A stretch of DNA of 64,000 nucleotides from Verrucomicrobiaceae bacterium E54 (GCA_022548915.1 JAKZES010000003.1:62001-126000), one strand, 5' to 3'. Counted from the stretch's first letter, positions 1 to 64,000 are shown. A program made the numbers and translations. The notes: generated from the sequence alone by a model not told the origin.

Positions 1-468
1 TTCTGTGTTGCCCTGGGGATCGGTGGCTACCTTTACTCGTTCTACTCTGAGGTCGCCAAACGGGCTGAACTAGGTGCCAGCCGGAAAACCGATTTCGAGG
101 TCGAGATGCAACTCTGCGGGCCAGGTGGCTACGCGGTCTTGGTCGATGGAGAGCCTTTCGACGGGGAACGTGTCATGCTGGACGGCACCATTCGTTTTTC
201 CATCAACTTCGATGAGGTGAGGTCGCTTTCAGGGGAGTGTTCCTCGTTTGACTCGATTCATGATGGCGGAGAATTCGAATCGCTCCATCTTTTCGGTCTC
301 AAGATAGCAGCAGAAGAGCGGGCATCGTTTCTCGCCAGTTTCGAGTCAGCACCTCAGGGTGCAGACCGATCCGGGTGGACCGAGGATTACTGGGTCGCTT
401 TTCGGACGCACCATCCGGCGAGAGAATCGCTCGAGTGCCGCAGGAGGGTTGCACGAGGATACGACTGA
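1..468 (+). CDS. 5'-truncated hypothetical protein, probably membrane-anchored
   Basis: The reading frame is open from the first base of the window, so the gene starts upstream and only its last 155 codons are present. The visible N-terminus (FCVALGIGGYLYSFY) looks like the end of a hydrophobic membrane segment, followed by a charged linker and a soluble domain of about 110 residues with three cysteines. An internal ATG at 106 would remove the hydrophobic part and is less likely to be the true start. I recognise no family. The following gene starts 163 bp downstream, so the two need not be one operon. Open frame and termination are seen; membrane anchoring is inferred. Confidence 0.55.
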   Translation, partial: FCVALGIGGYLYSFYSEVAKRAELGASRKTDFEVEMQLCGPGGYAVLVDGEPFDGERVMLDGTIRFSINFDEVRSLSGECSSFDSIHDGGEFESLHLFGLKIAAEERASFLASFESAPQGADRSGWTEDYWVAFRTHHPARESLECRRRVARGYD

Positions 469-631
469 GGTGCTGGTAAGAGAGGCATGTGGAAACTCCC
501 CATTGTCAACGGGTTGTGCCGGGTTAAAGGTCCGTGAACCTTGAATTCCGTAAACCACGGCGGCGTTCGCGGCATTTCTTAGCGTGGGCGTGTTGCCGGA
601 TGGGTGAGGTGCCTCGCAAACCCTTCAATCC

Positions 632-3600
632 ATGAATCCTCGAAACTCTCTCAGGCGGGTGGCTCCCTTGCTGCTCGTTCTCGGTGTGCTGAACTCGACT
701 CGGTTGGCCGCTGCGCCGTCGGATCAGGTCTGGCACATCCCCTTTGCGCAGCAGGTGCCCGAGAACAATGGGGGAACTTCGAATTTCTTCCAGATGCGGA
801 CTCCCTACGTGGAGATCGATCCGGCGGGAACGTTCACGGTGTATCAGGGCTTCTTCAAGAATGGGGGAGTCAATGGGGATCAGAACGGTGGTCAAGTGTA
901 CTACCGCAACGCCAGCACGGCCGGAGCCTGGCAGTCGTTGCCGCTCGGGTTCCACGCCAACGAGGGCGGAAACCAGTTCTGGAAGGCCACCGTCGATCTG
1001 GGGCCGGGGGGGCTCGATGCCGGGGACGACGACGTGATCGAATACTACATTCTGGTCACCTTCACCGGCGGGAGCCCTTCCGACACGTACATTCATGGTG
1101 GTGATCTCGATCCAGGCTTCGGCAACCAGTTGGTGACCGACATCGAGTCGGGCGCGCAGGCCAGCCCGTATTCGTTCCGCAACCGGCCGGCCTGGATCTT
1201 CCATGCGGACAATCGGGTAATCAATGGCGACGACGTCGAGTTCTGGTCCAAGGTCGGCTACATCGGCGACGTCAACGACCCCTCCACCCGCTGGGCCAAT
1301 GCAGGGAGCGTCTATTTCACGACCGACGGTACCGATCCGGACGGCTCGCTCGGTTCGCCCGCGGGTACCTCGCAGGCCGTTGCGTTCACCTACAACGGGC
1401 CCGAGCAGAACGAAATCGACCAAGGCAGCGTGACCGGTGGCCGCGGCATGTGGTGGCGCGCCACCGCCACGGATCTCCTCCAGGGATTGCCGCTCGGTGC
1501 CACCATTCGCTACAAGGTCGGCTTCTGGAACACCGACACCAACGAGGAAAAGTTCGCCGATCACAACGCAGGTACCAACGACCAGATCTTCTCCTTCACC
1601 AACGGCTCCGTCGGCGACCCGGCTCTCACCGTTTCGACGGCCACCACCGGCACGCTGAATGGCGACTACACCACCTCGAAACTCTATGTCGATGAGATCG
1701 CCGGAGATTCCATTCCCGTCACCGTCGTCTTCGAGCCGGGCGAGCCGAACATCACGCCCGGCAGCGTGGAGGTGGTCACGAACCTGAACCAGCGCCACCG
1801 CACCGACACCGACAAGAACGCCAACGGCATTTCCGACGGTCAGGAATACAACCAGACCGAGGCGATCATCGGGCCATCCACCGACGATACCTATTACTAC
1901 CAGGCTCATGCCATGAACACAACCGGCACGCCGGGTCAGTACTCAGCGGTCATCCAGGCGACCAAGACCGGCGCCTACCGGCTGACGGCTCGGTGGAAGG
2001 TCGATGGCGATCCGGCCTGGCGCTGGTATACCGCCTTCGGCCGTCGTGACCACGCGATCACCGTGGCACCGACCGATGCCCGAAACATCAATCTGTACGA
2101 GCTTCACACGCTGACGATCGAGGCCAATGGTGGCGGCTTTGAAAACCGATCGACCTTCGAGGACCTGCACGACGCACCCGGTGCCCTGCGCACCGGCGAC
2201 GGGAAGGGTTTCAATCTCGGCTACCTGCAGGGGCTCGGGGTGAACTGGCTGTGGTTCCAGCCGGTGCATCCGCCCGCGATCGAGGGGCGGGAGATCGATC
2301 CGGCGACGGGTCAGCCGTACGACCACGGCAGCCCGTACGCGATCAAGAACTTCTTCGAAATCGACCCGGCGATGAGCGTCGCCAACACGCGGCCCGCAGC
2401 AATGACCGCGTTCCAGAACTTCATGGCGGCCGCCGATGCCGCGCAGATCGAGGTGATGCTCGACGCGCCCTTCAATCACACCGGCTTCGACGTCGAACTG
2501 GCCCAGAAAGGGGTCGATCTCTTCGACACGGGTGGTGCGGGATGGTCACCGACCGACAAGATTCGTGACCGCGAGGCACGTTTCTTCTCCAAGGGCGACA
2601 TTTTCAACTCCGCCAACAACAACTACGGCGAACGCGCCACCAATGCCAACGAGGCCACGAATGCCCCCGACCGCGGCGACTTCGGGAAGTGGGGTGACGT
2701 GATCGACGTGTACTTCGGCAACTACGACTCGCTGGTGCGCCTGAATCCCTCCGAGAACGGCCGCTATCTCAACGAGGGCGACCAGTTCTACTACACCGAC
2801 CCGAACTGGGACGACGTCACCCGCAACGTCTGGAAGTATTTCCGCGACTACGCGCTGCACTGGCTCGACCAGACCGGCTACCCCGCCGGCACGCCGCACA
2901 CCGAGGCGAACCGCAACAAGGGCATCGACGGCCTGCGCTGCGACTTTGGCCAGGGACTGCCGCCGCAGGCCTGGGAATACATCATCAATGCCACCCGCAC
3001 CCGGAAGTGGAACTTCGTGATGATGTCCGAGTCGCTCGACGGCGGGGCGGTGACCTACCGCTCGAACCGCCACTTCGACATCATGAACGAGAACATCGTG
3101 TTCCCGCTGAAGAGCGCGTCGAACGCGAACGACTACCGGCAGATCTTCGAGGACCGCCGCAACGCCTACGGCCAGGGCCTGGTGCTGCTCAACAACACCT
3201 CGCACGACGAGGAAAACTACGTCGATCCCTTCGAGGCGCTGGTCCGCTACAGCGTGGTTGGTGCCATCGATGGCCTGCCGATGATCTTCATGGGCCAGGA
3301 ACTCGGGATCTCGCGCACCTTCGGCTTCAATTTCTACGAAACCAACTTCGGCAAGCAGATTGGTCACTTCAAGAAGTACAACTCTCTCGATCCGATCTGG
3401 GACAATGACGACAACGGACTCAACCAGCTCTATCCGGTCTATGCGGGCATCAATGCCGCGCGACTCTTCAGTCCGGCCCTGCGCTCGGTGAACCGCTGGT
3501 TCCTCGATGGCGACGGATTCAACAACCAGATCTTTGCGGTGGCGAAATACGAGGATGCCGGGGCTTCCCCCGCGTTCCAGGACGTGGTGCTCGCCTTCAC

Positions 3601-4534
3601 CAATCTCGACCGCAACAACGACCAGTCCGACAACTTCAAGATCCCTCCCGCGCTGGCACCGCTGATCGGGCTCAAGGACGGCCGGCTCTACGACGTGAAG
3701 AACATCGCCGCCTACCTCGGGCAGGATCCGAACCGGCGCGACCTGTGGTTGTGGAACGGCGGCAGTGGAGTCAGCGGTGCCTCGCTCAAGTCGAGCGGCC
3801 GCTTCGTCCAGCTCTGGAAGGTGCCCACCGAGCCGGCGCTGTGGAACGCCGGACCTTACGAGGCACAGTATCTCAAGGTCTACGACGTCACCCCGCCTCC
3901 CTCACCCGATCCGCTGGCCAGCCACTACGCGATCGGAACGAGCGGCACCTTCACCTGGACGAATCCCGGCGGGCCCGACGACAACATCACCAAATACGTG
4001 ATCGACATCGGCACCACACCGGGTGGCACCGACCTGGTTGACGGCGCCGAGGTGACCGACGGCTCGAACCAGTACACCTTCACCGGCACGCCGGGAACCG
4101 TGTACTACGCCACGGTCACCGCGGTCAGTGTTGCGGGCATTTCCGCCACAAGTTCGGGTTCCTCGGATGCGGGCGCGCCGAATCCGGCCTCCGGCACGAC
4201 TCCGGTGATCCTGCTCGACTCGGCAGACGACGAGGACGGGGACGGGCGTTCCAACGGCGACGAGGACATTGCGGGCACCGATCCGCTCGACCCGGCTTCG
4301 AAGCTGGAGGTCGTCTCGATCGAGAAACTGGCGACCACCGTCGAGCTCACTTACTCCAGCGTCCCCGGCCGGATCTACACGATCGAGAGTTCCACCTCCC
4401 TTATCGGCTGGACACCCGAGGATGAGCCGGATGCTGAGGATTTCCTTGCCGGTCCGGGAGCCACCACGACCTTCATCGATCTGAATCCGGGGCCGACGAA
4501 GAAGTTCTACCGGGTGCGTGTCCAAGCTCCGTAG
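632..4534 (+). CDS. Secreted GH13 alpha-amylase-family glycoside hydrolase with C-terminal beta modules
   Basis: A 1300-residue exported enzyme, expected to act on alpha-glucans outside the cytoplasm. It starts with a signal peptide (MNPRNSLRRVAPLLLVLGVL, cleavage after AAA). About 500 residues of beta-rich N-terminal domains precede the (beta/alpha)8 barrel. All four GH13 conserved regions are visible: DAPFNH near residue 610, GLRCDF near 770 with the nucleophile Asp, MMSESLDGG near 798 with the acid/base Glu, and NNTSHDE near 857 with the transition-state Asp. After the barrel come a fibronectin-III-like domain, a calcium-type Asp-rich stretch (DDEDGDGRSNGDEDIAGTDP) and a final beta module that resembles those of two other large exported proteins here. 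Substrate specificity cannot be read from the motifs. No good Shine-Dalgarno sequence precedes the ATG, but the signal peptide fixes the start. Confidence 0.9.
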   Translation: MNPRNSLRRVAPLLLVLGVLNSTRLAAAPSDQVWHIPFAQQVPENNGGTSNFFQMRTPYVEIDPAGTFTVYQGFFKNGGVNGDQNGGQVYYRNASTAGAWQSLPLGFHANEGGNQFWKATVDLGPGGLDAGDDDVIEYYILVTFTGGSPSDTYIHGGDLDPGFGNQLVTDIESGAQASPYSFRNRPAWIFHADNRVINGDDVEFWSKVGYIGDVNDPSTRWANAGSVYFTTDGTDPDGSLGSPAGTSQAVAFTYNGPEQNEIDQGSVTGGRGMWWRATATDLLQGLPLGATIRYKVGFWNTDTNEEKFADHNAGTNDQIFSFTNGSVGDPALTVSTATTGTLNGDYTTSKLYVDEIAGDSIPVTVVFEPGEPNITPGSVEVVTNLNQRHRTDTDKNANGISDGQEYNQTEAIIGPSTDDTYYYQAHAMNTTGTPGQYSAVIQATKTGAYRLTARWKVDGDPAWRWYTAFGRRDHAITVAPTDARNINLYELHTLTIEANGGGFENRSTFEDLHDAPGALRTGDGKGFNLGYLQGLGVNWLWFQPVHPPAIEGREIDPATGQPYDHGSPYAIKNFFEIDPAMSVANTRPAAMTAFQNFMAAADAAQIEVMLDAPFNHTGFDVELAQKGVDLFDTGGAGWSPTDKIRDREARFFSKGDIFNSANNNYGERATNANEATNAPDRGDFGKWGDVIDVYFGNYDSLVRLNPSENGRYLNEGDQFYYTDPNWDDVTRNVWKYFRDYALHWLDQTGYPAGTPHTEANRNKGIDGLRCDFGQGLPPQAWEYIINATRTRKWNFVMMSESLDGGAVTYRSNRHFDIMNENIVFPLKSASNANDYRQIFEDRRNAYGQGLVLLNNTSHDEENYVDPFEALVRYSVVGAIDGLPMIFMGQELGISRTFGFNFYETNFGKQIGHFKKYNSLDPIWDNDDNGLNQLYPVYAGINAARLFSPALRSVNRWFLDGDGFNNQIFAVAKYEDAGASPAFQDVVLAFTNLDRNNDQSDNFKIPPALAPLIGLKDGRLYDVKNIAAYLGQDPNRRDLWLWNGGSGVSGASLKSSGRFVQLWKVPTEPALWNAGPYEAQYLKVYDVTPPPSPDPLASHYAIGTSGTFTWTNPGGPDDNITKYVIDIGTTPGGTDLVDGAEVTDGSNQYTFTGTPGTVYYATVTAVSVAGISATSSGSSDAGAPNPASGTTPVILLDSADDEDGDGRSNGDEDIAGTDPLDPASKLEVVSIEKLATTVELTYSSVPGRIYTIESSTSLIGWTPEDEPDAEDFLAGPGATTTFIDLNPGPTKKFYRVRVQAP

Positions 4535-4835
4535 TAGCAGCCGCCCTTGAGGCGGACGACCGTATTGGCTGGTGACAACGAGGATGCTCCACGAATCCGC
4601 TCATTGCCGACGCCCGGAGTACTCGGTGTGGATCTCTTCCTCAACCCAGCCGGCACTTTTTGGGAAGCGGTCGCTGAAAGAGCCGAGGTTTTGGGTCTCG
4701 ACTGCAGCGCGGCTTGGGGACCTCGCTTCGCCGATTGGCAGGCAATGGATGACGAACGATCTCGGGGTCGCCCCTCCTGGCACCACATGCGTTCCCATTG
4801 ACAGAAGCGAAGAGTGAAATTAATCAGCGGATCCA
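4535..4835. other. Intergenic region with a small hairpin
   Basis: This 301-bp gap separates two genes on the same strand. A small stem (CCGCC, loop CTTGA, GGCGG at 4541-4555) lies just after the amylase-family stop; there is no T-run after it, so it is not a convincing Rho-independent terminator. Short open frames exist on both strands (for example 4547-4801 on +) but they lack recognisable domains or a ribosome binding site. I see no gene here. Confidence 0.4.
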
Positions 4836-7800
4836 ATGAAACCGTATTCATCTCTCCGGAGTGCCGGTGCAATGTCTTTGGCGGTTCTTTCTGCTCTTAT
4901 CGGGGCCTTGCGGGCCGACACCATCGTGGTCAACAGCACGGCCGACCCAGCGGGATTCAACCAGGGCATCACCGTCGCCGGTCTTGGCAGCACGGTCACC
5001 TTGCGGGACGCAGTCAACGCGGTCTGTAACAGCGGCACCGGGCACACCATTACCTTCGACCCCGCTTTGGCGGGGCAGACGATCGAACTCTCCCAGGAAG
5101 CGACCAGTGGAAGTGCGTTGCTCTTCTACAACATCCCGGGGCAAGCCAGCTACCTTACCATCCAGGGGCTGACCGGCCCTGCGGGGATCACCATCGCGCG
5201 TGCTGCCGGTGCTCCGAACATGAGACTTTTTGAAGTGAGTGGCACGAGCATCGGCACCCTTACCCTGAACGACCTGACGCTTTCCGGCGGTCATGTCCCC
5301 GGTGAATTCGGTGGAGCCATCTTCTCGGCCAGCCCCAGTTGCTCTATCGTCCTGAACCGGTGCACCGTGATGAATAATACCGCCTTCTTCGGTGGCGGTA
5401 TCTATCTGCGCGACCTTGCCGAAATGACGCTGAATAACTGCACCGTGAGCGGAAACACAGCCACGGACCAGGGAGGCGGGATCAACTCCTACAAGGGAAG
5501 TCTCACCCTTAATCACACGACCATCGCCGGCAACACCGCGCCGTCAGCGGGCGGGCTCTACAGTCGTATTCTCTACCCCCTGCTGGTGAATACGATCATC
5601 GCCCAGAACACGGCGACAGTCGTCAACCCCGACCTCGCCGGAGACGGGATCAGCCCGAGCAGTCATCACAACCTCATCGGTGGCAACGTGAATCTCGGGA
5701 CGCTCGCCAACCATGGCGGACCCACCCCGACCTATGATTTCAGCGGACCCAGTCCGGCCTTTGATGCAGGGGCAGCCATTGGCTTCACCACGGACCAGCG
5801 GGGGGTGGCCCGTCCGCAGGGCGCTTCGCCGGATATTGGAGCGGTCGAGGCAGAGCCCGCTGCGCCGACCTTCCTGACGGCGAACAGCGCTCAGTTCAGC
5901 GTCGGCATTGCCGGCTCTTTCACGATGCTGGCTTCTGGCTATCCGGCCCCCGCTTTTTCCACGACGGATCCCCTGCCTGCCGGCGTGACGCTCAGCTCCT
6001 CCGGCATTTTGAGTGGCACCCCGGCCGCAGGCACGGGTGGCAGCTATCCGATCACGGTCACGGCTTCCAACGGGACAAGCCCGGATGCCGCCCAATCCTT
6101 CACCCTGACCGTGCTCGACCTCGTGGTCACCACCGCAGTCGATGAGGACAACGGCAGTGCCGATCCGGCCCTCGGCACCGGGACCAGCCTGCGCGAGGCC
6201 TTGAACCGGGCCAAGGCACTTGGTGGCAGCAGGACCATCGTGTTCTCGCCCAGCCTGGCAGGGCAGACCATTCAGGTGACTGACTCTGAAGCCGACGTCG
6301 CCGGGGCTTCGGCATTCTGGATCACTACGCCCATCACAATCCAGGGACTGACCGGAGATGCGGGCATCACCATCGCGCGGACCAGCGCTTCCGCGTTGAG
6401 GCTCTTTGCGGTAACGAACCCAGGAAGTCTGACCTTGAACGACCTGACGCTGGCCAACGGCTCGGCACAGGACGGAGGCGCCATTCTAAGTTTCGTTCCC
6501 CTAACCCTCAACCGCTGCACCCTGACCGGCAACAGTGCCACCGGGCTGGGAGGTGCCATCTACGCCAACAGTCTAACCATGACCAATTGCACGCTGGCGG
6601 GCAATTCGGCCGACAACCAGGGGGGCGCCATCTACACCTTTACCAACGCCGCCCAGCTGAAGCACGTCACGGTCACCGCCAATAGTGCGGTCAACGCCGG
6701 AGGCGGAATCTCCGGCCCGGCGAACCTGACCAACTGCATCGTGGCCGGCAACCTTCAGGGGGGCGCGCCCTCCGATCTTGGCGGTAGCTGCACCGGCAGT
6801 GGAAATATCATCGGCACCGGTGGCTCCGGCGGCCTGACCGATGGGGTGAATTCCAATCAGGTGGGCCTGGCCTTGGCCGATATCAAGCTCGGCGCGCTGG
6901 CCGACAATGGAGGGCCTAACGCGACCTGTTCGTTGCTTCTCGATAGCCCGGCCGTGAACGCGGCGGTGGCCTTAGGTGGCGTCAGCACCGACCAGCGTGG
7001 CACGGCGCGACCGCAGGTGGGAACGGCGGACATTGGTGCCTATGAGTATGTCCCGCATTTCGTGGTCACGACAGCCGTGGATGAAAACGACGGCACGAGT
7101 GAACCGGGAGTGGGCACAGGCACCAGCCTGCGCGAAGCACTTCAGGATGCGACCTTCACCGGCACGGCACAGACCATCACCTTCGATCCGGCGCTGGGGG
7201 GGCAGACGGTGACGCTAGATTCCGGCTGGAACGACACTGCCGATGCTTCGGCGCTGCGCGTATCCACACCGGTCACCATTCAGGGGCCGTCCACCGCGCC
7301 GGGTGTCACCCTCAAGGTGGCCGACGGCGTGGACAAACGGCACTTCCTCGTCGAGGGCTCGGGTGCATTGACGCTGGAGAATCTCACCCTGCGCGACGGC
7401 ACGGGCGACAACGGTGGCGCGATCTGGAACTTCGGTTCATTGACCGCGCTTGCTTGCACGTTCACAGGCAACCACGCGACTTCGGAAGGCGGTGCCATCC
7501 AGTCCTGGGGCGACTCCCCGCTGCTCTGGCTGGAGAACAGCACCTTCGCCGGTAATTCCTGCGATGGGAATGGAACGGCCATTCTGACCGGAGCCTCGGC
7601 CAACACCCTGCGCCACGTCACCATTACGGGCAACACCGGGGGCACCACGGCCTTCGCCATCTGGACGCATCAAGTCGAAGCGACCAACAGCCTGATCGCG
7701 GGCAACAGCGTTGAGGGTGTGACTGGAATCAGCGGCGGCTCCTTCAGTGCAACGAGCGCCAACAATCTTCTATCCACCGGCGGTGGCGCAGGCTTGACCC

Positions 7801-9185
7801 ACGGTGTCAACGGTAACCTCGTGGGCATCCCCGCCTCCAGCCTTTACCTCGGCGCTCTCGCCGACAACGGCGGGCCGACCCCGACGGTCGCCTTGCTCAG
7901 TGGCAGCCCGGCCATCAACTCCGGCACGGCCATCGGCGGACTCGCATTCGACCAGCGTGGCATCACCCGCGTGGTCGCCGGACTGCCCGACATCGGTGCG
8001 GTGGAGGATGCGCTGGGCGACAGCGATCCCGACGGCGACAACCTCGACAACGTCACCGAGGTCACCGGCGGGACCAGCCCGGTCCTCATCGACACCGACA
8101 GCGACGGCTTCAACGATGCCACCGAGATCCTTTCCGGCAGCGACCCGACCCTTTCGGGCAGCGTGCCGGGCAGCACTCGCATCGAGCGCGTGCTTGGCTT
8201 CGGTCCGGCCCGCGGCCTCGACCTCTCCGGCACCTTCGTCCACGCCTTCAACGTGGGCACGAACGGCGCGGCCGGACAGGCGGGCGACGCGACCTTCACC
8301 GCCGACAATGCCAGCGGCGTCACCGTCACCGCGCCCAACGAGATCCCCAACTGGACCACCCGCGAGTTTGGGCCCGACGCTGAAGACACGACCCTCGAGA
8401 CCCTTTTCCAGTCCATCCGCTGGGCGGACAATCCCAACACGATCAACGTCACGCTGGATAACCTGACACCCGGCAATCACTACAAGCTCCAGTTGCTCTT
8501 CATCGAGAGCAATGATGGGATCCGCCGCTTCGACGTGCGGGTGGACGGTGTACTGGTCGCCGACGATTTCTCTCCTGCCGTGGCTCAGGGCATCCCCCTG
8601 AAGGCCTACACAGCCGCTGCCGTCGTGCACGAGTTCATCGCCAGCGGGACCAGCACGCAAATCGTGCTCAGCGGGGCCGACGTCGCCACTCCTGCAGATT
8701 TCAACCCGACCCTCAGCGGGGTCACCCTGGAGCAAACGGCTCTGGCCACGCCCATTGACAGCTGGCGGGTGCTCCACGGCCTCGCCACCGACGGCTCCGA
8801 GGACGACGGCAATCCCTCCGGCGATGGAGTGGCCAACCTCCTCAAATACGCCTTCAACATCGCACCCAACGCGGGCGACCTGCTGGAGTCGAACGTCTCC
8901 ATTCTACCGAACGGCGGCAGCGCCGGCCTCCCGGCCATCACCGCCAATGGAACGCCGCAACTCGTCATCCAGTTCGTCCGCCGCAAGGCTGCGAGCAACC
9001 CCGGCGTCACCTACACCGTGCAGGTCTGCTCGGACCTCTCCGATCCCAACGACTGGAGCCCCCTCGACCTGAGTGGCGCAACCGTGGAGTCGATCGACAG
9101 CACCTGGGAGCGCGTCACCGTAACCGACCCGACCGGAGGTCCGCGACGATTCGGCCGGCTCCTTGTTTCCGCGGCGGCACCATAG
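4836..9185 (+). CDS. Exported parallel beta-helix surface protein with three CSLREA/choice-of-anchor-Q-like modules
   Basis: 1449 residues with a signal peptide ending near residue 28 (ALIGALRA-DTIVV). Three homologous modules follow, each beginning with a TxLR(D/E)A motif (VTLRDAV, TSLREAL, TSLREAL), continuing with NNCTxSGN-type beta-helix coils and closing with an IGAVE/IGAYE motif (choice-of-anchor Q type). An Ig-like putative domain (about 345-427, PLPAGVTLSSSGILSGTP) separates modules one and two. A thrombospondin-type-3-like Asp-rich stretch (about 1062-1107), a malectin-like beta-sandwich (about 1119-1300) and a final beta module (about 1308-1449) complete the chain. The fold suggests surface adhesion or polysaccharide binding; no catalytic residues are evident. 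The internal repetition suggests growth by module duplication. Confidence 0.85.
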   Translation: MKPYSSLRSAGAMSLAVLSALIGALRADTIVVNSTADPAGFNQGITVAGLGSTVTLRDAVNAVCNSGTGHTITFDPALAGQTIELSQEATSGSALLFYNIPGQASYLTIQGLTGPAGITIARAAGAPNMRLFEVSGTSIGTLTLNDLTLSGGHVPGEFGGAIFSASPSCSIVLNRCTVMNNTAFFGGGIYLRDLAEMTLNNCTVSGNTATDQGGGINSYKGSLTLNHTTIAGNTAPSAGGLYSRILYPLLVNTIIAQNTATVVNPDLAGDGISPSSHHNLIGGNVNLGTLANHGGPTPTYDFSGPSPAFDAGAAIGFTTDQRGVARPQGASPDIGAVEAEPAAPTFLTANSAQFSVGIAGSFTMLASGYPAPAFSTTDPLPAGVTLSSSGILSGTPAAGTGGSYPITVTASNGTSPDAAQSFTLTVLDLVVTTAVDEDNGSADPALGTGTSLREALNRAKALGGSRTIVFSPSLAGQTIQVTDSEADVAGASAFWITTPITIQGLTGDAGITIARTSASALRLFAVTNPGSLTLNDLTLANGSAQDGGAILSFVPLTLNRCTLTGNSATGLGGAIYANSLTMTNCTLAGNSADNQGGAIYTFTNAAQLKHVTVTANSAVNAGGGISGPANLTNCIVAGNLQGGAPSDLGGSCTGSGNIIGTGGSGGLTDGVNSNQVGLALADIKLGALADNGGPNATCSLLLDSPAVNAAVALGGVSTDQRGTARPQVGTADIGAYEYVPHFVVTTAVDENDGTSEPGVGTGTSLREALQDATFTGTAQTITFDPALGGQTVTLDSGWNDTADASALRVSTPVTIQGPSTAPGVTLKVADGVDKRHFLVEGSGALTLENLTLRDGTGDNGGAIWNFGSLTALACTFTGNHATSEGGAIQSWGDSPLLWLENSTFAGNSCDGNGTAILTGASANTLRHVTITGNTGGTTAFAIWTHQVEATNSLIAGNSVEGVTGISGGSFSATSANNLLSTGGGAGLTHGVNGNLVGIPASSLYLGALADNGGPTPTVALLSGSPAINSGTAIGGLAFDQRGITRVVAGLPDIGAVEDALGDSDPDGDNLDNVTEVTGGTSPVLIDTDSDGFNDATEILSGSDPTLSGSVPGSTRIERVLGFGPARGLDLSGTFVHAFNVGTNGAAGQAGDATFTADNASGVTVTAPNEIPNWTTREFGPDAEDTTLETLFQSIRWADNPNTINVTLDNLTPGNHYKLQLLFIESNDGIRRFDVRVDGVLVADDFSPAVAQGIPLKAYTAAAVVHEFIASGTSTQIVLSGADVATPADFNPTLSGVTLEQTALATPIDSWRVLHGLATDGSEDDGNPSGDGVANLLKYAFNIAPNAGDLLESNVSILPNGGSAGLPAITANGTPQLVIQFVRRKAASNPGVTYTVQVCSDLSDPNDWSPLDLSGATVESIDSTWERVTVTDPTGGPRRFGRLLVSAAAP

Positions 9186-9259
9186 AACCTGCAATCCGCA
9201 ATTCGGCTAGGGCAGGTGAAGCGCAGATATCTGTCGCGCAAGGTCTTGCGGGGGTCGCC

Positions 9260-9367
9260 GGACATCTTTCGGCATCCTGCCGAACGTCTCTTCAAGCTTT
9301 GTCAGCTTCCAAACGGCGGAAGACGGGAAGGACCGTCAGCTCCATCGCGTTTCCCGACAGCCTCTTC
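9260..9367 (-). repeat. Dispersed intergenic repeat, copy 1
   Basis: Read on the minus strand, this segment matches the plus strand at 46193-46300. A 21-base core (9340-9360) is identical in both, and the rest is roughly 70 percent similar by eye. Each copy carries an internal 7-bp inverted repeat, TTCGGCA/TGCCGAA with a 3-nt loop (here 9268-9284). Both copies lie between genes. The function is unknown; it could be a REP/MITE-like element. Confidence 0.7.
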
Positions 9368-9400
9368 AGTCCGCCCGCAACCGGCCCCGTTCCGACACAG

Positions 9401-9416
9401 GCGGACTGAAGTCCGC
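9401..9416. repeat. 16-bp palindromic repeat GCGGACTGAAGTCCGC
   Basis: The 7-bp arms GCGGACT/AGTCCGC surround a 2-nt centre. The same 16-mer recurs in reverse orientation at 60800-60815, and a degenerate form occurs near 14618-14639. It lies in the 338-bp gap 9186-9523, beside the copy of the larger dispersed repeat. It looks like a REP-type element; no protein function can be assigned. Confidence 0.65.
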
Positions 9417-9523
9417 ACTCCTTTGGAGGCGAGTCTGAAATCCTGAGTCCAAGAGGCATGCATGGCGCGGCGGGTTCGCTGCGAGAATCACCCCGGCTGG
9501 GCCGTATCCAAAAATGCACGCTC

Positions 9524-11116
9524 ATGACTTGTCTCACGACTTCCCGGGTCGTCGCATTGACCGGGTTCCTGGCCGCCGCCTGCCTGTCGGCACAGACTCC
9601 GGAGGAATCGGCCCGCGCATCTTCGGAGATTGCCGGCCGCTCACTGGGCAAGGTCCAGCGATGGCTGCACGAGGTGGCGCTGCCGAAGATCGATCCCGAG
9701 ACGGGGCTCTACCTCTCCCACACCAGCGGCAGTGGTCGCTATCGGCAGTCGCTCTGGAACTACGACGATGCTGCGGCCGACACCTATCCGTTTCTGTTCT
9801 GGGCGGCGTGGTATACCGACCGGGAAAAAATCGACGGTCCGATTCTCGGCGTGCTCGAGGCCGAGCAGAGGCTGTGCAACCACCTCGATCGCATTCCCAC
9901 CGCGATCAACCCGAAGACACTGGAGAAGCAGATCAAGTCCAAGGACGACCTCGTTTTCGCCGCGTCCGAATACGTCAAGGATGGCCTGATCGCGATCGTC
10001 GAGGTGGCCGGCAGGGACAACCCGTGGTTCGAGCGGATGCGGGCGATCGAAGACGACATCTGGAAGCATGCCGACGTCGAGACACCCTTCGGGCCGATCC
10101 CGACCCGGAACCTCGAGGCGAACGGCGAGCAGATCCAGGCGCTGGTCAGGCTCTTCACGATGACCGGCGAGCGGAAGTATCTCGAATGGGCCGAGCGGCT
10201 GGCGGACCACTACCTGCTCAAGGGAGACTTCCTGCCCACCCGCTTGCGCGACCACGGGTGCGAGATCATCGGCGGGCTCGGCCTGCTCTTCGCGGTGGAG
10301 ACAATCCACAACCCGGAGAAGGCGAAGGAATATCGTCCCCACCTCCGCAAGATGCTCGATGAGATCCTCGCCCGCGGCATCAACGAGGACGGGCTCATGT
10401 TCAATGCGCTCGACCAGAAGAAGGGACAACTCAGCGATGGTTGGGGCTACAACTACGTGGCTTACCTCTGTTTCGACATGGTGGTGGGTGAGCCCATCTA
10501 TCGGAACCGGATCGAGAGCACGCTACGAGCGGTCGCCAAGCCGGCCTATGCCAACTACCCGTGGGAGGGCAGTTCGATCGACGGCGTGGCGGACTCGGTC
10601 GAAGGCGGGCTGTATCTCATCAATCGCCTGCCGGTGCCCGAGGCCATCGGGTGGGCCGATCGCGAGGCGGCGGACCGCCTGGTGCGGGTGGCCGACAAGG
10701 ACCACCTCTGGGGCTCGATGAAGCTCGAGTCGAACGGCGTGCGCACCGTCCTGCAGCACGCGCTCATGCACACCCGCGGCACGATTGCCCGCCCATGGCG
10801 CGACGACCTGCGGCTCGGTGCCAGCGAGTCCGATGACGGCTTGACGGTGGTGCTGAAAGCCGACCGCCCGTGGTCGGGCAGGCTCGTCTTCGACAAGCCC
10901 CGTCATCGGGTGGAGATGGGATTTGCGAAGGATTGGCCGCGCATGAACACCATGCCGGAATGGTTCACGGTCGATGCAGAGGCCGACTATGTCGTCGAGG
11001 ATCCCGCCAGCGGCCGCGAGACCACCTGCACGGGGGCGAGTCTTCAGGAAGGCTTCGAACTTTCGCTGAAGCCCGGCGTCGAAACGCGGCTGATCGTTCG
11101 CAAGGCGGCGCGCTGA
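9524..11116 (+). CDS. Secreted alpha/alpha-barrel (six-hairpin-like) protein of unknown function
   Basis: 530 residues from the ATG at 9524, chosen because it gives a signal peptide (MTCLTTSRVVALTGFLAAAC, then LSAQ); an upstream in-frame ATG at 9458 would bury it. The mature protein is mostly helical with recurring aromatic and acidic motifs typical of alpha/alpha-toroid glycosidases or lyases (YRQSLWNYDDAAADTYPFL, LRDHGCEIIGGLGLLFAV, DGWGYNYVAYL), followed by a C-terminal beta-sandwich of about 110 residues. I cannot assign a CAZy family. Cys15 lies in LAAACLSAQ, so a lipoprotein is possible but the lipobox is poor. Its stop is 27 bp from the stop of the convergent BCCT gene, so it is not part of that operon. 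Confidence 0.7.
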   Translation: MTCLTTSRVVALTGFLAAACLSAQTPEESARASSEIAGRSLGKVQRWLHEVALPKIDPETGLYLSHTSGSGRYRQSLWNYDDAAADTYPFLFWAAWYTDREKIDGPILGVLEAEQRLCNHLDRIPTAINPKTLEKQIKSKDDLVFAASEYVKDGLIAIVEVAGRDNPWFERMRAIEDDIWKHADVETPFGPIPTRNLEANGEQIQALVRLFTMTGERKYLEWAERLADHYLLKGDFLPTRLRDHGCEIIGGLGLLFAVETIHNPEKAKEYRPHLRKMLDEILARGINEDGLMFNALDQKKGQLSDGWGYNYVAYLCFDMVVGEPIYRNRIESTLRAVAKPAYANYPWEGSSIDGVADSVEGGLYLINRLPVPEAIGWADREAADRLVRVADKDHLWGSMKLESNGVRTVLQHALMHTRGTIARPWRDDLRLGASESDDGLTVVLKADRPWSGRLVFDKPRHRVEMGFAKDWPRMNTMPEWFTVDAEADYVVEDPASGRETTCTGASLQEGFELSLKPGVETRLIVRKAAR

Positions 11117-11143
11117 GCGATTGGAACTCTCGAAGCGGCGGAG

Positions 11144-12742
11144 CTATTCCTTTCCGGTTGGGTCGGCACGCTCCCGGCGCAGGGCCTTGAACAGGCAGAA
11201 GGTCATCACCAGAAGAGCGAGGGCGAAGGGAAGGCCGGTGGTGATGGCGGCGGATTGGAGCGCCTTGAGTCCGCCGGCGTAGAGCAGGGCGGCGGCGACG
11301 CCGCCCTCGAGCAACGCCCAGAAGACTTTCTGGATCACGGGCGGTTTCGGATGACCACCGCCGGTGATGGTGTCGATCACCAGCGAACCGGAGTCGGAAG
11401 AGGTGACGAAGAAGGTGATAACGACAATGACGGCCAGGCCGCTGGTGATCCGGGACAGCGGGTAGTGTTCGAACAACTTGAAAATGGCGGTGCTGAAGTT
11501 TTCGTTCACGGCAGAGAGGATGCCGCTGTCATAAGCCATCTCTTCGTGCAGTGCGGAATTTCCGAACACGGTCAGCCAGACGAAGGTCAGCAGCGTGGGA
11601 ACGAACAGCACGCCGAGGGCGAACTCGCGGATGGTCCGCCCGCGGGAAATGCGGGCGATGAACATCCCGACGAAGGGTGACCAACTGATCCACCAACCCC
11701 AGTAGAAGATGGTCCAGCCGTGTTGCCAGCCGCCACCCTCGCCATTGCGATAGGTTTCGGTCCAGGTAGCCATCGGCACGAGGCGGTAAATGTAGTTGCC
11801 GATATTTTGCAGCAGGGCGTCGAGCAGGTGGGCCGTGGGCCCGATCAGGAAGACCATCAGGAGCAGCGCGCCGGCGAGGATCAGGTTGGCTTGGGAAAGG
11901 CGCTTGATGCCGCGGTCGAGGCCGCTCACGACCGAGGCGGTGGCGGCCAGGGTGATGCCGATGATGAGCAGCATCTGCACGTTGGTGCCGGCGGTGGTGC
12001 CGTTGGCGGCAATGGCTTTCGGGAAAAGGTGATGCAGTCCGGAGTTGATCTGCAGCACGCCGAGCCCGAGCGAGGTGGCGACACCGAAAAGGGTCGCGAC
12101 GACGGCGAGAATATCGATGAGGTGCCCGAAGGGTCCGCGCACCCGCTTGCCGAGGATCGGGTAAAAGGTGGAGCGGATGGTGATCGGCAGGCCGCGATTG
12201 AAGGCGAAGTAGGCGATGGCGCAGCCGACCAGCGCATAGATTCCCCAGGCGTGGAGGCCCCAGTGGTAGAAGGTGATGAGCATCGCCTCGCGTGCCGCCT
12301 CGGGCGAGCCGGTGGCGAGAATGCCCGGCGGCGAGCCGAAGTGATACATCGGTTCCGCGACCGACCAGAACATCAGGCCGATGCCCATGCCGGCGGAGAA
12401 CAGCATCGCGAACCACGAGCCGTAGCGGTAGTCGGGCTTGCAATCCGCTCCGCCGAGCCGGATCCGGCCGAAGCGCGAGAAGATCAGGACGCCGACCGAT
12501 ATCAGCAGGAGGTTGGCGGCCAGGATGTAGAACCAGCCGAAGTTGGTCGCCAGCCAGTCGAGGGTGACGGCGAAGATGTTCTCGGTTCCCTCGGCATCCT
12601 GGCGGGCCGAGACGAAACCCCACAGCGTGAAGCCGAGGATGAGCAGGGCGGAGACCGGGAAAACGACGGGGTGGAACTCAAGCGGACCGAGCTTGATGAA
12701 GTCCGGCTCCAGCTCGCCCTGCCGCTTGCCGCGTTTGCTCAT
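11144..12742 (-). CDS. BCCT-family betaine/choline/carnitine transporter
   Basis: 532 residues and about 12 hydrophobic segments. Family signatures are present: FSAGMGIGLMFWSVAEPMYH in the substrate-site region and the tryptophan-rich segment WWISWSPFVGMFIARISRG. The length is normal for sodium- or proton-coupled BCCT carriers in the inner membrane. It is the last gene of a three-gene operon; its ATG is 7 bp after the stop of the sarcosine/dimethylglycine methyltransferase. That context points to uptake of glycine betaine or a precursor under osmotic stress, complementing synthesis by the two upstream enzymes. The exact substrate (betaine, choline, carnitine or ectoine) cannot be decided from the sequence. 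Confidence 0.92.
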   Translation of the reverse strand: MSKRGKRQGELEPDFIKLGPLEFHPVVFPVSALLILGFTLWGFVSARQDAEGTENIFAVTLDWLATNFGWFYILAANLLLISVGVLIFSRFGRIRLGGADCKPDYRYGSWFAMLFSAGMGIGLMFWSVAEPMYHFGSPPGILATGSPEAAREAMLITFYHWGLHAWGIYALVGCAIAYFAFNRGLPITIRSTFYPILGKRVRGPFGHLIDILAVVATLFGVATSLGLGVLQINSGLHHLFPKAIAANGTTAGTNVQMLLIIGITLAATASVVSGLDRGIKRLSQANLILAGALLLMVFLIGPTAHLLDALLQNIGNYIYRLVPMATWTETYRNGEGGGWQHGWTIFYWGWWISWSPFVGMFIARISRGRTIREFALGVLFVPTLLTFVWLTVFGNSALHEEMAYDSGILSAVNENFSTAIFKLFEHYPLSRITSGLAVIVVITFFVTSSDSGSLVIDTITGGGHPKPPVIQKVFWALLEGGVAAALLYAGGLKALQSAAITTGLPFALALLVMTFCLFKALRRERADPTGKE

Positions 12743-12749
12743 GGCCCGG

Positions 12750-13592
12750 TCACGCAGGCTTGCGGAAGTGCAGGATACCCCAGTCCAGGGCCCCTTTCGA
12801 CCCGGCCTCGATCCAGTGACGCAGGCCGCTTTTCATCCGCTCGACATACTCGCCGCTGATCTCGTCGCCGATCTCGTCGGAGCGCTTCTCGAGTTCCTCC
12901 AGCACGCGGCTGTAGTGCCGTACCAGGCATTCGGGCTTTTCGTCGATGTCGATGGTTTCCCAGCCGAGTCCGGCGGCGTAGCCCATGTAGGTCTCCACCG
13001 AGCCCATCGACGGCAGGTGGATGCGGGCGAGAACGGGTTCGAGCAACTCGGGGTCGACACCTGCCTTCTGCATCGGGTCGGTGAAGATGAAACCACCGCC
13101 GGGCTTGAGCACGCGGTCGACCTCCTCGAAGACGCGACGGCGTCGTCCGCTATGCAGGATGGAATCCTGGCACCAGACCTGTTCGAAGGTGGCGTCGTCG
13201 AAGGGGAGTTCCTCGAAGTTGCCGTCGTGGACCTCGATCAGCTCCGCAAGGCCCTGCTCGGCGGACATGGCGCGGTTGCGCTCGTTTTGCACGGCGCTCA
13301 GGTTGAGGCAGGTGACCGGGATGCCGCGCTCGCGGGCAATCACCCGCGCCGAGCCGCCGTAGCCGGCCCCGATGTCGAGCAGGCGGCCGTTTTCCGGCAG
13401 CGCCGGGATGCGCGAGAGCATGGTGTCCACGGTGCGCCGGCTGGCGGTAAGGATCGGCTCGTCGGGGGTCCGGTAGATGCCGACGTGGATGTCCTCGCCG
13501 CCCCAGATGCGGTAGTAGAAGTTGTCGGCGTCACTGCTGTCGTAGTAGTCGCGGGCGATGTCCACAACCTGGGATCCGTCGGCCCGGCTCAT
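12750..13592 (-). CDS. Sarcosine/dimethylglycine N-methyltransferase
   Basis: 280 residues. It is a class I SAM-dependent methyltransferase with motif I LLDIGAGYGGSARV, the downstream motif LPFDDATFEQVWCQDSILH and the FTDPMQ element characteristic of SDMT enzymes. SDMT converts sarcosine to dimethylglycine and then glycine betaine with two SAM. The chosen ATG (13592) overlaps the stop of the upstream gene in an ATGA arrangement, indicating translational coupling. A longer open frame from 14060 in the same phase runs antisense-free inside the upstream gene but encodes low-complexity Arg/Pro-rich sequence and is rejected as a start. The cytoplasmic product works directly after the GSMT encoded upstream. 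Confidence 0.9.
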   Translation of the reverse strand: MSRADGSQVVDIARDYYDSSDADNFYYRIWGGEDIHVGIYRTPDEPILTASRRTVDTMLSRIPALPENGRLLDIGAGYGGSARVIARERGIPVTCLNLSAVQNERNRAMSAEQGLAELIEVHDGNFEELPFDDATFEQVWCQDSILHSGRRRRVFEEVDRVLKPGGGFIFTDPMQKAGVDPELLEPVLARIHLPSMGSVETYMGYAAGLGWETIDIDEKPECLVRHYSRVLEELEKRSDEIGDEISGEYVERMKSGLRHWIEAGSKGALDWGILHFRKPA

Positions 13593-14431
13593 CGGTTTTC
13601 CTCCTCTTCCCCGACGTACTTTTTCTCGGCGATGTGGACGTAGAAGTCCGGGTTTTCCTGGCGGTAGGTTTCCTGGAAGTCGGCGAAGGTCTGGACACGC
13701 TGGAAGCCGACCTCGAACATCAGCCGCTCGACGTAGGCCCGGCGCAGGGGAAACATGTTGAGGTGATAGACCGACTCGTCGGGAAAGGTGTAGCGGAAGC
13801 GGGCGAGCCCCTCGTCGACGTGCTCCGGCTCGGCGCGGACGTTGTCGCCGCAGTAGTAGTAGGCGTGCTTGGTGGAGAAGCCCTCGTCGAGGATCATGTC
13901 GTAGTTGCGCTGGTCGAGGATGAGGCATCCGTCGTGGCGCAGCGCGGCGTAGAACTCGGCGAGCGCCTTGCGGCGGTCGCGCTCGTTGAAGAGGTGGGTG
14001 AAGGAATTCCCGAGACAGACGACGGCGTCGAACTTGCCGTTGAGGTCGCGGTTGAGCCAACGCCAGTCGGCCTGGACGGTGCGCAGGATGTGGCCGCGGC
14101 GGCGGCCGTTCTCAAAGGCCTTGGCGAGCATCTCCGGAGCGCCGTCGGCCGAGACGACCTCGAAGCCGGCCTCGATCAGGCGCACCGAGTGGAAGCCGGT
14201 GCCGGTCGCCACGTCGAGCACGCGCTTGGCGCCGCGCTCCTTGAGGGTCTTGATGAAAAAGTCGCCCTCGCTCCTGGCGCGGGCGTCCCAGTCGATCAGT
14301 TCATCCCATTTGTCGACGAATCCCCGGACATACTCTTCCTGGTATTTGTCGGTTTCACGGACCTCGGTGGGATTGGATCCGTAGTCCTGTTCGACGTCGT
14401 CGTCGGCGATCTTCTTGGTGATGTGTGACAT
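13589..14431 (-). CDS. Glycine/sarcosine N-methyltransferase
   Basis: 280 residues from MSHITKK. The SAM-binding motif VLDVATGTGFHSVRLIEAGF and the motif ILDQRNYDMILD, typical of bacterial and archaeal GSMT, are present, as is the N-terminal signature YGSNPTEVRETDKYQ. The enzyme methylates glycine to sarcosine and sarcosine to dimethylglycine, the first steps of de novo betaine synthesis in halotolerant organisms. It is the first gene of the operon with SDMT and BCCT and shares a 4-nt overlap with SDMT. An upstream in-frame start at 14488 would add 19 residues (MFEGTLKASLIRAGQPATT) without family similarity. I looked for a glycine riboswitch upstream and did not see one. Confidence 0.92.
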   Translation of the reverse strand: MSHITKKIADDDVEQDYGSNPTEVRETDKYQEEYVRGFVDKWDELIDWDARARSEGDFFIKTLKERGAKRVLDVATGTGFHSVRLIEAGFEVVSADGAPEMLAKAFENGRRRGHILRTVQADWRWLNRDLNGKFDAVVCLGNSFTHLFNERDRRKALAEFYAALRHDGCLILDQRNYDMILDEGFSTKHAYYYCGDNVRAEPEHVDEGLARFRYTFPDESVYHLNMFPLRRAYVERLMFEVGFQRVQTFADFQETYRQENPDFYVHIAEKKYVGEEEENR

Positions 14432-14820
14432 GGTGGTGGCAGGCTGGCCTGCTCGGATGAGCGAGGCTTTCAAGGTTCCCTCAAACACGCATCATCGGTG
14501 CCCGTGAGGGGGATGCGCGGCGCAAAACAACGACTCGGTTTCGCGGCTTGCTTGGTGACAAGAGGCCACGGAATCGAGGCCCCGAGGTCAAGGAGCGATT
14601 GGTGGAGGCGCGCGGCGGGGGGCTGAAGTCCGGTGCCCCGGTGGGCGTCAAAGCCTTGAAGGAAGGGGGTCTGGTGGAATTCCGGCAGGCGACGCGCCAA
14701 ACTGAAGAAACTTTCCGGAGTGTCGCGGGACGGCCTTCACGAGACCGGCAGAACGTCGGGGAATTCGATCTCGGGCTCCATTGACGTCCGGAGAGATCGG
14801 GTCCAGTGTCCGCCTATTGC
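14432..14820. other. Divergent intergenic region
   Basis: This 389-bp gap separates the betaine operon (leftward) from the DUF1549 gene (rightward), so it should contain both promoters. No clear -35/-10 pair stands out. A stretch around 14618-14639 (GGGGGGCTGAAGTCCGGTGCCCC in part) resembles a decayed copy of the GCGGACTGAAGTCCGC palindrome found elsewhere in the window. No riboswitch or small gene could be supported. Confidence 0.4.
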
Positions 14821-16728
14821 ATGAAAGGCCCGTTTTTCACAATCCTTGCGCTGGCGCTGTCGTCGACGGCCCTCCCCGCCGCGACGCCATCGCCGTCGAA
14901 GACCGACGACCCCGAGTTCGTGCGCAAGGCGGCGCTGGAAATCGACAAGCATGTGGCGGGTTGGTACCGCAAGCAGAAGCTGCAGGTGCCGGACGTCACG
15001 GATGACGCCACCTTTCTGCGCCGGGCTTTCCTGGTGACCGTCGGGCGCGTCCCGACCGCCGAGGAGGCGATGTTTTTCCTCGAGATCAACGACGGGAACA
15101 AGCGCACCGAGCTCATCGACTACCTGCTCGACTCGCCGGGCTACTCGAGCCACATGTCGAACTGGGCCTTCGACCTGCTGCGGGTGGCCGACAACAAGCC
15201 GGGAAACCGGGCCGGCTTCGAGCCCTACCGCGAGTGGGTCCGCCGCGCGATCGACGACAACAAACCGTGGGACGAACTCACCCGGGAGCTGCTCGCGGCC
15301 AGGGGCAGCATGTGGGACCCCGACGAGGCGGCGGTGGGCTACTACCTGCGCGACCGCGGCATGGAACTCGACAACCTGGCCAACTCGATGCGGATTTTCC
15401 TCGGCTCGCGGATGGAGTGCGCGCAGTGCCACGACGATCCCTTCCGCGACACCGAGCGGATGGAATTCTACGAGCTGGCGGCCTTCGTCCACGGCCAGGG
15501 AACCGGCAACCGCAAGCCGATGCGCCAGATCTGGGACGAGGTCCGTGAGGAGGACCGCCGCCGCACCATCGACTACGCCGCCGCCCAGGTGCTCTGGGAT
15601 GAGGTTTATGGAACGACCCTCACGGGGGGTGGCCGGGGGCGCATCGAGTTGCCGGGCGACTACCAGTACCGCGATGGTCAGCCCGGCGAGATGATCGGGG
15701 CCAGGACGCCCTTCGGCAAGACGGTGCGGCTCTCGGACCGGCGCAATGCCGGGGACGGTCGCGAGGAACTCGCCGAGTGGGTGACCCGCGACACCGGCGA
15801 GCAGTTCCCCTCGGTGATCGCCAACCGGATGTGGGAGCGGGTGATGGGTCGCGGCGTTTATGAGCCGGTGGACGAGTTCATTCCCGCCTCCGAGACGCAC
15901 CTGCCGGCGATGATGAACGAACTGATCGCCCTCATGGTCGACCTCGACTACGACCTCAAGGGTTTCCAGAAGGTGCTGCTCAACACCCGCACCTTCCAGT
16001 TTGTGCCGAATCCAAAGCCCTCGAAGGTGCCGAGCGGCGATGACTTTCACGGCCGCCAGCTCGCCCGCCTCTCGGCCGAGCAGATCTGGGACTCGCTGAT
16101 CACGCTGGCGGGCGGAAATCCCGACACCAAGCCGCGGCGCAGCGCGGACAACCGCATCCGCGTTGGCGGGAAGGTCGTCAACTTCGAGGGCAAGGACATG
16201 AAGCAGCTCTCCGACGAGGTGCTGGCGATCGACTCCGAGCAGGAGATGCGCCGCTACTTCAACAAGTTCCTCGCCGCCGTGAAGAAGGGCGGCAGCAAGG
16301 GCGGCGACGACATGATGTCGATGCAGTCGGCAGGCCGCAGCTACGGTCGCAACGCCCAGGTGCGGGCCAGTGAGTTGCCGAGTCCGGCGCCGCGCGACCA
16401 CCTGCTGTTCCTCTTCGGCCAGGCCGACCGCGAGGTGATCGAGTCGCACAGCCGCGAGCCGAACGTCGGCCAGGTGCTGGCGCTGATGAACGGCTTCGTG
16501 CAGGAACAACTGGTCAACAATGCCGACGCCCACCTTTACAAGAGCCTCGAGGGCGCGAGCACCGACCATGAAAAGATCCGCCGCCTCTACATCGCCATCC
16601 TCAGCCGTCCGCCGTCCGACGAGGAGATGGGCTGGATGCTCGACGAGGTGAAGGCCGCCGGCGATGCCGGCTACCGCAACATCGTCTCGGCGCTGGTGAT
16701 GTCCTCCGAGTTCCTCTTTGTCCAATGA
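14821..16728 (+). CDS. DUF1549/DUF1553 domain exported protein
   Basis: 635 residues from the ATG at 14821, which gives a clear signal peptide (MKGPFFTILALALSSTALPA). The N-terminal half is DUF1549-like (TFLRRAFLVTVGRVPTAEEA, then a CAQCH c-type-haem-like motif in MECAQCHDDPFRDTERM). The C-terminal half is DUF1553-like (FPSVIANRMWERVMGRGV, FQKVLLNTRTFQF). Such genes are abundant in Planctomycetes and Verrucomicrobia and almost always precede a DUF1501 gene, as here, but their biochemical role is unknown. Unlike many relatives it lacks a separate N-terminal cytochrome domain. It is cotranscribed with the next gene, whose ATG is 13 bp beyond this stop. Confidence 0.88.
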   Translation: MKGPFFTILALALSSTALPAATPSPSKTDDPEFVRKAALEIDKHVAGWYRKQKLQVPDVTDDATFLRRAFLVTVGRVPTAEEAMFFLEINDGNKRTELIDYLLDSPGYSSHMSNWAFDLLRVADNKPGNRAGFEPYREWVRRAIDDNKPWDELTRELLAARGSMWDPDEAAVGYYLRDRGMELDNLANSMRIFLGSRMECAQCHDDPFRDTERMEFYELAAFVHGQGTGNRKPMRQIWDEVREEDRRRTIDYAAAQVLWDEVYGTTLTGGGRGRIELPGDYQYRDGQPGEMIGARTPFGKTVRLSDRRNAGDGREELAEWVTRDTGEQFPSVIANRMWERVMGRGVYEPVDEFIPASETHLPAMMNELIALMVDLDYDLKGFQKVLLNTRTFQFVPNPKPSKVPSGDDFHGRQLARLSAEQIWDSLITLAGGNPDTKPRRSADNRIRVGGKVVNFEGKDMKQLSDEVLAIDSEQEMRRYFNKFLAAVKKGGSKGGDDMMSMQSAGRSYGRNAQVRASELPSPAPRDHLLFLFGQADREVIESHSREPNVGQVLALMNGFVQEQLVNNADAHLYKSLEGASTDHEKIRRLYIAILSRPPSDEEMGWMLDEVKAAGDAGYRNIVSALVMSSEFLFVQ

Positions 16729-16741
16729 GCCCCTTCGACCG

Positions 16742-18040
16742 ATGAGTGAGATTGAAAACAACCGTCACGACGAGCTGACCCGGCGCCATTTCATGTCCAA
16801 CGCCGCGCGCTGGTATCTCGGCGTGCACCTCGCGCCGATGTTCGGAGCCAGTGTCGCCACCGCCGCGCCGGCCTCGGCGGGAGCGAAGGCGAAGAACGTG
16901 ATCTACCTCTACATGTCCGGCGGCATGAGCCATCTCGACACCTTCGATCCCAAGCCGAACAAGAAGGAGGTCATGGGTCCGCTCGAGGCGATCCCGAGCA
17001 AGGCCGACGACATCCTCGTCGGCCAGCACCTGCCGAAGACCGCGCAGGTCATGGACAAGGTTTGCGTGGTCAACTCGATGAGCTCGAAGCAGGGCGCCCA
17101 CGAGCAGGGCTCCTACATCATGCACACCAGCTATCCGATGCGCGGGACGATCAAGCATCCCTCGCTCGGAGCCTGGGTGCTCAAGCTCGGCGGACGCCTG
17201 AATCCCGAGATTCCCGGCTACGTCGCGATCGACTCGTCACAGGACCTGACCGGTGGCGGCTTCTTCGGGGCCAAGTACGCCGCCGCTCCCATCGGCAGCG
17301 CGAGCGAGGGCCTCAAGGACAGCCATAAACCCGCAAACGTGTCGAAGGGTGACTTCGACCGCCGTCTGGCGCTGGCCGACCGGCTCAACAAGCAGTTCCA
17401 CGGTCGCTACGAAAACGCCGACGTGAAGGCCTACGAGGAGCTCTATCAGGAAGCCATCCGCCTGATGAACAGCGACGACCTGAAGGCCTTCAACATCAAC
17501 GACGAGCCGCAGTCGTCGAAGGGCCTCTACGGTGGCGGCCGTTTCGCCCAGGGCTGCATGCTGGCACGCCGGCTGGTCGAGCACGGGGTCCGCTTCGTCG
17601 AGGTCCAGCTCGGCGGGTGGGACACCCACTACGACAACTTCGCCGGCGTCGAGGGACGCTGCCAGGAGTTCGACCAGGCCTACGCGGCGCTCATCAGCGA
17701 TCTCGACCAGCGCGGCCTGCTCAAGGACACGCTGGTGGTCGTGGCGACCGAGTTCGGGCGCACGCCGGAGATCAAGACCGAGCACAACGACGGGCGCGAC
17801 CACCATCCCTCGGCCTTCACCTGCCTGCTCGCCGGTGGCGGGGTCAAGGGCGGCTTCAAGTACGGTGAGACCGACTCGACCGGCTCGCGGGTGAAGAAGG
17901 ACGAGGTTTCCCCGCAGGACTTCAACGCCACCATCGCCCACGCCCTCGGCATCCCGCACGACCTGGTGGTCATGTCTCCGAGCCAGCGGCCTTTCCGCAT
18001 TTCCGACAAGGGTTCGCCGATCAAGGACGTGTTCGCTTAG
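16742..18040 (+). CDS. DUF1501 (sulfatase-like fold) exported protein
   Basis: 432 residues with a twin-arginine-type N-terminus (ELTRRHFMSNAARWYLG), suggesting Tat export. DUF1501 signatures include NVIYLYMSGGMSHLDTFDPK, SYIMHTSYPM, GWDTHYDNF, VVATEFGRTPE and GRDHHPSAF. The fold is related to the alkaline phosphatase/sulfatase superfamily, though substrates are unknown. The ATG at 16742 is preferred; a TTG at 16718 would overlap the upstream gene by 11 bp and add eight residues. The DUF1549-DUF1501 pairing supports a joint exported function. A strong hairpin (18046-18076) follows immediately. Confidence 0.9.
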   Translation: MSEIENNRHDELTRRHFMSNAARWYLGVHLAPMFGASVATAAPASAGAKAKNVIYLYMSGGMSHLDTFDPKPNKKEVMGPLEAIPSKADDILVGQHLPKTAQVMDKVCVVNSMSSKQGAHEQGSYIMHTSYPMRGTIKHPSLGAWVLKLGGRLNPEIPGYVAIDSSQDLTGGGFFGAKYAAAPIGSASEGLKDSHKPANVSKGDFDRRLALADRLNKQFHGRYENADVKAYEELYQEAIRLMNSDDLKAFNINDEPQSSKGLYGGGRFAQGCMLARRLVEHGVRFVEVQLGGWDTHYDNFAGVEGRCQEFDQAYAALISDLDQRGLLKDTLVVVATEFGRTPEIKTEHNDGRDHHPSAFTCLLAGGGVKGGFKYGETDSTGSRVKKDEVSPQDFNATIAHALGIPHDLVVMSPSQRPFRISDKGSPIKDVFA

Positions 18041-18045
18041 TAGAT

Positions 18046-18076
18046 ATGGAGAAGGGCCTGGAAGGCCCTTCTCCAT
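18046..18076. repeat. Perfect 13-bp hairpin built on a GGGCCTGGAAGGCCC core
   Basis: The arms ATGGAGAAGGGCC and GGCCCTTCTCCAT surround loop TGGAA, without mismatch. It begins 6 bp after the DUF1501 stop. No T-run follows, so classic Rho-independent termination is uncertain, although a stem this strong could stop or process RNA. The same TGGAA/TTCCA-looped core recurs at 36095-36155, which suggests a dispersed element. Confidence 0.75.
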
Positions 18077-18136
18077 GCGAGGGAGTCCGCAACGCCTTGG
18101 CTGGTCATGCGGGTGGCGGGCTGATAGACAAGGCCG

Positions 18137-19393
18137 ATGTCCGGATCGCCGAAGCACTGGCTTGCCTCCCTGCTGCCGGGCATTTTCCTGATCGGCTACA
18201 ACATCGGCACCGGCAGCCTGACCGCGATGAGCAAGGCCGGGGCGAACTACGGCACCGGGATGCTGTGGGCGGTGCTGGTGAGCTGCCTGATCACCTGGTA
18301 CCTGATCAACTTCTTCAGCCGCTTCACCATGTCGAGCGGGATGACCGCGATGGAGGCCTACCACCGGCACATCCACCCGGTCTATGCGTGGACGCTGTGG
18401 ACCGCGCTGGGGATCATCATCCTCTCCGCGCTGATGGGTATGATGGGCCTGCTGGTGGATGTGGTGGCGGTGGGATTTCAGGAGCTGGCAGGCATCGCCG
18501 TCAACCGGGTCGCGACCGGCATCGCGATCGCGGCGGTGGTGCTGGTCCTGATCTGGGTCGGCACACCGCGTCGGCTCGAGGCGATGCTGGGCGTGATGGT
18601 CGGCCTCATGGGTCTGGCCTTCATCGGTTCGGCGATCCGCTTCTTCCCCGGCGTCGGGCCCACCCTGCAGGGCTTCGTCCCGAGGCTTCCGGGGGCGGCG
18701 GAGGGGAGCGACACCAGCCCCTTCGTGATTCTCGCCGGCATGGTCGGCACCACCGTGTCGGTCTTCGCCTTTCTCATCCGCAGCGGGCAGGTCAAGGAAC
18801 ACGGGTGGACGATGGAGCAATGGGCGATGCAGAAGCGCGACGCGCTGGTGAGTGCCTCGATGATGTTCGTGTTGAGCGCGGCGGTGCTGCTGACCGCCAC
18901 CGCCACCCTGCACGCCGAGGGGCTGAAGATGAACTCGATCGCCGAGATGATTCCCATGCTGCACCCGATGTTCGGCGACGCGGCGATGGCGATCTTCGTG
19001 GTCGGCGTGCTTGCCGCGGGGATCTCGTCGCACATGCCGAACATGATGGTGATTCCCTGGCTCGCCCGCGACATGCGGGGCAGCCCGCGGGAGCCCCGCA
19101 CCCGGGCCTTGGGCATCATCTTCCTGCTGCTCACCGCGGTCAGCATCCTCGGGGCGGTGCTTGAGACCCGGCCGGTGTTCCTGCTGCTGCTTTCCCAGGC
19201 GGGGATCTCGCTGGTCATGCCGTTGGCCCTGCTGGGACTGATCTGGCTTTCCGCGCACCCGGACCGGACCGGCGCGCCCCGCCCGGGCCGGGTCGAATGG
19301 CTGCTGCTGGGGTTGATCGCCGCCTTTTCATTGATCATGAGTTTTCTCGCCCTCCGCGGGCTCGTCACCGACCTGACCCAGTTGTTCTCATGA
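18137..19393 (+). CDS. Nramp-fold transporter lacking the canonical metal-binding motifs
   Basis: 418 residues with about 11 membrane segments and overall Nramp similarity (LLPGIFLIGYNIGTGSLTAMSKAGANYG at the start, GTTVSVFAFLIRSGQVKEHGW in the sixth-helix region). In metal-transporting Nramps, TM1 has DPGN and TM6 has MPH; here the equivalent positions read YNIGTG and SVF, so the usual Mn/Fe ligands are absent. Its stop overlaps the next ATG (ATGA at 19390-19393), and mannonate dehydratase follows, so the genes are translationally coupled. A role in uptake of a sugar acid or hexuronate is inferred from this context; transport of another cation such as magnesium is an alternative. Confidence 0.75.
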   Translation: MSGSPKHWLASLLPGIFLIGYNIGTGSLTAMSKAGANYGTGMLWAVLVSCLITWYLINFFSRFTMSSGMTAMEAYHRHIHPVYAWTLWTALGIIILSALMGMMGLLVDVVAVGFQELAGIAVNRVATGIAIAAVVLVLIWVGTPRRLEAMLGVMVGLMGLAFIGSAIRFFPGVGPTLQGFVPRLPGAAEGSDTSPFVILAGMVGTTVSVFAFLIRSGQVKEHGWTMEQWAMQKRDALVSASMMFVLSAAVLLTATATLHAEGLKMNSIAEMIPMLHPMFGDAAMAIFVVGVLAAGISSHMPNMMVIPWLARDMRGSPREPRTRALGIIFLLLTAVSILGAVLETRPVFLLLLSQAGISLVMPLALLGLIWLSAHPDRTGAPRPGRVEWLLLGLIAAFSLIMSFLALRGLVTDLTQLFS

Positions 19394-20148
19394 CCAATCC
19401 CTTCAGCCTGGAAAACGAGGTTGCGCTGGTGACCGGCGGCGCGACCGGCATTGGTTTCGGCATCGCCCGATGCTTCGTCGAGGCCGGTGCGCGGGTGGTG
19501 CTGTGCAGCCGCGATGAAGAGGCGCTCACGAGCGCCGTGGGGGAGCTGGGGTACCACGCCTCCCGTCGCGTTCACGACGTTACCGAGACCGATGGCGCGG
19601 TCGACCTGGTGGCGGGCATCGAGCGCGAGATCGGACCGGTCTCCATCCTCGTCAACAATGCCGGGGTCCACCTCAAGAAGCCGGCCGAGGAGGTCACGCC
19701 GCCCGAGTTTCAGAAGTTGCTGGACGTCCATGTGCTCGGTGCGCACGCCCTGACGACTGCGGTTGGTCGCGGCATGCTCGAGCGGGGCAGGGGTTCGGTG
19801 CTCTTCATCGCCTCGATGGCCTCGTTGTTCGGGTTTCCGGGGGTGGTGGCCTATTCCGCCGCCAAGTCGGCCCACCTCGGGATGGTGCGCACGCTGGCCA
19901 CCGAGTGGGGGCCGCGGGGCGTGCGGGTGAATGCGATCGCCCCGGGCTGGATCCACAGCGAGATGATGCACCAGGCGGTCGATGCCGATCCGGCGCGCAA
20001 GGCGAAGATCCTCGGCCGGACGCCGCTCGGAGGCTTCGGCGACCCCGAGGATGTCGGCCGGGCCGCCACCTATCTCTGCTCGCCGGCCGCGAAGTTCATC
20101 ACCGGAGTCTGTCTGCCGGTCGACGGCGGTGCGGCCATCGGCTTCTAA
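19390..20148 (+). CDS. SDR-family oxidoreductase, possible mannonate/fructuronate or gluconate dehydrogenase
   Basis: 252 residues, a classical short-chain dehydrogenase: cofactor motif TGGATGIGFGIA, NNAG at the end of beta 4, catalytic Ser in FIASMAS, catalytic YSAAK (Tyr-x-x-x-Lys) and PVDGG near the C-terminus. It resembles gluconate 5-dehydrogenase and KduD-type enzymes. Situated between the Nramp-like gene (4-nt overlap) and uxuA (11-bp gap), it could be the SDR-type reductase that interconverts D-fructuronate and D-mannonate, supplying the substrate of UxuA. That specific reaction is inferred from context. The ATG at 19390 is fixed by the coupling and by the start of the Rossmann fold. 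Confidence 0.85.
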   Translation: MTNPFSLENEVALVTGGATGIGFGIARCFVEAGARVVLCSRDEEALTSAVGELGYHASRRVHDVTETDGAVDLVAGIEREIGPVSILVNNAGVHLKKPAEEVTPPEFQKLLDVHVLGAHALTTAVGRGMLERGRGSVLFIASMASLFGFPGVVAYSAAKSAHLGMVRTLATEWGPRGVRVNAIAPGWIHSEMMHQAVDADPARKAKILGRTPLGGFGDPEDVGRAATYLCSPAAKFITGVCLPVDGGAAIGF

Positions 20149-20159
20149 CTTCATCACCC

Positions 20160-21254
20160 ATGAAGCTCGGATTCGGATTCTACCGCCACATGCTCAACCG
20201 CGAGCACTGCGACTTCGCCGTCCAGTGCGGGGCGACCCACGCGGTGGTCCACCTGGTCGACTACTTTCACCGGGGCTCGCGGGAGCACGGCGAGGACCAG
20301 CCGATCGGCGACACCCACGGGGGCTGGGGAATCGCCGGGGGCACCCCGGACGAGGAGTGGTCGGAGGAATCGCTCCGGTCGCTGAAGGCGGAACTCAAGG
20401 CGGCGGGCCTCGAGCTTGAGGCGATCGAGAACTTCGATCCCGCCCACTGGCACGACGTTCTCCTGGATGGTCCGCGCAAGGCGGCGCAGATCGAGCGGCT
20501 GAAGGAGATCATCCGCAACGTCGGTGCGGCCGGGATCCCGGTCTTCGGCTACAACTTCAGCATCGCCGGGGTGGCGGGCCGGACGGTCGGCAACGGCACC
20601 CGCGGCGGGGCCCGCACGGTGGGCATGGACGGCGCCGCCGAGTCCAGCACCGCGCCCATTCCCAAGGGCATGGTCTGGAACATGGTTTACGACGGCGAGG
20701 CGCCGGAAGGGATGCTGCCCGAGATCGACCACGAGGAATTGTGGAGCCGGCTCGAGTTCTTTCTCCGCGAACTGGTCCCGGTGGCCGAGGAGGCCGGAGT
20801 CCGCCTTGCCGCCCACCCGGATGATCCTCCGTTGCCGCGGGTCCGCCGGCAGCCGCGGCTCGTTTATCAGCCCGCGATGTATCAGCGCCTGGTCGACCTC
20901 GTGCCCAGCCGCAGCAACGCGCTCGAGTTCTGTCTCGGCACCCTGGCGGAAATGAGCGAGGGAGACATTTACGAGGCCTGCGACCATCACAGCCGGCAGG
21001 GGGACATCGCCTACATCCATTTCCGCAACGTCCGGGGCAAGGTGCCGCACTACACCGAGACCTTCATCGACGAGGGCGATATCGACATGCGGCGGATCAT
21101 GGAAATCCTGCGGAAGAACCGCTACGAGGGAGTCCTGATTCCCGACCACGCCCCGCAGATGAGCTGCGAGGCCCCCTGGCACGCCGGCATGGCCTACACG
21201 ATGGGATACATGAAGGCCCTGCTCGACGGGGCGTCCTCCGGTCGGCCCGAATGA
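20160..21254 (+). CDS. uxuA: Mannonate dehydratase
   Basis: 364 residues. It matches the UxuA TIM-barrel family: KLGFGFYRH at the N-terminus, IPVFGYNFS, the metal-site motif LAAHPDDPPLPR, LEFCLGT, and IAYIHFRNV with conserved His. It dehydrates D-mannonate to 2-keto-3-deoxygluconate in cytosolic glucuronate catabolism. It is third in the operon after the transporter and SDR genes, with an ATG 11 bp beyond the SDR stop. No kdgK or kdgA gene is in the window, so later steps must be encoded elsewhere. Confidence 0.92.
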   Translation: MKLGFGFYRHMLNREHCDFAVQCGATHAVVHLVDYFHRGSREHGEDQPIGDTHGGWGIAGGTPDEEWSEESLRSLKAELKAAGLELEAIENFDPAHWHDVLLDGPRKAAQIERLKEIIRNVGAAGIPVFGYNFSIAGVAGRTVGNGTRGGARTVGMDGAAESSTAPIPKGMVWNMVYDGEAPEGMLPEIDHEELWSRLEFFLRELVPVAEEAGVRLAAHPDDPPLPRVRRQPRLVYQPAMYQRLVDLVPSRSNALEFCLGTLAEMSEGDIYEACDHHSRQGDIAYIHFRNVRGKVPHYTETFIDEGDIDMRRIMEILRKNRYEGVLIPDHAPQMSCEAPWHAGMAYTMGYMKALLDGASSGRPE

Positions 21255-21503
21255 CGCCGCAGCCTCCCGCCGACTCGATCAGGTCCTGGGAAATCGGAGC
21301 CCCGAAGGGCATGAATTCGTTGATAATGAGACGATTGGCACCCTTCGAGCTTCATCGGTGTTTGCGACGGTCCTCTCGCAGCAAACCCATCATTGCTTCC
21401 GGGATGGCTCCGCGCCTCGAAAAGCCCGTCAGCCATGTGCCAAGATCGTTACATTTGTTGGAATTGGCTGGCGTTGGGGAAATGGATTCGGGGACGCTGC
21501 CCG

Positions 21504-24500
21504 ATGCGCATCCGCTTGTTGCTGTGGCTCCCGCTGGCTCTTTGCGGGATGCCGGGCAACGTCTTCGGTCAGTCGGGCGATGGGGGCGAGTTGGTGGTGG
21601 TGGAGAACCAGGTGGAGCGGTCGCCGGCGCGCACCGCTTGGCGAAAGGCGGTGCTGGGTGAGAAAATCGGGTGGCAGGAGCAGGTGCGGACGGGTGAGCT
21701 GAGTCGCGCCGGCATCGAGCTTGCCACCGGAGGGGTGCTGCGGGTCAGCGAGCTGACCGTGCTCCGCCTGCAGCCGCCGAAGCCCGGGCAGGATCAGCGC
21801 AGCCGGATCGATTTTTCGAAAGGGGCGGCCTATTTCTTCAGTCGCACCGACAAGGAGGCGGACGTCGAGACGCCGACGGCCAGCCTCAACATCCGGGGCA
21901 CCGAATTCGTCATCGAGGTCGGCGACAACGGCACGACGGTGGTGACGATGATCGACGGCGCGGTCGGCCTGTCGAATGCGTTCGGGGCGGTGGAGCTGGC
22001 GAGTGGCGAACAAGGAGTCGCCGAGCCGGGTCGCGCGCCGCGGAAGACCGCCGTGCTCGACGCGTCCGAAGACATCCAGTGGTTCCTGTATTACCCCGGG
22101 ATCGCCGATCCGGCGGGCTTTGCGGGGCTGGGCCCCGCCTTTGCGGCATCGCGGAAGGCCTATGCCGCGGGCGACCTGCTGCAGGCACTGGAGTTGCTGC
22201 CACCGCCGACCGGCCGCGACGAGCATCTGTTTGCCTCCGCCGTGAAGCTGTCGAGCGGTCGGATCGACGAGGTCGATGAGAACCTGAAGCGGGCCGGAGG
22301 GGGCGCGGTCGCCGATTCCTTGCGGCTGTTGATGGAGGTGGTCCGCACACCGGCGGCACAGATGAACGGGGTGGTGGCCCCGGAGACGCCGGAAGGGCGG
22401 ATGGCGCTGTCGTATGCGCTTCAGTCGGCCGGGGATCTGGAAGGGGCGCTGGAAGCGGCGAAGGGAGCGGTCGGGCTCTCGCCGCGATTCGGTATGGCGT
22501 GGGCTCGTGTCGCCGAGCTGGAGTTTGGTTTCGGGCGGAACGAGGTGGCGGAGGAAGCCGTTGAGCAGGCGCTTGCCTTGAGCCCGCGCAATGCGCAGGC
22601 GATTTCGCTAAAGGGTTACTTTGCGCTGGCGGGGAACCGGATTCGGGAGGCTCGGGAGCAATTCGCCCGCGCGCTCGAAATCGATCCCGCGCTCGGCAAC
22701 GCGTGGCTCGGCCAGGGTCTGGCCTTTTTCCAGTCGTCGATGCCGGATGAGGCACTGCGCTCGATGACCATCGCGGCGGCGGTCGAGCCGAACCGTGCCT
22801 TTCTGCGGAGCTACCTGGGCAAGGCCTTTGCGGAGACGGGGCGGGACGAACGCGCCATGCACGAACTCGGCCTGGCGGGTCAGCTCGACCCGGGGGACCC
22901 CACCGCCCCTCTCTATCAGGCCCTGCTCGAGCAGAGGCAGTCGCGATTCAACGAGGGAATCGCCAACCTCGAACGATCCATCGAGCTGAACGACAACCGG
23001 GCGATCTATCGCTCCGGCTTCCTGCTCGACCAGGACCGCGCGGTGCGCGAGGCGAACCTGGCCGCCCTGTATGAGAATGCGGGCATGACCGGGACCAGCC
23101 TCGAGGAGGCGCGGCGGTCGGTGGTCAGCGACTACCTCAATCCCGCCGCCCACCTGTTCCTGTCGAACAGCGTCGATGCGTTGCGCGACCCGCGTCGGGT
23201 GTCGCTGCGTTATGAGACGCCCTGGTTCAACGAGCTGCTGCTCGCCAACCTGCTGTCCCCGGCCGGGACCGACCTGCTGGCGCAGAACATCTCGCAGCAG
23301 GAATACACCAACCTGTTTCCGGTAAGTCCTTTCGGCATTTCCAACCGCAGCCTTTGGCGGGGCGACGGCGAGTTTCTTTCGACCGGGACGCTGCAGGGTC
23401 GCTTCGACCGGAGCAGCGTGGCGCTCGATTACGACATCTTCCTCGCCGACGGCGACCGTCCCAACCGGGACGTCGAGCGCTACACCGCCTACCTGCAGTA
23501 CAAGCAGGCCCTCAGCGATCGCGACAGCCTCTACTTCAACTTCAAGTTCCAGCGCTTCCGGGGAGGCGACCTGCGGCAGCTTTACGATCCGACGACCTTC
23601 GACCCGGACTACCGCGTCGAGCAGGAGCAGGCACCGGTGGCGATCATCGGCTACCAGCACGAGTGGTCGCCGGGCAGTCGGACGCTGGCGCTCGGCGGCC
23701 TGCTCACCGACCGCCTGCGGATCTCCAACAGGTCGACGACTTCCTTCGCGATGCTGATCGATCCCCTGGCACCGGCCGTATCGACGCCGATCGGCTTTCC
23801 GAGCGATATCGACCAGCTTCGCGAAACCGAGGTCTTTTTCGGCGAGTTGCAGCACATCTGGAGCGACGAGCGGCAGACCTTCCTGATCGGCACCCGCTTC
23901 GACTCGGGCCGCTTCGAGACCGAGAACACGCTTTCGATGCAGCCGATCGTCGGCATTCTTCCGGGCGATCCCTTCACCCTTCGCGCCGCGCCGGACTATC
24001 AGCGATGGGTCAGCTACGCCTACTACACGAGGGAACTGGTTGACGGCCTGTGGGGCACGCTCGGGCTCGCCTTCGATACCCAGGACTATCCGCTCAACCC
24101 CAGCGTGCCACCGGTTTCGGCGGAGCGGAAAAGCCGCTCCGAATTGCTGCCGAAGGCGGGCTTGGTTTGGACGCCGTGCAACGAGTTCACGATGCGGCTC
24201 GGCTATGCCCGCTCGCTGGGCGGAGCGACCTTCGACGAGAGTGTGAGGCTCGAGCCGACACAGGTGGCCGGCTTCACCCAGTCGTTCCGGACCCTGATCA
24301 ACGAGTCGGAAGTCGGCGGACTCTCAGCGCCGCTTTTCGACACGGCCGGGGCGAGCGTCCTGTGGAAATTGCCGGGCCGCACCTATCTCGGGGCGGAAGG
24401 CTTCGTTCGCCGTGCCGAGGCGGCCCGCGGGGTCGGGGTGCTGGGGATCGACAGCGGCACCCTGGCCTTCGACCGGGTGCTCCAGATCGAGGAGGATCTC

Positions 24501-24953
24501 GACTACGAGGAATGGGGTGGGGCCTTCCACGCCACCAAGCTCGTCGGCGATGCGTGGTCGATCGGCACCCGCTACACTTTCGCCCGGGCCGAGCTGAGCC
24601 GTTCGTTCCCGGCGCTGACGGCGGCGGGGGTGGCCGGATTCCGGTCGGACGAATCGTCGCAGCTCCACGATGCCGAGGCTTACGTGATCTACAACCACCC
24701 GAGCGGCTGGTATGGCCGCCTGAGCGGACGGTTTCTTTCGCAGGACAACGAGGGCTACGCACCGGTCCGGCCCGGAGATTCATGGACGCAGCTCGACTGC
24801 GCGGTGGGCAGGCGATTCCTGAAAAATCGCGGCGCGTTGGAACTCGGCGTGCTTAACCTCACGGATCGGGATTACCGATTCAACCCGCTCATCACGCTCC
24901 CCGAACAGCCCCGCGAAAGGACCTTCTACATGGAATTCCGGCTCGACATCTAG
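21504..24953 (+). CDS. FecR-TPR-outer membrane beta-barrel fusion protein
   Basis: 1149 residues from the ATG at 21504, which provides a signal peptide (MRIRLLLWLPLALCGMPGNV, FGQ). Residues about 30-190 form a FecR-like domain (KGAAYFFSRTDKEADVETPT, ASLNIRGTEFVIEV). About 230-530 contain tetratricopeptide repeats (for example ALALSPRNAQAISLKGYFAL, ALEIDPALGNAWLGQGLAFF). About 600-1149 are rich in alternating aromatic strands and end with a TonB-receptor-like C-terminus (LGVLNLTDRDYRFNPL, FYMEFRLDI). No plug domain or TonB box is obvious. FecR normally is a separate periplasmic sensor for TonB receptors; here it is fused to the barrel. The product is likely an outer-membrane transporter or assembly protein. 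The next gene starts 74 bp away. Confidence 0.8.
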   Translation: MRIRLLLWLPLALCGMPGNVFGQSGDGGELVVVENQVERSPARTAWRKAVLGEKIGWQEQVRTGELSRAGIELATGGVLRVSELTVLRLQPPKPGQDQRSRIDFSKGAAYFFSRTDKEADVETPTASLNIRGTEFVIEVGDNGTTVVTMIDGAVGLSNAFGAVELASGEQGVAEPGRAPRKTAVLDASEDIQWFLYYPGIADPAGFAGLGPAFAASRKAYAAGDLLQALELLPPPTGRDEHLFASAVKLSSGRIDEVDENLKRAGGGAVADSLRLLMEVVRTPAAQMNGVVAPETPEGRMALSYALQSAGDLEGALEAAKGAVGLSPRFGMAWARVAELEFGFGRNEVAEEAVEQALALSPRNAQAISLKGYFALAGNRIREAREQFARALEIDPALGNAWLGQGLAFFQSSMPDEALRSMTIAAAVEPNRAFLRSYLGKAFAETGRDERAMHELGLAGQLDPGDPTAPLYQALLEQRQSRFNEGIANLERSIELNDNRAIYRSGFLLDQDRAVREANLAALYENAGMTGTSLEEARRSVVSDYLNPAAHLFLSNSVDALRDPRRVSLRYETPWFNELLLANLLSPAGTDLLAQNISQQEYTNLFPVSPFGISNRSLWRGDGEFLSTGTLQGRFDRSSVALDYDIFLADGDRPNRDVERYTAYLQYKQALSDRDSLYFNFKFQRFRGGDLRQLYDPTTFDPDYRVEQEQAPVAIIGYQHEWSPGSRTLALGGLLTDRLRISNRSTTSFAMLIDPLAPAVSTPIGFPSDIDQLRETEVFFGELQHIWSDERQTFLIGTRFDSGRFETENTLSMQPIVGILPGDPFTLRAAPDYQRWVSYAYYTRELVDGLWGTLGLAFDTQDYPLNPSVPPVSAERKSRSELLPKAGLVWTPCNEFTMRLGYARSLGGATFDESVRLEPTQVAGFTQSFRTLINESEVGGLSAPLFDTAGASVLWKLPGRTYLGAEGFVRRAEAARGVGVLGIDSGTLAFDRVLQIEEDLDYEEWGGAFHATKLVGDAWSIGTRYTFARAELSRSFPALTAAGVAGFRSDESSQLHDAEAYVIYNHPSGWYGRLSGRFLSQDNEGYAPVRPGDSWTQLDCAVGRRFLKNRGALELGVLNLTDRDYRFNPLITLPEQPRERTFYMEFRLDI

Positions 24954-25027
24954 ATCGGTGGAAAGCCCGTCCCAGACTCCCGCTCCCGCCGGTGAACCCC
25001 CGGTCTCGGAGTCAACCCAGCATCAAA

Positions 25028-28000
25028 ATGCCTTCCCAAACCCAAGTTCTCCTCACCTTCCTGGCATGGTTTGTCGTGCCGTCGCTTTTTGGCCAGGTCC
25101 TGCTGATCAGTGACCAGCAGGGTTTCCGGACGCTGGCGTCGGAACTCCGCGAAGAAGGTTACGACGTGACCCTGCGCGAGGAGGAGTATGACAACAATTA
25201 CGCCAACCTGCTCGATGCCACCTTCCTCGACTCCTTCGCCGTGATCGTCTACTCGGAGACCGGGTTTCAGTCGGTCGGTTCGGTGATTCCGGCCAATGTC
25301 GCCGCGGGCCTCGAGAACTACGTCAATGCGGGCGGGCACCTGCTGGTCACCGGCAACGACGTGTTCGCGCATCCGGCCGACGGGGCGATGGCCTCGCTGG
25401 TCGGCTCGACCTCCACGGCGGACTACTTCGTCTCGCTCGACACCTGGGTGGTCCCGGACATCGATCACCCGGTTCTCAACGGGCCCTACGGGAACTTCCG
25501 CGGCCAGACCTTCACCGGAATCAACTTCCGCGATTTTTCGGGGGGCTACGACACGGCCGAGCCGAATGTCGCGGCCGGTACCATCGAGCTGGCCACCCTC
25601 GGGAGCCCGCGGGGCACCGGCAAGCTGCTCTTCACCGACCGTCCGGGGCCGGCGGGCAGCGTGACCTTCTGGAATGGCGGGACCGCGGATCCCAACGTGG
25701 ATCCGCAGGACGAGTTGCTGGCGGGGACCGAGACCGGAAGCATCTTCCGCAACTACCTGGCCTCGACCGACGGTCTGCCTGCGGCTCCGGGCGGCAAGGT
25801 CGTGATCACCGAGTTCATGATGGCGCCGGAGGGTTCGGGGAACTCGATCGGCCAGTACATCGAGATCTTCAACGCGGGGCCGACGTCCATCGACCTGGAC
25901 GGATGGAGCATCCGCAAGACCAACACCACCACCGGCCACACGATTTCGGGGTCCGTGGTGGTCGCCCCGGGCACCTACGCGCTGCTCGGGCAGACCGCCG
26001 ACCTCGGAGGCACGCTCGCGACCGGGGTCACCGCCGATTACGACTACGATGACTTCGATTTCCTGTCCGGCGGTAGTGGGCTGCAATTGGTCGATGACCA
26101 GGGCGTGGAGGTCGACCATGTGAATGTCGTCTTCGGGACTTTCTTTCCGGATGCGAGCTACAACGGGGTCGCTCACGTGTTCACCGGAACGGTCGACGAT
26201 GACAACAAGGAGTTTCCCGCATGGGCCAAGGCAATCGCGACGGAGCCCGGCTACGACCCGGGCAACATCGACCTGGGTTCGCCCGGCACGGCCGGGAGCG
26301 ACCAGTCGGCCATCGAGGCCGTTCCGCTGAGCTACTACGTCAGCTTCGATCTGGGCGATCTCGGAACACTGACCGGGGGGGACCTCCTTCAAACTGTTGA
26401 GGCCGGGACTTCGGCCGAGGCGCCAACCTTTGGGGTCGATCCAGGCTGGCTTTTCGCCGGTTGGAATCTCGACTTCTCGACCGTGATCGGACCGATGGTC
26501 GTGACCGCTCAGTATGTGCCCGAGATCTTCCAACTCACCTTCGTCGAGGGAACCAACGGAACGCGCACCGGGGGCGGGCCACTGACCCAGTTTGTCAGCG
26601 TCCTCGACCCGGTGGTCGAGCCGGTGATCACCGCGGATCCAGGCTGGCGGTTTGCCGGTTGGGACACCGACTTTTCGCTGGTTACCAGTGACCTCACGAT
26701 CACCGCACTCTTCGAGGCCGGGCCATCGGCGGTGGCGGGTGGAGATGTCGAGATTGCCGATCTCAATGACGACGATCAGGTTCTGGTGCGCCTCGATGGC
26801 AGTGCCTCGCAGCCGGCCACCGGCACCATCGCGTCGTGGGACTGGACCTGGCCGGGCGGCAGCGCCAGCGGCGAGGTCGTGGATGTGATTTTCCCGGCGA
26901 ATGACCTGGCGATCCCGGTCACGCTGACGGTGACCGACGGAGCGGGCGATACTGCCGTGGACACCCTGAACCTGACGGTCCTGCGCCGGGAGACCGGCCT
27001 GTTCAAGGACTTCGCCGGATTCACGGGAGGCATCGACGACACCTACCTGGCGGGTGACACCCTGTTGGTGGACGGCTCCGATGCGGCAAGCACCGAGGTC
27101 TTTCGACTGACGGCCGGCACCTGGGTGGAGTCGCCGATCACTCCGGGCGGACCCGACCTTGCTCTTGTCGATTCCGATACCATCGTCAGCGGCGATTTTA
27201 CCAATCTTACCGGGTTCACCGTCCACCGATGGAGCGGCGGCGCGTGGATCGGGACCGGCCAAACGATCGTCGGCTCCCTGCCTCCGGTGGACGGCAGCCG
27301 CAAGACCTTCGCCTTCACCTCCGACACGGTGGTGATCGGCGACGGGAACAACGATGGCTCGGCGACCGATGGCGGCCGGGTCGATGTGTTCGAATGGACG
27401 GCGGACACATGGACCCATGCCACCTCCCTGCAGCCCGGCGATGGACTCGGGGTCGGGGCTCGTTACGGGGATGTGCTTGCGGTCGAAGGCGACCTGATGG
27501 TGATTGCCAAGCGCATCGAACTCTTCAGCGGCAGTTACGTCGGTCGCCGGCTCGATGTGTTCCGCCGGGCGGGCGGAAGCTGGAGCTTCGACGAGTCGAT
27601 CTTCTACGACCCGAGCGTTCCAACGTCGATTTCCCGCTTCCTCGAAGACACCGAGCTCGACCTCAGGAACGGGACCATCCTGGCGCGGACCACGGCACCC
27701 GCGACATTCGTGGTGATCGAAGAGATCGCTTCCACTTGGGTGCAGACCGAGATCAGCTATTCGTTCTCTGAGTTTTCCTTCATCAACGGCCTGCATCTCG
27801 ACAGCGATTCGACCGCTTTGATCGCATCGGGGAACGCGGCATTGCGACTCTACGAACGAGATCTGTCGGCTTCCGACTGGACCGGGTTCGCGGGTGCGGG
27901 GAGGCCTCCCTTGGTAAGCTCCTTCACCCGGGCGGGCGATTTTGAATCCGGTCGGGCGGCGATCATCAACGGCTCCTCGGTCCGCCTGCTCATGGATGGG

Positions 28001-31000
28001 TCCACCGGGGAGGACCGGGTCGCGGTCGAGGCGACGGCCAATGCCGGATCGGACATCGCGACCACGAGCTTCGACGGTTCTCCGGTGCGGGTCTTCCTCA
28101 ATGGTGGTGCCTCGAGTCACCCCGACGGTCCCGACAGCCTCACCGCCACCTGGTTGTGGGATGGGGGCAGCGCGACGGGACTGCGGACCTTCGCCGACAT
28201 TCCGGCTTCGGTGACGTCGATCGAACTGGTGCTGACCGACGGACGCGGGGGAGTGGCCAAGGACACCATCAACGTCGACATCATCCAGCCGCCCCTGATC
28301 GATGCCGGAGTGGATCGGTCGGTGGTCGATGTCGATGCCGACGGCTCCGTTCGACTGAATGTCAGCGGTTCGGTCCTTTCCCAGGATGCTCCGGTGGTGT
28401 CGTGGACGTGGCGCTGGACAGGCGGGTCCTTCAACGGCCAATCCGGAACGATCACGCTGACCGAGGCGGCGCAGGGTCAGCCGGTCACGCTCGAAGTGAT
28501 CGATGCCAACGGCTTGTCGCGTCAGACTTCCTTCCACTTTTCCCTCCTGGATGCCGATCCGCAGCCCGACATCATCACGGCGGCGGACGGCGAGTACGGG
28601 GACATGTTTGGTGCGGCGGTGTCGATCGATGACGGGGTGGCGCTGGTGGGTGCTCCCGAGAAGGAGTTTGGCGGCACGGTGCTCGGGGCGAGCTACCTGC
28701 TTGAGGACGTCACCGGGAACTGGCAGCAGATTCCGCTGCCCATGGCGCTGCGCCAGGGGGAGTCGGTTCTGGTCGAGGGCGATGAGGCCCTGGTGGGGGC
28801 GCCGTCCGACAACAGCGATGGATCCGGCGCGCCCGGGTCGGTCGAGGTCTACCGGAAGGCGAACGGAAACTGGAATTACCACGCGAGCCTCGTGCCGGTG
28901 GATCCGGCGACCGGTTTCCCGCGCACGGGTCTCGAGTCCGACGGGGATTTCGGCCTCTCGATGGACCGGGACGGCGACTTGCTGATCGTGGGGGCGCCGA
29001 CTTCGAACTCGAATGACGGACGGGCGTTCGTGTTCGAGTTGGTCGCAGGCGAGTGGGAGCAGGTGGCGGAGATCAATCCACCGGCCTTTGCCACGACCGA
29101 AGGATCTCCGGGCTTCGGGGTCGCAGTGGCGATTCACGGAGACTTCGCGGTGGTTGGAAGCAAGGTCTATCAGGGTAACCTCAATTCGGGCGCGGCCTTC
29201 GTCTATGAGCGTGATGCCGCGGGAGCGTGGAGCTTCGTGACCCACTTCGAAAGCGACAACGTCAGCGACCCTGGTATCACCCCCTTCGACCGCTTTGCGT
29301 ATGCCGTGGACATCGGCGAGACCGAGTTGCTGGTCGGAGCATCGGGGGACGACGAGGGCGTGAAATCGGGGGCGCTCTACCGCTACTCGCTCGTTTACGA
29401 CGCCATGTCGGACACCCGCGCATGGAGCCGCGTGGAAAAGATTGCTTCACCGGCCAACGGCTTCGGCTCAAGCATCGCGCTGGAGGGCGCGGCGCTTGCC
29501 GTGGCGGCGTGGTCGGAAGCCGCCGGCGGGCTCCGTGGGGCGGTCTACACGTATCTTCTAACGGGAGGGACCTGGCAGCAATCGGGCTATCTGCCGATGA
29601 ACACCTCGATCGACCCCGGGGTCGCCAGCAGCTCCTATCTCGGGTTGAGGGAGGCGTCCCTGGATCACGATGGCAACCATCTCATTGTCGGAGCGCCCGA
29701 GGCCTTTGATTCGTCCATCGTCCGGGGGAATGGACGAGCCTACATCTACCGCAATTTCGCCGGCCTCGACCCGGATGCCAACTTCGAGCCCTTGGCGGAT
29801 GCCGGTGCGGACATTCCGGCGGTGGACACCATCGTCCGGGGCCCCGCGCCGGATTACGAGATCATCGAGCCGCTCGGTTCCGAGGAGGTGCTGCTGGATG
29901 GCAGCGGTTCCTCGGATCTTGAAGACAGCATCGTTTCATGGGAGTGGAACTGGAATGGTGGCAGCGCGACCGGCGAAACGGTCAGCGCCCGTTTCCCGGT
30001 CGGGACGACGACGGTCACGCTGACCGTGACCGATGACCAGGGAGTCGTGAACAGCGACACCGTCGATGTGATCGTGTCGCTCGCCCAGGTCGCCCCCGAC
30101 CCGCTGGCGGATACCACCGGCAATACACTCACGGTGAACCTGCCGGTGGCCGGGGCGAAGTGGCGGCTTTCCTCGGAGTTCGAGTGGCACGACAGCGGCC
30201 ACACGATCACCCAGGGCATCCTCGCCGACGCGAGTTATCGGCTCGAGATGCTGGCCTATCCGGGTTCGCCCGAAATTCTCAGCGAGTTGATCCTAACCGA
30301 GAGCGATGGCACGACGACGCTGAGCCCCGCCATCGATCCGCCGTCGCTACCGGCCGAGAACGGGATCATCGGCTTTCCCGAGAATGCGGAGGGTTTCGGT
30401 TGGCGACTGGTCGGCGAAACGTCGTTACGCAACGCGGTCGAGAACAACGACGGCATTGCCGACTTCTCCGATGTGAGTCTTCCACTTGGCACCTACCGCA
30501 TCGAGTTCAAGCCGGTGGCCGGGTTCGCGACCCCGCCGTCGCGACTCGTGACCGTGGTGTCCGGTACGACGCACTTCACCTCCAGCGGCTACCAGCAGCT
30601 CGCCAGTTACGATCCGGCCAAAACCTTCGAGCAGGTCGTGCCCCCGCAGCAACTCGGCAATCCCAATCACTTCACCGGCATGATCCTTACCCGGCTGGGA
30701 AGGGGAACGGGCACCGTGGTCTCGGAGCGCGTCGTCCTCACCGCCGCCCACTTGTTCTTCGACGAGAACGGCCTCACCTTCGAGGAGGTTGAGTGGTTTC
30801 CGCGTCAGCAGCAGGGCGAGTATCAGGCGGAGCCGGTGAGTCCCCGTGGCATCCTCTACCGCACCAGCTACGCCAAGCTCGTGGCACCCGATACCGTGCC
30901 GGATGAAGTGACCTCGCTGCCGGACGACGATCAGGAGGTCGATTTCGCGGTGCTCTATTTCAACACCGACAACGCCTGGACCAGTGGGGAAGCCGGGTTT

Positions 31001-32068
31001 CTTGAATCCTCGGCGCAGAAGAACTGGCTGACGGGTACCGAGCCGAAGCTCGCCGTGGGCTATCCTCAGCGCAGCCAGCCGTTTCCCCAGCGCGGGACTC
31101 TCTTCGAAAAGGACCTGCTGCAGCCGCTCACCCCGCTGGACGCGAATTCCCCGCCCAAGCTGTACTCCACGGATGAACTGTCCGGAGACGGGGGTGCCAG
31201 CGGCAGTGCGCTCTTCGTCCAACCCGCGGGCGCTCCGGCACCGTACCCGGCCGCGGTTCTTCTCGCGGGGCAGGGACGCGCCGTCTATCGGGTGATCGAC
31301 CAGGACGTGACCCGGATGATCAAGGACGGCGAGGACGCGGCGTCCGGAAACGACGAGGTGCTCGACAGCAGTTCGTCCTTGGTCGGATTCGGCGGGCTCG
31401 GAGGCTTCACCACGCTGGCCGTCCAGATCACGCCGAACGAGACCTTGGCCGCCGCGCGCTGGAGCATCACGCCGGATGTCGGCAGCGGCTACACGAATGT
31501 CATGCCGGGCGACCGCGTCGCCTTCAACTCGAACTGGGAGAGCTTCACCGTGAGCTTCAGCGACGTGCCGGGTTATGCGACGCCGGAGCCCCTGTTCTAT
31601 CTGAAGGAACAGGTCAACTCCGGGGCGACGAACACCTACTCGGTGGTTTACGAGCCGCTCTCGAGCTACGAGATCTGGCTTCGGGACAACGGCATCGGGA
31701 GCGACTCCGCGGACGACGACCGGGACTCGCTCGAGGCGCTGGTGGAGTATGCGCTCGACCGCGATCCTGGCGTGTCGGACTACCTCGCGCCGATCCGGAT
31801 GGTGCAAAATCCCTCGCAGGACACATTCGCCGAGTTCGAGGTGTATGTCAGCGCGGTGGCGGATGGCATCCGCTACGAGGTCCAGGTCGCCAACGACCTC
31901 GGTGACTTTGCCACCGGCACCAATGTCCTGACCCTGCGGACCCTGACCAAGGCCGACGGCACTTCGGACTACCTGGTGATTCCCGACACCCAACCGATCA
32001 GTGCCTCGAACACGCGCTTCGGGCGGGTGGTCATCACCCACGACCGCAGTCTATCCACCGCTCCCTGA
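25028..32068 (+). CDS. Giant exported multi-domain protein with PKD, FG-GAP-like and trypsin-like protease domains
   Basis: 2346 residues from the ATG at 25028, which yields a signal peptide (MPSQTQVLLTFLAWFVVPSL, FGQ). Approximate order: ThuA/DJ-1-like N-terminal domain (20-240), lamin-tail domain (257-385, VVITEFMMAPEGSG), two GW-type InlB-like repeats (435-564), PKD (568-653), a propeller-like stretch, two PKD domains (998-1172), FG-GAP-like repeats (1177-1578, FGAAVSIDDGVALVGAPE), another PKD (1581-1684), then a trypsin-fold domain (1858-2098). The catalytic triad is visible: His1908 in LTAAH, Asp1972 in VDFAVLYF and Ser2058 in GGASGSALF. The C-terminal end resembles the terminal modules of two other large exported proteins here. 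Surface-located proteolysis is inferred. A TGA stop ends it cleanly and glsA follows after 29 bp. Confidence 0.82.
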   Translation: MPSQTQVLLTFLAWFVVPSLFGQVLLISDQQGFRTLASELREEGYDVTLREEEYDNNYANLLDATFLDSFAVIVYSETGFQSVGSVIPANVAAGLENYVNAGGHLLVTGNDVFAHPADGAMASLVGSTSTADYFVSLDTWVVPDIDHPVLNGPYGNFRGQTFTGINFRDFSGGYDTAEPNVAAGTIELATLGSPRGTGKLLFTDRPGPAGSVTFWNGGTADPNVDPQDELLAGTETGSIFRNYLASTDGLPAAPGGKVVITEFMMAPEGSGNSIGQYIEIFNAGPTSIDLDGWSIRKTNTTTGHTISGSVVVAPGTYALLGQTADLGGTLATGVTADYDYDDFDFLSGGSGLQLVDDQGVEVDHVNVVFGTFFPDASYNGVAHVFTGTVDDDNKEFPAWAKAIATEPGYDPGNIDLGSPGTAGSDQSAIEAVPLSYYVSFDLGDLGTLTGGDLLQTVEAGTSAEAPTFGVDPGWLFAGWNLDFSTVIGPMVVTAQYVPEIFQLTFVEGTNGTRTGGGPLTQFVSVLDPVVEPVITADPGWRFAGWDTDFSLVTSDLTITALFEAGPSAVAGGDVEIADLNDDDQVLVRLDGSASQPATGTIASWDWTWPGGSASGEVVDVIFPANDLAIPVTLTVTDGAGDTAVDTLNLTVLRRETGLFKDFAGFTGGIDDTYLAGDTLLVDGSDAASTEVFRLTAGTWVESPITPGGPDLALVDSDTIVSGDFTNLTGFTVHRWSGGAWIGTGQTIVGSLPPVDGSRKTFAFTSDTVVIGDGNNDGSATDGGRVDVFEWTADTWTHATSLQPGDGLGVGARYGDVLAVEGDLMVIAKRIELFSGSYVGRRLDVFRRAGGSWSFDESIFYDPSVPTSISRFLEDTELDLRNGTILARTTAPATFVVIEEIASTWVQTEISYSFSEFSFINGLHLDSDSTALIASGNAALRLYERDLSASDWTGFAGAGRPPLVSSFTRAGDFESGRAAIINGSSVRLLMDGSTGEDRVAVEATANAGSDIATTSFDGSPVRVFLNGGASSHPDGPDSLTATWLWDGGSATGLRTFADIPASVTSIELVLTDGRGGVAKDTINVDIIQPPLIDAGVDRSVVDVDADGSVRLNVSGSVLSQDAPVVSWTWRWTGGSFNGQSGTITLTEAAQGQPVTLEVIDANGLSRQTSFHFSLLDADPQPDIITAADGEYGDMFGAAVSIDDGVALVGAPEKEFGGTVLGASYLLEDVTGNWQQIPLPMALRQGESVLVEGDEALVGAPSDNSDGSGAPGSVEVYRKANGNWNYHASLVPVDPATGFPRTGLESDGDFGLSMDRDGDLLIVGAPTSNSNDGRAFVFELVAGEWEQVAEINPPAFATTEGSPGFGVAVAIHGDFAVVGSKVYQGNLNSGAAFVYERDAAGAWSFVTHFESDNVSDPGITPFDRFAYAVDIGETELLVGASGDDEGVKSGALYRYSLVYDAMSDTRAWSRVEKIASPANGFGSSIALEGAALAVAAWSEAAGGLRGAVYTYLLTGGTWQQSGYLPMNTSIDPGVASSSYLGLREASLDHDGNHLIVGAPEAFDSSIVRGNGRAYIYRNFAGLDPDANFEPLADAGADIPAVDTIVRGPAPDYEIIEPLGSEEVLLDGSGSSDLEDSIVSWEWNWNGGSATGETVSARFPVGTTTVTLTVTDDQGVVNSDTVDVIVSLAQVAPDPLADTTGNTLTVNLPVAGAKWRLSSEFEWHDSGHTITQGILADASYRLEMLAYPGSPEILSELILTESDGTTTLSPAIDPPSLPAENGIIGFPENAEGFGWRLVGETSLRNAVENNDGIADFSDVSLPLGTYRIEFKPVAGFATPPSRLVTVVSGTTHFTSSGYQQLASYDPAKTFEQVVPPQQLGNPNHFTGMILTRLGRGTGTVVSERVVLTAAHLFFDENGLTFEEVEWFPRQQQGEYQAEPVSPRGILYRTSYAKLVAPDTVPDEVTSLPDDDQEVDFAVLYFNTDNAWTSGEAGFLESSAQKNWLTGTEPKLAVGYPQRSQPFPQRGTLFEKDLLQPLTPLDANSPPKLYSTDELSGDGGASGSALFVQPAGAPAPYPAAVLLAGQGRAVYRVIDQDVTRMIKDGEDAASGNDEVLDSSSSLVGFGGLGGFTTLAVQITPNETLAAARWSITPDVGSGYTNVMPGDRVAFNSNWESFTVSFSDVPGYATPEPLFYLKEQVNSGATNTYSVVYEPLSSYEIWLRDNGIGSDSADDDRDSLEALVEYALDRDPGVSDYLAPIRMVQNPSQDTFAEFEVYVSAVADGIRYEVQVANDLGDFATGTNVLTLRTLTKADGTSDYLVIPDTQPISASNTRFGRVVITHDRSLSTAP

Positions 32069-32097
32069 CGACTTCCGTTCCGACGATCCCACGACCC

Positions 32098-33927
32098 ATG
32101 AACGCACCCCTGCCCCCGATTCAAAAGATACTGGAAGGCCTCCATGCCGAACTGATGGAAAACCGCGGCGGTGAAGTCGCAACCTACATTCCCGAACTGG
32201 GGAAGGCCGATCCCGAATGGTTCGGCGTCTGCCTGGTGACCGCCGACGGGCAGGTCTATCAGGTCGGCGAATGCGGTCAGCAGTTCACCATCCAGTCGAT
32301 TTCCAAGCCCTTCGTCTACGGCATCGCGCTGGACGACCACGGCAAGGACGCCGTGCTGGAAAAGGTCTGGATGGAGCCGTCCGGCGAGGCCTTCAACGCG
32401 ATCAGCCTCAGGCCCGGCACCGGCAAGCCGGCCAACCCGATGATCAACGCCGGGGCGATCACCTCGAACTCGATGGTGGCGGGAGACGGCGTCGAGGAAG
32501 TCGTCGGCCGGATCAAGCAGGTGCTCGGGACTTACGCGGGTCGCGAACTGACGATCGACGAATCGGTCTATCGCTCGGAAAGCGAGACCGGGCATCGCAA
32601 CCGCGCGATCGGCTACATGCTGCGGAACTTCGACATCCTCGAGGAGGATCCGACGGACTGTCTCGAGGCGTATTTCATGCAGTGCGCCATCTCGGTGAAC
32701 TGCCGCGATCTCGGCATGATGGCGGCGACGCTTGCGAACGGTGGCGTCAATCCATGCACCGGCAAGCGGGCGGTGAGTCGCCAGCACGTCGAGAACATCC
32801 TCAGCGTGATGGGCTCCTGCGGGATGTACGACGCGGCGGGCGAATGGATCTACAATGTCGGGATGCCGGCGAAGAGTGGCGTCGCCGGGGGCATCCTCGC
32901 GGTGCTGCCGGGACAGCTCGGCATCGGGGTCTTCTCCCCGCGTCTCGATCCCTGCGGCAACAGCGTGCGGGGCATCGAGGTGTGCCGCGGGATCTCCCGC
33001 AAGTTCGGGCTCCACATGTTCCAGGTGCCGCAGCTTTCCACTTCGGTGCTGCGGCGGGTCGGTAGCCTGATGCAGACCCGCTCCAGCCGCCTGCGCTCGA
33101 AGGCGCAGACCCGCAAGCTCAAGGAGTCGGCCGGCATGGTCCGGGTGCTTGAATTGCAGGGTGACCTGAACTTCGGCACGGCGGAGTTCGCGATGCGCCA
33201 GCTCACCGAGGACGCTGCGGGCGTGCGCGAGTTGGTCCTCGATTTTGCCCATGTCACCCGGCTCGACTCGAGCGCGACCGGGGTGCTGTCACTGGCCTTC
33301 GCGAGCTGGTTGGAATCCGGACGGCGCATCTCGATCTGCCGTTGCGAGCGGTTCCCGTCGCTGCGGGAGATCATCGAGGCGGAGGCTTCCGACCTCAGCG
33401 ACAAGGCGGAGTTCTTCGACGACATGCCGGCGGCTCTTGAGGAGGTCGAGAACCGAATACTGGAGGAAGCCGGCCTGCGCCGTCACAGCTCCGAGCGCGT
33501 CGGACTCGAGTGCTGCTACCTGCTGGAGGGATTCACGGTGAAGGAGCTCGAGTTCATCCGGGGCGTCCTCGAGCCGGTCGCCTTCCCCGAAGGAAGCAGC
33601 CTGATGAATGTCGGCGACGAGCCCGACGGCATGTATTTCCTGATGCGGGGAAAGGCGAGTGCCTGGATCACCACCGAGGGCGGTCTCCAGCGCCGGGTCG
33701 CGACCTTTTCCCCGGGGATGAATTTCGGGGAAATGGGCCTGCTCGACGACAGTCCACGCTCGGCTGAGATCCGCGCCGACAGCGATCTCGAGACGCTGAA
33801 ACTCACCAAGGACGGATTGCGGAAAATGGGCACCGACGTGCTGGCCACCTTGCTGGCCAACCTGACCCGGATCCTGGCCGATCGATTGAGGGAGGCCAAT
33901 GCGGAGCTTTCCCAGCTGCATTCCTGA
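32098..33927 (+). CDS. glsA: Glutaminase fused to STAS and cyclic-nucleotide-binding domains
   Basis: 609 residues. Residues 1-310 are a serine-dependent beta-lactamase-like glutaminase, with the catalytic SISK motif (Ser67, Lys70), NPMINAGAI, and the GVAGGILAVLPG segment. It hydrolyses glutamine to glutamate and ammonia in the cytosol. Residues about 346-445 form a STAS domain (LDFAHVTRLDSSATGVL). Residues about 479-600 form a cNMP-binding domain with a complete phosphate-binding cassette, FGEMGLLDDSPRSAEI, including its Glu and Arg. Standard glutaminases are about 310 residues, so the tail is regulatory. The adenylate cyclase gene overlaps its 3' end by 29 bp, strongly suggesting local cyclic-nucleotide control. 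Confidence 0.93.
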   Translation: MNAPLPPIQKILEGLHAELMENRGGEVATYIPELGKADPEWFGVCLVTADGQVYQVGECGQQFTIQSISKPFVYGIALDDHGKDAVLEKVWMEPSGEAFNAISLRPGTGKPANPMINAGAITSNSMVAGDGVEEVVGRIKQVLGTYAGRELTIDESVYRSESETGHRNRAIGYMLRNFDILEEDPTDCLEAYFMQCAISVNCRDLGMMAATLANGGVNPCTGKRAVSRQHVENILSVMGSCGMYDAAGEWIYNVGMPAKSGVAGGILAVLPGQLGIGVFSPRLDPCGNSVRGIEVCRGISRKFGLHMFQVPQLSTSVLRRVGSLMQTRSSRLRSKAQTRKLKESAGMVRVLELQGDLNFGTAEFAMRQLTEDAAGVRELVLDFAHVTRLDSSATGVLSLAFASWLESGRRISICRCERFPSLREIIEAEASDLSDKAEFFDDMPAALEEVENRILEEAGLRRHSSERVGLECCYLLEGFTVKELEFIRGVLEPVAFPEGSSLMNVGDEPDGMYFLMRGKASAWITTEGGLQRRVATFSPGMNFGEMGLLDDSPRSAEIRADSDLETLKLTKDGLRKMGTDVLATLLANLTRILADRLREANAELSQLHS

Positions 33928-36046
33928 TGACCCAGCCCCGCACATCCCCGAGCGACCCGAGGTGAGCAAACCGCGCTGGAACCGTCGGCTCAAGCGCCTG
34001 GGTGCCACACTCCTCATCGGGGCGCTGGCTTCGACCATGGGCGTCCTGTTGCTGGACCGCGGCCCCGGCCTCGGGCTCCAGCGCCTCAGCTACGACCTGC
34101 CGTTCCGCTTCACCGAGAGCGAGCCGCCGGACGAACTCGTGCTCGTCTACCTCGACGAGGCGACCTACACGGACCTCGACCAACCGCTCAGCCAACCGCT
34201 CGACCGCCGCTTCCACGCGGAGCTGACGAAGCGACTGACGGCTGTCGGGGCGCGCACGATCGTCTTCGACATCCTCTTTCACGACTCCCGGCCGGAGGAG
34301 GACGAGCCGTTTGCCCGCGCCATCGAAGCGCACGGACGGGTCGTCCTGGCCGGCGAACGGATGCGCAGCCGCGGGGGCTCCTCCGACCGCGACAGTCTGC
34401 TGCTGGCCACGCCGGACCTGCGCCGGGTGGCGGCCGGGTGGGGGCTGACCGCGGTGCCGCGCGACTCCGACGACGTGATCCGCCGGGTTCTGCCGGTGAT
34501 CGAGACCCCCTTCGGACCCCGGCCGAGCCTTGCGGAAGCCGTCCGGCGCCTGGAGACCGGGGACGAGAATCCACCGTCGATCGCGGCCCCCATGCTCCAT
34601 CATTACGGTCGTGCGGGCACTTTCCCGGGCTACCGGCTCAGCGATGTCCTCGGCGGCGGAACCATTCCGGAGGACGCTTTTCGCGACAAGATCGTGATCG
34701 TCGGCGCGCGCCAGAACGCGGGAGGTTTCGATGCGGGAAAGGATCTTTTTCTCACCCCCTACTCGGCCATCCCGATTGAGGATCCGGCGACCGGCACCCG
34801 GGTGCTGCGGCTGACGCCCGGGGTGGAAATCCAGGCGACGGCGATGGGCAACGCACTCGAAGGAAGCTGGATTGTCCGGCTCGATCCCGGGGTCGAGAAA
34901 TGGATCGTCGTCTTGCTGCCCTTCGCTTTCGCAGGCCTGGCCTGCCTGCTGCCGCCCATCCGCGGCGGCCTGCTCTGTCTCCTGCTCGCCACCGGCGTGG
35001 GCGTGGCGGGAACGCTTGCCCAGCAAATGGGCGGCGTGCAGTCCGCCTGGGCCATTCCCGCCTTCGCGCAGGCCCCGCTGGTGCTGGTGATGGCCCTCGG
35101 AGCCCACTATTTGATCGAATATTCCGCGCGCTGGAAGCTCCGCCGCGCTTTCCGCTCCTACATGTCCGAAGAGCAGGCGCGCCAGATCGATGAGGACGAG
35201 GTCAGCCTCGAACTGGGTGGCAGGGAGGTCGAGGCCACCATCCTCTTCAGTGACCTCGAGGGGTTCACGGCGATGTCGGAGGGGCTGCCGCCGCAGTCGG
35301 TGTCGAAGGCGCTGATCAGTTACTTCGAGAGGGCCACCGAGGGCATCCTCGACAACGACGGCACGATCATCAAATACGTCGGCGATGCGGTGATGGCGAC
35401 CTGGGGAGCCCCGCTCAAGGTCGACCGCGAGGCCGACCGGGCGATCGATGCGGCGATTCAGATGCAGAGGGCGAGCGCCCGCCCGATCACTCTCGAAACC
35501 ACCGGAGGCAAGGTCGAGAAAGTCCTGGGAACCCGCGTGGGGATCAACCGCGGGCCGGGTCTGGCCGGCAACCTCGGCAGTCGCCGCCGCTTCGACTACT
35601 CGGTGATCGGCGACACCACCAACACCGCCGCCCGGCTCGAGGGGCTGAACAAGATGCTCGGCACTTCGGTGCTGGTCTCCGAGGCGGTGCTGGACGCGTG
35701 CACCGAGCCGGACCGGTTCCTGACCCGGCGGATGGGGAGCTTCGTGCTGAAGGGCAAGAAGCAGGGCATCGGCGTGTTCGAAGTGATGGGTGAGCGAGGG
35801 GATGCCGCACAGGCCTTCCGCCAACGGCAGGAGGCCTACCTGATCGCCTATCAGGAGGGCTTGGGCGCCTTCGAGTCCGGCGACCTGATGGCTGCCCGCG
35901 AGGCTTTCCTGGAGGCGAAGCTCCTGCATGACTTTTTTCCCGAGGACCCGGCATCGCGGCTTTTTCTGGATGCGATCGAGTCACTGGGATCCGAGGTTCC
36001 AAAGGAGCAGGCGTGGCGGGGCGAGGTCGTGCTCAGCTCCAAATGA
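33899..36046 (+). CDS. CHASE2-domain adenylate/guanylate cyclase, membrane-bound
   Basis: 715 residues if the ATG at 33899 is used; it is preceded by a GGGAGG stretch and lies inside the end of glsA. A GTG at 33962 would shorten it by 21 residues. An N-terminal membrane segment (ATLLIGALASTMGVLLL) leads into an extracytoplasmic CHASE2 sensor domain (ARTIVFDILFHD). Three more membrane helices follow around residues 325-410. The class III cyclase domain begins near 440 with both metal-binding aspartates (Asp452 in FSDLEGFT, Asp496 in YVGDAVMATWGAP) and the YSVIGDTTNTAARLEG motif. A short TPR-like tail ends the protein. Substrate ATP is more likely than GTP, by the IGD motif. It probably signals to the cNMP domain of the neighbouring glutaminase. 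Confidence 0.9.
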   Translation: MRSFPSCIPDDPAPHIPERPEVSKPRWNRRLKRLGATLLIGALASTMGVLLLDRGPGLGLQRLSYDLPFRFTESEPPDELVLVYLDEATYTDLDQPLSQPLDRRFHAELTKRLTAVGARTIVFDILFHDSRPEEDEPFARAIEAHGRVVLAGERMRSRGGSSDRDSLLLATPDLRRVAAGWGLTAVPRDSDDVIRRVLPVIETPFGPRPSLAEAVRRLETGDENPPSIAAPMLHHYGRAGTFPGYRLSDVLGGGTIPEDAFRDKIVIVGARQNAGGFDAGKDLFLTPYSAIPIEDPATGTRVLRLTPGVEIQATAMGNALEGSWIVRLDPGVEKWIVVLLPFAFAGLACLLPPIRGGLLCLLLATGVGVAGTLAQQMGGVQSAWAIPAFAQAPLVLVMALGAHYLIEYSARWKLRRAFRSYMSEEQARQIDEDEVSLELGGREVEATILFSDLEGFTAMSEGLPPQSVSKALISYFERATEGILDNDGTIIKYVGDAVMATWGAPLKVDREADRAIDAAIQMQRASARPITLETTGGKVEKVLGTRVGINRGPGLAGNLGSRRRFDYSVIGDTTNTAARLEGLNKMLGTSVLVSEAVLDACTEPDRFLTRRMGSFVLKGKKQGIGVFEVMGERGDAAQAFRQRQEAYLIAYQEGLGAFESGDLMAAREAFLEAKLLHDFFPEDPASRLFLDAIESLGSEVPKEQAWRGEVVLSSK

Positions 36047-36094
36047 TGGGTGTGGCAGAAGGGCGCAATGGGAACTGGTGCGCAGCGCCAGGTG

Positions 36095-36155
36095 GCCGGG
36101 CCTTCCAGGCCCGGCATCTCGAACGTCGATCAAGGCCACGGGCCTGGAAGGCCCG
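36095..36155. repeat. Pair of inverted palindromes with GGGCC cores
   Basis: Two hairpins, GCCGGGCC-TTCCA-GGCCCGGC (36095-36115) and CGGGCC-TGGAA-GGCCCG (36139-36155), are also inverted relative to one another. They share the GGGCCTGGAAGGCCC core of the hairpin at 18046-18076. They occupy the 220-bp gap between the cyclase and an SDR gene, in which no other feature is seen. Confidence 0.7.
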
Positions 36156-36266
36156 GCCACAGCCCGCCGCAGGCTGATCAGGCCCACTCAATCCGCCCGC
36201 CTTTTTCAGTTTTACTCGCGGCAGGATCCCCGCTTGACGTTCCCGTGAGGCGTCGAAGGTTGGCCT

Positions 36267-36962
36267 ATGAGAGATCCTGTCCTGATCATCGGCGGCAATT
36301 CCGGCATCGGCTTCGCCACCACCAAACGCCTCCAAGGCAATGGAGTGCCGCTGCTGGCGGCGCTGCGCCATCCCGAAGCGGTCCGCGAGCTGGGGATCGA
36401 AACCCAGGCATTCGATGCGACCTCGGCCCCCGACCTGAATTTGCCGGAGAAGCTCGGGGGACTCGTGTATTTTCCGGGCACGATCAACCTCAAGCCCTTC
36501 CATCGTCTGAGTGACGGGGATTTCCTCGACGACCTGCAGACGAACTTCCTGGGTGCCGTTCGAGCCATCCGGGCCGCGCTGCCGGCTCTCAAGAAGTCGG
36601 ATTCGGCTTCGATCGTGCTCTTCTCGACGGTGGCGGTCGCCGAAGGCATGCCCTTCCACGCGTCGATTGCCTCGGCAAAGGCGGCGGTGGAAGGACTCGC
36701 CCGCTCCCTGGCGGCCGAGTTCGCGCCCCGAATCCGGGTCAACGTGATTGCGCCCTCACTGACCGACACCCCCCTCGCAGGTCATCTTCTCGGCAACGAC
36801 GCCAAGCGCGAAGCCGCGGAAAAGCGTCATCCGCTGGATGCCGTGGGGTCGCCGGACGACGTCGCCGAACTCGTCGCCTTCCTGCTCTCTGATGCCTCAA
36901 AGTTCATGACGGGCCAGGTGCTCCGGCCCGATGGCGGGCTGTCGACGATCCGCCGGTTCTAA
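36267..36962 (+). CDS. SDR-family protein with substituted catalytic tyrosine
   Basis: 231 residues. The cofactor motif GGNSGIGFATT and the C-terminal TGQVLRPDGGLS identify a short-chain dehydrogenase/reductase fold. The catalytic Ser region (IVLFSTVAVAEG) is present, but the segment aligned with YxxxK reads IASAK (within FHASIASAKAAVEGL), so isoleucine replaces the tyrosine while the lysine remains. I recall related SDR-like proteins with similar HASIA-type motifs, so this may be a subfamily feature and not decay. Function is unknown; a non-classical dehydrogenase or binding protein is possible. It stands alone between repeat-bearing gaps. Confidence 0.8.
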   Translation: MRDPVLIIGGNSGIGFATTKRLQGNGVPLLAALRHPEAVRELGIETQAFDATSAPDLNLPEKLGGLVYFPGTINLKPFHRLSDGDFLDDLQTNFLGAVRAIRAALPALKKSDSASIVLFSTVAVAEGMPFHASIASAKAAVEGLARSLAAEFAPRIRVNVIAPSLTDTPLAGHLLGNDAKREAAEKRHPLDAVGSPDDVAELVAFLLSDASKFMTGQVLRPDGGLSTIRRF

Positions 36963-37157
36963 CTGCCGGTCTCGTCCCGGGCGGGAAAATCCGGGGAAAG
37001 CTCCCGGAGGTCGCGAGCCTGTCTGCCGAACCGGCGCTTCTGTGGCGATTCTTGTCACAGGGAGCGCCGATTGTTTCCAATAGTATCCAAGAAACGGATC
37101 GCCTCGGTGTCTCTCACTCGGTGGGAGCCTCCGGGGTTCGTTGGACTATTTGGAATC

Positions 37158-40100
37158 ATGAAAGGGAAACTGATTTTGGTGATGGCGACGATGGCCCTTG
37201 GCCTCGTCATGGGAGCTGAACCTGCGGAGCAACGCGAGAAGGCGCAGGCCTTGCAGAAGGAGGGCAACTGGAAGGATGCGCTCGAGATCTACGAGGTCCT
37301 GTTGAAGGAAGTGGACGACGCGAACAGCGGCGGAGATCTCGCCGCAGCCGTCCAGTCATTGCGCCAACTGCAGAAAACCCCGCTGCAGGACGAACTGGTC
37401 GAGACCGCGGTGGAAAGGCATCCGGAGAACTACGACGTGCTCGTCCAGGCGGCGAATGCCTACCAGAATGGTCCCGCCTGGGGCCGTCTGCTCGACGGGG
37501 AATTCCGGCGGGGCGAGAACCAGGGCGGGGGTGCCTGGATCGACGCCAGCGCCCGCGACCGGGTCCGCGCCATGCAGCTCCAGCTGCGCGCCATCGAAAA
37601 CGCGCCCACGGCAGAGGCGAAGATCAGCTCCCTTTCCCAGCTGGCCCATCTGGTGAGCATGAACCGGACCCACTCGTCGACGCTCTGGGCCCTGGCGGTC
37701 AAGACGCCGCTGGATTCCCTGCCGGACTACGGCGACGACCGGGGATTGTCGAGCGGATCGGGAGCCCCGGTCGATGACGAGGGCAATCCGCTCTATTTCT
37801 CGGTGCCCGAAAGCTGGCAAGCGGCGGCAAATGACGGCGAACGCTGGCGCTGGCTCCGCAGCGAAGTGCGCCGGCTGATGCAGGAGGCCTCCCCCGACAT
37901 GATGCCGAGGCGGGCTGCCTATCTCGACCTCGAATGGGCCAATTTCCTGCGCCAGAACTACGGCGTGGGCACCCTCGCCGGGTTCGGCTGGTGGGGCCGG
38001 TCCCAGGGGGCCGACGAGCACAAGGGCATCCTCCAGGCGCACACTCTCGGGGAATCCGAGACCTTGGCGAAGTTGGCAAATGGCGTGAAGCGCTTCGAAC
38101 TCCGGGAGGACTACCAGTTCATTCCGCTCTACCGAAAGCTTTACCAAGGTGAAAGCCGGCTTGCGGACGCCGGCGATGCGCTGGTGCAGGTCTTTCTCGA
38201 CCGCCGGCAGTTCGTCGCCGCTGAGAAGGAGCTGAGGGAGGTGATCGAGCGTCATGGACCCGGTTCCGACAATGCCCGCAGGAAGCTGCTCAAGCAGATC
38301 ACCGGCGACTGGGGGCGTTTCGAAAGCGTCCCGATGTTCGGTGCCGGCAAGAAGCCGAGCGTGCCCTTCGTCTATCGGAATGCCGAGACCGCCGCCTGCG
38401 AACTGCACCGGATCAAGCTGGATCTCGTGGTCGACGATGTCTTCGAATACCTGGAGAGCAATCCGCGGGAGATCGACTGGGAGAAGGTGAACCCGGGAAT
38501 GATCGGCCAGCAGCTCGTCGACAAGGACCGCAGCCGCTATCTCGGGGAGCAGGTCGCGGAATGGGAGGTGGAACTGGAGCCCCGCAAGGGGCACTGGGAC
38601 ACCCGGAGCGACATCAAGCTGCCGACGGGTGAGGCGGGCGCGTATCTGCTGAAGGCGACCGCCGGCGACGGCAACACCTCGTGGATCGTCGTCTGGATCT
38701 CGGACACGGTCCTGCTGCGCCACCAGACCAAGGAGAACCACATCTACTACCTCGGCGATTCGGCCAAGGGCGGGGCCCTCGCCGGCGAGGTCGAGTTCCT
38801 CGGCTTCAAGGTCAACCGGCGCGAGGGCGCCAAGGGCCTGATCCGCAAGTTCGACATCGAGACCCGGCGTTTCACCCGCGAGGTCGGCGAGGACGGCCTG
38901 CTGGAGCTGGAGAAGGGGACTTTCGACAACAACTTCCGCTGGATGGCGGTCGGGCGCGGCGACGCCGGCCGGATGGCGCTGATGGGTTTCCAGAACTACT
39001 ACTGGAGGGACCATCACTGGCAGACTTGGCAGACGGATCGCTCCTATGGGATCACGGACCGGCCCGTGTACCGACCGGGGCAGCCGGTGAAGATCAAGTT
39101 CTGGAGCCGGTCCGCCAGTTACGACCTGGGCGACGAGTCCCTCTATGCCGGGAAGTCCTGCACGATCGAGATTCACCATCAGAACAGCGGCAAGGTCCAC
39201 GACAGCGGTGCGCTGGTGGCGGACGAGTATGGTGGGGTGGAGATGGAGTTCGAACTCCCGGAGGATGCCAAGCTGGGGCAGTACTACGTCCGGATCGACG
39301 GCGTTGTGCCGGCTGGCAACATCAGCTTCCGGGTCGAGGAATATAAGAAGCCGGAATACGAGGTGACGGTCGACGGACCGAAAGAGCCCGTTGCTCTCGG
39401 CGAAACGATCGAGGCGACGGTGAAGGCGACCTACTACCACGGCGCGCCGGTCACCGAGGCGACCGTGAAGGTCAAGGTGCAGCGCTACAGCCACACCGAG
39501 CGCTGGTTCCCGGTCGGACGCTGGGACTGGCTCTACGGCAAGGGCTACTGGTGGTTCGGGCAGGAGTATCCCTGGTATCCCGGCTGGCACGATTGGGGTT
39601 GCATCCCGCCGACACCGCCGTGGTGGGGCGGCAACCGGTGGACGCCGCCGGAGCTGGTGCTCGAGCGCGAGTATCAGGTCGACGCCGACGGCACCGTGAA
39701 GGTCGAGATCGACACCTCGATCGCGAAGCTGGTCCACGGCGACATGGACCATCGCTACGAGCTCACCGCCGAGGTGGTCGATGCCTCGCGCCGGACGATC
39801 GTCGGCAGCGGCAGCGTGCTGGCGGCACGCCAGCCCTTCACGGTGACGACCTGGCTCGACCGCGGCTACGCGCGACCGGGTGAACCGGTGACGCTGTCGT
39901 TCGCCGCCAAGACGCTTGACGGGAAATCCGTGAAGGCGGCCGGGACGGTGAAGCTTTTCCAGATCCTTCCCGACCAAGGAGGCAAGGTGAAGGAGGAGCT
40001 GGTCAAGGAATGGAAGGCCGCGACCGGAGCGGACGGCGAAGGAGAGCGGGTCTTCAAGGCACCCGCCGCCGGGCAGTACCGCTTGTCCGTGACGCTCACC

Positions 40101-43100
40101 GATTCCAAGGGCAACGAGCAGGAGGGGGCGACGATCTTTGTCGTCAGGGGCATGAAGGACAAGGGACAGGGCCTGCGCTTCAACGATCTCGAGCTGGTGC
40201 TGGACAAGAAGCACTACGCCCCGGGGCAGACCGCGAGGCTGCTCATCAACACCAACCAGCCGGGCGCGACTGTGCTGCTCTTCCTCCGGGGCTCAGGAAA
40301 CGTGGCGGAGGCCTTGGAGGTCATCCAGATGGACGGCAAGTCGGAGGAGTATGAACTCAAGCTCGAGAAGCGCGATATGCCCAACACCTTCGTCGAGGCG
40401 GTCACGATTGCGCGCGGCCGGGTGATCACGCAGGTGCGGGAGATTGTGCTGCCTCCCGAGAAACGACTCCTCACCGTCGAGGTCATCCCCGAGAAGACCA
40501 AGTACAAGCCCCGCGAGAAGGGGAAGGTGACCATCCGGCTCACGGATGAAACCGGAGAGCCCTTCGTCGGTAGCACGGCGGTCACGGTCTATGACAAGAG
40601 CCTCGAGTACATCTCCGGCGGCAGCAACGTGCCGGAGATCAAGAGCTTCTTCTGGAACTGGAAGCGCGGCTACTCGCGCGGATCGCTCCAGCACTCGCAG
40701 GTGCTCGGAGGCCACCATCTGGCCAGGCCGAAGAGCACCCAGATGCAGTCGCTGGGGCGGTTCGGCCACATGATGGCGGACCAGTTGACCGAAACGCTGG
40801 ATTTGTCCGCCAATGGCGTTCGGAGGGAGATGATGTTCAAGGCGGGTGCCGCCCGGGCGATGCCCATGCCCATGGCTTCGGCGGTGCCGGGGATGCCGGT
40901 GGAGGAGGCGGCGATGGACATGGCTGCCGCGGTGGATGACCTTGCCAACGCGGCCGGCGGCGAAGCGGCGATGCCTGAAGTGATGGTCCGGTCCGAGTTC
41001 GCGGACCTCGTGAAATGGGCCGGTTCGGTCGAAACCAACGACAAGGGCGAGGCCGTGATCGACCTCGAGATGCCGGACAACCTCACCACCTGGAAGATCA
41101 AGACCTGGGCGGTGGGCCACGGCACACGCGTCGGCGAGGGCAGTGCGGAGATCATCACCAGCAAGGACCTGATCGTCCGGCTCCAGGCCCCCCGGTTCTT
41201 CATCGAAAGCGACGAGGTCACCCTCAGCGCCGTGGTTCACAACTACCACGATGAAGCCAAGGAGGTCGCCGTCAGCCTTGAGATGGATGGCGGCAATCTC
41301 ACCACCGACGGCAGCACCCAAAGCACGGTCGTGATTCCCGCCGGCGGCGAGGAACGGATCAACTGGACCGCCGTCGCCAGGAAGGAGGGCGAGGTCACGA
41401 TCCGGATGAAGGCGATCGCCAAGGATGATTCGGATGCGATGGAGATGACCTTCCCGGTCTACGTCCACGGCATGGCCAAGACGGAGTCATGGAGCCGTGC
41501 GATCGCCCCCGACGGAAGCTCCACCACGATCGAGTTCGAAGTGCCGGAGAAGCGGCGCCCGGCGGAGACCCGCCTGGAGATCCGCTACTCGCCGACGATC
41601 GCCACGGCGATGGTCGATGCGCTGCCTTATCTCGTCAGCTATCCCTACGGCTGCACCGAGCAGACGCTGAACCGCTTCGTGCCGACGGTGATCACGCAGA
41701 GGATCCTGCGCGAGATGGACGTGGATCTGGCGGCCGTCCGCGACAAGCGGGTAAACCTGAATCCCCAGGAGATCGGCGACGCCAGGGAGCGCGCGGCGCA
41801 GTGGCAGCAATGGAAAGACAATCCGGTCTGGGATGAGGAAGAGGTCAGCCGGATGGTCCGCACCGGCGTGCAGCGCCTCGCGGAAATGCAGAACCGCGAC
41901 GGTGGCTGGGGCTGGTTCTCGGCTTACGGCGAGCATTCCTATCCGCACACCACGGCGGTGGTGGTCAACGGTCTGCTGATCGCAAAGGAGAACGGTGCCG
42001 AAATTCCGGAGGACATGCTCCAGAGCGGGGTGAAGTGGCTCAAGAAGCACGAGAACAAGGAGGCGGAGAGAATCCGCATGTGGGAGAAGCGGAAGCGCAA
42101 CACCAAGAAGAGTGCCGACGCCATGGATGCCATGGTGCGCGAGATTCTCGGCAAGGCCGGGGTGGATCACGAGGAGATGCTCGGCTTTCTGGTCCGCGAC
42201 AAGGTTGGGCTTCCGGTCTATGCCAAGTGCCTGCTGGGGCTGGAGCTTCACCGGGTCGAGCGCGTCGAGGACCGCGACGCGGTGCTCAGGAACATCGAGC
42301 AGTTCCTGAAGAAGGATCCCGAGAACCAGTCGGCCTATCTCGCGCTCGGGAACCGCAGCTACTGGTGGTACTGGTATGGCAACGAGTTCGAGGCCCATGC
42401 TTCCTACCTGAAGCTGCTGGCGGCGGTGAAGCCCGACAGCGAGCAGGCGAGGGGGCTGGTGAAGTATCTCGTCAACAACCGCAAGAACGCCACCTACTGG
42501 AAGTCGACCCGCGACACCGCCTACTGCATCGACGCGCTGGCATCCTACCTCCGAGCCAGCGGCGAGACGGCACCGGATCTCGAGGTCGAGATCCTTCTCG
42601 ATGGCAGGACGCTCAAGACGGTGAAGATCTCGAAGGAGAACCTGTTCAGCTTCGACGGCACCGCCATCGTCGCCGGCGACATCCTCGGCGGCGGCAAGCA
42701 CACGATCGAACTGCGCAAGAAGGGATCGGGACCGCTCTATGCCAATGCCTACCTGACGGTCTTCACCCTCGAGGACTTCATCACCAAGGCGGGTCTCGAG
42801 GTCAAGGTGGAGCGGCAGTTCTACAAGATGGTCCCGGTCGACGCGACCGAGGCGGTGGCCGGATCGGACGGCCAGGCGCTCACGCAGAAGCGCGAGAAGT
42901 ACGAGCGCGTCCCGCTGAAGACCGGCGACACGGTGACCAGCGGCGACCTGATCGAGGTCGAGCTGTCGATCGAGAGCAAGAACGACTACACCTACCTGAT
43001 GTTCGAGGACTGGAAGGCCGCCGGGCTGGAACCGGTCGAGGTCCGCAGCGGCTACAACCCGAATGGACTGGGGGCCTTCATGGAACTCCGCGACGAGAAG

Positions 43101-43271
43101 GTCGCGCTGTTTGTCCGGAACCTGCCACGCGGCCGCCACAACCTCAGCTACCAGCTCCGCGCCGAGATCCCCGGCAAGTTCAGCGCCCTGCCCACCCGCG
43201 CCGAGGCGATGTATGCCCCCGAACTCAAGGCCAACTCCGACGAAATGAAGATCGGCGTGCGGGACCGGTAG
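37158..43271 (+). CDS. Alpha-2-macroglobulin family protein with thioester and Trp-rich insert
   Basis: 2037 residues from the ATG at 37158, which gives a signal peptide (MKGKLILVMATMALGLVMGA). An upstream in-frame start at 37071 would precede it with unrelated sequence. A helical N-terminal region of about 400 residues is followed by macroglobulin domains (TDRPVYRPGQPVKIKFWSR near 632, KKHYAPGQTARLLINTNQPG near 1015), an A2M domain near 1270-1370 and a thioester motif GCTEQ with Cys1499, then the thioester domain (DGGWGWF) and a C-terminal receptor-like domain. Bacterial macroglobulins trap proteases. It lacks a lipobox, unlike many bacterial relatives. Residues about 776-832 contain 11 tryptophans. 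No penicillin-binding protein partner is adjacent. Confidence 0.92.
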   Translation: MKGKLILVMATMALGLVMGAEPAEQREKAQALQKEGNWKDALEIYEVLLKEVDDANSGGDLAAAVQSLRQLQKTPLQDELVETAVERHPENYDVLVQAANAYQNGPAWGRLLDGEFRRGENQGGGAWIDASARDRVRAMQLQLRAIENAPTAEAKISSLSQLAHLVSMNRTHSSTLWALAVKTPLDSLPDYGDDRGLSSGSGAPVDDEGNPLYFSVPESWQAAANDGERWRWLRSEVRRLMQEASPDMMPRRAAYLDLEWANFLRQNYGVGTLAGFGWWGRSQGADEHKGILQAHTLGESETLAKLANGVKRFELREDYQFIPLYRKLYQGESRLADAGDALVQVFLDRRQFVAAEKELREVIERHGPGSDNARRKLLKQITGDWGRFESVPMFGAGKKPSVPFVYRNAETAACELHRIKLDLVVDDVFEYLESNPREIDWEKVNPGMIGQQLVDKDRSRYLGEQVAEWEVELEPRKGHWDTRSDIKLPTGEAGAYLLKATAGDGNTSWIVVWISDTVLLRHQTKENHIYYLGDSAKGGALAGEVEFLGFKVNRREGAKGLIRKFDIETRRFTREVGEDGLLELEKGTFDNNFRWMAVGRGDAGRMALMGFQNYYWRDHHWQTWQTDRSYGITDRPVYRPGQPVKIKFWSRSASYDLGDESLYAGKSCTIEIHHQNSGKVHDSGALVADEYGGVEMEFELPEDAKLGQYYVRIDGVVPAGNISFRVEEYKKPEYEVTVDGPKEPVALGETIEATVKATYYHGAPVTEATVKVKVQRYSHTERWFPVGRWDWLYGKGYWWFGQEYPWYPGWHDWGCIPPTPPWWGGNRWTPPELVLEREYQVDADGTVKVEIDTSIAKLVHGDMDHRYELTAEVVDASRRTIVGSGSVLAARQPFTVTTWLDRGYARPGEPVTLSFAAKTLDGKSVKAAGTVKLFQILPDQGGKVKEELVKEWKAATGADGEGERVFKAPAAGQYRLSVTLTDSKGNEQEGATIFVVRGMKDKGQGLRFNDLELVLDKKHYAPGQTARLLINTNQPGATVLLFLRGSGNVAEALEVIQMDGKSEEYELKLEKRDMPNTFVEAVTIARGRVITQVREIVLPPEKRLLTVEVIPEKTKYKPREKGKVTIRLTDETGEPFVGSTAVTVYDKSLEYISGGSNVPEIKSFFWNWKRGYSRGSLQHSQVLGGHHLARPKSTQMQSLGRFGHMMADQLTETLDLSANGVRREMMFKAGAARAMPMPMASAVPGMPVEEAAMDMAAAVDDLANAAGGEAAMPEVMVRSEFADLVKWAGSVETNDKGEAVIDLEMPDNLTTWKIKTWAVGHGTRVGEGSAEIITSKDLIVRLQAPRFFIESDEVTLSAVVHNYHDEAKEVAVSLEMDGGNLTTDGSTQSTVVIPAGGEERINWTAVARKEGEVTIRMKAIAKDDSDAMEMTFPVYVHGMAKTESWSRAIAPDGSSTTIEFEVPEKRRPAETRLEIRYSPTIATAMVDALPYLVSYPYGCTEQTLNRFVPTVITQRILREMDVDLAAVRDKRVNLNPQEIGDARERAAQWQQWKDNPVWDEEEVSRMVRTGVQRLAEMQNRDGGWGWFSAYGEHSYPHTTAVVVNGLLIAKENGAEIPEDMLQSGVKWLKKHENKEAERIRMWEKRKRNTKKSADAMDAMVREILGKAGVDHEEMLGFLVRDKVGLPVYAKCLLGLELHRVERVEDRDAVLRNIEQFLKKDPENQSAYLALGNRSYWWYWYGNEFEAHASYLKLLAAVKPDSEQARGLVKYLVNNRKNATYWKSTRDTAYCIDALASYLRASGETAPDLEVEILLDGRTLKTVKISKENLFSFDGTAIVAGDILGGGKHTIELRKKGSGPLYANAYLTVFTLEDFITKAGLEVKVERQFYKMVPVDATEAVAGSDGQALTQKREKYERVPLKTGDTVTSGDLIEVELSIESKNDYTYLMFEDWKAAGLEPVEVRSGYNPNGLGAFMELRDEKVALFVRNLPRGRHNLSYQLRAEIPGKFSALPTRAEAMYAPELKANSDEMKIGVRDR

Positions 43272-43325
43272 GGCTGTGGATCCATCGTCGACGCTGCGAT
43301 GACCGGCAGGCCCTCGCTGCTCCGT

Positions 43326-43742
43326 TCACTCCGGGGTGTCGCCGAGGGCTTGTTCGATGGAAAGGGTTTCCTCGGGACAGGCCTGGCGGAGGCGGTGGTC
43401 TTCGGTGACGAGTTTCCGGCCGAAGCTGCGGGCAAGCGCGATGAAGCGGGCGTCGTAGGCGGAAATGTTCCGCTCGCAGGCGATGCGCAGCGTGTCGTTC
43501 AGGTCCGGGGCGTGGGTATTGGCTGGCGGGAAAAGGGCGATGGCGCGTTTCTGGGCCACGAACGCGTCGGAGACCTCCAGTTGCCCGGCCCGGTGATAGT
43601 TGCGCAAGGCATTGCTCAATTCGATCTGCCACCAGTCGGGCAGGTGCCAATCCGCGTCCTTGGCAAGCAACTCGCGCGCCGCTTCGTGGAACGGATGGGT
43701 GATCACCAGGGCGATGACCAGATTGGTATCGACGACGAGCAT
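43326..43742 (-). CDS. PIN-domain ribonuclease toxin (VapC/FitB type)
   Basis: 138 residues. The PIN fold is shown by the N-terminal MLVVDTNLVIALV with the first catalytic Asp, a central acidic residue in WWQIELSNAL, AYDARFIALA with the third acidic site, and LVTEDHRLR. Such toxins cut RNA and are kept inactive by a cognate antitoxin. The antitoxin gene lies 12 bp upstream on the same strand, and a perfect operator-like palindrome precedes both. No frameshift is visible. It overlaps nothing on the opposite strand; the macroglobulin stop lies 54 bp beyond its 3' end. Confidence 0.9.
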   Translation of the reverse strand: MLVVDTNLVIALVITHPFHEAARELLAKDADWHLPDWWQIELSNALRNYHRAGQLEVSDAFVAQKRAIALFPPANTHAPDLNDTLRIACERNISAYDARFIALARSFGRKLVTEDHRLRQACPEETLSIEQALGDTPE

Positions 43743-43754
43743 GGGAGCAGGTGG

Positions 43755-43997
43755 TCAGTAGCCCCGGGCCTCGATGTCGTCGTCGATGAACCGCTGCGTG
43801 TCTTCCGCGGAAAGCGCAGGCCCCTTCAAACGGATCGGATCGGGCAGATCCATGGCACGGGGAAGGGGCGCTGCGAGAAGAGCCTTTTCAATCGTGGCGA
43901 TCACCTCCTGGTTGATGGAACGCCGATGGCTCGCCGCGACCACCTTGAGGCGAGCGTGGAGGTCGGCAGGCAGGTTGCGAATCAGGAGGTCAGCCAT
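43755..43997 (-). CDS. Ribbon-helix-helix antitoxin (VapB/FitA type)
   Basis: 80 residues from MADLLIRNLPADLHARL. The N-terminal half reads as a ribbon-helix-helix DNA-binding domain (a short strand, then LHARLKVVAASHRRSINQEV), typical of FitA-type antitoxins. The C-terminal tail (ALSAEDTQRFIDDDIEARGY) should bind and block the PIN toxin encoded 12 bp downstream. An upstream in-frame start at 44057 would run across the operator and is rejected. The protein is expected to repress its own promoter through the inverted repeat at 44004-44024. Confidence 0.88.
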   Translation of the reverse strand: MADLLIRNLPADLHARLKVVAASHRRSINQEVIATIEKALLAAPLPRAMDLPDPIRLKGPALSAEDTQRFIDDDIEARGY

Positions 43998-44003
43998 ATC
44001 AAA

Positions 44004-44024
44004 ATGATATTGATACAATATCAT
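44004..44024. promoter_or_regulatory. Operator palindrome of the toxin-antitoxin operon
   Basis: ATGATATTG-ATA-CAATATCAT is a perfect 9-bp inverted repeat with a 3-nt centre, ending 6 bp upstream of the antitoxin start codon. It is AT-rich within GC-rich surroundings. The position and symmetry fit autorepression by a ribbon-helix-helix antitoxin. Confidence 0.8.
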
Positions 44025-44190
44025 CGTGCAATCCGATTTTCCGTCTGAGCGGCGCAATAGGAGGGGTGATGAATCGGATGGAGGCGCATCGCTGGTTGTC
44101 CGAATGGTCCGGCGGCAAGCGCTTCAGCCTTCCTCATGAGGGCTCGCTTTGTAGCTGCCGCCCGGGAAATTCCCTGCTAACCCAAATGGC

Positions 44191-44778
44191 GTGGCGGCGA
44201 AGATCACGAAGGTGGCATGCCAGGGCTGCGGGGCGGTCTTGGAGGTGGACGAATCGGTTCGGTTCGTCACCTGCCGCTACTGTGCCTCGCGACTGGAGAT
44301 CTGCCACGAGCCGTCGACGATTTACTCAAAGCTGCTGGAGGATGTGGCCCGAACCCAGAAGTCCGCCGAGCGGGAGTTGCGGCTGATCCGGCTGGACCGG
44401 CAGCTGGATCGGCTGGACAAGACCTGGAAGAGCTTCGCCGATTCGGTTTCCACAAAATCCAGGGACGGATCGCTTCATCAGCCGGGTGGATCGGACTCGA
44501 TTCTGGTGATGGTCGTGACGGTATTGATCGGGCTTCTGCTGTTGCTGGCCTCGTTTCAATCAAGGGACCACTGGCCGCTTGCGGTTCTGGCAGTGGGCGT
44601 GTTCTTCACGGGGCTGATGATCAGTCGACATGCGAAGCGGCGGGCACGTGAGTTTGGGCGGGCCAGGAGGCGCTATCTGGAGCGCAGGGCGGCCCTCAAA
44701 CTCGAGATCACCAAGGCGGAGGCAGGGAAGGGTTTTCCGAGGATGAGACGCAGCGGCCGTCCCGCACGGCGAGAATAG
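44191..44778 (+). CDS. Zinc-ribbon membrane protein of unknown function
   Basis: 195 residues with a GTG start at 44191. Two CxxC knuckles (ACQGCGA, TCRYCAS) near residues 10-31 form a zinc ribbon, a charged helical linker follows (about 45-85, coiled-coil-like), and two membrane segments lie near 105-145 (ILVMVVTVLIGLLLLLASF; WPLAVLAVGVFFTGLMI). The C-terminal 50 residues are strongly basic. I do not recognise the family; it may be a small membrane-associated regulator. The gene stands alone between the toxin-antitoxin operon and a convergent esterase gene. Confidence 0.7.
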   Translation: MAAKITKVACQGCGAVLEVDESVRFVTCRYCASRLEICHEPSTIYSKLLEDVARTQKSAERELRLIRLDRQLDRLDKTWKSFADSVSTKSRDGSLHQPGGSDSILVMVVTVLIGLLLLLASFQSRDHWPLAVLAVGVFFTGLMISRHAKRRAREFGRARRRYLERRAALKLEITKAEAGKGFPRMRRSGRPARRE

Positions 44779-44835
44779 GTCGCCGTCCAACAGCATGCCG
44801 GGCATCCGGTTCGCGGGGGTGATGCTAGGAACCCC

Positions 44836-46092
44836 TCACTTTCGCGGGTTGACCACGATCTCATCGATGAAGACCCATTGCCCTCCGGTCTTGATCTCAA
44901 CCTTCACCTTGCGCGCCCTCACCGGTCCCTCGCGGTCCCACTGGCGGGTGAGCAGCAGGACCGAAACCGGCTCGATGCCATCGGTCCTCATCTTGGCGAG
45001 TTCCTTCGTGTTGTAATAGCGGATCGTGTTATAGCGGCTTCCGTTCACCCGGAACTCTTGGCCGTCCGCCGAGGTGCTGTAGACCAACTGCTCCGGAAAC
45101 TCGGACTTCGCAGCGGAGCTTAGCAGCAGATTCACCGCCATCGAATCCACCTCCATCTCCGCGCCCAGATCGAGAACCAACTCGATCGGCTGGTCCGACG
45201 GCGGAAAACCGACCCACGCCCCGTCCTGGTGGTCGGTGGTCCCGAACTTCCCATCGCTCAGCACGGAAAGATCCGTCGCTCCCGGCGGCGCGCTGCCGCT
45301 CACCTTCTTGCCGATCCCGTCATGGGTTTTGATCTGTCGATACGAGTCAATGAAGCGCTCTTCGAAGATCGCGGGATCCAGCTCGATGTCCGGCGCGATG
45401 AGCCGGCAGGCCTCTCGCGCGAAGCGCTGGCCTATCACCACGTAACCCTCAGGCGGATAGTGTCCGTCCTCGAAGCTGAAACCACCCCATGGATTCACGC
45501 CCCGATTCAGGTCGTCGGTGTCGATCCACGCGCCGTTCGCGTGGTCCTCGCCGAGCTTGGCAAGGATTTCCCGCATCGCCTCGCCGTCGGGTTCACGGAG
45601 CCAGTAATCGTTGATCCGCCCCACCACGAAGTGGATCTCCTCGATCCCGAGGTCGGCCCTGAGCTGATCCGATAGGCCGAGGAAACTCTTCTCGTAGACA
45701 CTCGCCCATCCCCTGGAGGCATCGGCTTCGCCCTGCATCCAGATAAATGTCGCCGATGCCGGAGTCTCATCCTTCCGTACCCTCTCGACCGCCGCGATCA
45801 GCACATCGTACAAATGCCCGTTCTTGTCGGGCTTCGGATCCTCCATGCCCTCCGGCGGTTGCCAGTCGCGATACCAGTTCTTGATTGGCTGACCCGGATG
45901 GCCGGTCCTTGCGATGAGGACCCGGTCCTTGCCGAGCACAGCTCCAACGCATTCGTAGAACGAATGACCGAGCGTCTGCGTCATGTTCGACTGTCCGGAG
46001 AGCACGAACAGGTGACGCCCTGGAACCTCGCCACCGCAGACACCCGCAGTGAGGCACAGAAACAGGATGCTGATCAGGCGGATCGCGTGCAT
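44836..46092 (-). CDS. Secreted SGNH-hydrolase (sialate O-acetylesterase-like) with C-terminal discoidin-like domain
   Basis: 418 residues from MHAIRLISILFLCLTAGVCG, a clear signal peptide; the in-frame start at 46152 is rejected. Block I reads FVLSGQSNM with the nucleophile Ser, followed by FIWMQGEADAS and the C-terminal DGHYPPEGY containing the catalytic Asp and His. These are features of carbohydrate acetylesterases related to sialate O-acetylesterase and CE6. Residues about 270-418 are beta-rich and resemble a carbohydrate-binding F5/8-type domain. It probably removes acetyl groups from polysaccharides outside the cell. Cysteine in GVCGGE could also make it a lipoprotein. Confidence 0.83.
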   Translation of the reverse strand: MHAIRLISILFLCLTAGVCGGEVPGRHLFVLSGQSNMTQTLGHSFYECVGAVLGKDRVLIARTGHPGQPIKNWYRDWQPPEGMEDPKPDKNGHLYDVLIAAVERVRKDETPASATFIWMQGEADASRGWASVYEKSFLGLSDQLRADLGIEEIHFVVGRINDYWLREPDGEAMREILAKLGEDHANGAWIDTDDLNRGVNPWGGFSFEDGHYPPEGYVVIGQRFAREACRLIAPDIELDPAIFEERFIDSYRQIKTHDGIGKKVSGSAPPGATDLSVLSDGKFGTTDHQDGAWVGFPPSDQPIELVLDLGAEMEVDSMAVNLLLSSAAKSEFPEQLVYSTSADGQEFRVNGSRYNTIRYYNTKELAKMRTDGIEPVSVLLLTRQWDREGPVRARKVKVEIKTGGQWVFIDEIVVNPRK

Positions 46093-46192
46093 GAAGTTCG
46101 GTCGGGTGGGCACCGGGAGAATGTGGACGATTCGCCCACCCACCGGAGTCAAAACAACGGGTCTTCTCTATATCAACAGGCGGGCCCACTCA

Positions 46193-46300
46193 AGATGCTG
46201 TCGGGAAACGCGATGGAGACGACGATGTTTCCGTTTGCTGCCCTTTGGAGTCTGAGAAAGTCTGAAGCAAGGTTCGGCAAGATGCCGAACGCTGCCGGCG
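46193..46300 (+). repeat. Dispersed intergenic repeat, copy 2
   Basis: Counterpart of 9260-9367 in inverted orientation, sharing the identical 21-base core at 46198-46218. The internal inverted repeat TTCGGCA-AGA-TGCCGAA is at 46273-46289, followed by another GC-rich stem (GCCGGC, about 46293-46310). It lies in the gap between two genes on the minus strand. Confidence 0.7.
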
Positions 46301-46384
46301 AGGCGCCGGCGCTCCCCTTTTCCGACAGCCTCTCAAGCCTGCGACCACTCTGACATCTGTGCCTCCGACAGGCAGTTTCAGGAT

Positions 46385-47113
46385 CTATTGGCGCCGGCGA
46401 TGGAGCAGGGCCACCAGACCTCCGAGGGCTGCCAGCACGGCTGCGCTCGGTTCGGGAATCGCCTCGAATGCAATACCGGTAATGCCCGTGGTGCTCGATG
46501 CGACGATATCGAGGTCGAAGCTGTCGCCTGCCGCTCCGTCGACATTGAAGAAAACATACTGTCCGAAGTTTGCTCCGGCAGGAGTGGCGGTGGCTGTTCC
46601 CGAGCCGCTGCCGCCAGTCTGGGCAAGGGTAATCGAAGTCGGCGTGCTCACCGGGCTATTCGAGCCGACAAGCACGGCGAGCACGAACTTGCTATCGGCG
46701 GAAAGGGCGAAACTGAACTTGGTCCCCGTGTTGTAGTAGAGGGCCCCGTTCACATCGGTGACGCTCGCCCCCGGCGTCTGACTCGCGTCGTCAAAGTCAA
46801 TGTAGTTGTCCGACACGAAGAACGAACCGGCTGAAGCGATCGAAGAAACGTAGCTCGGGTTGGACTGGACGAATCTGCCAGCCTCGGTGGCCGAGTTGGA
46901 GGAGCCAAGAGCAGTTTGGCCAACGTAGTAGCCATCGTTGCCATAGATGTTGTCTCCATTCGGATCGAATGCCGAGGTCTTGGTCACGGTGGTCGTGCGC
47001 CAGGATGCCCCGGTGGTCGTATCTTCACCCAGGAAGGTGATCGTTGCGGCCCCGGCTGATCCTGAGAGGGATGCCGCGGCGGCCAGGGTGATGAACGGTT
47101 TCAGATGCTTCAT
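46385..47113 (-). CDS. PEP-CTERM sorting-domain exported protein
   Basis: 242 residues from MKHLKPFITLAAAASLSGSA, a signal peptide; upstream in-frame sequence from 47218 is non-homologous. The C-terminus is a canonical PEP-CTERM signal: IPEPSAAVLAALGGLVALLH followed by RRRQ. Such proteins are processed by an exosortase and anchored or released with exopolysaccharide. The mature domain is beta-rich, low in cysteine and rich in Ser/Thr/Gly, with no catalytic motif. The divergent GntR/LacI-type regulator 152 bp away may control it. Confidence 0.88.
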   Translation of the reverse strand: MKHLKPFITLAAAASLSGSAGAATITFLGEDTTTGASWRTTTVTKTSAFDPNGDNIYGNDGYYVGQTALGSSNSATEAGRFVQSNPSYVSSIASAGSFFVSDNYIDFDDASQTPGASVTDVNGALYYNTGTKFSFALSADSKFVLAVLVGSNSPVSTPTSITLAQTGGSGSGTATATPAGANFGQYVFFNVDGAAGDSFDLDIVASSTTGITGIAFEAIPEPSAAVLAALGGLVALLHRRRQ

Positions 47114-47265
47114 TGGATCGTTGTCTTCGTGAATGCTGAACTCGATGGGCGTTGGGGGTTCTTCTCGATATCCCCTGACAGCCGCGAGAGGGATGAGCCA
47201 TCGGGTCTCCCCCGTCACGAGCTTTGAGGCTTGGCTTCTGATAAAAGGATTGCCTAGATTTCTCC
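47114..47265. promoter_or_regulatory. Divergent promoter region between PEP-CTERM and regulator genes
   Basis: This 152-bp region must hold the promoters of two divergently transcribed genes. No unambiguous operator palindrome or -35/-10 pair was identified. Assignment rests on the gene arrangement alone. Confidence 0.35.
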
Positions 47266-48330
47266 ATGGGCCTGAACATTCTCTCTCCGGCCGAGCAGGT
47301 GGCGGCTCACCTGCGCGACGAGATCGCCAACGGGCGATGGAAGAACCAGATGCCCGGAATTGCCCACCTGAAGTCCATCCTCGGCGTCAACCACGTGACG
47401 ATCAACGCCGCGCTCCGCCAACTCGAGCAGGAAGGGTGGCTCGCGTCGCAGGGTCGTCGCCGCTGTCGTCGCATCGTTCGCACACCGTCCCGACAGGACA
47501 CCCGGCCGATGCGCTTCCGCCTGATCCCCTACGACAAGGAGAACCGCGCCGAGCCGGACTGCCTGGCCATTCTGGACGGGCTTCACAAGCAGGGTCATCT
47601 CGCCAGTTTTGCCCGCAAGAGCCTTCATGAACTGGGCATGAACCCCGAGCGGGTGGCGCGGTTCGTCGCGGGTGTCGAAGCCGATGCCTGGATCGTCTCG
47701 GGCGCATCGAGGGAGGTCTTCGAGTGGTTTGCGCGGCAGGACTGTCCGGCGATCGGTCTGTTCGGTCGCTTTTCCGACGTTCCGATTGCCGGGGTGGGCG
47801 TGCGGAAAAGCCCGCTTCTCGCCAGCCTGGTGAGGCGATTGGCATCGCTCGGCCACCATCGGATCGTCATGCTGTCCCATCGGGAGCGAATCGTACCGAA
47901 TGTCGCCTTGGGAGAGCGAAATTTCCTCGCCGCAATGGCCGGGTGTGGCATCCCGACGAGCCCCTTCAACCTTCCGGAATGGGAGCCGTCGAATGCCGGC
48001 CTGCGCCGGTGCATCGAGGGCTTGTTCCGGCACACGCCGCCCACCGCACTGATCGTGGCTGAGCCCAGGCACTTCATTGCCATTCAGAACCAGCTGACCA
48101 CACGGGGCATTCGGGTCGGCCAGGATGTATCGATGATCTGTTGCGACCCGGATCCGAGCTTCAGGTGGTGTCATCCGACCGTGACCCACATGCAGTGGGA
48201 AACCAAGAAGGTGGTCAACCATGTCGTGCGTTGGAGCAACCAAGTGGCGCTCGGAAAGAAGCCCGTGCGGCAGAAGCTCTACGACGCCTTCCTCGTGGAA
48301 GGGGAGAGCATAGGCCCTGCGCCGAGGTGA
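47266..48330 (+). CDS. GntR-type HTH regulator with LacI-like ligand-binding domain
   Basis: 354 residues. The N-terminal 70 residues form a GntR-type winged helix (VAAHLRDEIANGRWKNQMPG, HVTINAALRQLEQEGWLAS). The remainder resembles the periplasmic-binding-protein-like sensor domain of LacI/GalR proteins (PAIGLFGRFSDVPIAGVGV; ALIVAEPRHFIAIQNQL; SMICCDPDP). Such chimeric regulators sense sugars or related ligands and are common in Verrucomicrobia. It is divergent to a PEP-CTERM gene, a typical pairing for local control, but the ligand is unknown. Confidence 0.82.
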   Translation: MGLNILSPAEQVAAHLRDEIANGRWKNQMPGIAHLKSILGVNHVTINAALRQLEQEGWLASQGRRRCRRIVRTPSRQDTRPMRFRLIPYDKENRAEPDCLAILDGLHKQGHLASFARKSLHELGMNPERVARFVAGVEADAWIVSGASREVFEWFARQDCPAIGLFGRFSDVPIAGVGVRKSPLLASLVRRLASLGHHRIVMLSHRERIVPNVALGERNFLAAMAGCGIPTSPFNLPEWEPSNAGLRRCIEGLFRHTPPTALIVAEPRHFIAIQNQLTTRGIRVGQDVSMICCDPDPSFRWCHPTVTHMQWETKKVVNHVVRWSNQVALGKKPVRQKLYDAFLVEGESIGPAPR

Positions 48331-48751
48331 TTGGCGACGCCTGCATCCAGGCATCCTGCGGGGACGCCTGAGCAAAATGCCAGGCATTCTATAGTAGTAT
48401 AGGCTTCTGTAGTCGTAGGTAGAGGAATCATCGAAAAATCAACGGTTTACGGCGTTTCGAACCCGGCGAGGACGGGGCGGATTTCGGGTGGTCGGAGCTT
48501 TGTGGATGAGGTTTTCCGGGACGGCCGCAAGGATGATGCGGCGAAGCGGTCTACGCCGAATGGCGCTTCTTTAGGTAGCTGCTTCGGCCTGAAAGTCGAA
48601 GGTCTGAAAGTCCAAAGTCTGAGCGAACGACATGGAGTGAACGCTCACAAACGCCTGAACCAGAGGACTTTTGACCTTTGGCCTTCCGACCTTCGACCGT
48701 CTTCTTCTCTCAGTCGTCCCCCGAAAACACGCTTGAGGAAGAGCCATTCGG
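48331..48751. repeat. Intergenic region with a long imperfect inverted repeat
   Basis: No gene is supported in this 421-bp stretch. The arms at about 48592-48623 and 48668-48700 are imperfect inverted copies (roughly three quarters match by eye), both built from GAAAGTC/GAAGGTC-type short units and separated by about 45 bp. Near the left end, AATGCC-A-GGCATT (48376-48388) and CTATA-GTAG-TATAG (48389-48402) are two adjacent small palindromes just after the regulator gene. Confidence 0.55.
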
Positions 48752-48813
48752 TCTACGCCCCAGAACTTCCGGCCAACTCCGACGAAATGAAGATGGGCGT
48801 GCGGGACCGGTAG
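48752..48813 (+). pseudogene. Remnant of the 3' end of an alpha-2-macroglobulin gene
   Basis: The frame ending at the TAG (48811-48813) encodes VYAPELPANSDEMKMGVRDR. The intact macroglobulin at 37158-43271 ends with MYAPELKANSDEMKIGVRDR. At DNA level, 48771-48815 and 43229-43273 agree at all but one of 45 positions, including the stop codon and a few bases after it. Nothing upstream resembles the rest of the gene. This is best read as a scar of a lost paralogue or a partial duplication. Confidence 0.8.
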
Positions 48814-48868
48814 GGATCTGCCCCGGATTCCGCCGAATCGTTGAAAAATCGAAGATTCTCCGTTTGAC

Positions 48869-48884
48869 TTGACCGAACGGTCAA
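48869..48884. promoter_or_regulatory. TetR-type operator palindrome
   Basis: TTGACCG-AA-CGGTCAA is a perfect 7-bp inverted repeat, 14 bp upstream of the preferred start codon of the TetR gene (48899). The left half also resembles a -35 hexamer (TTGACC). It fits autorepression by the TetR protein and control of the downstream efflux genes. Confidence 0.75.
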
Positions 48885-48898
48885 CTAGGTGTGTCGGC

Positions 48899-49525
48899 GT
48901 GTCCGCGCCAGCCTCCGCCCGCTTCCGCCTTCTCGAGGCGATGATTGGCGCGATTTGGGAAAGCAGCTATGGCACCTCTTCCGTCGAGAGGATTTGCGAG
49001 CGGGCCGACGTCCGCAAGGGAAGCTTTTACCATTTCTTCAAGTCCAAGACCGCTTTGGCGATCGCGGCCCTCGACCACCTCTGGGAAACCGAGAGTCGTC
49101 CGAATCTGGACCGGATTTTCAGCCACTCGCAGCCGCCCTTGAGCCGTATTGAGCGGCTGCTCGAGCACGGCTACCGCAAGACCCTTGAGTGTCGGGCCGA
49201 GCACGGTCGCGTGCTTGGCTGCCCCTATTTCAACATCGGGGCGGAGATCGCGTCGGCTGAGCCGGAGTTGGCGGCGAAGGTCCGCGAGATTCTCGATGCG
49301 TTCCAAGGCTACCTCGAAGCAGCGCTGCGGGACGCCCGGGACGCGGGTGTGGTGGACATTCGTTCTCCCGATGAGACCGCGGCCTGTCTTTTCTCGATGC
49401 TGGAAGGCGCCTCCACCCAGGCGCGCATCCACAATGACCCCGAGCGCGTCCGACACTTTGCCGATGCCTTTTCGCGGGTCATCGGCGCCGAACTGAACCC
49501 CGACCTGGAAGAGGTCGTGGCCTGA
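48899..49525 (+). CDS. TetR/AcrR-family transcriptional repressor
   Basis: 208 residues from a GTG at 48899; an earlier TTG at 48869 lies inside the operator palindrome and is unlikely. The helix-turn-helix is evident (YGTSSVERICERADVRKGSF, YHFFKSKTALAIAAL), followed by a helical ligand-binding domain that includes a HGRVLGCPYFNIGAEIASA segment similar to AcrR-type C-terminal domains. The efflux genes follow after 23 bp on the same strand. It probably represses itself and the pump and is relieved by a pump substrate. Confidence 0.9.
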   Translation: MSAPASARFRLLEAMIGAIWESSYGTSSVERICERADVRKGSFYHFFKSKTALAIAALDHLWETESRPNLDRIFSHSQPPLSRIERLLEHGYRKTLECRAEHGRVLGCPYFNIGAEIASAEPELAAKVREILDAFQGYLEAALRDARDAGVVDIRSPDETAACLFSMLEGASTQARIHNDPERVRHFADAFSRVIGAELNPDLEEVVA

Positions 49526-49548
49526 ACCTTCCGCTGATTTTTTTCATC

Positions 49549-50778
49549 ATGTCGAACTCATCCTCCATGCGCGTCGCCCTCGGGTGGCTGGTCGTGACCA
49601 TCCTCTTGGTGGTCATGGCGTGGTTTGGCTGGAAGGCGTTGCGGGATGCGAAGCCGGAAGACGGATCCGGTCGCGGTGGCGGAGGTCGGCCGCCGAGCGC
49701 GGTGGTGGTCCGCCCCGCGCAGAGCAAGGAAATCGTGGAAACCCTTTCCGTGACCGGGACGCTGCGCGCCGTGCGCCGGGCGGAGGTGGCGGCGCGCGAG
49801 TCGTCGGCGGTCGATGAATTGCTGGTCGACGAAGGGGATACGGTGAAAAGCGACGCGGTGATTGCCCGGCTCGATCCGCGGCGTCTCGAGGCCCAGATCC
49901 AGGAGGCGTCGGCGGCCCTCACTTCCGCCCGCGCCGATCTTTCCCAGCGGGAAGCCGAGAAGGAGCGGGCCCTGCAGGACGAGAAGATGATGCGCGGCCT
50001 GTGGGAGCAGCGCGCCGTCGCCGAGCGCGAGTACCTCGACAGCGTGCGCGAGCTGAAGGTGGCGGAGGCCCGGGCCGATGCCGCCAGCGAGATGATCGAG
50101 GCGGCGCAGCAGCGGCTCGACCTTTTCGAGTTGAGGAAGGGCGACCTCGAGGTCCGGGCGCCCTTCGATGGCCGGGTGCTGACCCTGCACACCGAGATCG
50201 GCGAGTGGCTGTCCGAGGGCGCCCCGGTGGTGACGCTGGTCTCGACCGGCGAGATCGAGGCCTGGCTGGAACTTCCGGAACGGCATGCGCGGTTGCTGAG
50301 GGAAACGTCGCCCACCAGTGTCGAGATCGAGGTGACCGGCGCGGTGGAAAGCATCAAGGCGGATCGCTTCACGGTGATCCCCGAGGTCGATGGACGCTCG
50401 CGGAGCTTCACCGTGGTGGCGCATCTGCCCGACCCGGAGAATCGTCTGACGGCCGGCTCGTCGGTGACCGCCCGGGTGCCGCTCGGGGTGCCCACCCGGC
50501 GGGTGGTCGTGCCCAGTGACGCGATCCTGACGGGTTACTCCGGACCCTATGTCTTTGTGCCGGAATCGTCCGGCGAGGGACCGCCGACGGCGAAGCGGGT
50601 GGACGTCGTGGTGCTGTTCGAGCGGGGCGGGGAGGCGATCCTCGAGGATGGGGAATTGAAGCAGGGCGACGAGGTCATCGTCGAAGGCAACGAGCGACTG
50701 ATGCCGAACGCGCCGGTGGCACCCCGGCCGTGGCAACCCGGAGGCGGGGAGATGAGTGGGACCCCGGCAGGCGGCTGA
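49549..50778 (+). CDS. RND efflux periplasmic adaptor (MFP)
   Basis: 409 residues with one N-terminal membrane helix (VALGWLVVTILLVVMAWFGW). Adaptor features follow in order: lipoyl-type half-motifs (VDELLVDEGDTVKSDAVIAR; LEVRAPFDGRVLTLHTEIGEW), a coiled-coil hairpin between them (about 108-195), and the beta-barrel and membrane-proximal domains. It bridges the inner-membrane pump and outer-membrane channel. It is the first efflux gene after TetR; its stop lies 4 bp before the RND start. Confidence 0.93.
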   Translation: MSNSSSMRVALGWLVVTILLVVMAWFGWKALRDAKPEDGSGRGGGGRPPSAVVVRPAQSKEIVETLSVTGTLRAVRRAEVAARESSAVDELLVDEGDTVKSDAVIARLDPRRLEAQIQEASAALTSARADLSQREAEKERALQDEKMMRGLWEQRAVAEREYLDSVRELKVAEARADAASEMIEAAQQRLDLFELRKGDLEVRAPFDGRVLTLHTEIGEWLSEGAPVVTLVSTGEIEAWLELPERHARLLRETSPTSVEIEVTGAVESIKADRFTVIPEVDGRSRSFTVVAHLPDPENRLTAGSSVTARVPLGVPTRRVVVPSDAILTGYSGPYVFVPESSGEGPPTAKRVDVVVLFERGGEAILEDGELKQGDEVIVEGNERLMPNAPVAPRPWQPGGGEMSGTPAGG

Positions 50779-50782
50779 CCCG

Positions 50783-53700
50783 ATGAAGTCGCCGATTGAT
50801 TTTCTGCTGAAGCAGCCGATCACCATCGCGGTCGGCACGATGCTCGCGATTTTTTCGGGCATCCTCGCGATCACGCGGGTGCCGGTTCGGATGACGCCCG
50901 AGGTGTCGTCGGTGGTCGTCGCCGTGACCACGAACTGGGAGAACGCCTCGGTCGAGGAGATCGAGTCGGACATCATCGAGGAGCAGGAAAGGGCGCTCGG
51001 CGAGGTCACCGGCCTCAAGTCGATGATCAGCACCAGCGCCGCGGGGCAGGGGACCATCCGGCTGGAATTCGAGACCGGCACCGACATCTCGGTGGCTGAG
51101 GACGAGGTGCTGCAAAAGCTCGACGAGGTGCCCGGCTATCCGAACGGCGTGCTGCAGCCGGTGGTCGAGGACATCGATCCCGAGTCGGCCGACTACATCG
51201 CGTGGATCGGGCTGTTCTCGACCGACCCGGAGTATGATCCGGGCCAGCTCTACGATTTCATGGACCGCAGCATGAAGCCCCGCTTCGAGCGCATCCCGGG
51301 GATCAGCCAGGTCGGGGTGCGCGGCGCGACGGCTTCGGAGCTCCAGATCGTGGTCGATCCCGACGCGTTGGCGCAGCGGGGAGTAACCTTTGCGCAGCTG
51401 CGGGAGGGGATCATGGCGGCGAATGCCAACTTCTCCGGGGGCAAGATCGAGATGGGCAAGCGGGACTACCGCCTCCGGATGCCCGGGCGTTTTCAAACCC
51501 CGCAGTCGGCTGCCGAGATGATCATTTTCCGGGACGAGTCGGGACCCGTCTATCTCGGCGACGTGGCCGAGATCCGCAGTGGCTTCAAGGAGCCGACGTC
51601 GTGGGTGCGCTCCCGCGGCCAGCGGGCGGCCTTCTTCAATTTCCAGCTGCAGCGCGGCGCCAACCTGCTCGAGACCATGGGCATGCTGCTCGACGAGGTG
51701 GAGGCGATGAACCAGCCCGGGGCCCTGCTCGACCAGAAGGCGCGCCAGCTCGGTCTCGACGGCACGCTCGAGCTGGTGCCGACCTACAATGCCTCGACCT
51801 ATGTCGAGGATGCCTTCGTGCTGGTCCGCTCGAATCTGATCCTCGGCGGCGTGCTGGCGACCATGACCCTGCTCTTCTTCCTGCGCAGCGTGCGGGCCGT
51901 GGGCATCATCGCCATCGCGATCCCCGTCTCGATCATCGCGTCCTTCACCGTGCTGGTGATGCTCGGACGCTCGATCAACATCATCTCGCTCGCCGGCCTC
52001 GCCTTCGCCGTCGGCATGGTCGTCGACAATGCGATCGTGGTGATCGAGAACATCCACCGCCACCTGGAGATGGGCAAGAAACCGCTGGCGGCCGCCCGCG
52101 ATGGCGCCGTCGAGGTCGGCGGCGCGGTGCTGGCTTCGACGCTGACAACGGTGGTGGTGTTCGCCCCCATTCTTCTGATCGAGGAGCAGGCCGGGCAGCT
52201 CTTCCGCGACATCGCCCTGGCCATCATGGCGGCGGTGAGCCTGTCCTTTCTCGTCAGCCTCACCCTGATCCCGGTGGCATCGGGCAAATGGCTCACACCC
52301 CACGACGAAGGGGATGGTCCCTCGGCCTTCGACCGTCTGTTCGGATCGAAGTTCTTCCGGATTCTGGGCGCACCGTTCCGCCCGCTGGCGGTGCTCTTCG
52401 AGCGCATGCCCGACTTCGCCGCACGGGCGGTGACCACCGGCACGGCGACCTGGCCGCGGCGGCTCATCATCATCGGGAGTTTTACCCTGGTGACGGTGGT
52501 GGGAACGCGGGTCCTGCTGCCGCCGCTCGACTACCTGCCACAGGGCAACCGCAACCTGGTGTTCGGCCTGCTCTTTCCACCGCCGACCTACAATCTCGAC
52601 AAACTCTCGGAAATGGGCGAGCGGATCGAAGAGCAGATCCGGCCGCTGTGGGAGGCGACGCCCGACAAGTATGGCGTCGAGACGCGCCTCAACGGCGGCA
52701 ATGCAGAAGCGGAGGATCATCGTGAGCCGGTGCCGCTCGGCGATGGCTCGGGGCGCACCGTCCTGCCGCCACCGCTCGAAAACTACTTCCTGGTGTCCTT
52801 CGAGGGGCGCATGTTCCACGGCGGCATTTCGGCGGACAAGACGGCGGTGGCGGATCTCATCCCGGCGTTTCGCAAGGCCACCCAGGGTGTGCCCGACACC
52901 TTCGCTATCGCCCGCCAGATGCCGCTTTTCCGGGTGGGCGGATCCACCGGTGGCGCGGTCCAGATCGATTTCCGTGGCCGGGACCTCGACCTCGTCTCGC
53001 AGGCGGCCGGAGCGGCGATGGGGCGCTTGTTCGGCTCGATGCCTCCCGGCTCGAACATCACCCCGGCACCCCCGAATTTCGCCCTGCCGCTCGACGAGTT
53101 GCGCGTCGCTCCGGATGATCAGCGTCTGCGCGAGCTGGACATGACCCGCACCGATCTCGGTCTCGCGATCCAGGCCGGTGGCGACGGCATCGTGTTGTTC
53201 CGCGACTACGAGCAGAATGGCGAACTCAAGGACATCAAGATCCTGACCGCCCGCGAGAACGGCGAACAACCGGTCGACAAACTCATGGACCTGCCGGTGG
53301 CGGCCCCGGGGGGAGAGATCGTGGACGTGCGCTCGATTTCACGCCTCGAGCGGATTCGGGGGCCGGACCAGATCCGTCACGTCGACCGGCTGAGGGCCGT
53401 CACGCTCGAGCTCGAGCCGCCGCCGGGACAGCCGTTGGAGACGGTGATCGAGGAGGTCAATGGGGTGATCGCTGAGCTTCGGGCCGATGGCGTGATCCCG
53501 CCGGGGGTGGACGTCGGGCTTTCCGGCTCGGCCGGCAAGCTTGCGGAGATCCGCAACTCCCTGCTCGGTGATGGAACGATCAAGGGCACGGTCGCGAGCA
53601 GCCTGTTCATGGCTTTTCTCGTGATCTACCTGCTGATGGTGATCCTTTTCCAGAGCTGGAGCTATCCGCTGGTGATCATGCTGAGCGTGCCGCTCGCGAC

Positions 53701-54130
53701 CTTCGGCGGATTCCTCGGGCTGGCGATCGTGCATCGCTGGAGCGAGCTCGACCGCTACATGCCGGTGCAGAACCTCGACATGCTCACGATCCTCGGTTTC
53801 GTGATCCTGGCCGGCGTGGTGGTCAACAATGCCATCCTCATCGTGCACCAGGCCCTCAACTTCATGCGCGACTCGGATCTCGATCCGCAGTCGGCGGTGG
53901 TGGAAAGCGTGCGTTCGCGGGTGCGGCCGATCCTGATGTCGACGCTGACCTCGGTGGGCGGGATGCTGCCGCTGGTGCTGATGCCCGGTGCCGGCTCGGA
54001 GCTTTACCGAGGTCTCGGGGCGGTGGTCGTCGGCGGGCTTTCGGTGAGCACGGTCTTTACGATGGTTCTCGTACCCACGGTGCTGAGCTCCATTTTCGCA
54101 CTCAAGCCATCGACATCCGAAGCGTCATGA
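50783..54130 (+). CDS. RND efflux transporter permease
   Basis: 1115 residues, normal for the family, with 12 predicted membrane helices and two large periplasmic loops. TM1 begins PITIAVGTMLAIFSGILAI; the relay helix reads GMVVDNAIVVIENIHRHLEM with Asp415 preserved and Asn416 where AcrB has a second Asp. The ATG at 50783 is favoured over an in-frame start at 50756 because it directly precedes the conserved first helix. Proton-driven export through an outer-membrane partner is expected. Substrates are unknown; the HAE1-like drug-efflux branch is more likely than metal export because the CusA metal-site methionine motif is not evident. The last 4 bp overlap the OMF gene. Confidence 0.93.
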   Translation: MKSPIDFLLKQPITIAVGTMLAIFSGILAITRVPVRMTPEVSSVVVAVTTNWENASVEEIESDIIEEQERALGEVTGLKSMISTSAAGQGTIRLEFETGTDISVAEDEVLQKLDEVPGYPNGVLQPVVEDIDPESADYIAWIGLFSTDPEYDPGQLYDFMDRSMKPRFERIPGISQVGVRGATASELQIVVDPDALAQRGVTFAQLREGIMAANANFSGGKIEMGKRDYRLRMPGRFQTPQSAAEMIIFRDESGPVYLGDVAEIRSGFKEPTSWVRSRGQRAAFFNFQLQRGANLLETMGMLLDEVEAMNQPGALLDQKARQLGLDGTLELVPTYNASTYVEDAFVLVRSNLILGGVLATMTLLFFLRSVRAVGIIAIAIPVSIIASFTVLVMLGRSINIISLAGLAFAVGMVVDNAIVVIENIHRHLEMGKKPLAAARDGAVEVGGAVLASTLTTVVVFAPILLIEEQAGQLFRDIALAIMAAVSLSFLVSLTLIPVASGKWLTPHDEGDGPSAFDRLFGSKFFRILGAPFRPLAVLFERMPDFAARAVTTGTATWPRRLIIIGSFTLVTVVGTRVLLPPLDYLPQGNRNLVFGLLFPPPTYNLDKLSEMGERIEEQIRPLWEATPDKYGVETRLNGGNAEAEDHREPVPLGDGSGRTVLPPPLENYFLVSFEGRMFHGGISADKTAVADLIPAFRKATQGVPDTFAIARQMPLFRVGGSTGGAVQIDFRGRDLDLVSQAAGAAMGRLFGSMPPGSNITPAPPNFALPLDELRVAPDDQRLRELDMTRTDLGLAIQAGGDGIVLFRDYEQNGELKDIKILTARENGEQPVDKLMDLPVAAPGGEIVDVRSISRLERIRGPDQIRHVDRLRAVTLELEPPPGQPLETVIEEVNGVIAELRADGVIPPGVDVGLSGSAGKLAEIRNSLLGDGTIKGTVASSLFMAFLVIYLLMVILFQSWSYPLVIMLSVPLATFGGFLGLAIVHRWSELDRYMPVQNLDMLTILGFVILAGVVVNNAILIVHQALNFMRDSDLDPQSAVVESVRSRVRPILMSTLTSVGGMLPLVLMPGAGSELYRGLGAVVVGGLSVSTVFTMVLVPTVLSSIFALKPSTSEAS

Positions 54131-55500
54131 AGAGGCTGTTTTCCATGATACCGGTTGGTGCCGTGCTGCTTGCAGGCTGTGCGGTGGGGCCGGACTACCA
54201 GGTGCCCGGCGCCGAGCTGGAGGCGGCCTTCAAGAATGCCGGCTTCTCGAAGCCGCCGCCCGAAGGGTCGTGGTGGGGGCTGTTTGGTGACAGCGAGCTG
54301 AACCGCTACATCCGGATGGCCGAGTCGGACAGCCCGACCGCCCGGGCGGCCCTGGCGCGCTACGACCTGGCGCGGGGGACGCTGGGCCTCGAGTCGGCCG
54401 ATGCGTGGCCGGCGGTGACCGCGGATGCTTTTGGACGGCGGCAGAAGGACAGCGGCAACTCGAATTTCTCCGCCGGCACCTACAACGACTACCGGGCGGC
54501 CCTGAATGTCTCGTGGGAGGTCGACCTGTGGGGTCGCGTGCGGCGGAAGATCGGCGCCGCCGTCGCCGAGACCGAAGCGGCGGGCTACGAGTATCGCGGA
54601 GCACTGCTCTCGCTGCGGGGAGAGGTGGCGCGCGCGTATCTTTCGCTGCGCTTTGCCGATGCGGAGATCGCGCTGCTGGAGAGAACCGAGACACTCCGCG
54701 CCGAGGCACGGCGCTTGATGAAGGCCCGCTTCGATGCCGGTGCCAGCAGCCGCATCGACCACGAGCGTTCCATCACCGAGCACGAAAGCGTGAAGTCCGA
54801 GATCGCCCAGCTCCGCGCCGAACGGGGGCGTTTCGAAAATGCGCTGGCGGTGCTGGTCGGCCGCAACGCCTCGGGATTCAGCGTGCCGGCCAAATCGGGC
54901 CGCCCCGCCGTGCCCGCGCCGCCCGGGGCGGTGCCTTCCGATCTGCTGCGTCGTCGCCCGGATATCGCCGCCGCCGAGCGCCGTCTGGCCGCTTCCAGCG
55001 AACGGATCGGCCTGGCGATCGCCAGCTACCTGCCGAAGCTCACGCTCACCGGGGAGGGCGGCTTCCGCTCCCTGAGTTCGAGCGATCTTTTCAACTCGGG
55101 CTCGAAGCTCTGGTCGCTGGGGCCGGAGCTGGAGATTCCAATATTTCAAGGTGGTCGGGCCTTCGCCGACAAGGATCGCGCCGAAGCCGCCTACCGGGAA
55201 TCCCTCGAACTCTACCGGGACGCGCTTCTCAAGGCGGTCCAGGAGACCGAGGACTCGATGCTCGATGCCCGCCAGCTGCGATCCGCCTCCGATTCCCGTT
55301 GGCGGGGAGCGGGCAGCGCGAAGACGGCGGCGTCGCTCGTCCGGAAGCGCTACGAGGGTGGGGCGATCGATTACTTCGAGGTTGTCGAGTCCGAGCGGAC
55401 CGCCCTCGTGGAGCAACGGGCGGCCCTGGCCATCGAGCGTGCGCGGGCGCTGGCGGCGACCCGCCTCATCCAGGCCCTCGGCGGTGGATGGAAACGTTGA
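54127..55500 (+). CDS. Outer-membrane efflux channel lipoprotein (NodT/OprM type)
   Basis: 457 residues. A lipobox (LLAGC, Cys18) marks it as an outer-membrane lipoprotein. Family motifs include WWGLFGDSELNRYI near the N-terminus, DLWGRVRRKIGAA, RRRPDIAAAERRLAA in the second half and EIPIFQGGR. The start overlaps the RND stop by 4 bp (ATGA), so the three pump subunits are translationally linked. It completes the tripartite pump. A long inverted repeat (TGACCCC, 55517-55523, and GGGGTCA, 55541-55547) lies just after the gene. Confidence 0.93.
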   Translation: MKRLFSMIPVGAVLLAGCAVGPDYQVPGAELEAAFKNAGFSKPPPEGSWWGLFGDSELNRYIRMAESDSPTARAALARYDLARGTLGLESADAWPAVTADAFGRRQKDSGNSNFSAGTYNDYRAALNVSWEVDLWGRVRRKIGAAVAETEAAGYEYRGALLSLRGEVARAYLSLRFADAEIALLERTETLRAEARRLMKARFDAGASSRIDHERSITEHESVKSEIAQLRAERGRFENALAVLVGRNASGFSVPAKSGRPAVPAPPGAVPSDLLRRRPDIAAAERRLAASSERIGLAIASYLPKLTLTGEGGFRSLSSSDLFNSGSKLWSLGPELEIPIFQGGRAFADKDRAEAAYRESLELYRDALLKAVQETEDSMLDARQLRSASDSRWRGAGSAKTAASLVRKRYEGGAIDYFEVVESERTALVEQRAALAIERARALAATRLIQALGGGWKR

Positions 55501-55546
55501 GCTTTTCCAGTTGGCTTGACCCCGAATTCCGCCTTTAGCTGGGGTC

Positions 55547-56359
55547 ATGAAACAATTTCTCCTACCCTGCCTTTGCCTGCTTTTCGGCACGAACAGCCTC
55601 CTCGGTGGCCTGCCCCAGCTCAGCGAGAAGCCGTGGATCGGGTGGTTCGCCGGCTACGAAGAGCGGGAGTACCGCTTCGGCATCATGGCCGACGGCATCG
55701 CCGCGCTGATCCCGCTCAATGATCGCAGTGACGAACCCGTGAGCCAGAAGCACTGGATCGAGATCGAACCCGTGATCGAAGAGGTGCTTGCAGGAGGGCG
55801 CGTGGTGACCAAGCAGGCGGACGACACCGCCTGGGAGGGCCTGACCGAGCCCACCGAAGAGGGCGGCAAGATGAGCTACCGCGGAAAAGTGACCGGAGGG
55901 GCGACCTTCGAAGTCCACTTTGAAACCGAGCGCGGTAGGATTCTCGCGGGAGGCCGTATTCTCGACAAGGGGGACCTGACCGAGCATCCGATCCGGCTCT
56001 CCATCCGGGTCAAGGTTCCCAACGTCTACCAGTTCATCGAGGATGAGGAAAAGGTCGAGGACCTCGCCGACGGTGATCGCATCCGCCTCGTCAAGGCGGA
56101 CGGCAGGAAGGAGTCGCTGGATGCGTGGGAGCCGGTGTGGGCCGACAAGGACATCAGCGATCCGGGAGTCCGGAGCGCCCGGATCGACCTCGAAGGCTAC
56201 GATGGACGCAAGATCGAGCTCGAGGCCGGCGACAAGGGATTGTTCGAATTCTGGAACGGGGAAAAGCGGCCGCTCTACAAGGGCTTCACCTTCGGCTGGA
56301 AGCCGGATCCCGCGAAGGACCCGGAAGGCAAGGCGCGCTTCGTGCTCGAGTTCGGTTGA
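55547..56359 (+). CDS. Secreted hypothetical protein
   Basis: 270 residues with a signal peptide (MKQFLLPCLCLLFGTNSLLG). The mature protein is acidic and beta-rich, with paired motifs GGRILDKGDLTEHPIRLSIR and WNGEKRPLYKGFTFGWK. No family is recognised. The ATG at 55547 sits in the right arm of the inverted repeat that follows the pump operon. The MYG1-family gene starts 18 bp beyond its stop, so they may be cotranscribed. Confidence 0.7.
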   Translation: MKQFLLPCLCLLFGTNSLLGGLPQLSEKPWIGWFAGYEEREYRFGIMADGIAALIPLNDRSDEPVSQKHWIEIEPVIEEVLAGGRVVTKQADDTAWEGLTEPTEEGGKMSYRGKVTGGATFEVHFETERGRILAGGRILDKGDLTEHPIRLSIRVKVPNVYQFIEDEEKVEDLADGDRIRLVKADGRKESLDAWEPVWADKDISDPGVRSARIDLEGYDGRKIELEAGDKGLFEFWNGEKRPLYKGFTFGWKPDPAKDPEGKARFVLEFG

Positions 56360-56377
56360 TGCGGGGTTGTCAGGACG

Positions 56378-57256
56378 ATGGATGCCCCGCAGGCTCCGCG
56401 CCCGATGGCCATCCGACAGATCCTGACCCACCCCGGCGGCGCGCATAAGGACGAACTGCTCGCCTGCGCGGTGCTGGCCGCCGCGCACGGCTGCGGCATC
56501 GTCCGCCGTGAACCCAGCGACGGCGATCTCGCCGACCCCGGCGTGGCCGTCGTCGATGTCGGAGGTGAACATGAACCGGAGCGGTCCAACTTCGACCACC
56601 ATCAGTTCGGCCCCGATCACGAACCGGTCTGCGCGCTGAGCCTCGTGCTCCAGCATCTCGGGATTTACGACGATGCCCGGCGGTTCTGCGACTGGCTGGA
56701 AACCACCGAGCGGCTCGACGTGACCGGGCCGCGCGAGACCTCCGCATGGCTCGGCATCGAGCCGGACGTCCTCGGCCGCTTGAACTCACCGGTCGACATC
56801 ACCCTGCTGCGCCGATTCGCCTCGGTGGATCGGGTCGAGCCGGGCGAGGCGCTTTACGAAATCCTGCGTTGGGTCGGCGCCGACCTGCTGGAGTATCTGA
56901 AGTCCCTGCGCGAGCGGCTCGAGTATGTTGGTGAGCACGCCGGAATGTGGGAGGTGGCGGACCTGAACGTGCTTTTCATGCCGCGAACCGACCCCTTGCC
57001 ACCGGAGCCATCCGCCGGTCTGGGTCGCCACCTCGAGGCCATCGGCATGGAGGAAGCGACCTCGGGCCTGGTATATCCCGATCGGCGCGGACCCGGCTAC
57101 GGCCTGTCGCGTTTCCGGGATGATCCGCGCTTCGACTTCACCAGGATCGAGGGTGAGCCGGATGTTCATTTTGCGCATGCCCGCGGGTTTGTGGCCAAGA
57201 CCTCGGCGACGGATCCAGAGCGGCTCAAGGAGTTGCTCCGGCTTGCCCGGGTCTAA
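56378..57256 (+). CDS. MYG1-family (UPF0160) metal-dependent hydrolase
   Basis: 292 residues. The family hallmarks are ILTHPGGAHKDELLA near the N-terminus and VVDVGGEHEPERSNFDHHQF with the DHH metal-binding motif, as in the DHH phosphoesterase superfamily. Eukaryotic MYG1 is a 3'-5' exoribonuclease; the bacterial role is little known. A second in-frame ATG at 56405 is an alternative start and would remove nine residues. It is cytoplasmic by absence of a signal peptide. Confidence 0.85.
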   Translation: MDAPQAPRPMAIRQILTHPGGAHKDELLACAVLAAAHGCGIVRREPSDGDLADPGVAVVDVGGEHEPERSNFDHHQFGPDHEPVCALSLVLQHLGIYDDARRFCDWLETTERLDVTGPRETSAWLGIEPDVLGRLNSPVDITLLRRFASVDRVEPGEALYEILRWVGADLLEYLKSLRERLEYVGEHAGMWEVADLNVLFMPRTDPLPPEPSAGLGRHLEAIGMEEATSGLVYPDRRGPGYGLSRFRDDPRFDFTRIEGEPDVHFAHARGFVAKTSATDPERLKELLRLARV

Positions 57257-57318
57257 TGCTTGGGGGCGCCCCGCCTCCCACGCTTGCCCTCCGGGCCGTC
57301 GCAGGCTTGGATGCGACT

Positions 57319-57768
57319 ATGAAAAAATTCCTGCTTTGCCTCGCCCTGATCCTGCCTCTCGCCGCGGAGGACCGCCCGCTGTTCCTGCCTTTTGATCTGA
57401 CACTGGGCGGTGAGAAAGCCGTCATGGAGAACGGCAACGAGCTCTTCGCCCAGATCGACAAGCCGGTGAAGGCGGATGCCGTGCTCGAACTCGAAGCACA
57501 GGTCCCGTTGCTCATCGTCAACGCGTTCCCCTGCAAGGAGGACGGGACCGTCCTCGAGACCCAGACGGCGGCGGTGATCGTCGCCAACAACACGAAGCAG
57601 GTGAAGCTGAGCGATACGATGGACAAGAAGAAGCTCGAGCCCGGGACCTACCTCGCCAACGTCGTGGCCGGCGGCAAAACGTCACGCATCGTCTTTGAAG
57701 TCGGCGAGGCGAAGAAGAAGGTCGATTTCTCGAAGATCCTTGGCTTCCTGAAGAAGAAGTCGGAGTAG
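57319..57768 (+). CDS. Small secreted hypothetical protein
   Basis: 149 residues from the ATG at 57319, chosen because it gives a signal peptide (MKKFLLCLALILPLAAE); the in-frame start at 57256 overlaps the preceding stop and adds unrelated residues. The mature chain is beta-rich and ends in a lysine-rich tail (KKKVDFSKILGFLKKKSE). The family is unknown. It converges on the next gene, with stops 12 bp apart. Confidence 0.65.
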   Translation: MKKFLLCLALILPLAAEDRPLFLPFDLTLGGEKAVMENGNELFAQIDKPVKADAVLELEAQVPLLIVNAFPCKEDGTVLETQTAAVIVANNTKQVKLSDTMDKKKLEPGTYLANVVAGGKTSRIVFEVGEAKKKVDFSKILGFLKKKSE

Positions 57769-57779
57769 GCCGCCGACCG

Positions 57780-58295
57780 TTACCCGTTGTCCTTGCTCTC
57801 GGCCTCCTCCCGCCTGAACGACTTGACGATGGCGAGGCAGGCCTCGCGGGTCTCGTCGGCGAGTTGCGGATTCATGGTCGAGACGATGCGGACCAGGTGC
57901 TCCTTGGTATCGACGAACACCGCAAACATGGCGATCGATCCCTCTTCCGCATTCTGCGGCGCAAGGGTGAGGAACTTGGCGTCGCAACCGTCCAGCGCGC
58001 CATCCGAGAGCCTGGCCTCGCCCTTGAACTGAATCGCCGCCGCGTAGCTCTTGGCCGAGGCCTTGCCGGTGGCGTCAAGATCGGCCGAGGCCCCTTCCGG
58101 GACGGCATCGCAGTTCACGCTGATGATCACCGCCTTGTCCGGACTTTCACGCGCGAATTCCGCGTCGGCCGACGGGGCCTTGGTCTTGGTCCAGCCCTGG
58201 GGAAAGGCGAGCGAGTAGGCATCGCCGGCAAAGGTGACCCGGTCGTTTGCCAGAGCCGGAGCGAGGAGGGCGAGAAGGAGAATTGGCCATTTCAT
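57780..58295 (-). CDS. Small exported protein, PsbP/DUF1795-like
   Basis: 171 residues from MKWPILLLALLAPALA, a signal peptide. After the start, the sequence VTFAGDAYSLAFPQGWTKTK and the later FVDTKEHLVRIVSTM pattern resemble PsbP-like or DUF1795 domains, which bind small ligands or assist assembly of membrane complexes. It is the fourth gene of the radical SAM/NnrS operon, 25 bp after the NnrS stop, so a periplasmic role in that pathway is possible. Identification is tentative. Confidence 0.6.
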   Translation of the reverse strand: MKWPILLLALLAPALANDRVTFAGDAYSLAFPQGWTKTKAPSADAEFARESPDKAVIISVNCDAVPEGASADLDATGKASAKSYAAAIQFKGEARLSDGALDGCDAKFLTLAPQNAEEGSIAMFAVFVDTKEHLVRIVSTMNPQLADETREACLAIVKSFRREEAESKDNG

Positions 58296-58320
58296 GGTTC
58301 TCACCTTTCGCCCGGCATTC

Positions 58321-59571
58321 CTACGGAGTCGAGCGGAAAGCCCCACCCATCATGAGCTGGCGGCTTCGCGACGGCTTCGGGCAGCGCCCCTTGGGGCGGT
58401 GTTCGAGCGCTTCGGGAAGGCCGGACTCGCGGCGCAGTCGCCACGCCCAGAATGCGATCATGAGCAACCACATGAAGGCCGCGTAGATGAAGTGGGAGAC
58501 CCGAATGGCCGGGACAAAATCGGCGGCCACGCGGGTTGTGGCGGTGAGCAGGCCCATCACCCAGACGCCGTGCATCCACTTCATCGGCGTGGCCAGGCGG
58601 TCATGCCGCTCGTTGTGCCCGAGGATCACCCGGGTCGCGGCGCAGAGCATCAGGAGACCGGCCCCGGCGATGAACATCAGGTGGATGTTGCCGATCCGGA
58701 GGGCAGGGTAGACCGCCCCGAGACCCCAGCCGATGACGGCGGTGGGAAGAATGATGCGCAGCGCGAGCCCGAGGCCGTTGACCTTGGACAGCGCCAGCCA
58801 TCCCGGCACCGCAAAGGCGAGGTAGGTGATGACGGTGATCGCCCGCAGGGCCATGCCGGGACGCCCGCCCCAGGCGACCTCGATGGCGAAGCTGGCGATC
58901 AGCACGATTCCGGCGGCGAGGGAGATCAGGAACGGTCGCCACCATCCGGCGGGAATGGTTTTCGACTCGGGGAATGAATGGGGCGAGGGGAGCCCGAAGA
59001 AGCGGGGGAGGAGGTAGGGGGCAACCCCGAGAATCGGCAGCCACAGGAATCCCTGGAAGAGAAGCAGACGGCAGAACTGCCGCAGGGGCGCGGGGAGTGA
59101 GAGCACCCCGTCGGCACTCAGCACGAAGGAGGACAGCGCGGCACCGAGAATCCCCAGCAAGGCCAGCGGCATCCCCGGCGGCGGGACGTCGCGTCGGCCG
59201 ATGAAGAAGCGGGCGCCGAGGGAGAGGAGGACACCGGTCAGCCAGAATCCAGCCAGCAGGTCCGCCGTTCCGACGGCCGACAGGGCAAGGGCGAGCATCA
59301 TGGCCAGCGCCACCCCGAGGTGCCACAGCAGTTCGAAGCGGCACCATGGATGACTCCCGAGCAAGCGCGGTCCCGCGGTTCCGAGGAAGCCGGTGACGAA
59401 GCATCCGCCGAAGCCGGTGACCATCCAGCGGGCGTGGGCCTCGAGCGGCCAGCCGTCGAGCCATCCGGCGAAGTACGCCGGCCATAGGAGCACGCCGAAG
59501 ATGGACGCGGCGATTCCCAGGGGGAAGAACACCCGGAAGGGTTCCGCCGCGGCTCGTTCGATAAACTTCAC
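58321..59571 (-). CDS. NnrS-family membrane protein
   Basis: 416 residues with a GTG start at 59571 that overlaps the stop of the radical SAM gene (GTGA). It has about 12 hydrophobic segments and NnrS signatures such as FRVFFPLGIAASIFGVLLWP, HARWMVTGFGGCFVTGFLGT, GNIHLMFIAGAGLLMLCA and AADFVPAIRVSHFIYAAFMW. NnrS proteins are haem- and copper-containing and help cells cope with nitric oxide or its iron complexes. The last 36 residues (after FWAWRLRRE) are rich in Arg, Pro and Gly, and their DNA includes a palindrome (CGCCCC-TT-GGGGCG at 58385-58398), suggesting repeat-derived 3' sequence. Confidence 0.88.
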   Translation of the reverse strand: MKFIERAAAEPFRVFFPLGIAASIFGVLLWPAYFAGWLDGWPLEAHARWMVTGFGGCFVTGFLGTAGPRLLGSHPWCRFELLWHLGVALAMMLALALSAVGTADLLAGFWLTGVLLSLGARFFIGRRDVPPPGMPLALLGILGAALSSFVLSADGVLSLPAPLRQFCRLLLFQGFLWLPILGVAPYLLPRFFGLPSPHSFPESKTIPAGWWRPFLISLAAGIVLIASFAIEVAWGGRPGMALRAITVITYLAFAVPGWLALSKVNGLGLALRIILPTAVIGWGLGAVYPALRIGNIHLMFIAGAGLLMLCAATRVILGHNERHDRLATPMKWMHGVWVMGLLTATTRVAADFVPAIRVSHFIYAAFMWLLMIAFWAWRLRRESGLPEALEHRPKGRCPKPSRSRQLMMGGAFRSTP

Positions 59572-60782
59572 GCGGTCAGGGTCTCCTCGAGGATCTCGCT
59601 CTCCGCGAGGTAGCATCCGGGATCGCTGCCCCAAAGGTCGTCGTTGCAGAAGGCGGCGCGGGTGCGGAAGCCGCCGCCGCAGACATTGAACCACCGGCAC
59701 GAACGGCAGCGACCGTGCATGCGCTCGCGGCGCTCGTCCTGGCTGAGCAGGCCGATCTTGCGGATCTCCTCGAGCATCGGAGCGGTCGGGGCGTATTTCT
59801 CCTCCCAGATGGTGGAGAAGGGGGTGCGCTTGACGTTGCCCAGCAGGACATCCTGCCAGAACTGGTCGGGATGGACGTTGCCCTGGGTGTCGATGTTGGC
59901 GATGCCGCGCCCCGAGCTGTTGGCACCGCCGCCGTTCCAGCCGAGGAGTTGGCGCGCCTGATCGAGGTTCGGGTGGTTCTCCTGTTCCATCCGCAGCAGC
60001 AGGTAGGCGCCGTCGGCGGGTTGGGTCACGGTCAGCAGCTCGCGATGGACTCCGCGGGCGTGCCAGTCCTCGACCCGGCTGATCAGCGTGTCGATCGCGT
60101 GGCGGGCGGCATTCGGGTCGAGCACCTGCAGTTCACTGCCGCGGCCCGCGGGCACGAGGTGGTAGAAGCAGACGCGCTTGATTTCCTCCTCCTCGATGAA
60201 GTCGAGGATGCGCTCGATGTTCTCGACATTGTGGCGGGTGAGGGTGAGCCGCAGGCCGGTCTTCTGGTCCACGTCGTGACAGTGCCGGAATCCCCGGACG
60301 GCGGCCTTGAAGGCACCCTCCTTGCCACGGAAGTGGTCGTGGATCTCGCCGATGCCATCGAGCGAGATGCCCACGTAGGCAACCTCCGCCTGCTTGAGCT
60401 TCGCCGCCTTTTCCGGGGTGATCAGCGTGCCGTTGGTGGAGATCGTCAGCTTGAGACCCTTCTCCGTGGCGTAGTCGACGAGATCGAAGAAGTGCGGGTG
60501 AATCATCGGTTCGCCGCCGGAAAACAGCAGTGAGGGGACCTCGTAGGCGGCGAGGTCGTCGACCACCGCCTTCATCTGGTCCCAGTCGAGTTCGCCGGGG
60601 TACTGGCGGGCCATCGAGTCCGAGTAGCAGTGGATGCAGCGCAGGTTGCAGGTGCGGGTGATGTTCCAGACGACGATCGGGCGGCGCTTGCGGGCGCTGC
60701 CGGGGGCGCCGTGCCCGTGTCCGTAGCGGAGGTGGTCGGCCGGTTGTTCGTGGCCGGTCCAGAGTCGGGTGAGGTTGATCAT
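59568..60782 (-). CDS. Radical SAM/SPASM protein, NirJ/AhbD-like haem-modifying enzyme
   Basis: 404 residues. The radical SAM cluster motif CNLRCIHC (Cys45, Cys49, Cys52) is followed by LLFSGGEPMIHP and ISTNGTLI. The C-terminal SPASM region (CRSCRWFNVCGGGF and further cysteines) should bind additional iron-sulfur clusters. The overall pattern RPIVVWNITRTCNLRCIHCY resembles NirJ (haem d1) and AhbC/D (siroheme-dependent haem) proteins, which act on didecarboxysiroheme-type substrates. Membership of one specific family cannot be decided by eye. It lies second in the operon, 24 bp after another radical SAM gene and overlapping NnrS. Confidence 0.82.
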   Translation of the reverse strand: MINLTRLWTGHEQPADHLRYGHGHGAPGSARKRRPIVVWNITRTCNLRCIHCYSDSMARQYPGELDWDQMKAVVDDLAAYEVPSLLFSGGEPMIHPHFFDLVDYATEKGLKLTISTNGTLITPEKAAKLKQAEVAYVGISLDGIGEIHDHFRGKEGAFKAAVRGFRHCHDVDQKTGLRLTLTRHNVENIERILDFIEEEEIKRVCFYHLVPAGRGSELQVLDPNAARHAIDTLISRVEDWHARGVHRELLTVTQPADGAYLLLRMEQENHPNLDQARQLLGWNGGGANSSGRGIANIDTQGNVHPDQFWQDVLLGNVKRTPFSTIWEEKYAPTAPMLEEIRKIGLLSQDERRERMHGRCRSCRWFNVCGGGFRTRAAFCNDDLWGSDPGCYLAESEILEETLTA

Positions 60783-60799
60783 GGGATGGTGGGTGGAGC

Positions 60800-60815
60800 G
60801 CGGACTTCAGTCCGC
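60800..60815. repeat. 16-bp palindromic repeat, inverted copy of 9401-9416
   Basis: GCGGACTTCAGTCCGC is the reverse complement of the element at 9401. On the minus strand it contains, at its centre, the TGA stop codon (60807-60809) of the upstream radical SAM gene, so the 3' end of that coding region lies in the repeat. Confidence 0.7.
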
Positions 60816-61904
60816 AATATGGTCTTCTGTCTTCAGTCTTGGAGTCTTCATTCTTTTCGGTTCGTAAACGCAGGCCGGGTCCGAGGCGAAGGGGTCGCCG
60901 GTGAGGCCGTAGGCACGGGCACGGGAGCCGCCGCAGACCTTGCGGAACTCGCAGCGGCCGCACTTGCCGCCGAGGGCGTCGGAGTCGCGGAGGCTGACGA
61001 AGAGCGGGTGCGCGCGGTAAATGTCTGCGGGATGGCGATCGCGGACGTTGCCGCATTCCATCGGCAGGAAACCACTCGGGCTGACGACTCCGGTGTGCGA
61101 GATGAACATCACCCCGCGGCCATCGCGGATGCCGAGAGGGGAACGCATGCCCTGACGCCCCTTGTGGCCGCCCATGCCCCGCTGGGCGAGGACCCGGCGG
61201 AAGTGGTGGCCCTCGGTGGTCTTGACCGCGAAGGGTGCCTTTCCGACCAGGTCGGCCATTTCGCCGAAGATGCGCTCGAGATCGTTGGGATCCGGAACCT
61301 CGTCGGCCTGCGCGCGTCCGGTGGGAACGAGCAGAAACAGGCTCCACATGGCCGGCTTGAGCTGGAACATGAGGTCGCGGAAGGCCGGGAACTCGTCGAC
61401 GTTCGAGCGGGCCAGGGTCGTGTTGATTTGAATGGAGAGGCCGGCCTCGTGGGCGAGCTCGACGGCCTTGAGGGTGCGCTCGAAGGTGCCTGTGAGGCCG
61501 CGGAAAGCGTCGTGGGTATCCGCCGTGGCCCCATCGAGGCTCAGCGAGATCCGCTGGATCCCGGCGTCGCGGATCTTCGAAAAGTCGTAGCTGGTGAGTC
61601 GCGCGGTGGCGGCGGGACTGAGTCCGACCCGCATGCCCGCATCGCTGGCACGGCGGGCGATCGTGAGCACGTCGGTCCGCATCAGCGGATCTCCCCCGGT
61701 GAGGATGAGCATCGGCGGGGCGAGTTCGGCCAACTGGTCGACCAACCTCAAGGCCTCGGTCGTCTCAAGCTCCTCCGGGTGACGGTGGGACTGGGCTTCC
61801 GCCCGGCAGTGCCGGCATGCCAGGGCGCAGGCCCGGGTGATTTCCCAGAAGACCAGAAACGGCCGCTCGGCGAAGGGATCGGGTGGGTGGACAGGGGCAA
61901 CCAT
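60807..61904 (-). CDS. Radical SAM/SPASM protein, TIGR04053-like
   Basis: 365 residues from MVAPVHPPDPFAERP; a longer start at 61970 adds 22 residues without family similarity. The cluster motif is CALACRHC (Cys26, Cys30, Cys33), followed by ILTGGDPLM and SLSLDGATADTHD. A SPASM-like C-terminal cysteine set is present (CGRCEFRKVCGG). The RPFLVFWEITRACALACRHC region matches my knowledge of the TIGR04053 family, often linked to haem-precursor chemistry. The last residues (MKTPRLKTEDHIAD) derive from repeat-like DNA that supplies the stop codon. The product is cytoplasmic and heads the operon with the NirJ/AhbD-like gene. Confidence 0.82.
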   Translation of the reverse strand: MVAPVHPPDPFAERPFLVFWEITRACALACRHCRAEAQSHRHPEELETTEALRLVDQLAELAPPMLILTGGDPLMRTDVLTIARRASDAGMRVGLSPAATARLTSYDFSKIRDAGIQRISLSLDGATADTHDAFRGLTGTFERTLKAVELAHEAGLSIQINTTLARSNVDEFPAFRDLMFQLKPAMWSLFLLVPTGRAQADEVPDPNDLERIFGEMADLVGKAPFAVKTTEGHHFRRVLAQRGMGGHKGRQGMRSPLGIRDGRGVMFISHTGVVSPSGFLPMECGNVRDRHPADIYRAHPLFVSLRDSDALGGKCGRCEFRKVCGGSRARAYGLTGDPFASDPACVYEPKRMKTPRLKTEDHIAD

Positions 61905-62047
61905 CAGCGTGCCCCAGAGAACGCTTGGAGCGCGAGATTCGCCACGCTCCGGGCGGCAGGTTGTGTGCATATTTTGACCGGTAGGACCGCGCCAACTGGG
62001 TAATCCGCCGGTCCAGGCGCCCGATGACCTCGCCGGAGGCGCGGGAT

Positions 62048-62275
62048 CTACCAGATCACTTCGACGCCCAGGCTGGGAAAAGCACGATCCCGCGTGAGGA
62101 TCACCAGTCCTTCACTCAGGGCCTGGGCCGCAAGCATCCGGTCGAATGGATCGCGGTGGGGGTGTTCGATGGAAGCGGCGTCCGCGGCATTGGGCAAAGT
62201 GAGGGGGAGGGGAATCCAGCCTTCCTGAACCACGGCCCGAGCGAGGCTCTGACCGTCAACACGTGAAGCAGCCAA
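62048..62275 (-). pseudogene. C-terminal remnant of a VapC-type PIN-domain toxin
   Basis: 75 codons are open from 62275. Residues about 20-75 match the C-terminal half of VapC proteins: LPLTLPNAADAASI, then HRDPFDRMLAAQAL, LVILTRDRAF and a final VEVIW. The N-terminal half with the first catalytic Asp is missing, because the tsf terminator lies immediately upstream. There is no antitoxin gene nearby. The fragment is probably non-functional. Confidence 0.75.
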
Positions 62276-62276
62276 G

Positions 62277-62308
62277 AAAAACGCCCGCTTCCGAAATGGA
62301 AGCGGGCG
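62277..62308 (-). terminator. Rho-independent terminator of tsf
   Basis: The perfect 11-bp stem CGCCCGCTTCC/GGAAGCGGGCG (62282-62308) has a 5-nt loop. On the minus strand it is followed by a T-run (TTTTTCTT). It lies 48 bp beyond the tsf stop codon, ending the rpsB-tsf operon. Confidence 0.9.
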
Positions 62309-62355
62309 TTCTTGGAGGTTTGGAGCGGGTGTCAGACCGAAATGTCTGACCTCCC

Positions 62356-63222
62356 TTATTCGCCGAGTCCGAAGCGGACGAAGCGGCGGATGACCAGTTC
62401 GTCGCCGAGGGTCTTGCCGGTGGCTTCGACCAGCTTGCCGACCTTCTGGTCGGGATCCTTCACGAAGGCCTGCTCGAGGAGGCAGCTCTCGGCGAAGAAT
62501 TTCCCGATCTTGCCCATGATGATTTTCTCGATGATCTCGGCGGGCTTGCCCTCTTCCTGCATCTGTCCGCGATAGACGTCCTTCTCCTTCTCGACCAGTT
62601 CGGCCGGGATGTCGTCGCGCGACAGGCCCTGCGGCGCGGCGGCGGCGATGTGGAGGGTGATGTCCTTGACGAGATCCTGGAACTCCTCCTTGGCAGCGGT
62701 GTCGCCCTTGTCGGCGCCGACTTCGACGAGCACGCCGACCTTGCCGCCCATGTGGATGTACTGGGCGATGGCACCACCACCTTCGAGGTCGAAGCGCTCG
62801 AACTTGCGGAGCTGCATGTTCTCACCGAGTTCGATGACCTTCGATTTCACGAATTCGTCGATGGTCATGTCGCCGTGCCGGACCTGAAGGGCTTCTTCGA
62901 GGGTCTTGGCATCGCTGGCAGCCAGCGCGTCGGCGATGGCGTCGACGAAGCCGACGAAGTTGTCGTTGCGCGACACGAAGTCGGTCTCGCAGTTGACCTC
63001 GACGAGGATGCCGGATTTTCCGTCCTCGGAGAGACGGGCGGTGATGATGCCCTCGGAAGCCTCGCGATCGGCCTTGCCGGCGGCTTTGGAGATGCCCTTC
63101 TTGCGGAGGTAGTCGACGGCTGCTTCCAGGTCACCGTTGGTTTCGGTGAGCGCCTTCTTGCAGTCCATCATGCCCGCGTTGGTCTTGTCGCGGAGTTCCT
63201 TGACGAGTGATGCAGTGATCAT
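62356..63222 (-). CDS. tsf: Translation elongation factor Ts
   Basis: 288 residues, normal for the family. The N-terminal UBA-like domain is LVKELRDKTNAGMMDCKKAL, followed by the diagnostic CETDFVSRNDNF and two core dimer-type domains. EF-Ts catalyses GDP/GTP exchange on EF-Tu. It follows rpsB after 69 bp, the usual bacterial order. The start lacks a Shine-Dalgarno sequence; the upstream sequence is CCATCCCATG, shared with rpsB and the NirJ-like gene. Confidence 0.97.
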   Translation of the reverse strand: MITASLVKELRDKTNAGMMDCKKALTETNGDLEAAVDYLRKKGISKAAGKADREASEGIITARLSEDGKSGILVEVNCETDFVSRNDNFVGFVDAIADALAASDAKTLEEALQVRHGDMTIDEFVKSKVIELGENMQLRKFERFDLEGGGAIAQYIHMGGKVGVLVEVGADKGDTAAKEEFQDLVKDITLHIAAAAPQGLSRDDIPAELVEKEKDVYRGQMQEEGKPAEIIEKIIMGKIGKFFAESCLLEQAFVKDPDQKVGKLVEATGKTLGDELVIRRFVRFGLGE

Positions 63223-63291
63223 GGGATGGGATGGTGAATTGGCTTCGGGAGGGGACCGCCCTTGCCAAAGGCGGGCGGTCCGGTCACCGGC

Positions 63292-63969
63292 TCAGCCCTT
63301 CTTGACGAGGACGTCGACGATGTTCTGGAGGATGATGCGGATCGAGCGGACCGAGTCGTCGTTGCCCGGGATCGGGTAGTCGACGATCGACGGGTCGGCA
63401 TTCGAATCGACGATGGCGACGATCGGGATGTTCAGGCGGCGGGCTTCGGCGACGGCGATCGACTCACGGGCGGAGTCGACGATCACCAGCGCGTCGGGCA
63501 GGCCGTCCATGCCGCGGATGCCGTTGAGGTTGCGGCGGAGCTTGTTCTTTTCGCGGGTCAGCGCGGCGAACTCCTTCTTGGAGATCGTCTTGAATTCTGG
63601 CGACTTCTCAAGGCCTTCGAGCCACTTGAGGCGCTCGATCGACTTCTTGACCGTCGACATGTTGGTCAGCATGCCGCCGAGCCAGCGATGGTTGACGTAG
63701 AATTGCTTGGTCGCCTCGGCGGCCTGCTCGACCGCCTCCTGGGCCTGGCGCTTGCAGCCGACGAAGAGGATCTTCTTGTCCTTCGAGGCGAGGCCGGAGA
63801 GGAAGTCGGTGGCCTTGTCGAGGCACTTGACCGTCTGCTCCAGGTTGATGATGTAGATCCCGCCCTTGTCCTTCATGAGGTAGGGCTTCATCTGGGGATT
63901 CCACTTCTTCGTCTGGTGACCGTAGTGGACGCCGGCGTCCACCATTTCGCTGATGAGTTCGTTGATCAT
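63292..63969 (-). CDS. rpsB: 30S ribosomal protein S2
   Basis: 225 residues, complete and slightly short compared with E. coli S2 (241). Family motifs include AGVHYGHQTKKWNPQMKPYL, NHRWLGGMLTN and the C-terminal PDALVIVDSARES followed by DYPIPGNDDSVRSI. It binds the platform of the small subunit. It is the first gene of the rpsB-tsf operon. Only 31 bp lie between its start and the window edge, so the promoter is mostly outside. Confidence 0.97.
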   Translation of the reverse strand: MINELISEMVDAGVHYGHQTKKWNPQMKPYLMKDKGGIYIINLEQTVKCLDKATDFLSGLASKDKKILFVGCKRQAQEAVEQAAEATKQFYVNHRWLGGMLTNMSTVKKSIERLKWLEGLEKSPEFKTISKKEFAALTREKNKLRRNLNGIRGMDGLPDALVIVDSARESIAVAEARRLNIPIVAIVDSNADPSIVDYPIPGNDDSVRSIRIILQNIVDVLVKKG

Positions 63970-64000
63970 GGGATGGGGTCCCGCCTTGATTCAGGTCGGG

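Follow-up and report, generated by a model that had tools for sequence, protein, structure and literature searches.

A four-gene locus encodes a glutaminase–STAS–cNMP protein and a CHASE2 adenylate cyclase

The window, that is, the whole 64,000-nucleotide stretch of DNA that was analysed, contains the following features around the glutaminase gene:

21504–24953, plus strand: F2, protein with a FecR domain, TPR repeats, a TonB-receptor-like beta-barrel and a signal-like N-terminus; putative outer-membrane receptor
25028–32068, plus strand: F22, giant secreted or surface protein with LTD, PKD and FG-GAP repeats and a trypsin-like protease domain (Pfam; ORF from 24992)
32098–33927, plus strand: glutaminase–STAS–cNMP protein (Gls-STAS-cNMP), 609 aa; glutaminase at residues 25–308, STAS at 346–418, cNMP-binding domain at 494–577
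33724–33765, plus strand: phosphate-binding cassette (PBC) FGEMGLLDDSPRSA, residues 543–556, including E545 and R554
33962–36046, plus strand: CHASE2-class III adenylate cyclase, 694 aa from GTG 33962 (Pfam; probable start, placed by homology)

The domain content of the glutaminase and cyclase genes agreed with the preliminary description, which had reported a glutaminase carrying STAS and cNMP-binding domains and a complete phosphate-binding cassette, followed by a CHASE2 adenylate cyclase gene. The 609-aa ORF was matched by Pfam to Glutaminase (2.7e-117), STAS (3.5e-9) and cNMP_binding (8.3e-16). Its Glutaminase A domain (PF04960) has the glutaminase fold with a Ser-x-x-Lys nucleophile and the conserved substrate residues, with Q66, S67, K70, N117, E161, N168, Y192, Y244 and V262 all kept, and the cassette in its cyclic-nucleotide-binding domain (PF00027), FGEMGLLDDSPRSA, is intact with Gly-Glu and Arg in place. 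In the cyclase, the CHASE2 sensor (PF05226) lies in the N-terminal part, and the class III adenylate cyclase domain (PF00211) was recognized by the active-site residues FSDLEGFT, IKYVGDAVMATW and FDYSVIGDTTNTAARL. Both metal Asp residues (FSDLEGFT, YVGDAV), the adenine-type Lys and Asp (IKYVGD, FDYSVIGDT) and the catalytic Asn and Arg (NTAARL) are present, completing an adenylate-type set, and the enzyme is predicted to make cAMP. For F2, Pfam gave FecR (1.5e-11), TPR_2 (2e-9) and TonB_dep_Rec_b-barrel (1.2e-6); the ORF reaches back to 21393, with the MRIRLLLWLPLAL start at 21504 being more likely.

Elsewhere in the window, 37071–43271 encodes a bacterial alpha-2-macroglobulin-like protein (A2M, MG2 and bMG10 domains), and 43326–44057 holds two small minus-strand ORFs whose N-termini resemble, by eye, a PIN-domain toxin and a ribbon-helix-helix antitoxin.

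The cyclase probably starts downstream of the glutaminase stop codon

The cyclase gene had been described as beginning 29 bp inside the end of the glutaminase gene, with possible translational coupling of the two genes. ATG 33899, on which that reading depends, is just the mechanically first start codon of the cyclase ORF, and the purine-rich stretch ahead of it encodes the conserved LREAN motif. Pfam returned CHASE2 at 1.4e-36 and Guanylate_cyc at 1.3e-20 for the ORF at 33899–36046, and 1.3e-36 and 1.2e-20, respectively, for the protein starting at GTG 33962. The sister genome G002 has no ATG at the matching position; there, the glutaminase stop closes the cyclase frame, and the cyclase begins MAKPRWNRR after that stop. 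The cyclase homologues of G008, G009 and G011 have a GTG start (VSKTRW or VTKRRW) that overlaps the stop of the upstream surface-protein gene, and no alternative start codon was found in these three genomes between the preceding in-frame stop and this GTG. The equivalent codon in the window is GTG 33962 (VSKPRWNRR), 34 nt past the glutaminase stop, and this, not ATG 33899, is probably the cyclase start. The 29-bp overlap is probably not real, given that relatives point to GTG 33962 as the cyclase start, and translational coupling by it was rejected on the start-codon homology with G002, G008, G009 and G011.

The cNMP domain of the glutaminase retains a complete nucleotide pocket

Both in sequence (E 1.9e-83) and in structure, the best match of the glutaminase was Micrococcus luteus Mglu (3agd, 3if5), which resembles it in joining a glutaminase to a C-terminal STAS-like region and differs in that the match stops before the cNMP region. 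The structural match had a VIA Z of 41.7 over 380 residues at an rmsd of 11.2, which suggests another domain arrangement or an uncertain model. When the full-length protein was the query of a fold search, the matches listed were to glutaminase and STAS only. The mycobacterial acetyltransferase Pat, in which a cAMP-binding domain is fused to the enzyme, sets a precedent in bacteria for direct enzyme control by cAMP. The Pat model matched solely via the cNMP domain; both proteins are enzymes fused to a cNMP domain, but the enzyme type differs.

A SulP transporter of the sulfate-permease family in G096 (L166 639–2858) also bears a STAS–cNMP tail, 34% identical to that of the glutaminase over residues 316–607, and the tail thus appears to be a transferable regulatory module not bound to one enzyme. 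STAS domains usually mediate protein–protein contacts, which, together with the SulP tail, would fit a cAMP-responsive scaffold or tethered protein, in which cAMP shifts the location or partner of the glutaminase via STAS and not its catalytic rate. We regard this as rather unlikely: no partner protein was identified, and the catalytic residues are conserved in 99 of the 101 Gls-STAS-cNMP proteins, which argues that the glutaminase enzyme itself is under selection.

Within the same order, G544, E545, R554, S555 and A556 are invariant among 24 relatives. All 19 Gls-STAS-cNMP genes close to a CHASE2 cyclase retain the PBC Gly-Glu-Arg, and 19 of the other 81 have lost it; 18 of those 19 losses belong to Actinomycetota, a group with no CHASE2-labelled member, and the association of PBC retention with a CHASE2 neighbour (nominal Fisher p 0.02) is accordingly confounded by phylogeny. 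That the Actinomycetota members keep the domain despite loss of the PBC arginine could point to a degenerate structural domain, as in the many CRP/FNR-like proteins without cyclic-nucleotide binding; with Gly-Glu-Arg invariant in the order and kept in every gene near a CHASE2 cyclase, such degeneration is very improbable. With its pocket residues complete, the cNMP domain is predicted to bind cAMP; alternatively, cGMP could be its ligand, or its role could be mainly structural.

The glutaminase occurs within cassettes of surface proteins and a CHASE2 cyclase

G002 has the gene order F2–F22–glutaminase–cyclase, identical to that of the window, and G008, G009 and G011 carry F2–F22–cyclase without the glutaminase (type-a cassette), the surface-protein stop overlapping the cyclase GTG exactly at the position occupied by the glutaminase in the window. 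In G001, a contig starts within the F22 C-terminus, with the cyclase directly after it. F2 homologues adjoin CHASE2 cyclases within the genus, as well as at one Rhodocyclaceae locus, and F22 homologues sit between F2 and the cyclase in G002, G008, G009 and G011. Because the F22 C-terminus (ITHDRSLST) and the cyclase N-terminus, which abut in these relatives, flank the glutaminase here, its insertion at the F22/cyclase junction is the simplest reading: the older partners of the cyclase would be the FecR-TPR-barrel protein and the giant surface protein, found together without the glutaminase in congeners, and the glutaminase would most simply have joined this older cassette.

A second arrangement in the genus (type-b cassette), with a homologous FecR-barrel protein called F2b, has the order F2b–CHASE2 cyclase–F4–giant F6–glutaminase–cNMP–DUF3307–cNMP and was found in G007, G009, G010 and G016. 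The type-b block of G008 has extra genes before cNMP-DUF3307, and the second stand-alone cNMP gene was not found there; that of G013 spans two contigs, and in G026 the gene order is rearranged (Gls–F2b–cyclase–x–F4–F6). Type-b F2–cyclase blocks without a glutaminase within the stretch read were seen in G026 (contig C49), G042 and G086. The existence of cyclase cassettes lacking the glutaminase implies that it is at most one of several cyclase outputs.

F4, present in most type-b cassettes, is a conserved protein of about 400 aa (L045 8586–9833 and homologues) to which Pfam gives no match. The window's genome has a homologue at C189:25564–26637, on the same contig, some 68 kb upstream and outside the window.

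Proximity of glutaminase and cyclase genes recurs across phyla

A gene-neighbourhood search had been suggested as a check on conservation of the pair in Verrucomicrobiota, and the adjacency was found to recur even beyond that phylum. In 80 Gls-STAS-cNMP loci sampled from Verrucomicrobiota, Pseudomonadota, Planctomycetota, Actinomycetota, Cyanobacteriota and Myxococcota, a class III cyclase lay within 10 kb in 12, against 1.54 expected (~8-fold), and within 500 bp in 6, against 0.29 expected; the expectation was based on the cyclase density of each genome for 37 genomes and on the mean of these for the remaining ones. As the loci are partly related (e.g. three from Cyanobium/Synechococcus) and kinship was ignored, the Poisson P values come out too small, and the enrichment is strong but approximate. 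By Pfam, the cyclase is of the CHASE2 type at L082, L083, L092, L108, L110, L115, L134 and L150; AAA-type cyclases lie near the glutaminase at L089 and L101, and one with a broken frame at L093. CHASE2 cyclases beside or near the glutaminase occur in several Verrucomicrobiota lineages, in Beta- and Gammaproteobacteria and in Cyanobacteria, with the cyclase adjacent upstream (L082, L092), divergent (L110) or convergent (L108). Parasulfuritortus cantonensis, which is in culture, has a CHASE2 cyclase gene immediately ahead of its glutaminase gene. At L115, from a betaproteobacterium of the Rhodocyclaceae, the order is Gls–F2–266 aa–CHASE2 cyclase, with partners homologous to those in the window. 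On a tree of 101 glutaminase proteins, in which L140, without a Pfam scan, was put with the CHASE2 loci on account of its Cyanobium relatives, the CHASE2 label needs 11 changes, 10 of them forced by well-supported branches. Chance adjacency was ruled out by the enrichment together with the recurrence among unrelated bacteria. Among about 11 plain glutaminases without the tail in relatives, a small sample judged at a strict cut-off, none shares a contig with a listed CHASE2-type cyclase.

The majority of Gls-STAS-cNMP genes lack a cyclase within 10 kb, and so a cyclase neighbour is not required. These distant glutaminases, found in many genomes, the type-a cassettes lacking the gene, and its position right behind a giant surface-protein gene in type-a and type-b cassettes alike would fit a shared accessory island only, where the cyclase signals elsewhere and the glutaminase is merely co-transcribed with surface proteins. 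Against this stand the recurrence of the association across phyla, with varied neighbours and orientations and well above expectation, and the usual presence of some cNMP-domain gene near CHASE2 cyclases in the family. We consider co-transcription of this kind an improbable explanation, and the maker–receiver link between cyclase and glutaminase is well supported by comparative genomics.

Comparison with known CHASE2 receptor systems

The general plan of F2 and the cyclase resembles that of Sinorhizobium meliloti, where NsrA, an outer-membrane beta-barrel protein of about 1200 aa with the barrel in its second half, works with the inner-membrane CHASE2 cyclases CyaK, CyaD1 and CyaD2 (PMC7529298, PMC13001267). 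As there, a barrel protein (F2, with FecR, TPR and TonB-type barrel domains and a predicted membrane location) is encoded with a CHASE2 cyclase, whereas the S. meliloti output is the CRP-type transcription factor Clr and the adjacent receiver in the window is a glutaminase. A comparison of F2 with Sinorhizobium plasmids matched FecR proteins, one at 26% over 488 aa, which was not identified as NsrA and has no cyclase near its locus. In Campylobacterota, clusters of a CHASE2 cyclase, a FecR outer-membrane protein, a TPR protein and a phosphodiesterase resemble the receptor half of the window's cassette (FecR/TPR/CHASE2) but differ in that no glutaminase or giant surface protein is mentioned and a cAMP phosphodiesterase is present (PMC9239204); none was seen in the window's cassette. 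On a Methylocystis plasmid, a FecR protein is followed directly by a cyclase. Although cNMP-fused glutaminases are widespread in genomes, no discussion of a glutaminase with STAS/cNMP domains, or of one as the output of such receptor clusters, was found in the open-access papers searched, and the new part appears to be the glutaminase as a recurrent partner of CHASE2 cyclases.

A proposed relay from the cell surface to glutamine hydrolysis

In most of the bacterial cAMP signalling known so far, the end point is a CRP-type transcription factor. Since the proximity of Gls and cyclase genes in unrelated bacteria far exceeds chance, an outside signal may here control glutamine breakdown directly via cAMP. 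In the model that we favour, the barrel protein F2 and the protease-like surface protein F22 would detect a signal at the outer membrane or beyond it. The topology of CHASE2 and the example of NsrA/CyaK suggest that this signal would then pass through the periplasm and reach the cyclase in the inner membrane at its CHASE2 domain. This enzyme, whose adenylate-type active site is complete, would then produce cAMP, which would occupy the C-terminal cNMP domain of the glutaminase and, via the STAS linker, alter its activity or assembly, so that glutamine would be converted to glutamate and ammonia on demand. We judge this full model, running from F2/F22 sensing through the CHASE2 cyclase and cAMP to glutaminase control, to be probable, and with it the reading of the four genes at 21504–36046 as one signalling cassette; that cAMP controls the activity of the glutaminase is an inference. 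A complete relay from outside to metabolism with no transcription step, in which a FecR-barrel/protease complex acts through the cyclase and cAMP on a glutaminase switch, is put forward tentatively, its chances lying somewhat short of even. If it is true, cAMP would act on nitrogen metabolism directly and fast, with the glutaminase as its effector, and Gls-STAS-cNMP proteins, which recur in pairs with cyclases, would be nitrogen enzymes under cAMP control, forming a class that is widespread and so far undescribed. The CHASE2/FecR receptor clusters are a large class, most of them orphans, and the glutaminase offers them an output that can be tested at once.

The preliminary description had proposed a direct pairing of the two genes as a dedicated switch. 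The recurrent pairing and the kept pocket agree with part of that proposal; exclusivity does not hold, and a simple two-gene switch is too narrow since F2–F22–cyclase cassettes occur without the glutaminase. Two further class III cyclases and four further cNMP genes in the window's genome also speak against exclusive wiring, and cAMP diffuses. By Pfam, none of the five cNMP proteins of this genome has a CRP-type DNA-binding domain, and its second CHASE2 cyclase is convergent with a small stand-alone cNMP gene (L161 890–1543 and 1972–3930). In the ten genomes compared, a cNMP-domain match lies within 12 kb of 14 of the 16 CHASE2-labelled cyclases, whose labels are partly similarity-based and several of which are orthologues of one another. 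Only two cNMP domains were found in G002, a single contig, each at most 1.5 kb from a CHASE2-type cyclase. In G008 (contig C31, L070 8531–10000), the type-a F2–F22–cyclase cassette faces a convergent gene for an MscS-type channel that bears a cNMP domain; this channel, too, is a candidate receiver of cAMP next to a CHASE2 cyclase.
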